A stretch of DNA of 64,000 nt, from assembly GCF_964204865.1 (NCBI RefSeq), contig NC_135258.1, forward strand, positions 20,239,083-20,303,082, written 5' to 3'. The position numbers and the translations under genes are program-made. Shown here in pieces: positions 1 to 64,000 of this stretch. Under the pieces are notes generated by a model that worked only from the letters and a program-made list of their open reading frames with translations, had not been told where the DNA came from and searched no databases. Origin of the DNA: Styela clava (lineage: Eukaryota; Chordata; Ascidiacea; Stolidobranchia; Styelidae). Numbering within the stretch: position 1 is the stretch's first letter; the number at the start of each line of letters is the position of its first letter.

Positions 1-1197
1 TGTTACTTTCCGATTAATCTTCCTGAGTAAGTTAAACGTATACTTTACTCAATTGAAATACTAAACCCTTTCAATAGGGTTAATACAAGTCATAAATAAA
101 TCTAAATTTCAAAGATAAATTGTATATATTAGGGCTGTAAACTAGGGGTCGATTCTTTTCTCCTCTTGACACCCTTGACAACCTCAAACATCTTTACGCC
201 GGTGTTTATTCTCCCTAAATCAAAAATTTCCCTCGGCATATACATGTTTTGTTCCACAATGACGACGATAAATGCTTTTTCGTTCTCGTGGGGAATTATG
301 AGTTCAATGTGAAAAACATGTTACCATAATATGATCATTGGCGACGAAAAAAACAAAATAATAGTTAATAAAGAGGTAAATCCGCAATTCAAATTTCTTG
401 ATTGAAAAGCGGCGTTCTAAAATATTAGAACTAAAACTTAAAATGGAAGATAACACTATAAGTTTTGTTTCAGCAGACTCACATCAGAATAAAAACGCTT
501 TAATAGACATTGTAAATCACAAAATTTGGTGTTATGTTGGGTTTTCTTCGGTTATTCATCGTAGTAACTGCGAAATTGAAACACAGTCAATTAATTATGC
601 GCACGATGTACCATTTTTCCATTCTGAAACTACCGACGGAGCCGCATGCACCAAAATAAATTTTGCCAAGACCTTGTGATTTTTCAAACGGCGATATCTT
701 GCTTAAAAATAATCTCGAGTGCGAAAGAACAAATCAAATTTAACAAATCCCAAGTTCGCAAAAATACGACTCCAATTTATTTATAGTTGGCAGTTTATCA
801 CGCAGTTTATGTTATTTTACAATAGTATTTTTTCATTTCAGTAATCCTAATGGTAGTCTCGAACGTGAGTAACGATGAGCACAATTAAATTATTGCGACA
901 AGACACTTTAAATGCTTGCAACGGTAATGAATTGGACATTTTACGCAACAGAAATCTCCTTATTCGTTTTTTTTTTTAATCGCAAAGAATGTTGCGCTGA
1001 AATTTCCGATTATATTGTGAACCTCCTCCCTCTTAAGAATCCTGGCTGCGCTCCTGCTTATAAATAATGTCATTTTAATTACGTCACTTTGCCATATTTC
1101 GAGGCTATATTGTTGTCAAATTTTATCAAAGCTGTTATTGCTTCTAGGAAAAGTTTTGAATTAGCCAAGTCAGTATTTTGAAAAGTAATAGAATAGC
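1..1197. other. Left-edge region, no gene recognised
   Basis: This is AT-rich sequence with no recognisable coding or RNA feature. The longest open frame (398-679, plus) begins at TTG, has no similarity I recognise and has no convincing splice context, so I do not call it a gene. Confidence 0.5.
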
Positions 1198-1267
1198 TCG
1201 CGGAGCCCCTGGTTTTCTCTCGCGGAGCCCTGGGGCTCCGTACGGAGCACTTTGAGAACCTATGCTG
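1198..1267. mobile_element. hAT-type element terminus (one end only)
   Basis: Read on the minus strand, the segment opens CAGCATAGGTTCTCAAAG and continues with GGAGCCCC-rich sequence. This is the usual look of a hAT terminal inverted repeat (CAG..GTTCTCAAAG). I could not find the matching opposite end or a target-site duplication, so this is a fragment. Confidence 0.45.
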
Positions 1268-2138
1268 TAGATAACTGGATCTCATTCACAATATCAAATA
1301 GAGCAGAAGTATGAAATATTGGATGTTGAAAATTACATAATTTAATGTTTAGCAACTTGAGCTATTAATCAAAATAGGGGGCACAATTGACAAAGACTAG
1401 GAATATCTTTTTCTACTTTTTTAATTTCTTATTTTTTTCGAAGCCTGGCCAATTCTATTTTTTATTTTCATAACCGACAAATTTCTAACAATACAATGTC
1501 ACATGAAATTTTTAAACAGAACAATCTCGTGTTTACATTTGTTAATTTTAATTAAAGAGCATTTGAGCTATAAAAAAAAAAAATTTATAATAATATAATA
1601 ATATTTTATAATATTAATCCAATGCAATGAAACTGTTCAAGACATTGGTAACTTCCACTAAAGAGATGTTTTTCTTGATTTTAAAAGAGAAACAAAATTC
1701 ATTTCAAACTTGGATTAAAAAAAAACAGTAATTGTTTTTAATAGTTTTTCTAAAATGCGCAAAATCAACTATTCCTGTCTTTCCAGAAATAATAGGCCTT
1801 TATATGCCACTGGATAGCTATATGGAGACTTGTTCAGAGTGAAAAAGCCTTGTAAAATATCTTGAGCTGCACAGAAAACAATACCCATCTATATTCATGA
1901 AGTTGAAATACATTCTGTGCTTCAAACCTCTAATGTTATCACAATACATTTTTACTTATTGATTTGAGCAGTGAAAACCAGCAGTTATTTAAACCTGAAT
2001 GAGAATCGGGTTATCTGATTAAATGCATGAAAGGAAAATACATACAAGATTGGTATTTGCTGCATTACCGTGTAATGGGATAAGGGCTCCCATTTGGGAA
2101 ATTTTGATACAAAAAAAAAATACTTTGGTAATTTTTAC
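1268..2138. other. AT-rich region downstream of the GPCR exons
   Basis: On the minus strand this is where the next GPCR exons (TM4 onwards) should lie. A possible acceptor is visible near 1870, but reading on in the required phase meets a stop within about 15 codons. I see no other gene here. Confidence 0.4.
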
Positions 2139-2936
2139 CTATCAGTTGCCATTGCAGTAATTGTTAAAAGTACCCCAATGTTTTGTAATTGTGTAAAACA
2201 TCCATTGAATCCCATTAAAAAATCTCCAAACACCCAAGCTTCTTCAATTGAAAACCCTGAAACGGAATGAAAAAATTCTTTTAGTATGTGTCGATTGCTG
2301 CAATGAAATAATTCAATAACTGATTTAAAAGATGAAAAATTTAATGCGTTGAAATACACATGCAAAACTCAACTAGTGAGTTTTTCGAACATAATTTAAT
2401 ATGAAAGCCTTTTTTATAGAATTTGATATAAAACAAAATTTTAGGTGAATGTTACTGGCTACTCAAAGAAGTATAGAAATTAAAATACTGATTTTTCAAT
2501 GAAAATGTATGTATGTTTAAAACCAAATGAAATCCTAAAAATTCTAAAATACCAAAACCGTTATCTGAATGAAATTTGACATGTGGAGACAAATGTAGTA
2601 AAATCTGTTCACCAATTTCTGTAATTTCTTTTGTTCTATGATTGATATACCAATACAGCAATATAAAAGATATTTTAGACAACTAAATCGTAAGATATTT
2701 CATTGTACAATTTCACCTGTTGCAAATGACATTGTCAACGAACATTCCAGCAAGCCAAAACTTGCCATGCTCAGAAGATAAGCATTAAAAGCATTCTTCT
2801 TTCTTTTACTTGCAACTGCACATGCAAATACAATGAGAGAATTTCCGACCAGAGATACAGCTAATAGAAGTAGAATTACTGATGTTCTGACTATCTTCAG
2901 TGTGTTATCTGATGTGTCGTCCATTGCCACATACAA
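2139..2936 (-). CDS. Class A (rhodopsin-family) GPCR, TM1-TM3 exons, partial
   Basis: Two exons are supported on the minus strand. Exon A (2936-2717) starts at ATG with a 17-residue extracellular tail, then TM1 with the family GN motif (LVGNSLIVFACAV), a basic first loop (SKRKKNAFN) and TM2. It ends in phase 1 at a GTGAAA donor. Exon B (2256-2139) follows a TTTCAG acceptor in the same phase and gives a Trp-containing first extracellular loop (EEAWVFGDF), the conserved TM3 Cys and TM3 ending ATDR, the DRY-type motif, before a GTAAAA donor. The joined exons read without a stop. The layout resembles opsin-like and peptide receptors, but the retinal-lysine region (TM7) is not visible, so the ligand is unknown. 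The sequence between the exons (2257-2716) is intron. TM4-TM7 were not found, so this may be a gene with distant exons or a decayed copy. Confidence 0.68.
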
Positions 2937-4199
2937 ACGAACAATTACAGAATTAAGATAGATAATTCTATGACATGTTTGTAGTTTTGATAACTATGGC
3001 ATATGAAAAAAAAAATACTAAAATTAACCACACGCATAACTTTAAGCAAATCCCACTTTTCAACTAACAAATATATGGCTAAATATAATATTTTTAGTAA
3101 ATATTTGATTGACAAAAACTATTTTATTTAAAACTGTAAAACAATTACGAAACATCCAGACTTCATATAAATAGAAAACAGGTATGCATCATGCTTCAAA
3201 TGAATTCAGACATTGACAAAGCACTTGGTTGTGGATCTTCGCGCAAATACAGAAATAAATCAGCAGAGAGTTCAAAGTATTTATGCAAGGCAACAAATTT
3301 CTTAATCATGACTGCATGATGACCTCTTGTTCAGATAGGCTACGGTACCCATTCTGCCATTATCTGATTATAGTTGGCCAAGTCTGCAGAGTTATTGCTG
3401 CAGACTGGCAGATGGTGAGACTGTGAGATGGCATGGATGGGCTGATGGGTGAAAAAGAACCGAAGAAAGAAAGCTGTAATCAAACAGCAGTTAACGTCTG
3501 AATGTGGACCATTTCGCAAAGGAGTCCAACTCGTACAGTCTGACAGTAGACGTGCCAATCCTTGACTTGACACATATTGCTGTATTGAGGCAGCTAAAAA
3601 CAACCTTTAACCCAACAAGCTCTAAGCTCTGAAGTTCCTTTGACCTTCCCATCTTCAGATCTTTCCAAAGTCTGAAAGTCTAAGAACTGAAGACTGGAAG
3701 AACAAACTCTGAAACTGGCAGCTTCTAATCTTTCTCAACTAACCATTTTTTAAGGTTTCACATTCAGACATTGCACATTGTGAATTCAAGAGATTATCTA
3801 ATTGGTCATTCATTCCAGCATTCACAGAACAGCAGAAGCTTGATAACATTCTGACATTTCAGCATTTAGACCACATACAAACTGAAATTTGTGATTTGCA
3901 CGATTTGACTATGGCTGTATGATGGAATGCTGTTTCAAGATTTGAAGAAGATACTACAGTACTAGTCTACTTCTTTACTTTGAAAGTGAATTTTATGTTG
4001 TTGGCAAATTATTGGAAAAAATTATGTTACGGTCTTACTACTAACTGAATACAGCTCAAAAGACCATGAAACAGCTCGGAACAGAGGGAAACAGAAAAAA
4101 TTCCGCTATAAATGTTATAATTTCGTAATTTAAATAAAATGTTAGCCAGTTCAGTAACTATCCAGGTCGGATTTTAAAGTCACGTGACACCCGATAGAT
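2937..4199. other. Intergenic region upstream of the GPCR
   Basis: No gene is recognised. It contains the presumed 5' region of the minus-strand GPCR. The 3300-3950 part is richer in CT/GA runs (repeated CTGAAA/TCTGAA words) and looks like old repeat. The minus-strand open frame 3340-3603 has no recognisable domain. Confidence 0.4.
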
Positions 4200-4262
4200 C
4201 AATGGTTCCCTACATTTTTGCGCGCCCGACCCCTTTTGGATATTTTGCCGCGACCCATTCAC
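4200..4262. mobile_element. hAT-type element terminus, fragment
   Basis: The segment opens CAATGGTTCCCTACATTTTT and continues with GCGCGCCCGACCCCTTTTGG, a degenerate version of the CAGTGGTTCCCA end used by other hAT units in the window. No partner end or duplication was found. The following 4263-4870 stretch has no recognisable gene. Confidence 0.4.
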
Positions 4263-4864
4263 TGAATTAAAATTAATAAGTCCCTCAAAGAAAAGGATAT
4301 TAAGCCTTGATGCGTTTCTGCAAAATAGTTATCTTGAATCAATTCAAATACTATCAATTATTAAACTACCCCGTTACCCCTAAAATTATTTGAGTGCACT
4401 ATCACTCCTATTTGCTGAGTATCGTATTTTCGACTATCAGGCTGATTCACAAGACGTAATTTTTCAAACTGACTTACTGGCGTTGGATTAGCCTTCGACC
4501 AGAAAATATCGGGAGTCAAAATCGGCCAGGGCAGTACCGGAAAATACGTAATTCGTACTTTCATGTTACTCATTTCATAGAAAGTTTTCTTTCTGTAGAC
4601 TTTAAATTTTCAGGTTAACAATTGAATTGATATTAGAAAATGAAAACGAGGGTCCTTACTGTTGTGCAATTTACTCGCAACACACAAAAAAATGAAGAAC
4701 CCACTTGGATGGAATTTTGGAACTGGTACTTCTACAAAATTCCTGTCGCAACCACAAAGTTTCTTGTCAAATAATATTCAAAAGCACAAGTGGTAAAATT
4801 AGACATTTATTGCAATGCTTCGCAACCGGGGAAGAATTCCACGGAGCACAATGGAGGAATTTTT

Positions 4865-4872
<8 letters not shown>

Positions 4873-4922
<50 letters not shown>
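4873..4922. repeat. (TA)n microsatellite at left end of element copy A
   Basis: This is an uninterrupted TA run of about 50 bp. It abuts the start of the large inverted-repeat element and is matched by another TA run at the element's right end, as expected for insertion into (TA)n with duplication of the target. The tyrosine/isoleucine open frames over it on both strands are artefacts. Confidence 0.85.
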
Positions 4923-4925
<3 letters not shown>

Positions 4926-7900
4926 AATACGGTAGTTAAGTAGACATACCGCGCTAAAAAAGCGACAGTTATGTAGACAGAAAAATTGGGTAGACATTTT
5001 CCTGTCCGCTTAATTATTCCACGTTCCGTAATTAAAACGTTTTGCGATATTTTGCTGAAATCTCTTTTTCTCTCATAAAACAGTATTAAAAATAATATGT
5101 TCCTTCAATATTTTTCAAATATCTGCACATTTTCGCCAACTTTAAGGGGACAATGGTTCTGCTGGTTTATAATCAACGGGTTTAATTTTCGTACATAAAG
5201 TGGACATTTTGTTTATGCAAAAATCTTTTAATTTTTCGGTATATGTTTTTACGATTTTTGGAGAATAGGTTTGATAATTTTGATACAATAACCAGGCAGA
5301 ACATGAAGATCGTTCGTTCTGTTTTTTGCAATATAAGCTCAATAAACTGAAAAGGACCTCAATTCACAACTCCGTACTAAAGAGGCTTTGTGACGCAATA
5401 GTAAAACTGTCGGGTTCGCCGAGAACTTTACCACGTTTGCCGTTTTGTTCGCATGTAATCTGGACGCCGTGAGGGGATTGGGATCTTCATGAGTGCGAGA
5501 TTGCAGAAATTTAGATAAAATAGAACAGTTGTGTTTGGAGAAGAGATCCAAGTCTTTTGTGTCAGGTGTTATTAGTTACCAAGTGAGTTGGAGTCGAGTC
5601 ATAATAACTTGAAACAAGGTTTTCATGGTCACGAGGAATGCTGCTGGAAATCATCACTCATCGGATAAGGTGATTAGTCATAACGATTTTTAATATTAGG
5701 GTTACTATATTTTTGGTGTTGAGATTTTTCACGTAATCCAGATTATCAAAATATAGACTACTGATACTGTTATGCTTTTACTGGTCGTAGTCCTGATCTG
5801 ACCATCAAAATAATGCCACGACTGGGTTTGCGTTTGTAAGAGTGTGTAATTCAGAAGGATTTCTAAATCCAGATGAAAATACAAACGAAGATTGTGAAAA
5901 TTCAATGAATTCAATTTTTTCTCGAAACAGAAGGTTATACGAGAAGCGAGTGGTTGACGCCACTCAGTATATGTTTGTATAGTTTGGTGTAAATAAAAAT
6001 ATCTAATACACCGCTTCATATTAGATTAAAATATTTTATCTTCGGAAAACAGTTTTGAAGAATTGCATTGCTAGCAATTTTGTTTTGTGATTTGGCACAT
6101 ATCCCTGTGTTATTTTACCATTTTCATCTAGTTATTTACTGGGCTGTATTTTTTGTTCACATATAGGTGACTCTCCAACGAGATGGCCTACGTTTCAGAA
6201 CTTGGCAGACGGAAATGCGGGTAGTGATTCAGAGAAAGCTGTGCCAGGAGGTGACTAAATGAGTTTGCTATGCGCGTTTTTTATTAAATACGGTATCTTA
6301 AATTGATACCAATGAATGGTAATAAATCAAATCATAATATCACTTGTAGACAATCACAAATAGCGCAGCTATCTACGAATAATTGTAGTGCACCGTTTAG
6401 AAACTCTGGTTTATTTGAGTAATAATGCAATTCCCAGTTTCAAACATTTCGTTTGTTCGATCAATCAAGAGTAGCGTAATTCTGAATTGGACTAAAACAC
6501 TGTGATGATGTTTTATGACTTATGCATGTATTTTTGACCAAAGTTTCAGATAAGTCAACAGACTATACCGCACCATCTTCAGAATCACTTTCAATAAGCA
6601 ATGTAAGTGATTTCAAAGAAAACCATATATATGGAAAAGAAAAAAGCTGTAAATCAATTCAAAAAAAAAGCTTCTAAACAAACGCGAACCAGAAAAGAAA
6701 CGACGAAAAGAAAAATAATTGCACGGCTTTGTATATCTTGCGAGAAGTTTATTGTAAAGCTTTAAGACATCTCTGTATAATTCATAAAGATGAACCGGCA
6801 GTGATCATAATTATGTCTCTACTCAACAACTTAATCCAGTGAGCATATCCACATTCGTATACATACTTAGCATACATTTTTACTATTTAATTATAAATTT
6901 AAAATAACAATCTTGTTTTTGTATTCCGAGTTGGTGCAAAAATTTTAAATAAATTTTCTAAAGATTCTAAATTGATATAGAGGTTCAATAATTTCATTTT
7001 GATCGCTTGTATAGTTGACTGTATAATCACTGCTATACTTAGGCGCCCTGATAGGTAGACATTTGAGTTATAATTGGTGTAATGTTTCTCATTTTAGTTG
7101 ACATGGCAACATTTCGTTTTGCATTTATAGGCCCCACTGAAAACGTCACTTTATTGAACATTTGAGATATGTTGTGTGTAATGTTTCTCGATATTTTTTT
7201 CAGAATTTCGTGTTTTAATTACATACCTTCTGAAATGGTCGGATGGTTGAATTTTTTTTTGAATGCTTCTCAATATTATTGCCATTCCAAAATATCATTT
7301 TGCATTTACATGACACACTTACGTAGCTGAGTAGATGACGATTTGCGATTTATTTTCTGTTTTGTTTTTCAATATGGTTTCAAAATTTTGTTTAATAATA
7401 TTTGTCACTCTCAAGTTATCGGATAGGTGAACATTGGAGATAAATTTTAGCAATTTACCACAACATCAAAATATGATTAGTATTCGAAATTTCGTATTTC
7501 AGTTAAATTTCACACACTTAATAAGTGTGTGAGATATATTTTGTGTAAGATTTCTCAATACGATTCCAGAATTTTGTTTCAATAGTTGTATGCCACACTT
7601 AGGTGGTCGGATATGCGGACATTTGAGATATATATTTTGTATTATTTCAGAATTTTCATTTCAATTTTTGTATGCCCCACTTAGGTGGTCGGATAGGTGG
7701 ACATTTGAGATAAACTTTGTGTAATATTTCTCAATATAATTTCAGAATTTTCATTTCAATTCTTGTATGCCACACTTAGGTGGCCGGATAGGTGGACATT
7801 TGAGATAAACTTTGTGTAATATTTCTCAATATAATTTCAGAATTTTCATTTCAAATCTTGTATGCCACACTTAGATGGTCGGATAGGTGGACATTTGAGA

Positions 7901-10485
7901 TATACTTTGTGTAATGTTTCTCAATATGATTTCAGAGCTTTCATTGTAATTGTTTTATGCCACACTTAGGTAGTCGGATAGGTGGACATTTGAGATATAC
8001 TTTGTGTAATATTTCTCAATATAATTTCAGAATTTTCATTTCAAATCTTGTATGCCAGCCACACTTAGATGGTCGGATAGGTGGACATTTGAGATATACT
8101 TTGTGTAATGTTTCTCAATATGATTCCAGAATTTTCATCTCAATTCTTGTATGCCACACTTAGGTGGCCGGATAGGTGGACATTTGAGATATACTTTGTG
8201 TAATATTTCTCAATATGATTTCAGAATTTTCATTTTAATTCTTGTATGCCACACTTAGGTGGCCGGATAGGTGGACATTTGAGATATACTTTGTGTAATA
8301 TTTCTCAATATGATTTCAGAATTTTCATTTCAATTCTTGTATGCCACACTTAGGTGGCCGGATAGGTGGACATTTGAGATAAACTTTGTGTAATATTTCT
8401 CAATATAATTTCAGAATTTTTATTTCAAATCTTGTATGCCACACTTAGGTGGCCGGATAGGTGGACATTTGAGATATACTTTGTATAATATTTCGCAATA
8501 AGATTTCAGAATTTTCATTTCAAATCTTGTATGCCACACTTAGGTGGCCGGATAGGTGGACATTTGAGATAAACTTTGTGTAATATTTCTCAATATAATT
8601 TCAGAATTTTCATTTCAAATCTTGTATGCCACACTTAGGTGGCCGGATAGGTGGACATTTGAGATATATTTCTTGTAATGTTTCTCAATATGATTTCAGA
8701 ATTTTCATCTCAATTCTTGTATGCCACACTTAGGTGGCCGGATAGGTGGACATTTGAGATATACTTCGTGTAATGTTTCTCAATGTGATTTCAGAATTTT
8801 CATTTTAATGTTTAATGCCACACTTAGGTGGCCGGATAGGTGGACGTTTGAGATATACTTTGTGTATTGTATCTCGATATGATTTCAGAGTTTTTATTTT
8901 AGTTGTTGTATGCCACACTTAAATGGCCGAATAGGTGGACATTTGAGATATATTTTGTGTGATGTTTCTCAATATGATTTCAGAATTTTTATCTCAATTC
9001 TTGTATGCCACACTTAGGTGGCCGGTTAGGTGGACATTTGAGATATACTTCGTGTAATGTTTCTCAATATGATTTCAGAATTTTCATTTTAATGTTCAAT
9101 GCCACACTTAGGTGAACGTTTGAGATATACTTTGTGTAATGTATCTCGATATGATTTCAGAGTTTTTATTTTAATTGTTGTATGCCACACTTAAATGGCC
9201 GAATAGGTGGACATTTGAGTTATATTTTGTGTGATGTTTCTCAATATGATTTAAGACTTTTTTTTCAATTGTTCTATGCCACCCTTAGGTGGTCGGATAA
9301 GTTGACATTTGAGATATATTTTGTGTAATGTTTCTCAATAGGGCTGGTGTTCATTTTTCAATTACGTGCCACATTTGAGTGACCGGATAGATGAACATTT
9401 GAAATCCAATTTGTGTGATGTTTGTCTTCATTAATGACATACCAGAATTCCCATTTACAATTATTTGTATAACTTAAAAGGCCGGATAGGGGGACATTTG
9501 AGATAAAGTTTGTGTGATATTTTTTCAATATTATTGGCATTTCCGAATTTCATTCTGCGATTACCTTCTGCGTATATATAATTTTCTTTTATTGTTTCTC
9601 AAAATAATTAGCACTTTCATATTTTATTTTACTATTATATACCACACTTCCTTTTTAAAATAATATTTCACACTTTAGCAATCAGATTAGTGATACGTTT
9701 GAAAAATATTTTGTGTATTGTTTCTCCCTATGTATGGCATTTCAAAATTTTGTTTTTCAAATATATGTCACGCTTATAGCCATATAGATATGCGGGTTTT
9801 TGAGGTATATTTTGCGCAATGTTTATCAATATTATTGGAATGCCATAATTTTGACTTGGTATTGATATCTTGACACTTACAACATAGCATCTGTTTAATC
9901 TATATGTTGCACCATAGGGTTGGAATAGGCGAACATTTGTGATATGCTCTGTGTATTTCTCAGTTTCAAATATATAACACGTTTGGATCAATTTGTTTCG
10001 ATTTGTCTACCATCACGTTGCATTGCGAGTATTTTTTGATATGGAAGATTATTTCCAACACCAAACACAGTGCATCTCCCTTGCACGAAAGACTGGACAT
10101 TGAAAAAAGAAATGCTATTTTTTGTGATAAGTATTGCTAGATGGTTCGAATCCATCGGAAAATAAAGCGAGGTCATACGCTTTAAAATGCGTATTAAAAT
10201 AAAAGCAACATCATTTATGTAGACATCCAGGGCGACATATAAGAGGGGTCCGGCTTAGTGCCGAAATAGGCTAAAACATTTGGTGGTCTGAATTAAGTGG
10301 ACGAATTAAGCGGACAAAAATTTTATATCTGTTATCGAGAGGATTGTGTTGACTCTTTTTCTCCGTAGTTGTCAACGGCTCTCGCGCTCTCCAAGCACGT
10401 ATTTAAAAACAATGATACGGGCACAGGAACGACGTCCGCTTAAGTACTGCAATTATGGCAGGTCCGTTTAACTACCGTAATAGAG
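4923..10485 (+). mobile_element. Large non-autonomous TIR element, copy A
   Basis: A 5.56-kb unit whose ends are inverted copies of each other. The left end reads TCTAATACGGTAGTTAA. The right end, on the minus strand, reads CTCTATTACGGTAGTTAA; both continue with GAC-containing sequence shortly after. Both ends lie against (TA)n tracts. A second copy lies inverted at 49734-55755, and the two can be followed end to end. The GTCCGCTTAA/TTAAGCGGAC words near the ends recall pogo/Tigger-like Tc1-mariner elements, and TA targeting agrees, but no transposase frame is present, so the superfamily is inferred. The interior holds a 95-bp minisatellite and unique sequence. The open frames inside (for example 5142-5551 and 5729-6019 minus) show no domain and I treat them as non-coding. 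Confidence 0.8.
7590..9340 (+). repeat. 95-bp minisatellite, about 18 units
   Basis: Tandem units of 95 bp (for example starts at 8156, 8251 and 8346) share CACTTAGGTGGCCGGATAGG, GTGGACATTTGAGATATAC and TTTCTCAATATGATTTCAGA. Units in the middle are nearly identical, and those towards 7000-7600 and 9340-9990 become progressively diverged and irregular. The array lies wholly inside element copy A and has an inverted counterpart in copy B. Open frames over it are repeat artefacts. Confidence 0.93.

Positions 10486-10527
<42 letters not shown>
10486..10527. repeat. (TA)n microsatellite at right end of element copy A
   Basis: A TA run directly follows the element end (TAATAGAGT). A further short (TA)n run at 10664-10678 precedes the next transposon. 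The 150 bp between them holds nothing recognisable. Confidence 0.8.
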
Positions 10528-10530
<3 letters not shown>

Positions 10531-11894
10531 GAGCACTTCGCATTGAGTACATATTGTGTAGCACAAATATTAATTCATTTTTTGCGATGAAGCACTTAAC
10601 TCTACAAAAAAGGAATGCAGCCTGCGCAATAAATCGGAAAGCGGTCCATTAGAAATTCAATAAATTATATATATATATCAGTGGCGGCGCGTCAATAGGG
10701 CCAACCGGGGCAATGCCCCGGTTGTTTTTTCGGTATAATAAAAAATATTCGGAAAATACCTCAATATCGGTTGCACAGACTGTCTACACTAGCCATATTC
10801 TCCCGACATGGTTCATTTTTCGCTCGCAAAGCCTTCGCCGAACACCGACGGAGCGACGCCGATTTTGCCCCGGTTGCTCATTGTATATCGTATTCTCTCT
10901 TTCATCTTCCACTCGCCGCGTTTGTTTTCTGTTTCTTTTACTAAATCATCGGGGCCGATCGGGGCTAGCCCCGAAATTATGACGACACAATGCCGACGTT
11001 TCTTACAACAACGTGTTGACATATTCACGCATTCTTTCTCGTTCGTTGGTTGTTTGAAGAGTTGATAGCTTCCTCGCCTTCGTTTTTGTCGCTTGTTTCG
11101 CTATTTGAATCAGTTAGAGACCTTTAGTCCATTTGCTTCCGATTTTCCACATTCCTTTTGAGCTCCTCACTTCTTTCCGGCTTCGCATTTCTTAGCCTTA
11201 GACCTCATAATGAATAAGGTTGATGCACTACTTCGCACTCCGTTTTCGCAGCTGCCGCTGGAACAAAAATTAGAGGTACAACGTCTTGGGCCTTATCAAC
11301 CAAAAAATTGTTCACTGGAACAATCCCATGACGGAGGAAAGCGTCGGCGTACATTCTGCGCAGAAACTTGGTATAAAAAACACGAATGGTTGTGTTACAG
11401 CGAGGACAAAAATGCACTTTTTTGTTTTTATTGCCTACTTTTTGCTACCGCCCGTGACTCACGTTGGTGTAAATTTGGTTTTAGAGATCTTAAACATCTT
11501 TCCGAGTGTGCCAGGGATCATCAATCTTCTATGGAGCATCTAGACCAGTGATTCCCAAAGTGGGCGATATCGCCCCCCAGTGGGCGAAAACGATACAGAG
11601 GGGGGCGAAAAAGTCTAGGGGGGCGATTTCGCGAAACCTGTTTTATGTTCGGCGCACTTAATTCTGTACTCTGTGTGCATTGGCAGGCTTGAATCATGTG
11701 GGCGATATTAACACGCGAAAGAATTTCTGGTCTCGTCTTCGCAGTAAGGTAAGGTAGTTTGCGTATCCCAGTGGTCGGCAAAATACGGCCGGAGTAAAAT
11801 AATCTGGCCCGGGACGATTCACTGAATGGACCTTTCCCCGACCTTTGACTGCGGAAAATTCTTCATCATTTTAAAATTTTCGGTGCTTATTTTA

Positions 11895-12296
11895 AGAGTG
11901 GTTGTGCGAGTTGTTGCCTGTAAAATGGGGTATTTGTTTCAAACTATCATTCTAATACACATAATTTAACAATCTGTTTTTTAAAAGTACCGATAAAGAG
12001 TTTTAGCCTAGTCTATAACAGCTATTTCTACACTAATTTTTGATTGCTGTATTTAAACTGAAACTCATAGAAAGACAAAGTAATCATTGACTTATTTGAT
12101 TTATATTTAAATTTCCGAAAAACAACTAAAAACTAATGAATATAATTCAAAAACGTGAAAATGAGGTAGTGCTTACGACCACGCCTGAAAATCTGTCTGA
12201 GTGAGAGTGTCTGAGCGCCTGAGCGGATGCGAAAGGGGGCCTTTTTTTACGTTTTTTGCATCTTGCTGATTGGCCAATGTCACGAAGTAAACAAGG
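11895..12296 (+). repeat. Dispersed 0.4-kb repeat, copy 1
   Basis: This segment aligns over its whole length with 41587-41999 in the same orientation. Shared words include CTGTAAAATGGGGTATTT, TTTTTTAAAAGTACCG, AATTCAAAAACGTGAAAATG and TGCATCTTGCTGATTGGCCA. Small indels and substitutions separate the copies. It has no coding frame. Here it lies within the nested hAT region, so it is probably internal sequence of a transposon family. Confidence 0.85.
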
Positions 12297-12740
12297 GGAA
12301 ATATCCAAACGGTGGTTTTGACGATGAAATTTTTTTATTTATAATCTACGCTCGAGGAGTAGATTACATTTTTTTACGTAACAGAATTTATCGTGAGACA
12401 CGTTTAGACTAAATTATACTATATCCTAACAGTTTAGTGAACAGCCAATCGTTTAACAAGCCTACAATTTAAATATAATTAGACAAATGGAAACACGCAG
12501 AAAAGTTGATGCTGAGTGCAGGGGTTCAATAGCGCAGTAAATATTCGAATATATTGCAAAGCAATAAGGAAATAAAATTCATATTCTATTCGAGAGATTC
12601 ATCACTGCTTAATTTTTGTAAGAATGTATCTTCTTAGAAAGAAAATATTTATCAAAATTTCACAAATCATGCGAAAATATTCACTTCGATGTTTGGAAGT
12701 ACATATTTGTGCAAACCATTATTTTCGAAAATGAACATTA

Positions 12741-13018
12741 CAAAGAACAAGCAAAGTAGTGGGTTTGGTGATGCCCATTTGGAAAATGTTTCAATCTTGG
12801 CGTCGTAAAGCTATCCGGCGTGATGCAGCAACGAGACAGTGTCACATTAAATATCATTGTAATATTTTTTTTAATAAGACAAAGAACAAGCAAAAAAGTG
12901 GGTTTGGTAATCCCCATTTAGAAAATGTTTCAATCTTGGCGTCGTAAAGCTATCCAGCGTGATGCAGCAACGAGACAGTGTCACATTAAATATCATTGTA
13001 ATATTTTTTTAATAAGAC
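12741..13018 (+). repeat. Tandem duplication, two 139-bp units
   Basis: Two nearly identical 139-bp units (12741-12879 and 12880-13018) begin CAAAGAACAAGCAAA and share AATGTTTCAATCTTGGCGTC and GATGCAGCAACGAGACAGTG. One frame reads GFGDAHLENVSILAS in unit 1, faintly like the C-terminal end of hAT transposases, so this may be a duplicated transposase remnant. Confidence 0.8.
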
Positions 13019-15483
13019 GACTGAGTTGAGTTCACGAATTGTTACAGTTTTCGCGCGCTGTTCCGTTTTTAACTTTCAAAAAATATATACGACCCGCAAA
13101 AGACTAGCAAACCTGAATTTTGTCCTGCAATCGACATAAAATTTGCCAACCCCTGGGCCGTAGCCGATAGTCAATCATGGCTTCTTCCACATCCGAGTCA
13201 ATGAATCCAAAAACAAATGGCTGGTTAATTATGGACTGGTGATCGGACTGGAGGCCGTGATAGGATGAGGAATCGGGGATGAATTTTTCCGAAATATTTT
13301 GGTGCAGGTCATCAGGCTGTACGAATGAATGAGATGTACGAAAATCATTATTATAAGTTTGGGAAAATTGACTTTGTTTTTATTATTTTAATGTGAAATG
13401 GGGTGAATTTAGGAAGTGAAATGCTATTAGGCAAGAGTACACGCCGGTTTTTGAGGAGGTAGAACCCTGGATTCTTTCATTTCCGACCTATTATATGGTG
13501 AAAAAGGGGTTTTCAGCCGTGCTCCTATTGCTATTAAAACAACGAAATCACCTTCCCATCAGTAAACGGGGTAATTTTAGATATAATAAAAAAACTCGCT
13601 GAAGAACACCAAGCTCATCTATCTCATTAAAAAACACTATATAAACTATGATTTGTCTTCTTATTTGGTCCGTAATATATTCGTTTCTGGCTTTATATTT
13701 TTTGTAGTGCAGGGGGGCGATGAAGTTGTATAAACTACTTTAGGGGGGCGATGGTCAAAAAAGTTTGGGAACCACTGATCTAGACAATGCAGTAAAATAC
13801 CGAACAATCGGAAATGTTAATATTGCAGCACAGTTGGATAAAGGACGCGCGGTTTCTATTCGTCGGTACAACCAAAACGTCGAAAAAAACCGCCATGTTC
13901 TCGGTCGATTGATAGGTGTTTTGAAGTTCAATGGTTGTCACGAGCTGTACCCCGTGGGCACGATGAACGGGCTGGCTCTTCTAATAGAGGGGTATTTTTG
14001 GATATGGTGGAATACACCGCATCCCTAGATACAGTATTGAGAGATCATCTTGATGCCGCAACTGTTTCGAAAGGGACATCTAAGAATATCCAAAATGATT
14101 TGCTCGACTCAATGTATAAAATTTATTTACAACATTTGGCTCTGGAAATTGAGAATTGCCAGTTCCTTTCGATTCAGTCTGACGAGACAACTGACATCAC
14201 GTGCGTTTCCCAACTGGCTGTGATTTTTCGGTTTGTGAAAGATGGTAAACCTACCGAGAGATTTCACAGCTTTGTACCAATCGTTGATCGCACGGCTTGC
14301 GGGATATCGGCTGTACTGAAAGAAGTGTTACAGTCTTACAACGCGAAGTCAAAATTGATAGCTCAAACTTATGACGGCGCGGCAGTCATGAGTGGGTCGA
14401 AACATGGTGTTCAAGTTTATATAAAAGAAGATTTTCCTCATGCGCATTTTTTACATTGTTATGCACACCAATTTAACCTCGTTATTAAAAATATGTGTCG
14501 TGATAACCCTCTCGTCCGTATATTTTTGCAAATGTTTCGGGGTTTTCTTCATTTTTTTCCGTTTCGCCGAAGCGCTCTGACCTCCTTCGCCAGATATGTA
14601 GCCGCCGTCTCCCAGCTTGTGCACCAACACGTTGGAACTTCCAATCACGCGTGGTGCAGGGCGTGTCCGAAATTAGGTCTGAGCTCATTGAGTGTTTCAA
14701 TGGCATTCAGAGCTCTCCGGTTTGGGACGAACGCTCTGTGACGGAGGCGGCAGGTCTAAAGCGTCTGCTAGAAGATGGTGAATTTTCATTTTTTCTCGCT
14801 TTTTTCTCCACAATATTCTATCACGTTGATGTATTATACGGCGAATTGCAGTCAAGGCTAATGGATGGAGCGTCTGTGCAGTCGTGTATTTCAGACTTCT
14901 GCGATGCTGTATCTCGTATCCGGGAAACAATAAAATACGACGACACATGGAGTGCTTCTTTACGCCGCGGGCAAACAACGCAGCGTTTGATTTTGTCTGC
15001 AAAGGAATGCTGTGACATTCTGGTGAATCAAATAGGCGATCGTCTGCGCACTGAACACCTTGCCGCGTTCTCTTTGATGAACCCCAAAAATTTTTCAAAA
15101 TTTGCACGTCAATTTCCCATCCATTTGTTGGCTACTGTCTCCAAATTTTACCCCATGATAAACGTGGGTAAATGGGAAAATGAATTGCGATGTATATACA
15201 CCAATCAAACTTTTTTGAACATCACATCAACTTGCGCGCTCTATGGGTTCCTCATAGATAACACTCTAGTAACTACCTTTGCGCGTCTGCAAAATTTCTG
15301 GACATCATTTTGACGACGCCTATTTCTTCCGCCGACGCAGAGCGAACATTCAGTACGCTGAAGCGTATTAAAACGTATCTCAGAAACACAATGAAGCAAG
15401 ATAGATTAAATTCCTTGGCTGTTTTATCCATTCACAGAGACGTTATTTCTGGGATGCATAACTTTAATCAGCGCGTTATTTAG

Positions 15484-15898
15484 CATTTTGCTTCCAAGAA
15501 ACCGCGGCGTGTTGCATATATGTTCAAGCAGTAGAAGTCTAGCAGCATATATATCTATGAGTGAGCGACGCATGTCCTTATCTTTGCATTAACTTTCCTT
15601 TCTTCATAGTAACGTTTTAAACCTTATTTTAGGTTTTGTCTGCTTTCCCGAAGTTTCTGTTAATATGTCATTGTATTTATCTGGGTAAATATTGCCTTTC
15701 CTTTTGAAAGAGGTTTCAAAATAAACTATGTCTATATTTATTAATCCCTTGACTTGGACCGGTTTTAAAGACACTTTCTTATCGTTAAAAATTGTCGCTT
15801 TTGCCGATTGGTTGTTACCGATGGAATGGTTTTTATACTCATAAAATGATGGGAGAACTTACAGCGCTCATCCTGTCCCCGTAGATGGGGGTGATTAG
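15484..15898. other. 3' flank of the hAT transposase remnant
   Basis: AT-rich sequence, probably the transposon 3' region. It contains AATAAAC-type polyadenylation words near 15719. No inverted copy of the element's left end was seen and there is no other feature. Confidence 0.4.
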
Positions 15899-16812
15899 CA
15901 GTGGTTCCCAGTCACTGGTCCGCGGACCGGCAATAAAAGCTTTTTTGTCGATCTGCGAGAAATTTTGTTGTTTTTCAGTCGTCTCAATCGCTTTACCGAA
16001 CCGGAAATAACGACGTTGTGTTTGTTTATTTTATTTTTCTTAATTTTGTTCGTCAATGTTCACATTCGGTTTGTGATAAAATAAACTACTGACTGACTGT
16101 TTATAACGCATTTTATCTTTCGCCGACATATCGCTGTGTGCGGTATTATTGACCCGACTTGGCGCCGAGTAATCACATTTTTGGCTTTTTCGGTTCCGAT
16201 CGCGAAGAGTCCGTCAAATCTCGCAAGATTCAGAAAGCCAAATATCGGCATTCGGCACATGTATTTTTTCTGTTCTGCGTGCTTTTCCTGCTTAATATGA
16301 ACATCCAATTGAAAGGTTATAAATGTTTCTGTGTTTAAACCAAAAACAGTCATAGACAGTAATCAGTATAATATTCCAGGGCTTCGCCTCGACATTCAGT
16401 AAAAGAGATACAGAGATCTTTTCCAGGTGATGCACAGCAGGATTGTGAACCTGGTGCCATGTTACAGACGACTTTGACATCTTTTTGTAAATTCATTTTG
16501 TTTGATGCGTTGATTAACTGCAGATATATTAATATGATGATTTCAGTTGACCAACAGAGCATTTGATATTTTTTGAAAAGAACGAGAAGAATAGGTAGGA
16601 TTTCTTCCGGACAAAATTTGATCTATCCATTTCAAATTTTGGCCGGCGCAATATTTGTTTTCATTCATGTGAAATGTTTTCAAGTGCCCGACATTGCATT
16701 ACATTTCGCAAATATATGTTATTATTTTCTATTCCACTCATTTCAATTTTTTGCCGATCCGCGAGTACATTTTATTTAATTTACGGTCCACCGGAAAGGA
16801 TGGGAACCACTG
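15899..16812. mobile_element. hAT-type MITE, 0.9 kb
   Basis: Starts CAGTGGTTCCCAGTCACTGG and ends AAGGATGGGAACCACTG. The GGTCCGCGGACCGG block after the left end is mirrored by CGGTCCACCGG before the right end, and GATCTGCGAG by CGATCCGCGAG. The flanking octamers (GTGATTAG and TTTTAAAT) differ, so the insertion is old or rearranged. Open frames inside show no domain. Confidence 0.65.
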
Positions 16813-17095
16813 TTTTAAATGTTTATAAACAAAAGTATTCATATCATTTATACATAACGTTAGTGTAAAAGCTGTCCCTGTTTATTGCGAATAAGTTTCT
16901 CAACTCGAGGAGCAAACAGCACATTGTATTTTGAGATTTCACAGTTTGACTGCAAAGCTATGGATTTCACAACAACGCAAGATCAGGGAAAATCCCCGCT
17001 GAGTTTCAATAGCACGCATTTTCCTCTGATAGTGGAGAACAAAAATAGCAACACATGAAAACTCAACTGTCATTCAAGATTGAGGTTTAGTTAGA
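16813..17095. other. Spacer between hAT elements
   Basis: No feature is recognised in this 280-bp stretch. Confidence 0.4.
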
Positions 17096-17103
17096 GTCTA
17101 GCG

Positions 17104-18226
17104 CAGGGGTGGCCAACCTATGGCGCATGCGCCAAACGTGGCGCATTGCATGATTAGAGGTGGCGCATTGCATCTTTAACCCTTTTCTTGTCAAAATTGT
17201 CCATGATTTTCTCGAAGAGAAAAACGAGCTATCTGAGGAAAGACCACTTTTATGTGATAAAAACTGGCTATTTTGGCATTTTTAGTTGATGTTACTAGCC
17301 ATCTCAATGATCTAAATTTGAGACTGCAAGGCAAAAGCAAACTATTTAAGCTTAGTAAATGACATTATCGCATTCAAGATGAAGTTGAAACTTTTCGTTT
17401 CCCAGTTGGAAAAAGAGGATTTGTCCCAATTTCCTCACATAAAAGAACACCGTAAATGTGCCGCTGGTAATGGCAATTTGGCAATATACACAGAAAAAAT
17501 CAAGTTATTGCAAGAGACATTTGAAAGTCGTTTTCATGATATTTCAAAGAAAGAAGACTCTATACTTGCTTTTATAAACCCATTTTCACTTAGTGAACTA
17601 ACCATAATGAAGATGCCAAGCAATATACAATTGGAACTAATTGACTTGAAAACTCATCCATCATTGAAAATTAAATTTGATGAGCTTTCTTCAGTCCCAA
17701 GTGCATCTGACATGATCAAGTTCTGGCAATCGTTACTCCGTGAAAATTTTCCAGAACTGAGAAAATTTGCCAGAACTGAGAAAATTTGCCCAGGGTTTTA
17801 TATGTCGTTTCGGAACGACATATAGATGTGAACAAACATTTTCTGCCATGAAACTACCGTAATTAAAAGCAAAGCGAGGTCAAGACTTACAGATTTAAAT
17901 TTGAAAAATGCACTGCTCCTCTCAGTAACAAACTTTAACCCCAAGAATAAAAAAACTGGCGAAAGTAAAACAGCAGCAATAGTCTCGTAAAGGCGGTACT
18001 TAAATAAAATTGATCAGTTTTATTTATTATACTTCCTTGCTTAATTTCTATTCATGTGAAGTTGTAAATTGTAAAAACTACATATACGTGTGTTTATATG
18101 TGTGTGTATTATAAATTTATATAATTTCAACAAGAAGCGGGCGTGGGAATACAAGAGATTTACGGCGCAACTGAAACATTATGTTTAAAACGTGGCGCAT
18201 GGTATGTGAAAGGTTGGCCACCCCTG
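17104..18226 (+). mobile_element. hAT element with perfect 8-bp duplication
   Basis: Left end CAGGGGTGGCCAACCTATGG, right end GAAAGGTTGGCCACCCCTG, both followed inward by TGGCGCAT words in inverted orientation. Flanks are GTCTAGCG on both sides (17096-17103 and 18227-18234). It is internally deleted and carries only the C-terminal part of a transposase. Confidence 0.93.
17379..17950 (+). pseudogene. hAT transposase C-terminal remnant (GTF2IRD2/FAM200-like family)
   Basis: The 148-codon frame 17379-17825 carries SQFPHIKEHRK, NIQLELIDLKTHPSLKIKFD and the NFPELRKFA region. This resembles the C-terminal half of the hAT transposases that gave rise to vertebrate GTF2IRD2, ZBED5 and FAM200. Just past it, in another frame, are TYRCEQTFSAMKL (the hATC motif) and, further on, the LTDLNLKNALLLS-like end, interrupted by a frameshift near 17815 and stops. 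A 16-base direct repeat near 17760 has duplicated AGAAAATTTGCC and probably caused one disruption. It is a non-functional remnant of the host element. Confidence 0.75.
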
Positions 18227-18499
18227 GTCTAGCGACTTGCTTTGAGCAAACTTGCATTGTTGGGTTGGGGTTAAAAACGTATAAGAGAAGTGTGGCATAT
18301 TACATCATCCATCGGTGGTCACAGAATAATAATAAATCCTTATACCAGGGTAGCCCCTACAAAATGGAACCCATACAATATGTTCCAAATAGACTGGGTT
18401 TTGTTTTTTAGGGTCATCCTATATATGTGTGGTACCGAACTACACCCATTACTGATTGCAATGTTAATTGCAGCGTTAATTATTGCGAGAAAAATCTCA

Positions 18500-18582
18500 G
18501 GAATTTTGCTAAAATTCGCGGCACACTTCCAAGACCTTGACGACACACTAGTGTGCTGCGGCACACAGTTTGGGAAACCCTG
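18500..18582. mobile_element. hAT-type right terminus, fragment
   Basis: The segment ends GCGGCACACAGTTTGGGAAACCCTG. On the minus strand it opens CAGGGTTTCCCAAACTGTGT followed by GCCGC-rich sequence, a very common hAT MITE end. A convincing left end was not found (CAGGGTAGCCCC at 18348 is too different). Confidence 0.5.
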
Positions 18583-18599
18583 ATCTACAGCATATACAT

Positions 18600-18810
18600 A
18601 CAGTGCGGTGACCGTACATTTGAACCCATGTGTATATCCGCGGGTTCAATCAATATGCGGGTGCTAAAACCCATGGGTTAGGTTAGTATGGGTACAAATA
18701 TCCGTAAAACCAAAAAAAATTCCATAGGTGCAATGGCATGCAGGTGCAATTGTCGTGGGTTCAAATGTACGTGGGTTCAAATGTAATGGAACCATACAGT
18801 GCATGTATAT
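18600..18810. repeat. Degenerate ACATTTGAACCC/ATGGGTTC repeat
   Basis: This stretch is built from short irregular repeats such as ACATTTGAACCCATG, GTGGGTTCAAATGTA and TAAAACCCATGGGTTAGG in both orientations. A related tract in the opposite sense is at 23765-23950. It is probably a decayed interspersed repeat. The rest to 19045 has no feature. Confidence 0.55.
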
Positions 18811-19045
18811 AGAATGAGTCGGCTTTGTTCGCGCATTCACCCAAATGGCCGTATTACCGACAAAAATATTTAACGACATAGTCTTTTCTATACTCTGCAC
18901 CTCACGATTAAGCGTGTAGGTGTCCATGGGGTTCAGCTTTGGCGATACAGAATGTATATGTGGATATATCCCAAAACAAGAGGGTAGAATTAAACATAGA
19001 AACATTCTCAATTAAACGTTTAATTTCACACGATGATAAAATAAG

Positions 19046-19215
19046 GGCGCTCCAGAAGTATGTGTACCAATATGGAGGTAACTAATTTTGGTCGCCTTCT
19101 TTACATCAAGTTGTCCATGGGAAGGGGGTATATTCACTTGGCTAATACAGACAGTCCCCGAACTTGTGATGAAACTAAAATAAGAAAAATCGAAACAAAA
19201 TTATGGCCTAAATCA
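19046..19215 (+). mobile_element. Diverged member of the CTCCCGAAGTATG MITE family
   Basis: Begins GCGCTCCAGAAGTATGTGTACC, a variant of the CTCCCGAAGTATGTGAACC end of the 236-bp MITE. The interior AACTAAAATAAGAAAAATCG..AAAATTATGGCC matches the centre of the copy at 49034-49269. The right end is lost. Confidence 0.55.
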
Positions 19216-22072
19216 AATTTAAATAAAAATTACATAATTACTTCATATAAATCTTCCAATTTTGGTAACGTATATAATTCTTACTGGCTTCAGTAGAAAT
19301 AACTACGAATGTTATCGAATGAAGGATATGGTATTTTGAATTGAGAGTGGTGGGTGCCTGAATTAATCTCATCGTAGCGGACATCGTAATACAGACAGTA
19401 CACGCGTATAAAGTCACATTAGTGACAATGAGTTTGCATTGAAAAAGCGTATATATATATATATAGAAAATGCGTAGTCGCATTTGGAAATATGTGTTTG
19501 CATTAGGGAGACTTTTCAGATTGCGGAAGGCTCGTGACAGAATTTGAAGTAACATCTTTTGCTTCAATCATACATTTCCTCGCTTGTTATAATTCCCGAA
19601 CAGTCTTAATTACTTTAATTTTTGAATTATTAAAAAGATGCACAATCAAATTTCCCACAGCCGGTCCCGAGGATAGCTGAGTCAATAAAGGGCATAACAG
19701 GCTACATAATATGCAAATCTCTGGTCCGCATATTTTTGAGCAACTTTGGAGTAGTGCTCCAACGGACGATAGATAGCAAAATTGTAGCAAAATTGGATTG
19801 ACAAATTCACACAACCATATATATAAATAATGCATTTGGTGTTTATTCGCCTACATGGGTTTTTCTCGTGTAAATTTAATCAAAATTACTCAGCTGAATG
19901 AAGCTCTTCTGAGTAAAAACCAAATGTTTTTCTCCGATTAAATGATAAATAAAAGAGAGGGGCAGAAAACATAAAAAAATTAGGCTAATTTTGCGGTTTT
20001 TAAAAAACCAAATCTCAAACAAAGTGATTTAGCGATGTGATTATTGTTAGCTCGTAATCAAAGTCTACGTATTATTTAAAGCTGGGAAGGGTTTCATGAA
20101 GTAATTATAGATAATATTCTCCAGTGGTGATTCCGGTGATTCTCCAGAGGTTTTGATAAAAATTGTCTTTTTAAAAAGTCTTGTTTATTTTAACTTTGGG
20201 GTCACATGCTGTAGTGTTGTTATCTATCTGGACTTTCTGTGTTGAGCACTGCCTTTTTCGCATATTTATAGTCTCGTAAAAATACTTTGTTGGTTTTTTA
20301 TCCTTCTCCGCTATTTGTACTTTCGACACAGTTTTTAGAAAAGCTTTTTGTTGGAATAGCAGAATTTTGAGGCGATGTATTAGGACATATTTAATGTCAT
20401 TAAAATAACAACATTTCATCATCATTCAAAACATAGGTCTGAGATACTTCCCTCGTTATCATTTGCTTTCTTTAAAATCACAGCGCAAGCGGTACTAACG
20501 CATGTTTAACTGGTGTTTATCATTTGGATGAATTTTGAAGGTTAATTTTAGAATAAGGGATCATCCGGTATTGTTTGCGAACAGAAATTTATGTAATAAG
20601 TAAATATAACTGAGTGTACTTCTATTTAACAAAAATACATTTTCTCTAATATATTATGAAGTTGAATCATCCTTTCAATAGTATTTTCTATTACTTTGAC
20701 TCATTCTTCAAGTTAATTATTGATAATTTATCACACTTTGTGCTATTGTTATTCCAAATTTAAAGAAAGTTAACGATAAGGTGATGTTATACTAAATCGA
20801 ATCAGATTCGGAAATATTCGAATTGGAACTTTTCAATTCGGAATTCGCTCGAAAATAAAATATTCTAAACTTACATCCCCGGGTTGCCTAACAGTCTACA
20901 CTACAGGGACATCCTACGACCTACAGCGACATGACAGAACGCGTTTTTCTAACACTTATGTTAAACGGCCAAGTCATGCATAGGTAATGCATAATCAGGG
21001 CCGGATTTAACATTTGGCCATTAAAAAACTACACACAATTTTAAATTAAATGTTTACAAATAGTCATTAACCAAAACTCTTACATTTACGCCTCAAATAT
21101 TTAACGAGCATATCGGTCAACAATTCTCGTTAACACTTTGAGATTGGAATTGCTCGTATATTCTTTATCACATCTATTACAAAATCTTCGGGTGAAATCT
21201 GAAATTCCATTAAATTAGGCCATTTTGTTGCGACACCTATTTCAGCGTGCGTTTTGACTGTATAAACGACTAAGGAATATAACGCTTGGATTGACACCAA
21301 TTCCTGACGTTCGCTTCTTTGGTCCAATGCATTTGAATAAAATATGACACAAAGACACAGGGGTGTGGAACTGTCGGTTTTGAGCAACCGATATGCAGTT
21401 TTAAACTTGCATGTGAGTTCGAGGGGTAAAAGGCTTTTTGCAGATATTGCAAAGTTTGTTGCATGAAAAGGTAGCAAAACTACCAAACAGGTTGTCAAAG
21501 ACAATCGTTACAGTCTTTTATAAATTCAGAAGAAATCAGCTATTTTTAATTTGTAAAATGTGTTAATATCCAATCGATTACCGACCGTTTAAATCATATC
21601 TTATTGTTCAATTTTTCATATCAGTTTCAATTTTTTTTTTATTTGCACGGGATAATAATTGCAACATGATGAACTGTTGAAGTTGCAGGCAAATAAACAA
21701 ACTCGTTATATTTTGAATTTAGTGACTCATAATTTAGACACCGTTTACTTTCTCTAAAATAGCCCATTTTGTTTAAGCATTAAATGTCTGAAATCACCTC
21801 TCCAATTTACAAATAATAAACTATATTATTATTACGCTTACAAGAATAATTTTTTAGAGTTCTCAGGTGTCAGATACAATTTACAGTCTGAAATTGCAAA
21901 CAATACCTACAAATTTTGGTATAAAAGTATTTTTCGAACGATCAGTTGTATACTTGGAAATATTAAAGACTCTCATTGGGAAATAGAAATATCTCATACT
22001 TGGATATAGAACAAAAGGATTTCAAATTTGAAGGAAATTAATTACTCTTCATCTGAACTTTTTATGGAATGA
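19216..22072. other. Gene-poor AT-rich region
   Basis: No gene is recognised. At 20998 the sequence CAGGGCCGGATTTAACATTTGG looks like a hAT end, without a visible partner (the nearest similar word, AGAGCCGGATCGCG near 22446, is in the same orientation). The 124-codon minus-strand frame 21130-21504 inside it shows no domain I can name and could be a transposon remnant. Confidence 0.4.
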
Positions 22073-25000
22073 ATGGCTGAATCATCACCTGAAGGTAATT
22101 TCAAGGTTGATGTTTTGTATTTATTGGTGAACATAGTTATCTTTACATTCAACGTTCGTTGTGCGTCTAGCAAACCACAACTGACAGAATCGCTACTGAA
22201 AAGATTGTCATTAGCAAATGTATCGAAACGGGCGTTATCGTCTTAGCCAATTTTGCATAACTATTTTCATTTTTTTTACTCTCAACCCCCCCCCCCCCCC
22301 CTCATAGATTTTTAGATGAGCACGCTTCAGCTCTTATAGGCGATATGACGCTAGCGCAATTCCAAATGAAAATTACAAGTTTACGGTCGTATGGGCAAAA
22401 ATTTTCGAAATGAAATTCTGAAACTTTGTGAATGTGTGCCTAACAGAGCCGGATCGCGTTTTAGAGGCCATAACCCATAAGCAGTTCAGATTTTGGTGAC
22501 CTATATATGAAAAATAATAATAATGAAACTGATGTGTTTCTATCCTGTGAACAATCGAGCTACTACTTCTACTAATAAAACTTTTCAACATTTTTTCCAA
22601 GATCTATCTAGAGGTGTTAAAGTTAAAGGCGGGGATTTCCGCGGCTCAGTTTTCGGCGATAAGACTGTCAACAAGACCGTGATCAACAAATATGATCAAG
22701 GTAATTCGAATTCTAAAAAATAATCAAAAGTGGTGTATTGTGTTCCCCTACTATTATGTATTCAAAAATATCATTTGGTAGGGTTGTAACATTCTGGATC
22801 ATTATAACTTAACTCGATCCCGACAATAATCCAACGGCATATACGCTGTAGTATTAGAAGGTTGCAATTTATTTCGCCTAATGATAACTCAGATCTTCGT
22901 GAATTTAGTTTTGGAACTTGTGCCTTTGGGGAAAAACTAGAATTAATATTAGATTACTACTCATACCCATCCAATACCTGATGTTTGTTTTAGCCTTGTG
23001 ATAAATAGCATTGACAATACTTTTACGCTCATCAATTAAAAGCAATGAAAACATTGTGTGAATTATATCTTCCAAAAAATAGGACAATAATTAAATATGG
23101 TCACTATTAATGAAGATTTGTATTTAAAATTGGAACAGTTTACTGTATGGTCAAAAAATAGGAACTGGAATGCTTCATGCAGAAATACAGATTCGAAATT
23201 TCGTTTCCTTTTCTGTAACATTTCATTATCGCGATGTCGTCAAGATTTATCAATACAGGTTTTAGTTGTTGAACTCAGGAAACGATCTATTTGTATCTAA
23301 ATAATATCGCTGCTTATAGCATGATATATAGTATGCATTATCGTTTTGATACTGATATTCAATATTCACTACTATTTTTGACTTCCCTTTTTGAATTGGC
23401 ATTCTTGATTTGATTGTGTATGACCAGTAGGGTTATTTAGTGAAGCCATGGTATTGGATGATATTTATGGCAATCTTTATTTTATTCTTCTATGCCGAGT
23501 TGTCGCGTTGGAGTGACACAAAATTTGGTGTGTTGAATATAGATATATAAAAAAATCTTAAATTTTGCTCTCCAACTCCAAACCCTAGCCTATACTGCCA
23601 ATATAAATGGCATTTTTACCAACTGGATTTGAAATAAAATGCATTCATTGAGTTATTTACTTCTTTTCACAGCCTCTACAAATACGTATGGGGTCGAAGG
23701 TGAGATTCAATTGTAAGCCTAATCAATATTTTAGCACGAGTTCAATAATACATAGTGTGACACACACAAGTGTGACATATAGTGACATAACATTTGCACC
23801 TGCACCAAGGACATTTGAACTTGCGTGCTTTACCACCCACGGATCCAAGGATGTACATATGCATCCACGTACAAGTAGAACCATGAACGATTGCACTCAT
23901 ATACATTTGCACTCAAGGATATTTGCATCCACGTACATTACATTTTCATAGATTACATAATATAACAAAAGTCCATTTACTGTTTGAATCCTTTACTGTT
24001 TTGATATACATTAATCAATGCACATTTATTTAAGTAATAATTTAGTATGAGGACTACTATGCGACAGTGCTTAAATTAAATTAAAAAAAAAAATGAAATA
24101 TTTTTTGCAAGTATTAAAATAAAAATTCGGATTTACTCGCTATCCAAACAAATGAAAAACTGGCTCGGGGTTTTAGTTTAACGAAATTTTTCCGGTATTA
24201 GAGTATTCAATGGTAGCATGCATAGGTAATATTCTTACCTGTTGAAAAGTACTTCGCTGTACCGAGCATGGAATACATACGCTTAACGGGTTAGCAATGT
24301 AAATTAAAACACAATCAAAACACAATAGAGGTAATTACCCGAATATTTTATTTAACGAACGTAACTTCGTCTTTCCGCCACCCAAGTGTTTACTCTGGCA
24401 GCAAAAACAACAAATTCTAGCGGACTGGCATAAAACTGCCGTTGCGGGACCGCGGAGCAGCGGTTGGAAACCATTGCTGTGAAGTGTAAAGTAACTGCTT
24501 GTTGCTATACATTTATTTTTAATTTTCTGGCATTTCTTATTTTTAGGTCACTTCAACTTGACCCCGTTTATCACAGTTTCTGAAGAAAACCCAATCAGCG
24601 CTGATTCGCGAATCTTTCGCGCCACCCTGTGTAGTAATGTTGTTGGCGATCGCGAAATTGCTGTTAAAATCTTACGCGATGGCGAGCGCGAACGACGAGA
24701 AGCGCAAATTCATTTCGCTGTTCCTCATCATGTAAATATTGTCGAGCGCTTGTTCACTGACACATTCAAGTATCACGGTCAGTCTTGTATTTACATCGCA
24801 ATGGAGAAGTGCGATCCGTTGAATCTTTACGATTATATTAAGTTAGAAGTCAAAAAGAAGATCCCATTTGAAGCCAATAAATACATATCTTTCACGTTTC
24901 AAATTGCTCTGGGGTTAGATTTCCTTCACAGTCATGATGTTCTGAATCGGGATCTTAAACCGCATAATGTGTTGCTTGCTGGAAGTGTGGTGAAGCTTTG

Positions 25001-25391
25001 CGATTTTGGCTTTTCCAAAACAATACCCAGTGGACATGAAATCACAGTTCAAAGTATGGTTCAGCCTGGGACTGATGGCTGGCGTTCGCCCGAGTTGCTC
25101 AAAGGCGCCAAGGCTATTGGCAAAGGGTCTGACGTATATCCTCTTGCGCTGATATTCGGTTATGTTTGGTCACACGGTAAACACGTTTTCGGCAATGACC
25201 CCCATTCATGGAATCATTACATAAAACGCAATAAAAACTTGAACCTTGATCAACTGCAAATACCAGACCGCGATCGTGGAAAGTCTTTGCTAAACAAGAT
25301 GCTGAAGCAAAACCCTTCTGAACGACCAACAACTTCGGAAATCTTGCAGCACGATGTCTTCAAACAACACGGAGCGAGTAAACCTGTTTAA
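22073..25391 (+). CDS. Small IRE1-type protein kinase without RNase domain
   Basis: A four-exon model, all junctions in phase 1: 22073-22094 (ATG, MAESSPE), 22602-22700, 23673-23699 and 24547-25391, giving 330 residues. Acceptors are CCAAG, TTTTCACAG and TTATTTTTAG; donors are GTAATT, GTAATT and GTGAGA. The last exon is a protein kinase domain closest in look to IRE1/RNase L. It has the ATP lysine in IAVK (K90), the alpha-C Glu near 101, catalytic loop NRDLKPHNVLL (Asn instead of His before R184-D185), DFG at 202-204, GTDGWRSPE in the activation segment and SHGKHVFG, like IRE1's GKHPFG. The glycine loop is degenerate. It stops right after the C-lobe (HDVFKQ), where IRE1 and RNase L carry the KEN RNase domain, which is absent. 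There is no signal peptide or membrane segment, so it should be cytosolic. Residues 8-40 are a Gly/Asn-rich segment. The short upstream exons are predictions. The kinase exon is secure. Confidence 0.72.
23765..23950. repeat. ACATTTGCACC repeat tract (intronic)
   Basis: Irregular short repeats such as ACATTTGCACCTGCACC, GGACATTTGAACTTGC, ATACATTTGCACTC and CATCCACGTACA lie in the last intron of the kinase model. They resemble the tract at 18600-18810. An open frame over it is an artefact. Confidence 0.55.
24436..24479. mobile_element. hAT-type terminus in the last intron of the kinase gene
   Basis: The stretch ends GCGGTTGGAAACCATTGCTG. On the minus strand it opens CAGCAATGGTTTCCAACCGC followed by GCTCCGCGGTCCCGC, a recognisable hAT MITE end. 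It lies about 70 bp before the kinase exon acceptor. The other end was not found. Confidence 0.5.
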
Positions 25392-25622
25392 TTTTAAATG
25401 TAATCAATAATTTTACATAAACTTATTTTTGCTTGCCGATATAATGGTTCAAAGTTCGACAATATGATTGGACAATTGTTGAAGCGATTTATCAAATATT
25501 ATTATATATATTGAAAAGCGTATTTTAATAAATAACTTTTTATACATATCTGAAAATCCGGAGTGCTCAGAATGGCAGGAATTTTGTTTCACGCATATCG
25601 TGTTTTATTTTTATTTCTGAAG

Positions 25623-26359
25623 GTTACCTCAAAAGAAACGAATCTGTTGCCATCTATGCTAGTATTACCAATACGTCCCAGGACTCTGCCGAGGAAAACA
25701 AAAACTTAAAATCAGGTAAATTGATACAATTAATAACTACATAATAGATGACCCTATATTGACTTGGGCTCGATGGATAAATATTGAGATTAATAGACTA
25801 GTATCTCACTCTTGAAAATTTCTATATTCGATGTATACAGAATCAATTGCTAAAGAGAAGAAATCTTTTCTGAAGAAGACCATGCGAGCATTTTCCAACT
25901 TGAAAAGTTAGTAGAACCTATTATATTTTGTTTGTATACTACCAAGCACAAAACTTTTGCAACATTTTCAAGCGAAAATGACCACAGTGCTGGGAGTTCT
26001 CTTAATTTACATCACACAGACAGAGATAGTGTAACTCCTGTTTTAGCCACTGTTACTTGAGCAATTTTGAATTATATCGATGACCGCGTATGAAAATATC
26101 TTACTATAGGTTCACCTGATGCACAAAAGGCTACTCCCGCAATAAAACAGGAGGCGCAAGCACTTTCCGACTATGACAAAAGTGAGTCTTGCATTTTTTA
26201 AATAGAAGATGAGGAAAGGTCGCAAGCAATCTTTCCAATATTATGGAAAAATTATCAATGACTGCATATGTAAATATCTCATTATAGGTTCACCTGATGC
26301 ACAAAAGGCTACTCCTGCAACAAAAAATAAAGCACAAGCACTTTTCGACTATGACAAAA
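25623..26359 (+). CDS. Orphan phase-1 exon series, unknown product
   Basis: Four segments look like symmetric phase-1 exons: 25623-25715 (93 nt), 25841-25906 (66 nt), 26110-26181 (72 nt) and 26288-26359 (72 nt). Each has an AG acceptor and a donor (GTAAAT, GTTAGT, GTGAGT, GTGAGT) and reads without a stop in the shared phase: YLKRNESVAIYASITNT.., SIAKEKKSFLKKTMRAFSNLK, SPDAQKATPAIKQEAQ.. and SPDAQKATPATKNKAQ... The last two are tandem duplicates. They follow the kinase stop codon by 230 bp, so they belong to another transcript or to an alternative 3' end. I found neither a start nor a terminal exon. The composition is charged and polar, with no recognised domain and no membrane segment. Function unknown. 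Confidence 0.5.
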
Positions 26360-27030
26360 GTGAGTCTTGAATTTTTTTAACACAAATCAAGGAAATGTCG
26401 CGAGCAATCTCTCCACTATTATCTAAAAATACTGATAAAAACATCAAAGAGACACTGCCATGAAAAATACATATAAAACGATACAGTTCTCCACACTGTT
26501 GAGAAAAGAGCTAGGCAAAAAAGAATTCCACAAAGTGAAAGTTATTGTGAAGAATTTCAGAATAAAATTGCATATTGGAAGCAGAAATCAATACCGTGTA
26601 TGATAATAAAAACTATCGACTGTAGACGGCGGGGTTTTTAATGCGAAAATAAAACATACAGGCTAGAAAAACTAAAGCGTAAGAAATTCCCAAGTGAGAA
26701 GGTCTCCGTTATAACACCGCTCATTAAAAAAAAGACTTTTTCAATGGATACTAATTTTTCTGTTGCGTGAAATATTCAATCCAGGATCGATGTGAGCATT
26801 CAATGCGTCTTGCAATTTTAGTTTAATTGTGTTTAATGTAACACACGGTTGTGTCGAATTGCGATAAAATAAAGGTATTGTTACTCTAAAACTGATTCCT
26901 GGTAAACTGTCGGATTATATTTAATTTTGATTTGATCCTGCGATTTTGTCAAATTCGAACCGTTCCAGCAAAACTGGTTGCCACTTATATATATATATTT
27001 GAGATACCGCCTTTGGAAAAATTCCACGAT
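26360..27030. other. Region after the orphan exons
   Basis: No further exon in the required phase could be supported (a candidate at 26662 meets TAG at once). AATAAAATTG near 26569 and AATAAAGG near 26868 are possible polyadenylation words. Nothing else is seen. Confidence 0.35.
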
Positions 27031-27370
27031 CCGCGATAAAGTCCCGAATAGTACAATTTATTCCAGTACGATAAAACTGATTATTATACTCTATAGACTA
27101 GAGTCTATTCTATATACTGGTTTATATTCCAGAAAAATCAAGTGTGGCCCGGCGGCAATTCAGGAATATATAAGTGACTATGGTATAGTTTCCATAGCCA
27201 CGAATCATACATGGTGTACGCCTACGGAAACTTTGGCGATCAACAATTTTCGATAAAATCCCAAATAGTACAATTTATTTCAGTACGAGGAAACACTGAC
27301 TTCGATATAATTTTCAAAGTCACGGACCCACCATACATAATGTGCGCCTACGGAAATTTCGGTGATTCGG
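27031..27370 (+). repeat. Degenerate imperfect tandem duplication
   Basis: CGATAAAGTCCCGAATAGTA (27031) recurs as CGATAAAATCCCAAATAGTA (27250), and GTGTACGCCTACGGAAACTT (about 27214) recurs as GTGCGCCTACGGAAATTTCG (about 27342). The second unit lacks about 90 bp of the first. There is no coding evidence. The open frames 26978-27256 and 27211-27483 are incidental. Confidence 0.6.
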
Positions 27371-28577
27371 AAACTTGTGGACGTTTCGTTTCATTTTTGG
27401 TATTTTCTAAGACCGATTTTAGTTGCGCATTACTTTTTTTATGTTCAGTCAATAATTTAGGTTACGGATTCACGACATCATAAATATCCGCTCCACGAAG
27501 TCAGTAATGATAACATCGATCGCTTAAAATTTGGCGGTTAAATGACAAACGGTGTAATAAGGAAGTCCAAAGTCGACGCAAGCGATGGAACTCGGAGTGA
27601 AAGCAATTTGTACTGTGAATTCACTCATTAATAGTTGTCTTTAACATCTGCTGCCAATGTGAAAGCACAATTCAGCCGAATATATAAAGAAATAAACTTT
27701 CGTGTCCAGCGTTGCGTAAGAAATAATACTAGTAAAAACAGAGTGGGCGAGGAAACTTCATGATGTCGATCGCTTTTAAAAAATACCATCAACGATTATG
27801 ACAAACGTTAAAACGCCCCGTTGTCACCGCCATTTCATCTTCTATTAATTTCTAAAAGGAGTTTTACATTAAAAATATTCATTATTTTGACTATTCGGTA
27901 TTCGTTGAAAATATTCGAATTATTCGATTCGAAAAAATATTCGATTTTGCCCATCCCTAGTTCCGACTGGCAGTCGCAGCCAGTAACGATCTAAACGTGT
28001 TATGTTAAAATGAAAGCTCTCTAAAGTAAACTTATTATTAACACATATTCATGTTCTTATTATCAAACTATATAAGCAACAGTTATTCCTGTGATATGTG
28101 TTCTAGGTAATGTTTAGGCCATAATTGTATTCCGTTTTTCCTTATTCTAGTTCTATCACAAGTTCGGAGACTGTGTGTGTTACGCTCGGTACAAGGCCCT
28201 ATTCAAGCAGCCACTAATATCTAACAATATTGTATACTTTCCTGAAGACCAATATCTTTTCGGTTCGGCATTGCCTATCACTTTATTACACCTGGGTGTG
28301 TTGGAAGCATGGTATTTGAACCTGAGATGTGTAATCCGCGATGCTAACAAAGTAACTTCTCGCCCTTCTCTCCTTATAAATATTGTTTGACGGACGGTTG
28401 GTTTATTTCATGGCTTATATTTGCCTTATAATGTACATGCGAAATTGTCCAATTTTAAAAACCATATGTTAAAACCCATAACCGTAACACGGGTAGAAGC
28501 ATAGGTTATTATTTATCAACATTCCTCTTGTAGAGTGTACATTTCTTATGTCTTATCTCTGTGGAGTACATTTCATA
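27371..28577. other. Intergenic region, nothing recognised
   Basis: AT-rich sequence with repeated ATTCG/TATTCGAA words at 27880-27950, which look like a decayed repeat edge. The open frame 28175-28390 has no domain. Confidence 0.35.
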
Positions 28578-28640
28578 AAGTACTTCCGTGGTATGTGAAT
28601 CAAGATGGCGGACACCGGAATGTAGTATGTGTACCAGTGC
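28578..28640 (+). mobile_element. 236-bp MITE family, left end only
   Basis: CTTCCGTGGTATGTGAATCA followed by AGATGGCGGACACCGGAATG matches the first 60 bp of the MITE at 49034-49269 and 53755-53990. The remainder is missing or too diverged. Confidence 0.6.
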
Positions 28641-30095
28641 TATTGTGCTTAGAACCCTGAAAGCTGAATCACGATTTGGAAAGATTTATACACCAAATTC
28701 CCATAGTAGAGGGGGTTTACCACCTCCTGATTTCACAAAAATCTAAATAAGTCACAAAACACGATGCGAAAGCTGGATATTGGAGCATCAAACTTGAACC
28801 TATTCCTAAAAAATGAACAACATTTAGAACAATATGTGGAAGGTTTTCCTTCGTTCGCTTACCATTTGTTTCAGAAAAGAATGGATGTAATAATTGAACA
28901 ATGTGTAAGATGTGTTGAAATATCTGATGATACTGTTATTCATGACTCAACTGAGGCCGAACATGACTAACGCTGCTTGCATTTACGAAAGTGGCATGGC
29001 ACGAAAAGACAAACGTAAGTTCATTTTTGGAAGAAACTACACTGACAAAAGAATTTTTTTAGACCCTAAAAAATCAAAAGACATTATGAAATTGCAGACT
29101 GCTTAAGATAAACACGACCTACAAAAATCCATTGAAATGGCAACATTTTTGGCATGTTATATGCCTTGCCAAGTTTATCTAAGAAATCTACAATACTCGA
29201 AGATACGTTAAAAAAAGATATTACAATACTATGATCCAAAATCGTCAGTAAATTTAGACGTGGATTGGTTCACAGAAGACTTAGAACATGACATGTTATA
29301 TATTTACTTGTGTAGCCACGGAGCTATGAAATTTGCTAGCAAATACTCAGTATAATTACAGTAGCCTAATATTGAGGTAAAATGGAAAAGGGATGATACT
29401 TATAGATACACTGTCAAGGTTGCCAAACTCTGAGTAAAGCGCTGACATTGATCTTGATAGTCGAGTATAGAGTAGCCTATCATATGCGAATCTTCAAATG
29501 TGTAAGTTGATATGTTGAATTTTTTATTTAGTTCAAGTTCAGATCCTAGAAGTAACTTCGTGATCCTGTTTTAAAATCTCTTATGCCACATATTATATGA
29601 AGGCTGACCTGAGGATATATATTCTGTTTTCTGGCATTGTGTTGTCTGGTACTTGTCGCTTTATTGTATGCTTGTCGTTTTGTTTAAAGTATTTGGTTGT
29701 GTTGAGATTGTTTATTAATAAATAAAATAGCATAACTTGAAGTGAACATTGAGAAGAAACTTGACGTCAGACCATATTGGAAGATATTCTGAACTCGGAT
29801 ATTTATTTCATAGACTGCCGGTACGCTATCTCAAAGGTTGGACTGAATACCAAGATGGTTTGGCTGATACATACAACAGTTCACACCTAACCATGTTGTT
29901 TTAGAGCTCAAGTACGAAAAGTTGACATGCTTATTTATTGCACGTCACGAATATTTGATTAATTATCCTATAAGATTTGACATATATACACTCTTCTTTG
30001 TTTTAATTCTTATACTGTCGTGCTTTCTATAAATTTCTAGTGGTTTCCTAATTAATGAATTTCATTTGACTTGACCTCAATGTTTACGAGTCTGG
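28641..30095. other. Intergenic region, nothing firmly recognised
   Basis: Short open frames at 28764-28970 and 28912-29106 have codon-like composition (for example MRKLDIGASNLNLFLKNEQH) but no known domain and are broken by stops. They may be remnants of a mobile-element protein. No RNA gene or clear repeat boundary is visible. Confidence 0.3.
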
Positions 30096-30099
30096 TGCG

Positions 30100-30400
30100 A
30101 GTCTACTGGCGATGTTTTCAGAAATGCCGAACAGAACTCAGTAAAAATATTGAATCGTTTGTAGTGCGTTTGCGTGAATTACCTCATACATGTGATTTTA
30201 CTGATGCTGCCCGTGATATAAAGAACGATTTATTTCCGGGGTTGTGATTCTAGAATTCGCCCTAAAGCTCTACAACAGCGTGTCTGATAAGTTTAATGCT
30301 GCTTGGTGTTTTGGTGAAAAGTACCATACCACGAGTGTGTGCCGATTGAAGAGAAAATATCCAGGAAAAACAGTATCAAAGTATTTGACCACTTCAAGTC
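30100..30400 (+). pseudogene. Ty3-like retroelement Gag fragment
   Basis: The frame ending at TGA 30247 reads NIESFVVRLRELPHTCDFTD and then AARDIKNDLFPGL. This matches the shape of the capsid region of Ty3/gypsy Gag (FVxxLRxL..C.F....I.D.L..G). After the stop, another frame continues with ALQQRV-like sequence and CFGEKYHTTSVCRLKRKYPG, similar to a zinc knuckle that has lost one Cys. No LTR, protease or reverse transcriptase was found nearby. It is a short dead fragment. Confidence 0.5.
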
Positions 30401-30792
30401 TGGTAGTCTCATCTTTTATGGGAATACCTTTTGATTACTCATTGGGTCATTTGATTTATACATACATTGTGAAACACAAAACACACAACAACCTGCTAAT
30501 GCCTAATATCTGTCTTAAGTATAAAAAGGTAAACTTACTTAGTGACTGACTTTCAACGGTACGATATTGATTTTTTACCAAAGCCCACAAGTTTTAGAGA
30601 TTCCCAGTTAGCCGAAAAAAGCTCGTTTACTTGTGATCACTTAATCTGTCCATAAATTATTATGTTTATAAAACCGGCCTGTCGATTTTTTTCGGATTGA
30701 TTTTGCCAAATCTGTCGGTAGGGCTGAGATACAAATAAGGACTCGGCCTGGCTGAGAAAACGTGCCGTATAGTAACAGACGGCATCAACTCA

Positions 30793-31145
30793 GATGTGCG
30801 GCGCGGCGGTGTGGCTCAATGGCGCGGCAGTGTGGCTCAACGGGCTAAGCGTCAGGAATACGCTCCCCACCGCACCTCTAATTACTCTGCGTGGGTTCGC
30901 AGGTTCGAATCCCTTGCAGGGATGGTTATGTGCGAGAGGATTGCTGGACTCCTCGCCGTCGTTGGGTGGTTCACGTAACCGCTGGTCGGTTACGGCTTCC
31001 TCCACCACCAAGTCCATGTTTCCGGAAAAAAAAATATATAACTAATCCCATACCCGACTTGGAATGGTAACTGGACGAGAGACCGTGGTTCGCCATATGG
31101 ATAAGCCGTCTTATCGGCTTTCCTCTCCCCCGGGATAAATATGTA
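30793..31145 (+). mobile_element. tRNA-derived SINE, copy 1
   Basis: The head has the layout of a tRNA with pol III boxes: A-box-like GTGGCTCAACGGGCTAAGCG and B-box GGTTCGAATCCC about 70 bp later. The first 25 bp are duplicated (GTGTGGCTCAATGGCGCGGC then GTGTGGCTCAACGGGC). Downstream are a conserved CGCCGTCGTTGGGTGGTTCA block, a short A-rich run and a GGATAAATATGTAAATCC tail. A second copy lies at 47634-47807 on the minus strand. A functional tRNA is unlikely, because the head does not fold as a clean cloverleaf and is repeated with extra sequence. Confidence 0.8.
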
Positions 31146-32845
31146 AATCCTATCCTATGTGAATCCACTTCTTATCTGTAAACTGCCGTGGTCCCGTTTT
31201 GTAGCTGCAGCCAATCGCCAATTCGAGTTCATAATAAATACAAACGATCTTGATCCTATAACCCGTTGATACTTTCGTGCAAATAATTGTAGTAAGTATT
31301 TATTTTGATAAATTACAATCTGATAATCCCATTGAACTCTACGATGCAATCTTGATTGCATGGATCCGACCGTCGTCGGGTGCGGACGTGTCAGCTGGAA
31401 AAGACTAGTGAATGCTACGCGTTATATGTTTCGGTATCTGTATCTCCACTATCTCGTAATATCAACATCAGCAAAGCTCATCCACTCTATTCCGTCACTT
31501 GCTCGTGGGACAGAGAAGCTATATCATTCGTGGAACACGTTGGGAAAACTGGTGTATTCGTGAGTTATAATTTATTATTGGATCAGACATTCGTTATCGA
31601 ATTTAACATTTCCTATAGTACTATCAAAAATAAGTACTGGGTTGTTGGTTGTAAAGGCGTTGAGACTGGCTCACCATGTCATCTGCTAATGTCGACATGG
31701 AATGCCAGTCAACAACATACAAGCGAAGATTGGCTGATGACAATGATGATTCGAGCAATGTAAGCAAAGTTAAGATCAATGTGCAATGTGATACCATCAA
31801 ACAAAACCACCGAGAACCTGCTATTGAACAAACGAACTCTCAACAACAGGTGGATTTCACAAATCTATGTGTGCTAATTAAAGCTACTAAGGCAGGCCGT
31901 CAATTGCGATCATATAATCCGCTCGTTGTATCGGATTCTCTAAAGAAATTAATAGGTGAATGCGAAAGCACCCGTCCATTACCTTCTGGCGACTTGCTCG
32001 TAAAATGCGTCACAACGAAGCAATTTAGCGCCTTAATTGCATGCAATAATCTAGGAAACGCTTCAACGTCGATCCCCGTCAAAACAGAAAAATACCTGAG
32101 TCGAGATTTTTCTGCACAGTGCGTTATCAAACACGTTCCAGAAGATTTGACAGACAATGAGATAGCTTGCTTCCTTGCTAAATTCCGCGTTGTACAAGCA
32201 AAGCGACTAAAACGTAAAACAAGCTCGGGCTTTGAACTTTGCTCTACGGTCTTATTGAATTTCAGCACAAATATTGTGCCTTCTACGGTTGAGATTGGAT
32301 ACCTGAGGTTCAAGACCCATGAATATAACCCACCTCCGATACGGTGTTTCAATTGTAACAGATATGGGCATATTGGTAAACATTGTCGCGGTAAGAAGCG
32401 CTGCACCCGCTGCGGCGGAGAACACGAACAAGCATCATGCAATGCTACACCACATTGTACAAATTGCGGTCTTTCTCATAGTGCTGCATATGCGGGATGT
32501 AAGAGATATAAAGAAGAAGCTCAAATTCAGATTATTCGTAAAAACAAAAATTTAAACTACTCCGACGCTCGCGAATCTATATATCTTGCAAGAAAGAAAG
32601 CATCTGGCCAAGTAAATAAAAATCTTTTTCTGTCCCAGGATAACTTCCCGTCTTTAAAAACAAAGAAAAAACAAGACAGTTGGGTCTCCACACCATTCAT
32701 CAGTCTGGCAGAGAAAACACCACGCCATACCAGAACGCTAGAAACTGGTAGTACTGACATTTCTCTAGATAGCAGTGACCAACATTCCAGGACATCCGAT
32801 CGACAACGACAAGGAGATATCACCCATTCTTTATCTAAATCTGAC

Positions 32846-35800
32846 CAATGACATTAAACAACATGATGCGCAACTCCGGCATTTTTGTCCGAAGATCGTA
32901 TTCGATAGCACGCTCCAATGCACATACTTGACGAGACGAAAACGATCGGATGTGTGCTGCTTTCGAGGCGTAGTACGAATGGTGTTCGTGCCTGCTTTGA
33001 CAGTTGTTGTCGATTTTAATGATATTTTTGAAAGTTGGGGTAAAAAGAAATCGGTAAAAGGTAAGGTGAATACTATTGTTGTATATCACACCCGGGCATC
33101 GCACTGTTAAGTACATGTGGGAAAGCCAGCCTTTGTCATATACTACGAAGTTATTAATTCAGTACGGTACGTAGTTGCCCATTTGCCGAAATTACATATT
33201 TACTTACCCCTTATGGTTTCAAATAGTTCATGCACCTCCAGTTAGATTTTTTTTAATCAGTGAGGATATATACTCATTGTTGATTGCTGCTCATTGTAAC
33301 ATACTATTGCGCATTCACTTTTATTTGCGTATTGAATCAAAGTGTTAACAAGTTCACCTATCATTTCACTCATACCGGTCTATATTGTATAGTCTGATTT
33401 CTCAAGTATTTGGAGCCACGAATGCTTGTAATTTTCTGACTAAACCCTTTTATTAGTTGGTTTATATACCAAATTCAGTAAAATATTTTTTACATAAAAC
33501 ATGAGATATTGGATTTATTAGCTTTTCCATTCTAAATCATATAGACTGCTTCATTTATTCTTAACGAAAATTAATAAATCTCCTCTCTTTCTTCAGATGT
33601 GAAAGTTGTGGACAAACCTGTCTAAGCATTGTGAGACTCTTGCAGTACAAGAGGCAATAGCAGAAATAGTAAGTATATCAATCAAGAAATTAAGCCGACA
33701 TAAAGCAAAACTTTCAACTATTCGTCTAATCTCAATTTCCTATTTTTATTCACAGGACAACTATAGCAGACGGGGAGATATCAGAAGTCTGGCGACATAT
33801 CAGTGACAGTGTGATTCCAAGAAATATAATGTTTGCAATAGAAAAACAACCTATGGGGGCATGCAAAGACATTTGACCCTCCGGTAGAGTTGTTTATGGC
33901 CCCACCCACATCCTGCAGGGCTTGAGGAAAATAACTAAAAATTCCAAAGCGTAAGATTGCATAAGCGGTCTTATTTGTAAAAAGGCACAAAACACGCCAG
34001 ACATACTTAAAACAGCTTTGGAAATGAGGATTACGGGTACCTCACTGCACCTGTGTTATATTTGGTTCATCAACTTTTGGTAGTACTATAGAAGAAATTC
34101 CGGAAGGGGTATAATCATCATTCATGATAAAATACTATCATATATTTTTTGAACAACTTCAATCTAGACCAGGGATCTCAAACTCGCGGCCCCAGAGAAC
34201 TTCCAGTGCGGCCCTCGAACGCTTAACAATAATTGTAATAGTATTTTGGAAGTTTTATTTTATCTAAATGTAATAGATTTTTCAAACCTTCTAAAGTGAA
34301 ATTGATTATTCACACAGAAAACAATTTACTGAAAGTAGTTTTGGAATATTAATTTTTTTTGTCCACATTTTGAACCAATTAAGAATACACATCAAGCTAG
34401 CAAAAGAATACTTGAATAAGACACTTGAGTGATTAAATTAAACGCAAAGTACATGAAGACGGTGGCATTTTCGAAGAAAATGGGAGTTGTAACATTTCTG
34501 CTCTTCACAAAATTCTGAAGCACATTGTTTAATTTGTCATATTTCCATCAAAACAATCAAAAAACACAATAAGCTCAGCAGTCAATATGACAAATTCGAA
34601 GACCAACTTCGAACAGAAAATTTCCATGTGTTTGTATATTAATATAATTATACAACGACTTAGTTACTAAAAATCAATATCAATAATAATTCAAGCAATC
34701 CTATGCCACGCAATGTAGTGCGAAATGTCTTGTCGAAAAAATCTGTCATTTGTTTTTCTACTGATCTATACATGAAATGATAAAAGTAACTTTTTTACAT
34801 TACTGGAATTGATTAAACATTCGTAAAGATCCAGATAAACCCATGATCATGTGGCCTCGTTAGTTAGAGTTGGTACTATAAAATCATTTCAGACTGGCCT
34901 TAGTATGCTGGTGACACAAAAAAGATGCCTAACGCCAGGACAAATGTAATTATTAAAACATTGAGTTTATACTGTAGTATTTTTGTTAATTTTAGGTTCA
35001 TATATTTAGATTAAGTTATTTTTAGTGTATGTATTATTCTTTCCTTATTCAAAGCTTGTTCAAAAATGATTTTGATGGTTGTACATAGAATTTTACGATT
35101 TTTTATAATAAATACTGTAACTTGCAAATGTTGCAATAATAGTGGAATGCAAATATTAATATGTAATTGCATTTGAAATTGAAGAAAATAATAAAACTTA
35201 ATCCAACTGTTTAGTTGCATCACAATATATGTCACAAACTAAAACTATCTTAAAAATATCTTTTAAGTATACATTATCAAAAACTGTTTGCGGCTCTTTT
35301 TACAATTTTCAAAATGCAATGCGGCTCTCGAAAACCCATGAGTTTGACACCACTGATCTATTCTAGACGATTCAAGCATTGCTTTGGGAAATTATATCAC
35401 TTCAATTAAATTGAAATAATCTCGCTATATTAAATACAAAATCGTTGCTATCATAAAGGTAAACCAATTCAGCCACTCGAAATATATTGGCCTTCACAAA
35501 GCAATGGAGGCAAAATTGAGAGTTCATGAGCTATGAACATTTGTTCTTTTCTTTGTCTTGAACTTTTCATACTCCACAGCCCCTATTATTTTTTTTAATT
35601 TTAATTACCATGTGGTGGTCATACATATCTTTAACTTGTATTTTCTGTCATGATGTATTATCTCAATGTGCCAAACTATTAATTAGTGTGCATATTTTGC
35701 TTCCAGATGACATAAATGTATTGTCATGTTTATTACCTCAGCTTGGAGTATTGACAAGAAAAAGGTGCCAGTAAATTAGGTAAAAAAATTTTCAACTCAT

Positions 35801-36645
35801 TGTTATAATCAGAATTCACAATCAATAGGAATTATAAACAGCCAACAATCAGTGAGAATTATATGCGAAATCCCTCAGAATAAATTTGTCTAAAATCGGA
35901 GGAAGGCAAAAAATATAGGTAGTTTCCATCCACACAAGCATTTCAAGAAGACTTGCTCGAGCCAAACTAAATGAGCATCGTCAGGTGATCGGTAAGGCTG
36001 CAAGTTGAATTCAGCCCTGCAACCTCCTGCATAGAAGATAATATTAATTAGTGGGCTATGAGCTAAATTCCTAAATTTAAACAAACCTATTTACGATGCA
36101 TTATGTACCAGCAATGTTACCTACGATTAACTGAATATGTAATATGTCTTATAAATTCACCTACAAAAGCAAGTTCGATAGGTGCAAACTTTGTGTTATG
36201 GAATTGTATCGCAGCACAGTTTTGTATGACACCCTCTTTAAATGAAATTTCAATGATTAAGCGCAAACATTAAAATTACTAACTTTGAACTTTGTCATTA
36301 TCTGCACAATGTTCCACACAAATCTTTCCGCTATCGCGTTTGTAATCTTCTCTGATAAAAAAAAAACGTCTATGATGTCCAGAATTGCTCTTTACAGCTT
36401 GCCTGTTATTCCAGCTTTCCAAGTAAGCAAAACTTCTTAGATATAGAGATTATTTTGTTTCGTTACAGGCGCAAAAAGACAGGTACTACACGTAAAAAAG
36501 ACGCCGAGTAGCAAAAGCGAGCGGAAAACGGACGCGAAAGGCGACGAGAAATACGTGCATTGGTGCGTATCATGAAATATAATGTTTCGCCTGTAGTCTT
36601 ACGGAGTGACGTCAGAGTTGCCTATCATGTTGTTTAATGTCATTG
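32846..36645. mobile_element. 3.8-kb TIR DNA transposon inside LINE ORF1
   Basis: Ends are inverted repeats of about 31 bp. Left CAATGACATTAAACAACATG and its continuation ATGCGCAACTC; right, on the minus strand, the same first 22 bases then AGGCAACTC. The first 22 bases match exactly and two or three mismatches follow. ATCTGAC flanks both sides (32839-32845 and 36646-36652). No intact transposase is seen. A few segments look exon-like (33597-33668 with TTCAG and GTAAGT; a basic stretch KKTGTTRKKDAE at about 36475) but contain stops. The 7-8-bp duplication and CA start would fit P-like or hAT-like elements; the family is unresolved. Confidence 0.88.
34170..35355. mobile_element. hAT element nested in the 3.8-kb transposon
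   Basis: Starts CAGGGATCTCAAACTCGCGG and ends ATGAGTTTGACACCACTG. The inner GCGGCCC at the left mirrors TGCGGCTC at the right. The flanks ATCTAGAC and ATCTATTC agree at six of eight positions. The interior is AT-rich and has no transposase. It is the innermost member of the nest. Confidence 0.8.
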
Positions 36646-36889
36646 ATCTGACCAATCACAGGCAGAGCGTCTTGATATAAACGAAAATGTGCCAAAACAA
36701 AGACCACAAATCACTGTAGATCCCATTCAATTTTTCGCATTTTTAACTGAGGTTATACAAAACACTATAGTTGCTAGTTCGAAAGGAGAAAGTGTTGACA
36801 TATCTTCCATAATATCCATGTCAGCCGGAAAACAATTTGGATTTGATTTAAACAGTGTAACGCTTCAGTACATGGCTTCTGACGAAATT

Positions 36890-36894
36890 TAATG
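36890..36894 (+). other. TAATG stop-start overlap between LINE ORF1 and ORF2
   Basis: The ORF1 stop TAA and the ORF2 start ATG share one base (TAATG). Overlaps of this type are known in non-LTR elements that translate ORF2 by termination-reinitiation. The layout is seen directly; its use here is inferred. Confidence 0.75.
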
Positions 36895-39800
36895 GCGGAA
36901 CTTGAGGAAATTTCTTTTTGCGTACTACAGTGGAACTGTAGGAGCATATACAGAAAATTATACGAATTTAAGAAGTATATATATAATTTAGAAAAGAAAC
37001 CAGATATAATCCTACTACAAGAAACTCATTTAATATCAAAGTACTCACCTTCTTTAAAAGGATATTCAATAATAAGAAAAGATAGATCAATAACAGGAGG
37101 TGGCCTGGCTATTATAGTTAGAAACTCGTTACCTTACAGAGAGATCTCTTGGAAAGCACCATCACCTGTTGAAGTACAATGCATAGAAGTACATGAACAT
37201 AGATTTGTCAATGTATATATACCTCCGGGAAATATTTTGAATCAAAGCCATTTCAAATTCATCCGAGACTTTCCATGTAGATCAATGTTCTTTGGAGATT
37301 TTAATGCACATCATCGGATGTGGATCAGCTCCATGACAAATTCACGGGGTAATATGCTCATGGATGCCGTAGAAGAAAATAATTTAGTAATACTTAACAC
37401 TTCCCAACCAACAAGAATGAACATATCCATGAGAGCTATAAATAGGTGGTCTCTATTGGACCTATCGATTGCTACGCCTGATATTGCTTCGAAATGTCGC
37501 GCGGTTGTCACTGACCAGTTCATCGGGAGCGACCACTGCATAATTTTAACCTATCTTCGAGTAAAGTTCTCTCATAAAATACAATTTTCATCCTGGTCGC
37601 TGAAGAAAGCTGATTGGAATAAATTTCAATTAAAATGCATAGACACAATCAATGATTTACTGATATCAGACGACGTAGAAGTTTTTAGTAATAACATATC
37701 ACATCGCTTGACTGAAGCGGCTCAACAATCCATCCCTTATACCAAAAATATCAAAAACAAATCGCCAGTTCCTTGGTGGTCATCGGAATGTGATAAAGCT
37801 GTTAGATTAAAAAGAGCATCATATTTAAAAATGAAAAGAACGTGGAATCGGAGTGACATAATAGAATTTAAAAAGCGCAGAGCGGAATGTAGACGGATAA
37901 TTCTAAAAACCAAAAGAAATAGTTGGATACAATATTGTAATTCGTTGAATAAGCAGAGTAGTCTGTCAACAGTTTGGAATGTTGTCCGAAGCTTCACCGG
38001 CACTTCCTGTCATAATAATATACCTACCATACATGACGCCGCTGATAAAATTTTAACAACTGACTTGGATAAGGCTAATATGCTGGGATCTGTGTTTAAC
38101 TCGGTTAGTAGTACTGATAACTACTGCCAAGGATTTATTTCGCGAAAGGCAGAATTTGAAAGGAACACTTTTAGATCTATTTCAATCGAAAGCAACTTTT
38201 CTAGCGAAATTAATACAAATTTTTCAATAGAAGAGTTAAAGTTGGCATTGGCATCGAAAAAGAATACGTCCCCTGGTGAAGACGGAATATGTTACGACAT
38301 GATCAAACACCTTCCCGACATTTCGATGAAGACACTTTTGTCATTTTATAATAAATCTTGGGCGTCTAGCTATGTTCCAAGCAAATGGTTGCATTCCACT
38401 ATAATACCCATACTTAAATCTAATAAACCGGCTACCTCGCCAAATTCCTACAGACCTATAGCTTTAACCAGTCATCTTTGTAAAATTATGGAAACTATGA
38501 TAGCAAAAAGACTACAATGGTTTTTAACTAAAAATAATATATTAAGTGATGATCAAGCAGGTTTTCGTCGTGGAAGATCTACAACTGACAACATATTATG
38601 TTTGCACGATGAAGTGTATAAAGCAATCAATAACAAAAGACATGTCGTAGCCGTTTTCTTAGATATCCAACGCGCTTACGATATGATATGGCGTAGTGGA
38701 CTCATCTCGAAGTTACACGCACTCGGAATTCGAGGACGTATGCTCGTGTGGATAAAATCTTTCCTTCGAAAAAGAACTTTTCAAGTTCGTATCGGATCCA
38801 CTCTATCCAGAATATTCGAACAAGAAAATGGAATTGTGCAAGGCAGTGTGATCAGTCCCATTCTTTTTTCATTAATGATTAATGATTTACCCGCTAACAT
38901 AGCGGCATCAGTATGTAAATTTTTTGCAGACGACGGAGCAATCTGGGAATCGGGCCTACAAGTTAGGAAAATAGAAGCTTCAATCCAATCATCTTTAGAC
39001 GTGATAAGTACATGGTGTCAACAGTGGGGTTTCACAATTTCAAAAGCGAAGTCAACAGCCATGGTTTTTACCAAGGCACGACGAATACACAATATTAGAT
39101 TGAAAATGAGTGGACAAGTGCTTCCAGTAAAATCAGAGTTTAAATACCTGGGAATTATTTTTGATAAACGTCTGTCTTACAAACATCATATTAACTACAT
39201 ATATGAGAAATCTCTGAAAAGAATAAACATTTTAAGGCTTCTTACGGGTACATCATGGGGCGCCTCCAAGGAAGCCCTCATCGCTTTATTTCGATCAATA
39301 ATAAAACCTATTTATGAATATGGAATGGAAGCTTACTTTTTTGCTCCTAATTCCTACCTGAAAAAGATATACTTAATACAAAGCCAGTGTTTAAGAATAT
39401 GCTGTGGCGCTATGAAAAGTACCTCCATTTTAAGTTTATTAGCAGCTACGGGAGAATTACCTTTACATATCCGACATCTGCAGCTTTGTCTCAATTATAA
39501 ATTGAACCTCATCTCTATAAATAATCATCCTCTAAAACATATAATTGGAGAATCTTGGCAGGAATACTTTCCCGATTCACCTCTTTCCAAAACATTTAAC
39601 ATGTTGACAAGTTCGAATATTTTCAACAATTTGGAAGTATCGAGATATCCAGTGTATTACGATGCTCCATGGACGATAGAAAAACCAGATGTTGATTGTG
39701 AACTCGTCAATATACTAAAACCGGTTGCAACAAACAATATCAAGGTTGTGAGTAATGATTATATTCAATCTATCTTTGAACATTATACATATGTTTACAC

Positions 39801-40620
39801 TGACGGATCTAAAACAGAGGAAGGAGTTGGCTGTTCTTTTTACGTGCTACAGAGTGAAACTAATATGACCTTTTCATTACCACGAACCCAAACGTCATAC
39901 ACTGCCGAACTTTATGCAATAAGCATGGCAATGGAATGGATAAGCATAAATCGCCCTTCCTCAGTACTGATTCTTTCGGATTGTCTTGGCGCACTTAAAA
40001 GTATCGAATGTTTCAATAGTTCATCTCACCATCTGGTTGCGCGAATAATTTGTATACTTATTAATTTGAGAAAAGAAGGTATCAACGTCAAATATATATG
40101 GATTCCAGGTCATGTGGGCATATTGGGAAATGAAAGAGCGGATCAGCTTGCAAGATCGTGCATTGGAGACGCCGCTATCGACAATATCCCACATACAGTA
40201 CAAGAGGCAAAAACTGTAATTAGAAGTATAAGTTTGAATAAATGGAAATTTGAATACCAATCGTCGACCATCGCATCACATTTCAAAATGTTCATTCCGA
40301 CAGCAGATTCATATCCGAACCTTTCTCTAACGCGATATCCCCAATCAATTATATTCAGACTTCAGACTGGACACTGCAGGCTCTCCCACCATCTTTTTAA
40401 AATAGGCTGTCACCCACATGGCGAATGCGATACTTGCTCTGTACAAGAAACTGTAGCCCATTTTTTACTATTTTGTCCAAAGTATATTAATGAAAGAAAT
40501 ATTTTAATAAATCATGCACGTAGTTTAAATATTCCATTTCGAATTAAATACCTACTGTCTGATCCAAAAGTTATTCCTTATGTAATTAGGTTTGTTTATT
40601 CAACCCGCAGGTTAATATAG
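36892..40620 (+). CDS. LINE ORF2: AP endonuclease, reverse transcriptase, RNase H
   Basis: An uninterrupted 1,242-residue polyprotein. Residues 1-220 are an APE-type endonuclease with QWNCRS (N15), QETH (E44), GDFNAH (D136, N138), LLDLS (D190) and SDH (213-215), all catalytic positions present. The reverse transcriptase (about 480-780) has SYRPIALTS, AGFRRGRSTTDN, FLDIQRAYD and the catalytic FADD (678-681, Phe in place of the usual Tyr). RNase H begins near residue 965 with YTDGS (D971), then TAEL, LSDCLGAL and GHVGILGNERADQLA. The C-terminus has the CDTCSVQETVAHFLLFC zinc motif. It nicks target DNA and performs target-primed reverse transcription. The frame is intact, but its partner ORF1 is interrupted, so this copy is unlikely to mobilise itself. 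Confidence 0.96.
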   Translation: MAELEEISFCVLQWNCRSIYRKLYEFKKYIYNLEKKPDIILLQETHLISKYSPSLKGYSIIRKDRSITGGGLAIIVRNSLPYREISWKAPSPVEVQCIEVHEHRFVNVYIPPGNILNQSHFKFIRDFPCRSMFFGDFNAHHRMWISSMTNSRGNMLMDAVEENNLVILNTSQPTRMNISMRAINRWSLLDLSIATPDIASKCRAVVTDQFIGSDHCIILTYLRVKFSHKIQFSSWSLKKADWNKFQLKCIDTINDLLISDDVEVFSNNISHRLTEAAQQSIPYTKNIKNKSPVPWWSSECDKAVRLKRASYLKMKRTWNRSDIIEFKKRRAECRRIILKTKRNSWIQYCNSLNKQSSLSTVWNVVRSFTGTSCHNNIPTIHDAADKILTTDLDKANMLGSVFNSVSSTDNYCQGFISRKAEFERNTFRSISIESNFSSEINTNFSIEELKLALASKKNTSPGEDGICYDMIKHLPDISMKTLLSFYNKSWASSYVPSKWLHSTIIPILKSNKPATSPNSYRPIALTSHLCKIMETMIAKRLQWFLTKNNILSDDQAGFRRGRSTTDNILCLHDEVYKAINNKRHVVAVFLDIQRAYDMIWRSGLISKLHALGIRGRMLVWIKSFLRKRTFQVRIGSTLSRIFEQENGIVQGSVISPILFSLMINDLPANIAASVCKFFADDGAIWESGLQVRKIEASIQSSLDVISTWCQQWGFTISKAKSTAMVFTKARRIHNIRLKMSGQVLPVKSEFKYLGIIFDKRLSYKHHINYIYEKSLKRINILRLLTGTSWGASKEALIALFRSIIKPIYEYGMEAYFFAPNSYLKKIYLIQSQCLRICCGAMKSTSILSLLAATGELPLHIRHLQLCLNYKLNLISINNHPLKHIIGESWQEYFPDSPLSKTFNMLTSSNIFNNLEVSRYPVYYDAPWTIEKPDVDCELVNILKPVATNNIKVVSNDYIQSIFEHYTYVYTDGSKTEEGVGCSFYVLQSETNMTFSLPRTQTSYTAELYAISMAMEWISINRPSSVLILSDCLGALKSIECFNSSSHHLVARIICILINLRKEGINVKYIWIPGHVGILGNERADQLARSCIGDAAIDNIPHTVQEAKTVIRSISLNKWKFEYQSSTIASHFKMFIPTADSYPNLSLTRYPQSIIFRLQTGHCRLSHHLFKIGCHPHGECDTCSVQETVAHFLLFCPKYINERNILINHARSLNIPFRIKYLLSDPKVIPYVIRFVYSTRRLI

Positions 40621-41388
40621 ACATAACTTATATACGTATATAATTTTCCGCGTGGCTTATATTTTACACTAATTCCGTATCGTAGGGAATTTTGAAATTT
40701 ATTTTGAAGTAGCGTGTTACTTACACTATGCTGTACGGCTTTTGTGGACCTGTTTTTTGTCAGAAAATTATTTTCAGTCTGGCGCACATAATCCTGGTAA
40801 TTAAAAGCGCCATAACTTTTAATAATAATAATAATAAAGCTCATCCACTGGAATTAAAGAAGTTTATGGATAAAAGATTGGATTTAAAGGTAAATGGTGG
40901 ACGATCTGTTACGAGTATACTGCGAGGTTTCGATCCTTTTATGAATCTAGTCGTGGATGATGGAACAGAGCGTAGAAAAGATGGGATGACTGCACCTGTT
41001 GGAATGGCTGAATGGTGGTTGTTCGTGGAAATTCGATATTGGTGTTGGAGGCATTGGAACGGATACAATGATTTTAAACTGAACTAATCGAAAACGACAA
41101 AAGAACCCAACACCCCAATCCATGATTTGTGCATAGACTGCTATGGAACATCCAATCCATTTAACGAGCTTGTTTTCTAGTAAAAAAAATTGGTAACGGT
41201 GTTACTTTTGCAATATAATTGAACTAGGCCCACAACAGCATCATTTTTCGGCAGCGAGTGTTCTTTAATCCATATATCTATAGGAAAAGCACATACACGT
41301 CTCACATTTTAATTTGAATTTATAAGATATTGCCCGATGTCACATCGTGTTTTTGTTTTTTTTATTGTGTTCTGACTGTTTTTGGGGG

Positions 41389-41530
41389 ACGGGCACGTTC
41401 TTGTACGTATTTAACTTTATTATTAAGTTATGCCCGTCCTCCAGGTCCTCTGTATTTTGTTTGTCCCTTTGTTGTTGTTTTGTGTTTTGTTAGTATCAGA
41501 GTGACCAAATAAAATTGATTGATTGATTGA
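41389..41530 (+). mobile_element. LINE 3'-end fragment with (TTGA)n tail
   Basis: AAGTTATGCCCGTCCTCCAG..CTGTATTTTGTTTGT..CAGAGTGACCAAATAAAATT, then GATTGATTGATTGA. A related, inverted copy is at 47405-47585. Short units ending in a (TTGA)n tail are typical 5'-truncated inserts of L2/CR1-like LINEs; the family is inferred. The 41072-41388 stretch before it is plain AT-rich sequence. Confidence 0.65.
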
Positions 41531-41586
41531 ATGGATAAACATTGCGCATTATAATTGGAAATGACATTTCCCTTTTGACCCTCGTA

Positions 41587-41999
41587 AGAGTGGTTTCGCG
41601 AGTTGGCACCTGTAAAATGGGGTATTTATTTCAAACCATAATTCTGATTCATAGCATTCAACATTGTGTTTTTTAAAAGTACCGGTGCAGAATTTTAGCT
41701 CAGTTTATCACAGCTATTTATACACTAATTTTTGATTACTGCAATTAAACTGAAACCCCTAAGAAGACAAAGTGATCATTGAATTATTTGATATATGTTC
41801 AAATATGCGAAACACAACTGAAAACTAATGAATAGAATTCAAAAACGTGAAAATGAGACACAGTTAATGTTTAGGACCACGCTTGGTAATCTGTCTGAGC
41901 AACGATTAACGTACCTGAGCGAGAAAACTATCTGAGCGGATGCGAAACCACGTCTCTTTTTGCATCTTGCTGATTGGCCAATGTCACGAAGTAAACGAG
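41587..41999 (+). repeat. Dispersed 0.4-kb repeat, copy 2
   Basis: Same-orientation counterpart of 11895-12296. It lies about 60 bp after the LINE tail fragment and outside any hAT unit I can define, so the family moves or was copied independently of the nested hAT element. No coding frame. Confidence 0.85.
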
Positions 42000-42949
42000 G
42001 AAGTCGATATAGTTTGTGTTTTGTAATATTTATGAAATAAATATTTTTTGGGTATTCCCTGCAGAGTAAATTCAAAGATTGAAGTCATTATTTGATGGAG
42101 CAATGAAATACCTTTTCGTGTAACAATACCAGCCAATCTTTGAAAATCCTGGCCAAATATTACCCTCTGGAAAAGTTAAGGTCAAATGTTACCACATTAG
42201 GCGCGTCTCCAAATTCCGATGTGTAAACGGTTGCGAAGGAAGCTGCAGTCGTTGAGGTTTCCGACCGTCATTTTTTTCTAAAGGCTGAGCACACGTAACA
42301 TGTAGGAAAGCGATACCTCAGTGCTTTAACCACAATCTGTCCCAGATATTAAGTGTAAAGTTGTCGTTGTATCAGTATTTTTTATTAAACATTAACCTTC
42401 TGTAGTAGTATTTTACGGTACCGATATTCCGTCAACAATGTCAAATAGATAACATACGGTACAACATTTCAAAATTAATTTCAAGGCATTGTGACGAGGC
42501 TGTAACGAAGCAACCGTTAGGTCATAGCCTATTAACCCTCGAATTTAATGAGCAGTGAGAGAAATTCAGTTCAAATTCAATACCATATGCCCTCAACCTC
42601 TAAACCAACTCGAAAAACAAAAAAAAAGTGAGAAATGGTGACACAGCCTTTTTTTGTTGCGAAAAGAATTGTTTAAACTCAGGAATTTATCCCCGCCTCC
42701 TTTTTGCTTCTGCTCTTTTAAATGGTGTTTACTGATATAGGCTATACTTTCGATGAATCTTAATGCTGTAATGTCGATATCCTTTTTGTACTGCCTTTGC
42801 ATATCCTGCTTGTATAAAGTATAAAGAGAGGTTTGTCAAACTTTATTTTTATTTTTTTTTAAATTACATGTAGTACATTTTTACAGAAAATTAAATTAAA
42901 CTGCTGTACTGAAGCCCTTTCAAACCTTTGTGTATACCACTGTACCACA
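42000..42949. other. 5' flank of the IFT80 gene
   Basis: No other gene is recognised. A pyrimidine run with ATTTTTACAG ending near 42885 could be the acceptor of a 5' UTR intron about 65 bp before the IFT80 ATG. TTACC/CTGGCC words at 42120-42200 suggest a repeat fragment. Confidence 0.4.
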
Positions 42950-45247
42950 ATGAGGTTTAAAATAAGCATTCCAAAAGATCAACCATCTCAAGAAGTTATA
43001 TCTTGTGTGGCTTGGAGCTCAGCTAACGAAGTTTTGTCATGTGGTGATGATCATCAAGTTATGAAATGGAACCTTGTCAGTGGAGAGACACAAGTTCTGA
43101 CCAAGTTTACTAATGATGTTTATTGTACACATATGCATCGTTTTCCAACTTCAGGACAAGGCGGAAAAAAACAAGGACAGGGCGAACTTTTTGCAGTTAC
43201 AAGCACAGAGGGTAAATTCAGGTTAATGGCAAGCTCTGGGAGAATTGACAAAACTATAGAGGCACACACTGGTGCTGTTATCAGCGGGAAGTGGAGTCAT
43301 GATGGTACAGCTTTTGTTACAGTAGGTGAAGATGGTCAGATAAAAATATGGTCGAGATCTGGTATGTTGCGTTCCACTTTATCACAGTTTTCGTCTCCAG
43401 TTTATGACGTTGCATGGAGTCCAGAATGTGATCATTTGTTATATACAGCTGGAAAACAGCTAGTTATAAAATCTCTGCAACCTTCAGCAAAACCAGTAAC
43501 ATGGAAAGGCCATGATGAGCTGATTCTGAGGGTGGATTGGAATCCAGTGAGTGGATTAATTCTTTCTGGAGGGGAAGATTGTAAATACAAAGTATGGGAT
43601 AGTTATGGTCGTCCTATATATACCAGTATTACTCATGACTACCCAATCACGTCATTGTCCTGGTCTCCTGATGGAGAATTGTTTGCTATTGGCTCATATA
43701 ATACCCTGCGTCTTTGTGATAAATCGGGTTGGTCTCATAGTTTAGAGAAGCCAGCGACTGGAAGCATATTCAATGTAATTTGGAGCAATGATGGTACTCA
43801 AGTTGCGTGTGCATGTGCAGCAGGAAAAGTTCTTTTCGCTCATGTGATTGAACAACGTCTTGAGTGGAAAAAATTCGAAGTGAGTGTTGTGAGTCGCAAA
43901 ACAATTGAAGTACGTGATGTCACGAATAATGCACATGAAGTTTTGGACATGAAGGATCGCATCATCAAAGTGTCACTGGGATATGATCATTTGGTTGTTG
44001 TGACATCATCACAGTGTCATGTCTACCACACCACAAACTTCAATACTCCAGTTATATTTGATCTCAAAGAAGGTACTGTTTCTATGATTACTCAATCAGA
44101 AAAACATTTCATGCTAACAGAAGCAACAGGAATTACAATATATTCATATGAAGGACGTACTGTGTGCAGTCCTAAACTGCCTCCATCTGTGCGGCCCAGT
44201 CTTCTTAGCAACCACATTTTGTCATTGAGTAAGGATGCATTTGCAATTCGAGACAACAATGAGCACCGTGCTGTAACTGTTTTTGAAACCTCATCTGGTA
44301 AACCTCTCAATGATAACAAACCTATTTTACACAAACTTGAAGTGCAACAACTTTGTCTGAGCCAATGTGGTTCAATGAAAGAAAGATTTCTTGCTGTGAT
44401 AGACAAGAATAGGGATTTATACTTGACACCTATCAGAAAACTTGAAGCTCATTACAATACAACAAAGCTGTCAACAATGATGAGATCCATATGTTGGAAT
44501 GACAACACAAACATGCTCTGTGGTGTTCAAGAAAACAAACTTATTGTATGGTATTACCCATCTGTTGCAACAGTAGATAAGGATATTATGGCTCGAACCG
44601 TATTTGAAAAGGACATCGCTGATTGTGGGAAGAATCCCGAACTTCGGGCATTCATTGGTAATACAGCTGTTATACGACAAGCTGCAGGAGCAACAACCAC
44701 CATTGGCATTCCTCCTTATCCATCTATTCTTCATCAGCTCATGTCATCTGATCGCTCTGAAGAAGCATTGAGACTTTGTCGCTTTGTCAAAGAAACATCA
44801 CTCTGGGCATGCCTCGCGGCCATGTCAGTTCAAAGGAAAGATCTTTTTACAGCTGAAATGGCATATGCTGCTATAGGTGAAGCTGATAAGGTGGAATATC
44901 TGCATCATATCCAGAATATCAAGTCAAAAGAAGGGAGAATGGGGGAGATTTCTCTTTTTTGTGGCAACGTACCAGATGCAGAGGCAACTTTTATTGCAGC
45001 TGGCTTAATGTACCGAGCTATCAAGCTGAATGTTGATCTATTTCGATGGGAACGTGCACTGGAACTTGCAACAAAGCATAAAACCCATGTGGACACAGTT
45101 CTTGGTTTCAGAGGACTGTATTTACAAAAGTTAGGGAAGCCAGAATCAATCGCAGACTTCAAAAATATGGCAAACAAAGTGGAAGTGAATTGGCAAAATA
45201 TCAACAATAAAATTGAAATGGAGTTAGAAAAAGAGGCAGGGAATTAA
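42950..45247 (+). CDS. IFT80: Intraflagellar transport protein 80, single exon
   Basis: A 765-residue frame that lines up with vertebrate IFT80 (about 777 residues) from the MRFKISI start to the C-terminal helices. The N-terminal part is WD40 repeats (GHxx..WD-type strands such as VTVGEDGQIKIWS, LSGGEDCKYKVWDSYGRPIY and LSWSPDGELFAIGS), with a second propeller to about residue 570. The C-terminal part is helical repeats with LCRFVKETSLWACLAAM, YAAIGEADKVEYL and HVDTVLGFRGLYL. IFT80 is a peripheral subunit of the IFT-B complex that carries cargo into cilia and is needed for cilium assembly. The start is the ATG in CCACAATGAGG, and the protein begins where the family begins. There are no introns, unlike the multi-exon vertebrate gene. 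An AATAAA at 45665 could end the transcript. The frame is undamaged, so it is either the working gene with lost introns or a functional retrocopy. Confidence 0.96.
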   Translation: MRFKISIPKDQPSQEVISCVAWSSANEVLSCGDDHQVMKWNLVSGETQVLTKFTNDVYCTHMHRFPTSGQGGKKQGQGELFAVTSTEGKFRLMASSGRIDKTIEAHTGAVISGKWSHDGTAFVTVGEDGQIKIWSRSGMLRSTLSQFSSPVYDVAWSPECDHLLYTAGKQLVIKSLQPSAKPVTWKGHDELILRVDWNPVSGLILSGGEDCKYKVWDSYGRPIYTSITHDYPITSLSWSPDGELFAIGSYNTLRLCDKSGWSHSLEKPATGSIFNVIWSNDGTQVACACAAGKVLFAHVIEQRLEWKKFEVSVVSRKTIEVRDVTNNAHEVLDMKDRIIKVSLGYDHLVVVTSSQCHVYHTTNFNTPVIFDLKEGTVSMITQSEKHFMLTEATGITIYSYEGRTVCSPKLPPSVRPSLLSNHILSLSKDAFAIRDNNEHRAVTVFETSSGKPLNDNKPILHKLEVQQLCLSQCGSMKERFLAVIDKNRDLYLTPIRKLEAHYNTTKLSTMMRSICWNDNTNMLCGVQENKLIVWYYPSVATVDKDIMARTVFEKDIADCGKNPELRAFIGNTAVIRQAAGATTTIGIPPYPSILHQLMSSDRSEEALRLCRFVKETSLWACLAAMSVQRKDLFTAEMAYAAIGEADKVEYLHHIQNIKSKEGRMGEISLFCGNVPDAEATFIAAGLMYRAIKLNVDLFRWERALELATKHKTHVDTVLGFRGLYLQKLGKPESIADFKNMANKVEVNWQNINNKIEMELEKEAGN

Positions 45248-47404
45248 CTTGTAATTAAATGTGTAACAGTGCAGAACTAGCATTGATAAACTCGAACATG
45301 TACTTCCATGTTTCTCAATCAATTGATGTATCAACAAAAACCACACATGTACATTTTCCAACCATCTGCTTAGAAAAAAATTCCAATTGCTTATATATAT
45401 ATTACTTGTAGAACTTATAGGCTAATGTAGTTTTCTCATATTTACCAATCACAGTTTCAACTGTGAAAATTTCATGGTTCAATAATATATTTGTGATTTA
45501 AAGTCAAAATGGACAATCTATTTAAAATTAGTTGCCAAATTCAAATTATTTTTCTATATTCGTAAATAAGCTGCTGAAATATTCTTTGTATGCTTTATCA
45601 GCCTGTTCTTCTTTTATTTCATTATTTTACACCTATTTCTCATGTATCCCATATATTGAACTAGAATAAAAAGTGTTTGAAGTAAGATTAGAATTCGAAA
45701 GTGAACAATATAGATTAGCCTCACCAGGTTCCAAATATAATACGATACATGTTGTATCGGTTTCTATCCTACGATGTATTAAAATATTTAACTGTGGTGG
45801 TGTCCATTATACTGTTTTATTTTGTAATTTTCTGAACTCAGCTGTAATTTATTATTACGTTTTCTGTAAATTTTATTTTTTTACTTCAAGTTGTGAATTG
45901 TATTCATAGTGTATTATAGCATATTGATTATTAGAATCAATGAATGGAAGGTCTCGAGTATAGAACTTTTAGTTGGGGTTGTTCAATCTAAACTATCTGC
46001 TAACACCCGCTCATCATTGTTTTACTAATCGGCAATTAAAACAGATCATATTCTCACCCTAGATAAAAATTCTTCAAGAGACAATACCAACACATGTGAA
46101 GTGTTCGTGAATTGAAAATAGTGTTTTCAGCTAATGGCAACTTTAAGCTGCAATCTATGTTTGGGCAACATGGGTGTATCAATGTCTAACCCAAAACGCA
46201 CCAAATCAAGTTGCAATATATCAATCATGCCCTGTCCATGACGTATTACGAAACTTGTTAGTTTTGGTTTGAAATTAAATCTCTAAACTTTTTTCGTAGC
46301 AGCAATCGAGGAATCATCCAATGAAGTTTCCTTACACAACCACGCCGTTTGGGCATGAAAAGAAGTTATTTTTTTTTTAACACTGTAAGTTTAATGCGGT
46401 AGGAAATTGCATCAAAATTGAAAATGAAGCATTCTACTGGACGATGATGAACGAACGATGACATTAGGTATGGAAAAAGATAGATATATTGCCACAATAA
46501 CCATTGAATTTAGGACTCATCCGTAGCGGGATATTGGGCTTACAGCAAGGTGGGTTCACGCAACTTTAGAGATTAAGGTGAAATTTTCGTTGAATGCTGT
46601 TTATTCATTGGCCACCAGGTGTACATATGGATCGAAATTCATGCGCGGTGGACATGCAGTCAAAACTGCTCCGCAAGACCGGGTTGGTCTTCCTCAAAAA
46701 ATTCGCACCAATGTGAACTGCGAAATATGAACTTTTGTCAGAAAATTTAAACCTAAGTGTTTCAAAGAAATATCCTAATGGAAGAAGTATATTTATTGTA
46801 AAGTGGAAGCTTTTCTCTGTCGATATGATTCCCACAAAGTTTTTACCGTAGAAAACATTAAACCCTAAGACTAAGCAAGTTTGTGGCCAGTCCACAATGT
46901 GGAAGAGGCACATTTTTTTTCCATATTATGACGTGTCACTACGCTTATCCGTGCATTTTGATCCAAACAAGAGATAGATAAAGCAGATATCTAACAATAT
47001 TCTAAACCTAACACAATCTCTCGGCAAACTTGCTTCGGTGTCGCAGTTATCCAAGCTATTTAAGCGCATTTTCATCTATCTCGAACGACGATTATTTCAT
47101 TTAGACAAATGGATATTGATTGTAGGCCAGGAAATCATCGGGTTCTCAGTAAACCGGTCAAAAATAGATCAAAATTGTGTTAAAAAGACGTACAAATTTG
47201 TGCCTCACTGAAAATGCCGCAAAATAGCATTTGGGAAAAAATATTGGGGGGGGTCATGGGCCATGGCCCCTCATCTCTCTGTCTGCGCCCATGAGACCAA
47301 GTAGCCTAGTGTTTTGAAAGAAATGCAATTCTTGGATTTTGTATACGTCAAATGTCTGAAATATTCCGTATTTTTATATTGTTGTACTCACCTTTTGTCA
47401 GGTT
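45248..47404. other. 3' flank of IFT80 and intergenic region
   Basis: The first 420 bp probably include the IFT80 3' UTR. Beyond that I see no gene. The minus-strand frame 46605-46913 has no recognisable domain. A GGGGGGGG run occurs near 47247. Confidence 0.4.
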
Positions 47405-47585
47405 GGTACTTTTATTCAATCAATCATTTATTTTGGTTCTCTGAAATAAACAATACAAAAAGTAAACAGACAAACAAAATGCAGAGATACCTGGGAGACG
47501 GGCATAACTTGAAAAAGTCAAAAAGCGTACAATGTATACTTTGGGTACTAAAACGCGATTTACAGTCGGGCAATACTTTGGAAGC
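47405..47585 (-). mobile_element. LINE 3'-end fragment (minus strand)
   Basis: Read on the minus strand it gives AAGTTATGCCCGTCTCCCAG..CTGCATTTTGTTTGT..CAGAGAACCAAAATAAATGA and a TTGATTGA tail, matching 41389-41530. It immediately follows the minus-strand SINE head at 47634-47807, so the two could form one composite unit. Confidence 0.65.
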
Positions 47586-47633
47586 AATTTAACAAAAACA
47601 GCAAATTGAAGTAAATAATTGAATGCAATAAAC

Positions 47634-47807
47634 CAGCGACCAGCGGTTACGTGAACCACCCAACGACGGCGAGGAGTCCAGCAATCCTTTCGCACATAAC
47701 CATCCCTGCATGGGATTCGAACCTGCGAACCCATGCAGAGTAATTACAGGTGCGGTGGCGAGCGTATTCCTAACGCTCAGCCCGTTGAGCCACACCGCCG
47801 CGCCGAT
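47634..47807 (-). mobile_element. tRNA-derived SINE, copy 2 (minus strand)
   Basis: On the minus strand it reads GCGCGGCGGTGTGGCTCAAC, GGGCTGAGCG, GGTTCGAATCCC and GACGGCGAGG-type sequence in the same order as the copy at 30793. It has a single, undoubled head. The similarity stops at ACCGCTGGTCG, after which the sequence leads into the LINE 3'-end fragment. Confidence 0.8.
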
Positions 47808-49033
47808 CTGCTTAACAATTAATTTTTATTCTCCCAATTGAATTTTCATTGGGGCATCAGCAACATGCGACACTATCTCCTCATTTATCCAATGGAAACA
47901 GTATTTCAAAGACAATTTATTTGGACATTTCAAAGCTTTAGAAAGAGTTTGCAGAACGGAATCTTGCACTAAATACTGTCGCAACACAAATCTGGTTGAA
48001 TTTGGCTATTTTGGAAATATTTTTATATGATAAAAAGTTGTTCTCGATCACAAGACGTTTGCAGCATACTTTTAAACGTCGGGACTCAATTGTCAGACCT
48101 ATGTCGTTTTTAATACATATACGCTAATGATTTTCAGGGCCAAACTACTAGTGCTTGTGTAAACTATACATGTTACACTTATTGCATGTGTTTCCACGCA
48201 TTTAGGCTCGGCTTCCAGTGTATTGACATTTTTATCTACCAATAACTTGTAATGCCAAAGTATTTTCTGTTTAATTTCGGTAATGTTAGTTGGCTGACTT
48301 CTTTCAAGTAGCCTACTTTCGTTTCTTTTTAGTCTAAAATTGAGATGAGGAAATTTTAATTTTTCAGAAGGAATATGTTGCAGTAGGCTATACTTTGGCC
48401 TTTTTACCCAAAGGGCGCTTTTGGTTATTCAATAATTTCAACCACACCGAGTTAGATGGCCTCACTCTGGCCTTTTGAATATAGCATTTTCGAACCACCT
48501 TGAGATAAGTCAATGCAACTTTCTATTTACTGATTTCTATGTAGGCTACTACTATTTGCTAATTTAGGCTTTTTATTCCAACCGAAGCATTCGATTTTGT
48601 TTATCTACATTTCTGGAACAAAATCATATCTAAATACCATAATTTTGATAGTAGTAACGATTTTATGATTAAATTTTCTGACTTGAAGAGTCCCGCCATT
48701 TCCATCTATTGCTCACCTTCTGTAGGGGAAGGTGGGCCACGGGGCACAGGGGAAGGTGGGCCACGGGGCACAGGGGAAATCAGCTCTCACACTCATATTA
48801 TATTCGGAATCAGGTCTACGGTTCAATGTTTGTTTTCCGTCCTTCGGTGAGTTACAACGTCCCCGTAAATGTCACCATTTCAGTTTTTTCCTACTTGACC
48901 TTTTTCCTACGCCAACAGGACGAACCTCCGTCTGATATTTTTCAGCTATAGTCAGACCACTGTAAAATAATTATGACATTGGCGAGTGGATGTGCCTTCC
49001 TAATCCCGACGTAGAACAGTCAGGAAATATTTG
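47808..49033. other. Intergenic region with a short G-rich tandem repeat
   Basis: The only structure seen is two head-to-tail copies of a 24-bp G-rich unit (GGGGAAGGTGGGCCACGGGG plus CACA) at 48725-48778. The overlapping open frames at 48665-48951 are artefacts of it. No gene is recognised. Confidence 0.5.
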
Positions 49034-49269
49034 GGTACTCCCGAAGTATGTGAACCAAGATGACAGACACCGGAACGTAGTATGTGTACCAGATTAGGGT
49101 TAGGCCATAATTTCAGATACAAATACCACGGGAGTCATTTGACTAGTATTCAAACTCGTAATAAAACTAACATAAGGAAAATCGGAATAAAATTATGGCT
49201 CAACCCTAACCTGGTTCACATACTACGTTCCGGTGTTTGCCATCTTGGTGCACATACCATGGGAGCGTC
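49034..49269. mobile_element. 236-bp near-palindromic MITE, older copy
   Basis: Ends GGTACTCCCGAAGTATGTGA and (minus strand) GACGCTCCCATGGTATGTGC. Long inverted arms include ACACCGGAACGTAGTATGTG and TTAGGGTTAGGCC/CTCAACCCTAACC. Flanks AATATTTG and AAAATTTG agree at seven of eight positions. It is diverged from the copies at 53.7-58.3 kb. Confidence 0.8.
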
Positions 49270-49712
49270 AAAATTTGTTTTCTATGGGGAACAATAGACC
49301 GGGGTTCAGTGGGATATGCTCCACTACGTCAAATTCGGCAGTGTTTGATTCGTTGGGTGTTTAGAGGTCTAGAGGCGTTATGTTTTGTGAAATATAAGGA
49401 TATCTTTTGGCGAATATGAAATATTATTCTAAATTAAAAAATATTTTTCAAATTCAGATTCGAAAAAGTGAATAATTTGCCTTTGGCCGGAATTAAAAAT
49501 TTGGCTTGTTTTAATATATAAATGTTGGTTTTGCTTTAGTGGACGCAGTGAACAGATTAGTGATTGGAAAAATTACACCGTCATTTTTTGTTCTTTTTGA
49601 ACAGCACCGTACAGCACTCACACTCCTTTTTGTTATATGTCAAGTTTGTTATATGTCATTGGTTGAAATTAGACATAATCCAAAAGTGAAACAATGAATT
49701 CATTTCCGATTT
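49270..49712. other. Spacer before element copy B
   Basis: AT-rich sequence with no recognisable feature. Confidence 0.4.
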
Positions 49713-49733
49713 AATATATATATATATATATAA
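49713..49733. repeat. (TA)n tract at left end of element copy B
   Basis: A short TA run next to the CTCTATTACGG end of the element, paired with the TA run at 55756-55775. Confidence 0.75.
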
Positions 49734-50779
49734 CTCTATTACGGTAGTTAAACGGACCTGCCATAATTGCAGTACTTAAGCGGACGTCGTTCCTGTGTCC
49801 GTATCATTGTTTTTAAATACGTACTTGGAGAGCGCGAGAGCCGTTGACAACTACGGAGAAAAAGAGTCAACACAATCCTCTCGATAACAGATATAAAATT
49901 TTTGTCCGCTTAATTCGTCCACTTAATTCAGACCACCAAATGTTTTAGCCTATTTCGGCACTAAGCCGGACCCCTCTTATATGTCGCCCTGGATGTCTAC
50001 ATAAATGATGCTGCTTTTATTTTATTACGCATTTTAAAGCGTATGACCTCGCTTTAATTTCCGATGGATTCGAACCATTTAGCATTATTTATCACAGAAA
50101 ATAGCATTTTTTTTTCAATGTTCAGTATTTTGTGCAAGGGAGATGCACTGTGTTTGGTGTAGGAAATAATCTTCCATGTCAAAAAATACTCAAAATGCAA
50201 CGTGAAGGTAGACAAATCGAAACAAATTGATTCAAACGTAATATATATTTGAAACTGAGAAATACACAGAGCATATCACAAATGTTCGCCTATTCCAACC
50301 CTATGGTGTAACATTTAGATTGAACAGATGCTATGTTGTGAGTGTCAAGATATCAATACCAAGTCAAAATTATTCCATTCAAATAATATTGATAAACTTT
50401 GCGCAAAATATATCTCAAAAATCCGCATATCTATATGGCTAGTTATATAAGCGTGACATATAATTGAAAAACAAAATTTTGAAATGCCATACATATTGAG
50501 AAACAATACACAAAATATATTTCAAATGTATCACCAATTTGATTGCTAAAGTGTGAAATATTATTTTAAAAAGGAAGTGTGGTATATAATAGTAAAATAA
50601 AAAATGAAAGTGCTAATATTATTGAGAAACAATAAAAGAAAATTATATATACGCAGAAGGAAACCGCAGAATGAAATTCATGTCATTAATGAAGACAAAA
50701 ATCACACAAATTCGATTTCAAATGTTCATCTATTCGGTCACTCAAATGTGGCACGTAATTGAAAAATGAACATCAGCCC

Positions 50780-52560
50780 TATTGAGAAACATTACACAAA
50801 ATATATCTCAAATGTCCACTTATCCGGCATTTAAGTGTGGCAACAATTAATAACAATTAAAATAAAAATTCTGAAATCATATTGAGAAATATTACACAAA
50901 GTATATCTCAAATGTCCACCTATCCGGCCACACTCTGAAATCATATTGAGAAATATTACACAAAGTATATCTCAAATGTCCACCTATCCGGCCACCTAAG
51001 TGTGGCATAAAGCATTAAAATGAAAATTCTGAAATCATATTGAGAAACATTACACAAAGTATATCTCAAATGTCCACCTATCCGGCCACCTAAGTGTGGC
51101 ATAAAGCATTAAAATGAAAATTCTGAAATCATATTGAGAAATATTACACAAAATATATTTCAAATGTCCACCTATCCGGCCACCTAAATGTGGCATACAA
51201 GAATTAAAATGAAAATTTTGAAATCATATTGAGAAATATCACACAAAGTATCTAAGTGTGGCATAAAGCATTAAAATGAAAACTCTGAAATCATATTGAG
51301 AAATATTACACAAAGTATATCTCAAATGTCCACCTATCCGGCCACCTAAGTGTGGCATAAAGCATTAAAATGAAAATTCTGAAATCATATTGAGAAATAT
51401 TACACAAAATATATTTCAAATGTCCACCTATCCGGCCACCTAAATGTGGCATACAAGAATTAAAATTAAAATTTTGAAATAATATTGAGAAATATCACAC
51501 AAAGTATCTAAGTGTGGCATAAAGCATTAAAATGAAAACTCTGAAATCCTATTGAGAAATATTACACAAAGTATATCTCAAATGTCCACCTATCCGGCCA
51601 CCTAAGTGTGGCATAAAACATTAAAATGAAAACTCTGAAATCATATTGAGCAATATTACACAAAGTATATCTTAAATGTCCACCTATCCGGCCACCTAGG
51701 TGTGGCATAAAGCATTAAAATGAAAATTCTGAAATCATATTGAGAAATATTACACAAAATATATTTTGAATGTCCACCTATCCGGCCACCTAAGTGTGGC
51801 ATACAAGAATTGAAATAAAAATTCTGAATTCATATTGAGAAATATCACAAACTTTGTCTCAAATGTCCACCTATCCGGCCACCTAAGTGTGGCATAAAAC
51901 AATAAAATGAAAATTCTGGAATCATATTGAGAAACATTACACGAAGTATATCTCAAATGTCCACCTATCCGGCCACCTAAGTGTGGCATAAAACAATAAA
52001 ATGAAAATTCTGGAATCATATTGAGAAACATTTCACAAAGTATATCTCAAATGTCCACCTATCCGGCCACCTAAGTGTGGTATAAAACATTAAAATGAAA
52101 ATTCCAAAATCGTAATGAGAAACATTATGCGAAGTATAAATCAAATGTCCACCTATCCGGCCACCTAAGTGTGGCATACAAGAATTGAAATGAAAATTCT
52201 TGAATCATATTGAGAAACATTACACAAAGTATATCTCAAATGTCCACCTATCCGGCCACCTAAGTGTGGCATACAAGGATTGAAATGAAAAATCTGAAAT
52301 CATATTGAGAAACATTACACAAAGTATATCTCAAATGTTCACCTATCCGGCCACCTAGGTGTGGCATAAAACAATCACAATGAAAATTCTGAAATCATAT
52401 TGAGAAACATTACACAAAGTATATCTCAAATGTCTACCTATCCGGCCACCTAAGTGTGGCATAAAACGATCACAATGAAAATTCTGAAATGATATTGAGG
52501 AACATTACACAAAATATATATCTCAAATGTCCGAATACCCGACTACCTAAGTGTAGCATA
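50780..52560 (-). repeat. 95-bp minisatellite, inverted copy
   Basis: The same unit as at 7590-9340 on the opposite strand: CAAATGTCCACCTATCCGGC, CACCTAAGTGTGGCAT and CATATTGAGAAATATTACAC. Several shortened units occur (around 50930, 51245 and 51495, where the CTATCCGG part is lost), so this array has rearranged differently from copy A. Confidence 0.92.
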
Positions 52561-53754
52561 CAACTATTGAAACCAATTCCTGAAATCATATTGAGAAATC
52601 TTACACAAAATATATCTCAAATGTCAAGTTATTCGACCGCTTTAGTGTGTGAAATATAACTAAAATACGAAATTTCGAATACTAATCATATTTTGATGTT
52701 GTGGAAAATTGCTCAAAATTTATCTCAAATGTTCACCTATCCGATAACTTGAGAGTGACAAATATTTTAAAACAAAATTTTGAAACCATATTGAGGAACA
52801 ATACAGAAAATATATCGCAAATCGTCATTTACTCAGCTACGTAAGTGTGTCATGTAAATGCAAAATGATATTTTGGAATGACAATAATATTAGGAAGCAT
52901 TCAAAAAAAATTTCAACCATCCGACCATTTCAGAAGGTATGTAATTAAAACACGAAATTCTCTAAAAAAATATCGAGAACCATTACACACAACATATCTC
53001 AAATGTTCAATTAAGTGACGTTTTCAGTGGGGCCTATAAATGCGAAATGAAATTTTGCCATGTCAACTAAAATGAGAAACATTACACCAATTATAACTCA
53101 AATGTCTACCTATCAAGGCGCGCTTAAGTATAGCAGTGATTATACAGTCAACCATACAAGCGATCAACATGAAATTATTCAACCCCGATATCAATTTAGA
53201 ATCGTTGCACAATTTATTTAAAATTTTTGCACCAACTCGGAATACAAAAACATGATTGTTATTTTGAATTTATAATTAAATAGTAAAAATGTATGCCAAG
53301 TATGTATACGAATGTGGATATGCCCACTAGATTAAGTTGTTGAGGAGAGACAAAATTATGTGCTCACTGCCGGTTCATCTTCATGAATTATACAGAGATG
53401 TCTTAAAGCTTTACAATAAACTTCTCGCAAGATATACAAAGCCGTGCAATTATTTTTCTTTTCGTCGTTTCTTTTCTGGTTCACGTTTATTTAGAAGGTT
53501 TATTTCGAATTGATTTACAGCCCTTTTCTTTTCCGTATATATGATTTTCTTTTAAGTCACTTACATTGCTTATTGAAAGTGATTCTGAAGATGGTGCGGT
53601 ATAGTCTGTTGACTAATCTGAAACTTTGGTCAAAAATACATGCATAAGTCACAAACAGTGTTTTAGTCCAATTCAGAATTACGGTACTCTTGATTGACCG
53701 AACAAACGAAGTGTTTGAAATGGGGAATTGCATTATTACTCAAATAAAACAGTG

Positions 53755-53990
53755 GGGGCTCCCGAAGTATGCGAACCAAGATGGCGGACATCGGAATGTA
53801 ATATGTGTACTAGGTTAGGATTAGTCCATAATTTTAGGTATAAATACTACGGGAGGCTCTTGGCTAGTCTTCGAACTGATAATAGGACTAAAATAAGGAA
53901 AACTGGAAAAAAATTATCGCCTAACCCTAACCTGTTACCCATGTTACGTTCCGATGTCCGCCATCTTGGTTCGCATACTTCGGGAGCACC
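53755..53990. mobile_element. 236-bp MITE inserted in element copy B
   Basis: Starts GGGGCTCCCGAAGTATGCGA and ends CTTCGGGAGCACC, with arms that pair over most of their length (AAGATGGCGGACATCGGAAT at the left, CCGATGTCCGCCATCTTGGT at the right). The target AAACAGTG is duplicated exactly (53747-53754 and 53991-53998). Copy A keeps the related uninserted site near 6400-6415. The telomere-like GGTTAGG/CCTAACC words lie within the arms. There is no coding capacity. Confidence 0.93.
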
Positions 53991-54692
53991 AAACAGTGTT
54001 TTTAAACGGAGCACTACAATTATTCGTAGATAGCCGCGCTATTTGTGATGGGCTACAATTGATATTATGATTTGGTTTATTACCATTCATTGGTATCAAT
54101 TTGAGATACCGTATTTAATTAAAAACAAGCATAGCAAACTAATTTAATCACCTCCTGGCACAGCGTTCTCCGAATCACTACCCGCATTTCCGTCTGCCAA
54201 GTTCTGAAACGTAGGCCATCTCGTTGGCGAGTCACTTACATGTGAACAAAAAATACAGCCCAGTAAATAGCTAGATGAGGATGGTAAAATAACACAGGGA
54301 TATGTGCCAAATCACAAAACAAAATTGCTAGCAATGCAATTCTTTAAAACTGTTTTCCGAAGATAAAATATTCTAATCTAATATGAAGCGGTGTATTAGA
54401 TATTTTTATTTATACAAAGCTATACAAACCTATATAAAGTGGCGTCAACCACTCGCTTCTCGTATCTCCTTCTGTTTCGAGAAAAATTTGAATTCATTGA
54501 ATTTTCACAATCTTCGTTTGTATTGTCATCTGGATTTAGAAATCCTTCTGAATTACACACTCTTACAAACGCAAACCCAGTCGTAGCAATATTTTGATGG
54601 TCAGATCAGAACTACGACCAGTAAAAGCATAACAGTATCAGTAGTCTTTCGATAATCAGGAATAAGTGAAAAATCTCAACAACAAAAATATA

Positions 54693-54955
54693 TGCTAATG
54701 ATTTGGTTTCTGCAAGACTAACCACTTATCCTTCTTCTATGCTTTTGTGTCGGCGGATCCGTATGCATATAGTGCAAGGATGCTGTAGCAAGAGTAAAGA
54801 TAACTATCCTACAGTCCTAAGTGATTCAAGAGTCTTGATGCACACTAACACAATTATATTTCTGTAACGTTTCGTCTGACCAAGATCAGACTCCTTCAGA
54901 CATACATAGTAAATATAATTGTGTTAGTGTGCAGCAAGACTCTTGAATCACTTAG
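54693..54955 (-). mobile_element. 263-bp hairpin retroposon with hammerhead-like core
   Basis: Flanked by AACAAAAATATA on both sides (54681-54692 and 54956-54967); copy A has the single uninserted site. About half of the unit is a long stem (AAGTGATTCAAGAGTCTTG..CACACTAACACAATTATATT, 54818-54862, with its inverted partner at 54911-54953). The loop on the minus strand carries CTGAAGGAGTCTGA, a six-base loop, then TCAGACGAAACG. That order (CUGA-x-GA, stem, GAAAC) is like a hammerhead ribozyme core with one extra base. It has no open frame. The 12-bp duplication suggests insertion by a retrotransposon machinery. Confidence 0.65.
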
Positions 54956-55755
54956 AACAAAAATATAGTAGCCCTATTATTAAAAATCGATATGACTAAT
55001 CACCTTATCCTATGAGTGATGATTTCCAGCAGCATTCTTCGGTGACGTTGAAAACCTTGTTTCAAGTTATTATGACTCGACTTCAACTCACTGGGTAATT
55101 GATAACACCTGACACAAAAGACTTGGATCGCTTCTCCAAACACAACTGTTCTATTTTATCTAAATTTCTGCAATCACGCACTCATGAAGATCCCGATCCC
55201 CTCACGGCGCCCAGGTTACTTGCGAACAAAACGGCAAACGTGGTAGGTAAAGTTCTTGGCAAACCCGACAGTTTTACTATTGCGACACAAAGCCTCTTTA
55301 GTACGGAGTTGTGAATTGAGGTCCTTTTCAGTTTATTGAGCTTATATTGCAAAAAACAGAACGAACGATCTTCATGTTTTGCCTGGTTATTGTATCAAAA
55401 TTATCAATCCTACTCTCCAAAAATCGTAAAGACATATACCGAAAAATTAAAAGATTTTCGCGTAAACAAAATGTCCGCTTAGTGTACGAAAATTATACCC
55501 GTTGATTATAAACCAGCAGAACTACTGTCCCCTTAAAGTTGGCGAAAATATGCAGATATTTTAAAAATATTGAAAGAACATATTGTTTTTGATACTGTTT
55601 TATCAGAGAAAAAGAGATTTCAGCAAAAAATAGCAAAACGTTTTAATTATGGAACGTGGAATAATTAAGCGGACAGGAAAATGTCTACCCAATTTTTCCG
55701 TCTACATAACTGTCGCTTTTTTAGCACGGTATGTCTACTTAACTACCGTATTAGA

Positions 55756-56218
55756 TATATATATATATATATAATAGTAATCTAAAAATTCAACAAGCAA
55801 GTCTGCAATGATATCCTTTTACTGATAAATAACACGAAAAAACTGCTAAACATAGAATATTCGAATATGACCATATCATCATCCCCTGGAATGTCCTGCA
55901 AGTCACTAGATCCATAAATTTCAATGAAGAGTTCATTTAACTGATATAACCAGGTCTTATATTAAAATCATTTTCAAGATACGGGCAAGTTCTTATTTTC
56001 GGAGAAACACGGTGATAAGGAAAAATATGACGTCAAATACAAATACAGTATTGCTGTTTCTCTCTCTATTGGAGTTCTAAAAAAAGGGCAATGATGCTTC
56101 TATGAATTGTGAATGTGAAAAGGGAGGATAACTCGTTCACCTGCGCAATTGGATGAGTTATCTCAGCGTCTGTCCGTCTTGTCTGGTTCCTGTACTTATG
56201 ATTCGGAGTGGCAGAATT
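55756..56218. other. (TA)n tract and spacer right of copy B
   Basis: The first 20 bp are TA repeats against the element end. The rest has no recognisable feature; the minus-strand frame 56066-56266 is not convincing. Confidence 0.5.
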
Positions 56219-56330
56219 ATGGTGAAATAAAGAATTTGATTGTCTTTTCGTATAGCAACAAAACACAGAAACATGGGTTATTATTAAACAACTCTGATGG
56301 TAATGTACCGGTATAACTTTTGTCGCTTAG

Positions 56331-56562
56331 TACCCGAAGTATGCGAACCAAGATGGCGGACATCGGAATGTAATATGTGTACTAGGTTAGGGTTAGGCCT
56401 TAATTTTAGATATAAATACTACGGGAGGCTCTTGGCTAGTCTTCGAACTGATAATAGGACTAGAATAAGGAAAATTGGAAAAAAATTATCGCCTAACCCT
56501 AACCTGTTACCCATGTTACGTTCCGATGTCCGCCATCTTGGTTCGCATACTTCGGGAGCACC
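56331..56562. mobile_element. 236-bp MITE, left arm of palindrome 1
   Basis: Begins TACCCGAAGTATGCGAACCA (first few bases lost) and ends TTCGGGAGCACC. It has the AAGATGGCGGACATCGG arms and TTAGGGTTAGG word of the family. Confidence 0.88.
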
Positions 56563-56964
56563 GTTTTATATTGCTCCTTCCTGCAAGTTACAAAATAAAT
56601 GATGACGGTAATCTATGTTTTTTATTGAAATTTTTCTTAGTTGGCAACCCTAGTATGAATAAACGGTGCTCCTGATTTTGAGAAATTACTTTTTGTTCCG
56701 GTATTTGTATCGATTAATGGTATTCTTTGCAATATTGTACATTGTGATAAATTATTTTTTTGCATATAATGATATCAGTTACACAATATTGTTTCATTTA
56801 TAAATTTAAAAAAAAATAAAATAAAAAAAAAGACATCTTGGTGCGCATACTTCAGGAGCACCGTTTATTCATACTAGGGTTGCCAACTAAGAAAAATTTC
56901 AATAAAAAACATAGATTACCGTCATCATTTATTTTGTAACTTGCAGGAAGGAGCAATATAAAAC

Positions 56965-57200
56965 GGTGCTCCCGAAGTATGCGAACCAAGATGGCGGACA
57001 TCGGAACGTAACATGGGTAACAGGTTAGGGTTAAGCGATAATTTTTTTCCAATTTTCCTTATTCTAGTCCTATTATCAGTTCGAAGACTAGCCAAGAGCC
57101 TCCCGTAGTATTTATATCTAAAATTAAGGCCTAACCCTAACCTAGTACACATATTACATTCTGATGTCCGCCATCTTGGTTCGCATACTTCGGGAGCCCC
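56965..57200. mobile_element. 236-bp MITE, right arm of palindrome 1
   Basis: Complete copy, GGTGCTCCCGAAGTATGCG to CTTCGGGAGCCCC, in opposite sense to the one at 56331. It is followed at 57201-57325 by the right half of another copy, beginning TGTCTTCGAACTGATAATAG. Confidence 0.88.
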
Positions 57201-57458
57201 TGTCTTCGAACTGATAATAGGACTAGAATAAGGAAAATTGGAAAAAAATTATCGCCTAACCCTAACCTGTTACCCATGTTACGTTCCGATGTCCGCCATC
57301 TTGGTTCGCATACTTCGGGAGCACCGTTTTATATTGCTCCTTCCTATGGTGAAATAAAAAATTTGATTGTCTTTTCGTATAGCAACAAAACACAGAAACA
57401 TGGGTTATTATTAAACAACTCTGATGGTAATGTACCGGTATAACTTTTGTCGCTTAGT

Positions 57459-57688
57459 ACCCGAAGTATGCGAACCAAGATGGCGGACATCGGAATGTAA
57501 TATGTGTACTAGGTTAGGGTTAGGCCTTAATTTTAGATATAAATACTATGGGAGGCTCTTGGCTAGTCTTCGAACTGATAATAGGACTAAAATTGGAAAA
57601 AAATTATCGCCTAACCCTAACCTGTTAGTCTGTTACCCATGTTACGTTCCGATGTCCACCATCTTGGTTCGCATACTTCGGGAGCACC
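57459..57688. mobile_element. 236-bp MITE, left arm of palindrome 2
   Basis: Starts ACCCGAAGTATGCG and ends TTCGGGAGCACC. Relative to the 56331 copy it lacks about 12 bp (the AGGACTAGAATAAGG region is shortened) and carries a small duplication around CCTGTTAGTCTGTTACCC. Confidence 0.88.
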
Positions 57689-58092
57689 GTTTTATATTGC
57701 TCCTTCCTGCAAGTTACAAAATAAATGATGACGGTAATCTATGTTTTTTATTGAAATTTTTCTTAGTTGGCAACCCTAGTATGAATAAACGGTGCTCCTG
57801 ATTTTGAGAAATTACTTTTTGTTCCGGTATTTGTATCGATTAATGGTATTCTTTGCAATATTGTACATTGTGATAAATTATTTTTTTGCATATAATGATA
57901 TCAGTTATACAATATTGTTTCATTTATAAATTAAAAAAATAAAATAAAATAAAAAAAAAGACATCTTGGTGCGCATACTTCAGGAGCACCGTTTATTCAT
58001 ACTAGGGTTGCCAACTAAGAAAAATTTCAATAAAAAACATAGATTACCGTCATCATTTATTTTGTAACTTGCAGGAAGGAGCAATATAAAAC

Positions 58093-58328
58093 GGTGCTCC
58101 CGAAGTATGCGAACCAAGATGGCGGACATCGGAACGTAACATGGGTAACAGGTTAGGGTTAGGCGATAATTTTTTTCCAATTTTCCTTATTCTAGTCCTA
58201 TTATCAGTTCGAAGACTAGCCAAGAGCCTCCCGTAGTATTTATATCTAAAATTAAGGCCTAACCCTAACCTAGTACACATATTACATTCTGATGTCCGCC
58301 ATCTTGGTTCGCATACTTCGGGAGCCCC
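58093..58328. mobile_element. 236-bp MITE, right arm of palindrome 2
   Basis: Complete copy, GGTGCTCCCGAAGTATGCG to TTCGGGAGCCCC, nearly identical to 56965-57200. Confidence 0.88.
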
Positions 58329-58975
58329 AAAATTTCATCTTTAACCAGTAAAAATCGAAGCAATCCGTCCAGTAATGAAAGAGAAAAGCGTTTTTTTAGA
58401 TTTTCCACTAGATGTCCAAAAAGTGTCAAAAAACAACAACAAAACCAACATAATATTGAAACGATCGTTATGTCCACTACGTGTCCAATAATCAAAAGCT
58501 TGCAAATACATAAACGGAGGCGATTTTTTAAAAACGGAACAATATCAAATAGTACTATAACTATCGGGCAAAACGACGTTGGAAAGAATAAAGACTTATT
58601 GATTAATCCACGGTCCACATCCATGTGTCGGTATTTCATTCCAGCATAGAAAAAATGGCAAGTACTCCTAGTGGGCGTAGCATAATGATTTTTGCATATA
58701 ATATCCCCCCCCCCTCCAGCGTTCACTAATGGCAGCGATCTCTCTCTTGTCTTGTTATCGCTATGACTAGAAAACGAGAGAAATAGCTTGCTAGATTCCG
58801 GATTATCGTCTGCGGCCTGCGCGTTTTAGTTTAATAGAGCAACTTAGACTGACGACCATCTGTACCTATACTTTGGAGGGCCTTATTACTGTATACCGTA
58901 CGTCACTATGACTTTTTTGGATGACGTCAGGTGGGGGTTTGGGAATGACATATGCAAAATTTGTTGAGCCAGGCT
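58329..58975. other. Spacer, nothing recognised
   Basis: No gene. A run of C (CCCCCCCCCCTCC) lies near 58706. The 153-codon minus-strand frame 58265-58726 extends from the MITE and has hydrophobic stretches but no recognisable domain. Confidence 0.4.
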
Positions 58976-59170
58976 AACTGGAGGTACCGGTACCGTACTT
59001 GTGGGCGCGTACCGGTACCGGTACCGGTACTTTGGGAGACCCATCTTATCAACTTTCAGACTTTCGTACTACAGTACCGGTACTAGTTCTGTAGTTTAAT
59101 AAGATACCGGTACCTGTAGCTGTACCGGTATAGCCCGGTACAGCCTGACTGCAGTAGTTAGTTAGTTACC
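58976..59170. repeat. GGTACCGGTACC-rich palindromic tract
   Basis: Dense self-complementary GGTACC/ACCGGT words, for example GCGTACCGGTACCGGTACCG at 59008 and further scattered copies to about 60240. Looks like a degenerate simple repeat. Confidence 0.75.
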
Positions 59171-59220
59171 GTACACTGTTCAGCTGTTACAGTACTGACG
59201 CATAACTTTGTGAATATACC

Positions 59221-59567
59221 AGAAATAGACTAGCGCCATGAACCAGTAAACCATGGCAAGAGACAGACAGACGCCGCGGTAGCCAATTTTCAGCAGACTT
59301 TGAGCGTTAGTCAGTTACCTTTACTGTTTACCGGTAGTGATTATTTTGACTTGTGGCATCTGCTCACTCTATACCGGTACCAGTACGGTAGGTACTGTCT
59401 ATACCAGTACATACGGTACACTGTCACCCGCAGAGCTACAGGATCTAGGACTGTAGAGTCGCAGTTCTTACCAATTCCTGAATTCATGGCAGCTCCTGCA
59501 CGAACGAACCGCGGCGTCTGTCTGTCTCTTGCCATGGTTTACTGGTTCATGGCGCTAGTCTATTTCT
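59221..59567. repeat. Perfect 60-bp inverted repeat with 227-bp spacer
   Basis: 59221-59280 (starting AGAAATAGACTAGCGCCATG) is the exact reverse complement of 59508-59567 (starting ACCGCGGCGTCTGTCTGTCT). A third, direct partial copy of the right arm is at about 60043-60093 with one difference visible (CTACTCTATT). The CATGG(T/C)..GGCAG words between and after them suggest a decayed foldback element. Open frames across it are incidental. Confidence 0.85.
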
Positions 59568-60232
59568 GAGACGCAGTTCTTACCACTTCATGGCAGCTCC
59601 TGCCACGAACGTACCACGCCGTCTCCTGCCATGGTTTTATGGCGCTATTACCGGTATATTTGCAAATTTATGTACCATATTTTAGTTTATCATGCGAAAT
59701 TATATCTACTTAAACTCTAACCCTAACCCCAAATCCATCCAAACTGTATCCATAAGAAAAACATTCCAACTCACCAAATATTTATCACAATCAGCAGATT
59801 GGGGGCAGCCCTGCTATTACAGCCGACCTGCCGTGGTTACGGCAGTAAAATTGGTGGTATTCGATTTGCTGCCGTAACCACGGCAGCTCGCTATTGGTTT
59901 GTGGCAGCTAAAAAGTCAGTCCCCGTGGGTTTGGTCTTAGTGGCCGTGGTTTGGAAATCCCGCCATGGTTTTGCGGCAGCTGTAGACGCCACAAAATACT
60001 TGAAACTGCACTTGCTATTTCTGGTATATTCACAAAGTTATGCGTCTGTCTGTCTCTTGCCATGGTTTACTGGTTCATGGCGCTACTCTATTACTGGTAT
60101 ATTCACAAAGTTATGTACCGGTATCAGATTTTAGTTTATCATGCGGAATTATATCTACTTACTGACTTAAAACTTAAATCTAACCCCAAATCCATCAAAA
60201 CTATCTTTAAAAAAATGTTCCAACTTACCGGT

Positions 60233-60990
60233 ACCGTATTTCTTCGTGTATAATACACACTTCCGGTTCCATATTTTATCTCCCAAATTAGGGGGGCGCA
60301 TTATACATTGGTATAGAAGTCTTTCAAAAAATCCTGATTGATATTTTACTCGCAATTGCCAAATACACATGTTTCCTTTCCGTCTTCTATTTATTTTATG
60401 TGACAAAGTCCGTTATAACCAGATCATGCTTGTTGCAGTAGAATCACACCCACGGAATGGACTACTGGACTATCTTGTCTAACAAAGGACAACACATCTA
60501 TTTCAATAACCAGTGTATATAAGTGATAGGAACGTCACTTTAAATCGATAATTTAATTGTTGTTGTTCAGTCTGGCGTCCCTCATTTCTGTTTTGCCGTA
60601 TCGGCAAAACTGAATGTTCCTAAATCATTTTTTCTCACTCGGATTTGCGGCTTGTTTCATTTCTCTCAATTTGACCAATCGGCAAACCTAACGCTCACAA
60701 ATCTCTTTTCTCAACCATTTTCAAAATGCTCTAAGATAGATAACAGCACGATAATTCAAAGCCGGGTAACAGAACTCCGAGATTGACAGACACTAACGAG
60801 TTGACGTCATAAACACTTGAAACATATTATTAAATCACAGTGAAACTTGCTAGGCTGGCTTCTCGAAAATACCAAATGCGGTCGACGCAAGTGACTGAAT
60901 TCGACCATGCGTATTATGCATGGAACTTGGTATTTTCATACAATCCACATCCTAAAAAAGCCCTGCGTATTATACACGGAGAAATACGGT
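60233..60990. mobile_element. 0.76-kb TIR element
   Basis: The left end reads ACCGTATTTCTTCGTGTATAATACACAC. The right end on the minus strand reads ACCGTATTTCTCCGTGTATAATACGCAG. They match over about 27 bp with three differences. No duplication could be set with confidence because the flanks are GGTACC-rich. The interior has no transposase. The end type is seen in several animal genomes but I cannot name the family. Confidence 0.7.
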
Positions 60991-62118
60991 TTGTCACCAT
61001 CAGGGCCACCCCTGTCTTTAGGGCCGACCTTTCGTGGTTACGGCAGCAAAATAGCAAAAAAAGCAACAAAAAAGCTAAAACCTGTTTAGTTATAATTTTA
61101 TGTAATATTGTAATATAATCATTCAATTCAGCATTTCTATTTTTGTTCAGTGGTTAATATTTCACATGCAACTTCCTGACTCCTCTCAGTCTCCAAGGAT
61201 AATTGAGTCAAATATGATAGATTCCCCTCTTTCCAGTTTTTTCAAACAGTGCAACAAAAACCAGAAATCGGCAAAATTAAAAATGATGATGCAACAGTCA
61301 AATAATATTACAGAAATATTGCTCACCAGCATACTGATATATGCAGATAGCCGTGTAACATTATTAATTAAACTGTTCTGTTTTTTTTTTCATTGCTGAT
61401 TATTAGTGTACTAGTTCAGTCTGATCTTAGCATGTTGTTCATTCACCTTTTTCAGTTTGCAACCCACTTTCAGACTTATTAAAACAAAACTTGAGCTTGC
61501 ATATCGGATATTATCAGATCAAGACAAGGCTTGATAGGAGACAACCTCACAGGCGACATATCACTGACACTCAACACATTGTGCTTTTGGCTCAAAGTCA
61601 TTTCCTGCCTCAATGAATCCACATTTAATGTAATCAGAGTCATATTCACTCACTACAACTTTTCGAGCTTTTCTTTTTTTTCTTTTACTTCGTTATCTTT
61701 TCTTTTTGTAAAATTATTCATTTTGGGACTTACAACTGTACAAGAATCAAAAAAATTTAGGGTGTTATTAAATAAAGTTTTTTACCCCTGGTTTACCCAT
61801 TATTCAAAATGAAACTCATTGGACATAAGATTAACAACTACATAAATCGGCGTCTTTGCTACTTCCTGAATTCAACAAATTACAACAAATGCCTTACTTT
61901 TTTAAATGATCACTTCTATAGCAGCATAGAAAGTCACAATATACCTGTATTTTTAGTAAGCTCCCTTCACAAGCTTAGGACTGTAGGATAAAATGGACTT
62001 AGCAGTTCTGCTATCAAATGTTACATTTCACGAACAGATTCAACATATCATGGATATCTTATTTTTAACAGCGACCAAATCTGGTCCATTTCCTTGTCAG
62101 TTAGTGAGAAACCCTGGC
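60991..62118. other. Intergenic region, nothing firmly recognised
   Basis: Open frames at 61166-61399, 61531-61812 and 61809-61991 carry some charged and hydrophobic runs but no domain and no clear splice context. They may be chance frames in AT-rich DNA. I see no repeat boundary here. Confidence 0.35.
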
Positions 62119-62399
62119 TAGAGGTAAGATTGGGCACGAAAAATCCAGCCCCACCCGAAACGGGCCCGTGGGTATTAAACCTGACCGGGGAAAGGTCCAT
62201 TAAAGCTTCTTCTCTGTTTTATTCAAATTATTTCTTTCATAACAAGTATTCCTTATTTTAGTATCCACAAATAGTTTTAGTATTTATTTTTTATAAATAT
62301 ATATTTATTTAAAAAAGTCAGCGATAGAGAAGCCCAACCCGAACGTAATAATTGTCATTTCAGGCCCGACCTGAACTCGGGCTTCAGATCTTAGCTCTA
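62119..62399. mobile_element. 281-bp hAT-like MITE
   Basis: The left end reads TAGAGGTAAGATTGGGC. The right end on the minus strand reads TAGAGCTAAGATCTGAAGCC. GGGC/GCCCGA-rich subterminal blocks lie at both ends. Flanks ACCCTGGC and TTCCTGGC agree at six of eight positions. It lies about 100 bp upstream of the TRABID-like exon, probably in its 5' UTR intron or promoter. Confidence 0.72.
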
Positions 62400-62501
62400 T
62401 TCCTGGCGTAAGAATTCATTATAATTCAGTAATTTCAATGCAAATTTTTCAGATATATCCAGTTAATAAGCTTGACTATATCTGGATTTAATTAGGTGGA
62501 G

Positions 62502-63496
62502 ATGAGCAAGTCAATAAAATGGACTTGTGGTTTGTGCACGTATGAAAATTATCCTGCGTCCCTGAATTGTGTTATGTGTTGTCAACAATGTCCCACACCT
62601 TTAATCGACGAACCTCGGTCATCTACAGACGTCATCACAAACTATCCCACAGAACAAAACTCCGTTATTCAAAGGACAAGTCTTCAAGGACTAGACCCTG
62701 CAGTAATAAGCCATGGATGCTCTGTTAACGCAGATAATTATTATGATACATTTACTAGGGAATTTGAATCCAAAGCTCGTATTACTAACGCAGATGAAAT
62801 GCCATCTTTCTCCTCAAACTATAACGTGCCTGTAGATGGTGCTGGTGCAGCTTCTGCTTCTCTTAGTGACAATCAGGCAGCAAATATTGCGGATAAAAAT
62901 AATGAAATTAACAAAAAATGGATTTGTACTTCATGCACTTATAACAATTGGGATAGATCAGCTAAGTGTGTCATGTGCCATTATCCCAAATTGGCTGCAA
63001 GTGATCGGATTATTGAAAATCCAATTCAACCAATTCACGAAGATGAACATAAATCATTGATTTTAAATCGCCCGAAACAAATTGTCAGAGATGAAATCAC
63101 ACAAGACAAACCTCGATCTGTAAACTCCAAAACCTGTAGCTCACAGCCAGGAGCTTGTGGACGACTTTGTCGAAGCTATTCTTCAAACCATGCTTTTCGT
63201 TGCCAGGACTCAATGAGCCCCACTTTAACAAATACAAGGGCATTGCATAGACATAAAAAATCTTTCAGTGAGGAAAATTTAAATAATATAATGAATGCTC
63301 AGGATTCTGCTTCTTGTCAAAGGGCAGAAAAGAAAGGGAGGCATTTTTCTAACGAAGGAGTAAGTAATACTTGGAAACATGAAGAAGCAATAGGTCATTT
63401 GGAAAAATTTACAAAAACTCGTGAACATGAACATAGATCTTGGAAAAAATCGAACAAAAGATTAAACTTGCTTTTTCTCAAAGCCTGCATAGGTGG
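62502..63496 (+). CDS. ZRANB1: TRABID-like deubiquitinase, 5' coding exon
   Basis: The exon begins at an acceptor (TTTAATTAG, exon from 62496), with ATG six bases later. It encodes two RanBP2/NZF-type zinc fingers, W7-x-C9-x2-C12-x10-C23-x2-C26 and W140-x-C142-x2-C145-x10-C156-x2-C159, each with the TYxN ubiquitin-contact segment. A long polar linker follows, then a basic region ending LNLLFLKACIGG. The last part matches the point in vertebrate TRABID where the ankyrin-like region starts (LFLNACVG). A donor follows, at 63493 (GTGGGT) or 63497 (GTAATG). TRABID is an OTU deubiquitinase selective for K29- and K33-linked chains and linked to Wnt signalling. The OTU domain should be in exons beyond the window. 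Vertebrate TRABID has three NZF fingers in this part and here only two are present. Confidence 0.88.
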
Positions 63497-63500
63497 GTAA

Positions 63501-64000
63501 TGAACTGATATATATTTATTAGCATATGGAAATTTACAATCATTGATTAGTTTAGATTAACTAATTACATTATTTCAACTACAATTGTGGGATGAACATA
63601 ATAGTTAATTCTTCAGTCACTTTTATTTCGCACCTTATTTTCATTCATAATTTACTAATCAGATGAAATCTCATTTATGGATTCTGTCAACGATTCTTGG
63701 GGTTATCATATACGTTTGAAGATATATAGTTTATTGACTTGGTTGTTGAATTTTAACACTAACAACATGTTTTATAGCCATCTGCTATATTCCTATTTTC
63801 TGAATATATTGTATAATTATTTCACGAAAAATGGTAGTCTCATATTGAGAGGGTTGTGTTCTACAAGATTTTGAAAACTACGTTAAACTGTGAATTTGGG
63901 AATGAAGGTCTCTTTGAACAATTGTACGAATTATTAGAATTATATAAAGTGGATTAGAGAATCATTATCATTAAATTATCTATTTGTATGAATCCTCATT
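63501..64000 (+). other. Probable intron of the TRABID-like gene
   Basis: AT-rich sequence following the donor. I could not find an exon encoding the ankyrin-like continuation, so the next exon probably lies outside the window. Confidence 0.5.

Follow-up and report, generated by a model that had tools for sequence, protein, structure and literature searches.

Why are the codons of a single Sm-G copy in Styela clava parted by 9.35 kb of other sequence, and in what order did that sequence arrive? Within the window, by which we mean the whole 64-kb stretch of DNA that was analysed (G+C 35.9%), the answer is very probably that mobile elements lie nested within a gene copy no longer alive: an I-type LINE lies in the Sm-G copy, a TIR element lies in the LINE, and a hAT-like unit lies in the TIR element. 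A sequence-only reading of the locus had proposed four such nested layers, and the layers as well as their containment are borne out by the sequence. The order of events that it proposed, from retrocopy to LINE to DNA element to hAT, has fared less evenly. The containment behind that order stands, whereas the retrocopy status has the lack of introns as its one basis and the last step is not forced.

The outermost layer, the Sm-G copy, is present in two parts:

31467 to 31486, + strand: Sm-G pseudogene, 5' part, codons 1-6 plus two bases of codon 7; the LINE target site makes up the final 14 bases
40850 to 41071, + strand: Sm-G pseudogene, remaining coding part; frame shifted by 8 extra bases

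When the first part is joined directly to the second, they give an Sm-G reading of at least 44 residues. Comparison of the flanks with known proteins upholds the claim that Sm-G codons stand on both sides of the LINE: the open reading frame at 40713-41087 matches the Pfam LSM family (E 9.3e-11), and the best PDB matches of 40833-41087 are Sm-G chains (8.6e-20 and 3.1e-19). The position of the start codon reads ATC. After ...PVGM come the 8 extra bases (41007-41014), beyond which the 22-residue Sm-G C terminus, otherwise clear, resumes in a different frame. Judged by the ATC and the frameshift, the copy reads as a pseudogene even if the LINE is left out of account. Either change may be older or younger than the LINE. 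The 8 extra bases were also considered as a transposon-excision footprint and are too imperfect to say. No further Sm-G stretch lies within the 64-kb window.

Where did the Sm-G copy come from? In the history that we favor, an intronless extra copy would have been first at the site, probably made by reverse transcription of Sm-G mRNA; we consider this origin likely, though unproven. The sole ground for the word retrocopy is a coding part uninterrupted by introns. Like processed pseudogenes, the copy has a continuous intronless coding part, a lost start codon and a frameshift. It differs from them in two respects, and here the earlier claim of an Sm-G retrocopy divides: its Sm-G identity holds by the Pfam and PDB matches, whereas neither a clear poly(A) tail nor a flanking duplication comes to the support of retroposition. 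The A-rich sequence 3' of the stop amounts to a single run of eight A near 41182-41189, about 110 bp past the stop. Exact words common to 31150-31472 and 41070-41420 extend to 8 bp at most, and 270 of 300 shuffles get as far; a retrocopy duplication may have decayed or may lie outside these two stretches. Both differences would suit a copy that was never retroposed, being instead a DNA-level duplicate, or the remnant of a gene intronless in this lineage, that was later broken by substitutions, the frameshift and the LINE. The same can be said of IFT80, which lies about 1.9 kb downstream as a single ORF; as a hint that genes lacking introns may be no rarity in this neighborhood, it makes intronlessness a weaker sign of retroposition. 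We nevertheless think an origin without retroposition unlikely. Introns are common in animal Sm-G genes, and a broken copy implies a second Sm-G elsewhere, Sm-G being essential.

What, then, parted the codons of this copy? The borders of the second layer are as follows:

31487 to 40835, + strand: I-type LINE from its 5' end to its TAA tail, with the TIR element inside, 9.35 kb
31473 to 31486, + strand: left copy of the LINE target-site duplication, AAAGCTCATCCACT, exact repeat
40836 to 40849, + strand: right copy of the LINE target-site duplication, AAAGCTCATCCACT, exact repeat
40820 to 40835, + strand: LINE 3' tail, five TAA units (40820-40834) plus T, read from the sequence

The duplicated sequence that had been reported around the LINE is an exact 14-bp pair, and it is present exactly twice in the 64-kb window. 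From the base composition, the chance of a 14/14 match at fixed edges is about 1e-8, and that of a 7/7 match about 1e-4; both figures are guides only, the edges having been chosen with the repeats in view. The right copy opens with AA, and these two bases could also complete a sixth TAA unit of the tail, which puts the length of the duplication at 12-14 bp. Insertion of the LINE into the Sm-G copy is a solid conclusion, and since the LINE is contained within the Sm-G copy, the latter is older than the entry of the LINE. A full-length I-type LINE would have entered by target-primed reverse transcription, with duplication of 12-14 bp of Sm-G codons and a TAA-repeat end as its traces.

The assignment of the LINE draws on its coding regions:

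31676 to 32845, + strand: LINE ORF1 up to the TIR element, 390 codons; includes the three CCHC motifs
36653 to 36892, + strand: LINE ORF1 beyond the TIR element, 79 codons and the stop codon (TAA at 36890-36892)
36892 to 40620, + strand: LINE ORF2, 1242 codons open, with endonuclease, reverse transcriptase (FADD), RNase H and a C-terminal CCHC motif

Once the TIR element is set aside, an open ORF1 of 469 codons spans the join; as had been noticed earlier, the inner element splits this frame, with the start at 31676 on one side and the stop beyond the element on the other. The three CCHC motifs of ORF1 stand at residues 224, 243 and 261 by pattern match, and a Pfam search with the ORF1 part gave no family at E 0.01. 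ORF2 matches PF14529, PF03372, PF00078 and PF00075, all above the curated cut-off and together covering APE endonuclease, reverse transcriptase and RNase H. Its best PDB match is the LINE-1 ORF2 protein (6.8e-24), and its C-terminal CCHC motif, CDTCSVQETVAHFLLFC, lies at residue 1179, again by pattern match. The stop codon of ORF1 overlaps the ATG of ORF2 (36892-36894) as TAATG. This is the kind of stop-start named for SART1, a LINE in which UAAUG reportedly couples the two, and by that analogy the present LINE may use such coupling as well.

By its structural plan, the LINE reads as I type, because its ORF1 motifs, ORF2 domains and TAA tail all match. In the literature, ORF1 of the I factor has three C-terminal Cys-His motifs, and its ORF2 combines APE, reverse transcriptase and RNase H with a Cys-His domain at the C terminus (PMC2881922); the I element ends in TAA repeats (PMC3747384). 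With the Drosophila I factor and I-clade LINEs our element shares the two ORFs, the three Cys-His motifs in ORF1 and the TAA-repeat tail, and also the endonuclease, reverse transcriptase, RNase H and C-terminal Cys-His motif of ORF2. The TAATG overlap is a possible difference from them. No relative of ORF2 was found among the viral contigs; among the genome contigs, 28 stretches were matched by pattern and none was confirmed. Both sets are made up of viral or prokaryotic records, in which few relatives are expected. The 5' part of the LINE had no match to plasmids.

Why does ORF1 stop short and resume almost 4 kb later? The third layer lies between its two parts:

32846 to 36645, strand not assigned: TIR element, 3800 bp, no recognisable transposase, delimited by inverted ends and duplication
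32846 to 32876, + strand: left 31-bp terminal inverted repeat, 29/31 match
36615 to 36645, - strand: right 31-bp terminal inverted repeat, 29/31 match
32839 to 32845, + strand: left ATCTGAC, 7-bp duplication of the TIR element, exact
36646 to 36652, + strand: right ATCTGAC, 7-bp duplication of the TIR element, exact

A 3.8-kb element with 31-bp inverted ends and a duplicated ATCTGAC had been described from the letters alone, and it is present in this form. Its tip sequence is CAATGACATTAAACAACATGAT; with up to 3 mismatches allowed, the 22-bp tip matches only the two element ends in the window, and none of 100 shuffles. That the TIR element was inserted into the LINE is likewise solid, the one exception being the improbable event that a LINE already split was copied in trans. 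As the TIR element is contained within the LINE, the LINE sequence is older than the entry of the TIR element. By the mechanism that we propose, the element, whose inverted ends are 31 bp long, would have entered ORF1 of the LINE by cut and paste and made the 7-bp duplication. Its entry, by splitting ORF1, would have ended the autonomy of this LINE copy.

No transposase was recognised by Pfam in any of the 12 frames outside the hAT unit (12/12 scanned), so the TIR element is non-autonomous or worn. Two weak matches below the cut-off in the scans of the TIR element and hAT unit, GSG-1 (E 0.064) and SMIM43 (E 0.036), were taken as chance. The search for subterminal inverted repeats in the TIR element gave one common 9-mer only.

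To which family might such an element belong? Its 31-bp TIRs and 7-bp duplication fit the range of the P superfamily, within which Galileo would be nearest by duplication length, but these features are not diagnostic, and the Dada superfamily also makes duplications of 6-7 bp. Those 12 frames hold no match to THAP or P transposase, although this absence is expected in a non-autonomous copy. Published accounts point both ways. Galileo has the same 7-bp duplication length, yet its consensus is GTAGTAC, unlike the ATCTGAC seen here, and its TIRs are long and internally repetitive where ours are 31 bp (PMC2775673). Anopheles P-element TIRs are 27-31 bp, a range that includes our element, but Anopheles and D. 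melanogaster P elements duplicate 8 bp (PMC1562414). Membership of the P superfamily is thus an improbable reading in our judgment, and a P/Galileo-like identity is a lead only. The element tip CAATGAC matches the CAATCAC just beyond the target at 6/7 positions. That the element represents an undescribed DNA-transposon family with 7-bp duplications, one that favors sites adjoining a partial copy of its own terminus, strikes us as very improbable indeed.

The innermost layer has less sharply drawn borders:

34170 to 35355, strand not assigned: hAT-like unit, 1186 bp, with ends CAGGGATCTCAAACTC and CAGTGGTGTCAAACTC (inverted), delimited by tips and octamers
34162 to 34169, + strand: left octamer ATCTAGAC beside the hAT-like unit, 6/8 match to the right
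35356 to 35368, + strand: right flank ATCTATTCTAGAC of the hAT-like unit, with octamer ATCTATTC, 6/8 match to the left

The 16-bp ends of the unit match at 13/16 positions and begin with CAGGG and CAGTG, in keeping with CAGNG, the hAT tip. With up to 2 mismatches, the tip pattern matches only the two ends of the unit in the window; two matches were also reached in 3 of 100 shuffles, and the tips on their own are modest evidence. The flanking octamers had been called near-matching, an accurate description: ATCTAGAC and ATCTATTC agree at 6/8 positions, for which the chance at fixed edges is about 0.6%. The right flank can further be parsed as ATCTA, TTCTA and GAC, which may mean that a 5-bp near-tandem insertion entered an exact copy of the left octamer, giving 8/8, a parsing made post hoc and without a control. 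In the 6 of 32 pieces of the hAT unit (at least 25 aa) that were scanned, frame +1 being outside the scan, Pfam gave no match to a hAT transposase. One piece, HFCSSQNSEAHCLICHISIKTIKKHN..., also without a Pfam match, resembles by eye a worn zinc finger of the BED type that hAT transposases have. The unit is like non-autonomous hAT elements in its CAGNG tips, its short inverted ends and the lack of a transposase match in the pieces scanned, and it differs from them in octamers that agree at 6/8 positions unless the 5-bp insertion is allowed. On these sequence features, its membership of hAT is likely rather than proven.

Did the hAT-like unit arrive last at this locus? This step is not forced, because a composite of the two elements can jump as a single piece; the unit may have entered the TIR element at this site, or it may have entered a previous copy of that element. 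Entry into an earlier copy elsewhere, followed by a joint jump of both into the LINE, would reverse the last two events at this locus. With no transposase recognised in its 12 frames outside the hAT unit, the TIR element would have moved in trans whatever its cargo, and its outer TIRs are well preserved. The hAT octamers are imperfect, whereas ATCTGAC and the LINE duplications are exact, a contrast that weakly fits an older hAT entry; against this, a single imperfect octamer pair is weak evidence of age. We treat a joint arrival as a genuine possibility, though one with the balance somewhat against it.

As biology, the locus is a well-preserved but ordinary nest, with mobile elements of known kinds in a dead gene copy. 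What it offers is a clean stratigraphic record, in which three insertion layers, readable junctions and a recognisable gene copy occur together, and each insertion layer gives an empty site that is testable in other individuals. It also contributes one more I-type LINE, whose ORF2 is open, and the general understanding of such elements is unchanged. Among the matches listed when the window was compared with itself, which include just six of those starting at 7000-9500 and 50000-53000, neither the LINE nor the TIR element nor the hAT unit has a second copy. Rfam at its gathering scores and ARAGORN in bacterial mode, both run over the window, gave no match. Several mobile elements are present in the 64-kb window.

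The window holds a coding region for IFT80 in a single open frame, among the following features.

Features in the window (window positions)
4905-10505: large repeated element, copy 1, in opposite orientation to copy 2 (window comparison)
7640-9340: satellite array of ~95-bp units, within copy 1
30821-30988 and 47637-47804: 168-bp repeat, two inverted copies (window comparison)
41001-41014: Sm-G stretch GGAATGGCTGAATG, including the 8 extra bases
42863-45247: IFT80 coding region, single open frame, with matches to IFT80 chains
49714-55773: large repeated element, copy 2, in opposite orientation to copy 1 (window comparison)
50934-52625: satellite array of ~95-bp units, within copy 2

Query residues 30-792 of the IFT80 region match IFT80 chains of Chlamydomonas type. 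Because the IFT80 gene of animals is intron-rich, this uninterrupted sequence may represent a functional retrogene or the mark of intron loss. No obvious poly(A) tail was found downstream of it.

The two copies of the large element (~5.6-6 kb) are 87-94% alike over their three longest pieces, and each is surrounded by a (TA)n run and has inverted tips around TAATACGGTAGTT. The copies of the 168-bp repeat are 95% alike, carry a tRNA-like GGTTCGAATCC box and probably constitute a SINE. Their tRNA origin is a by-eye reading; ARAGORN in bacterial mode detected no tRNA in the window.

A short way downstream of the Sm-G copy, the broken pseudogene interrupted by the main LINE, lies a probable 5'-truncated LINE 3' end of another family (41330-41530), which terminates in a GATT-repeat tail; 47416-47532 (inverted) is 77% alike to 41401-41526 by window comparison. 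The 8 extra bases in the Sm-G copy partially repeat their left neighbour, a pattern also seen in small duplications or transposon footprints.

ORFs at 11162-17825 resemble fragments of a broken hAT-type transposase. Four of these were submitted to Pfam, and the sole match was DUF4371 at 13842-14741 (7.1e-16). Window comparison shows 79% similarity between 11893-12296 and a stretch that lies downstream of Sm-G, at 41585-42000.
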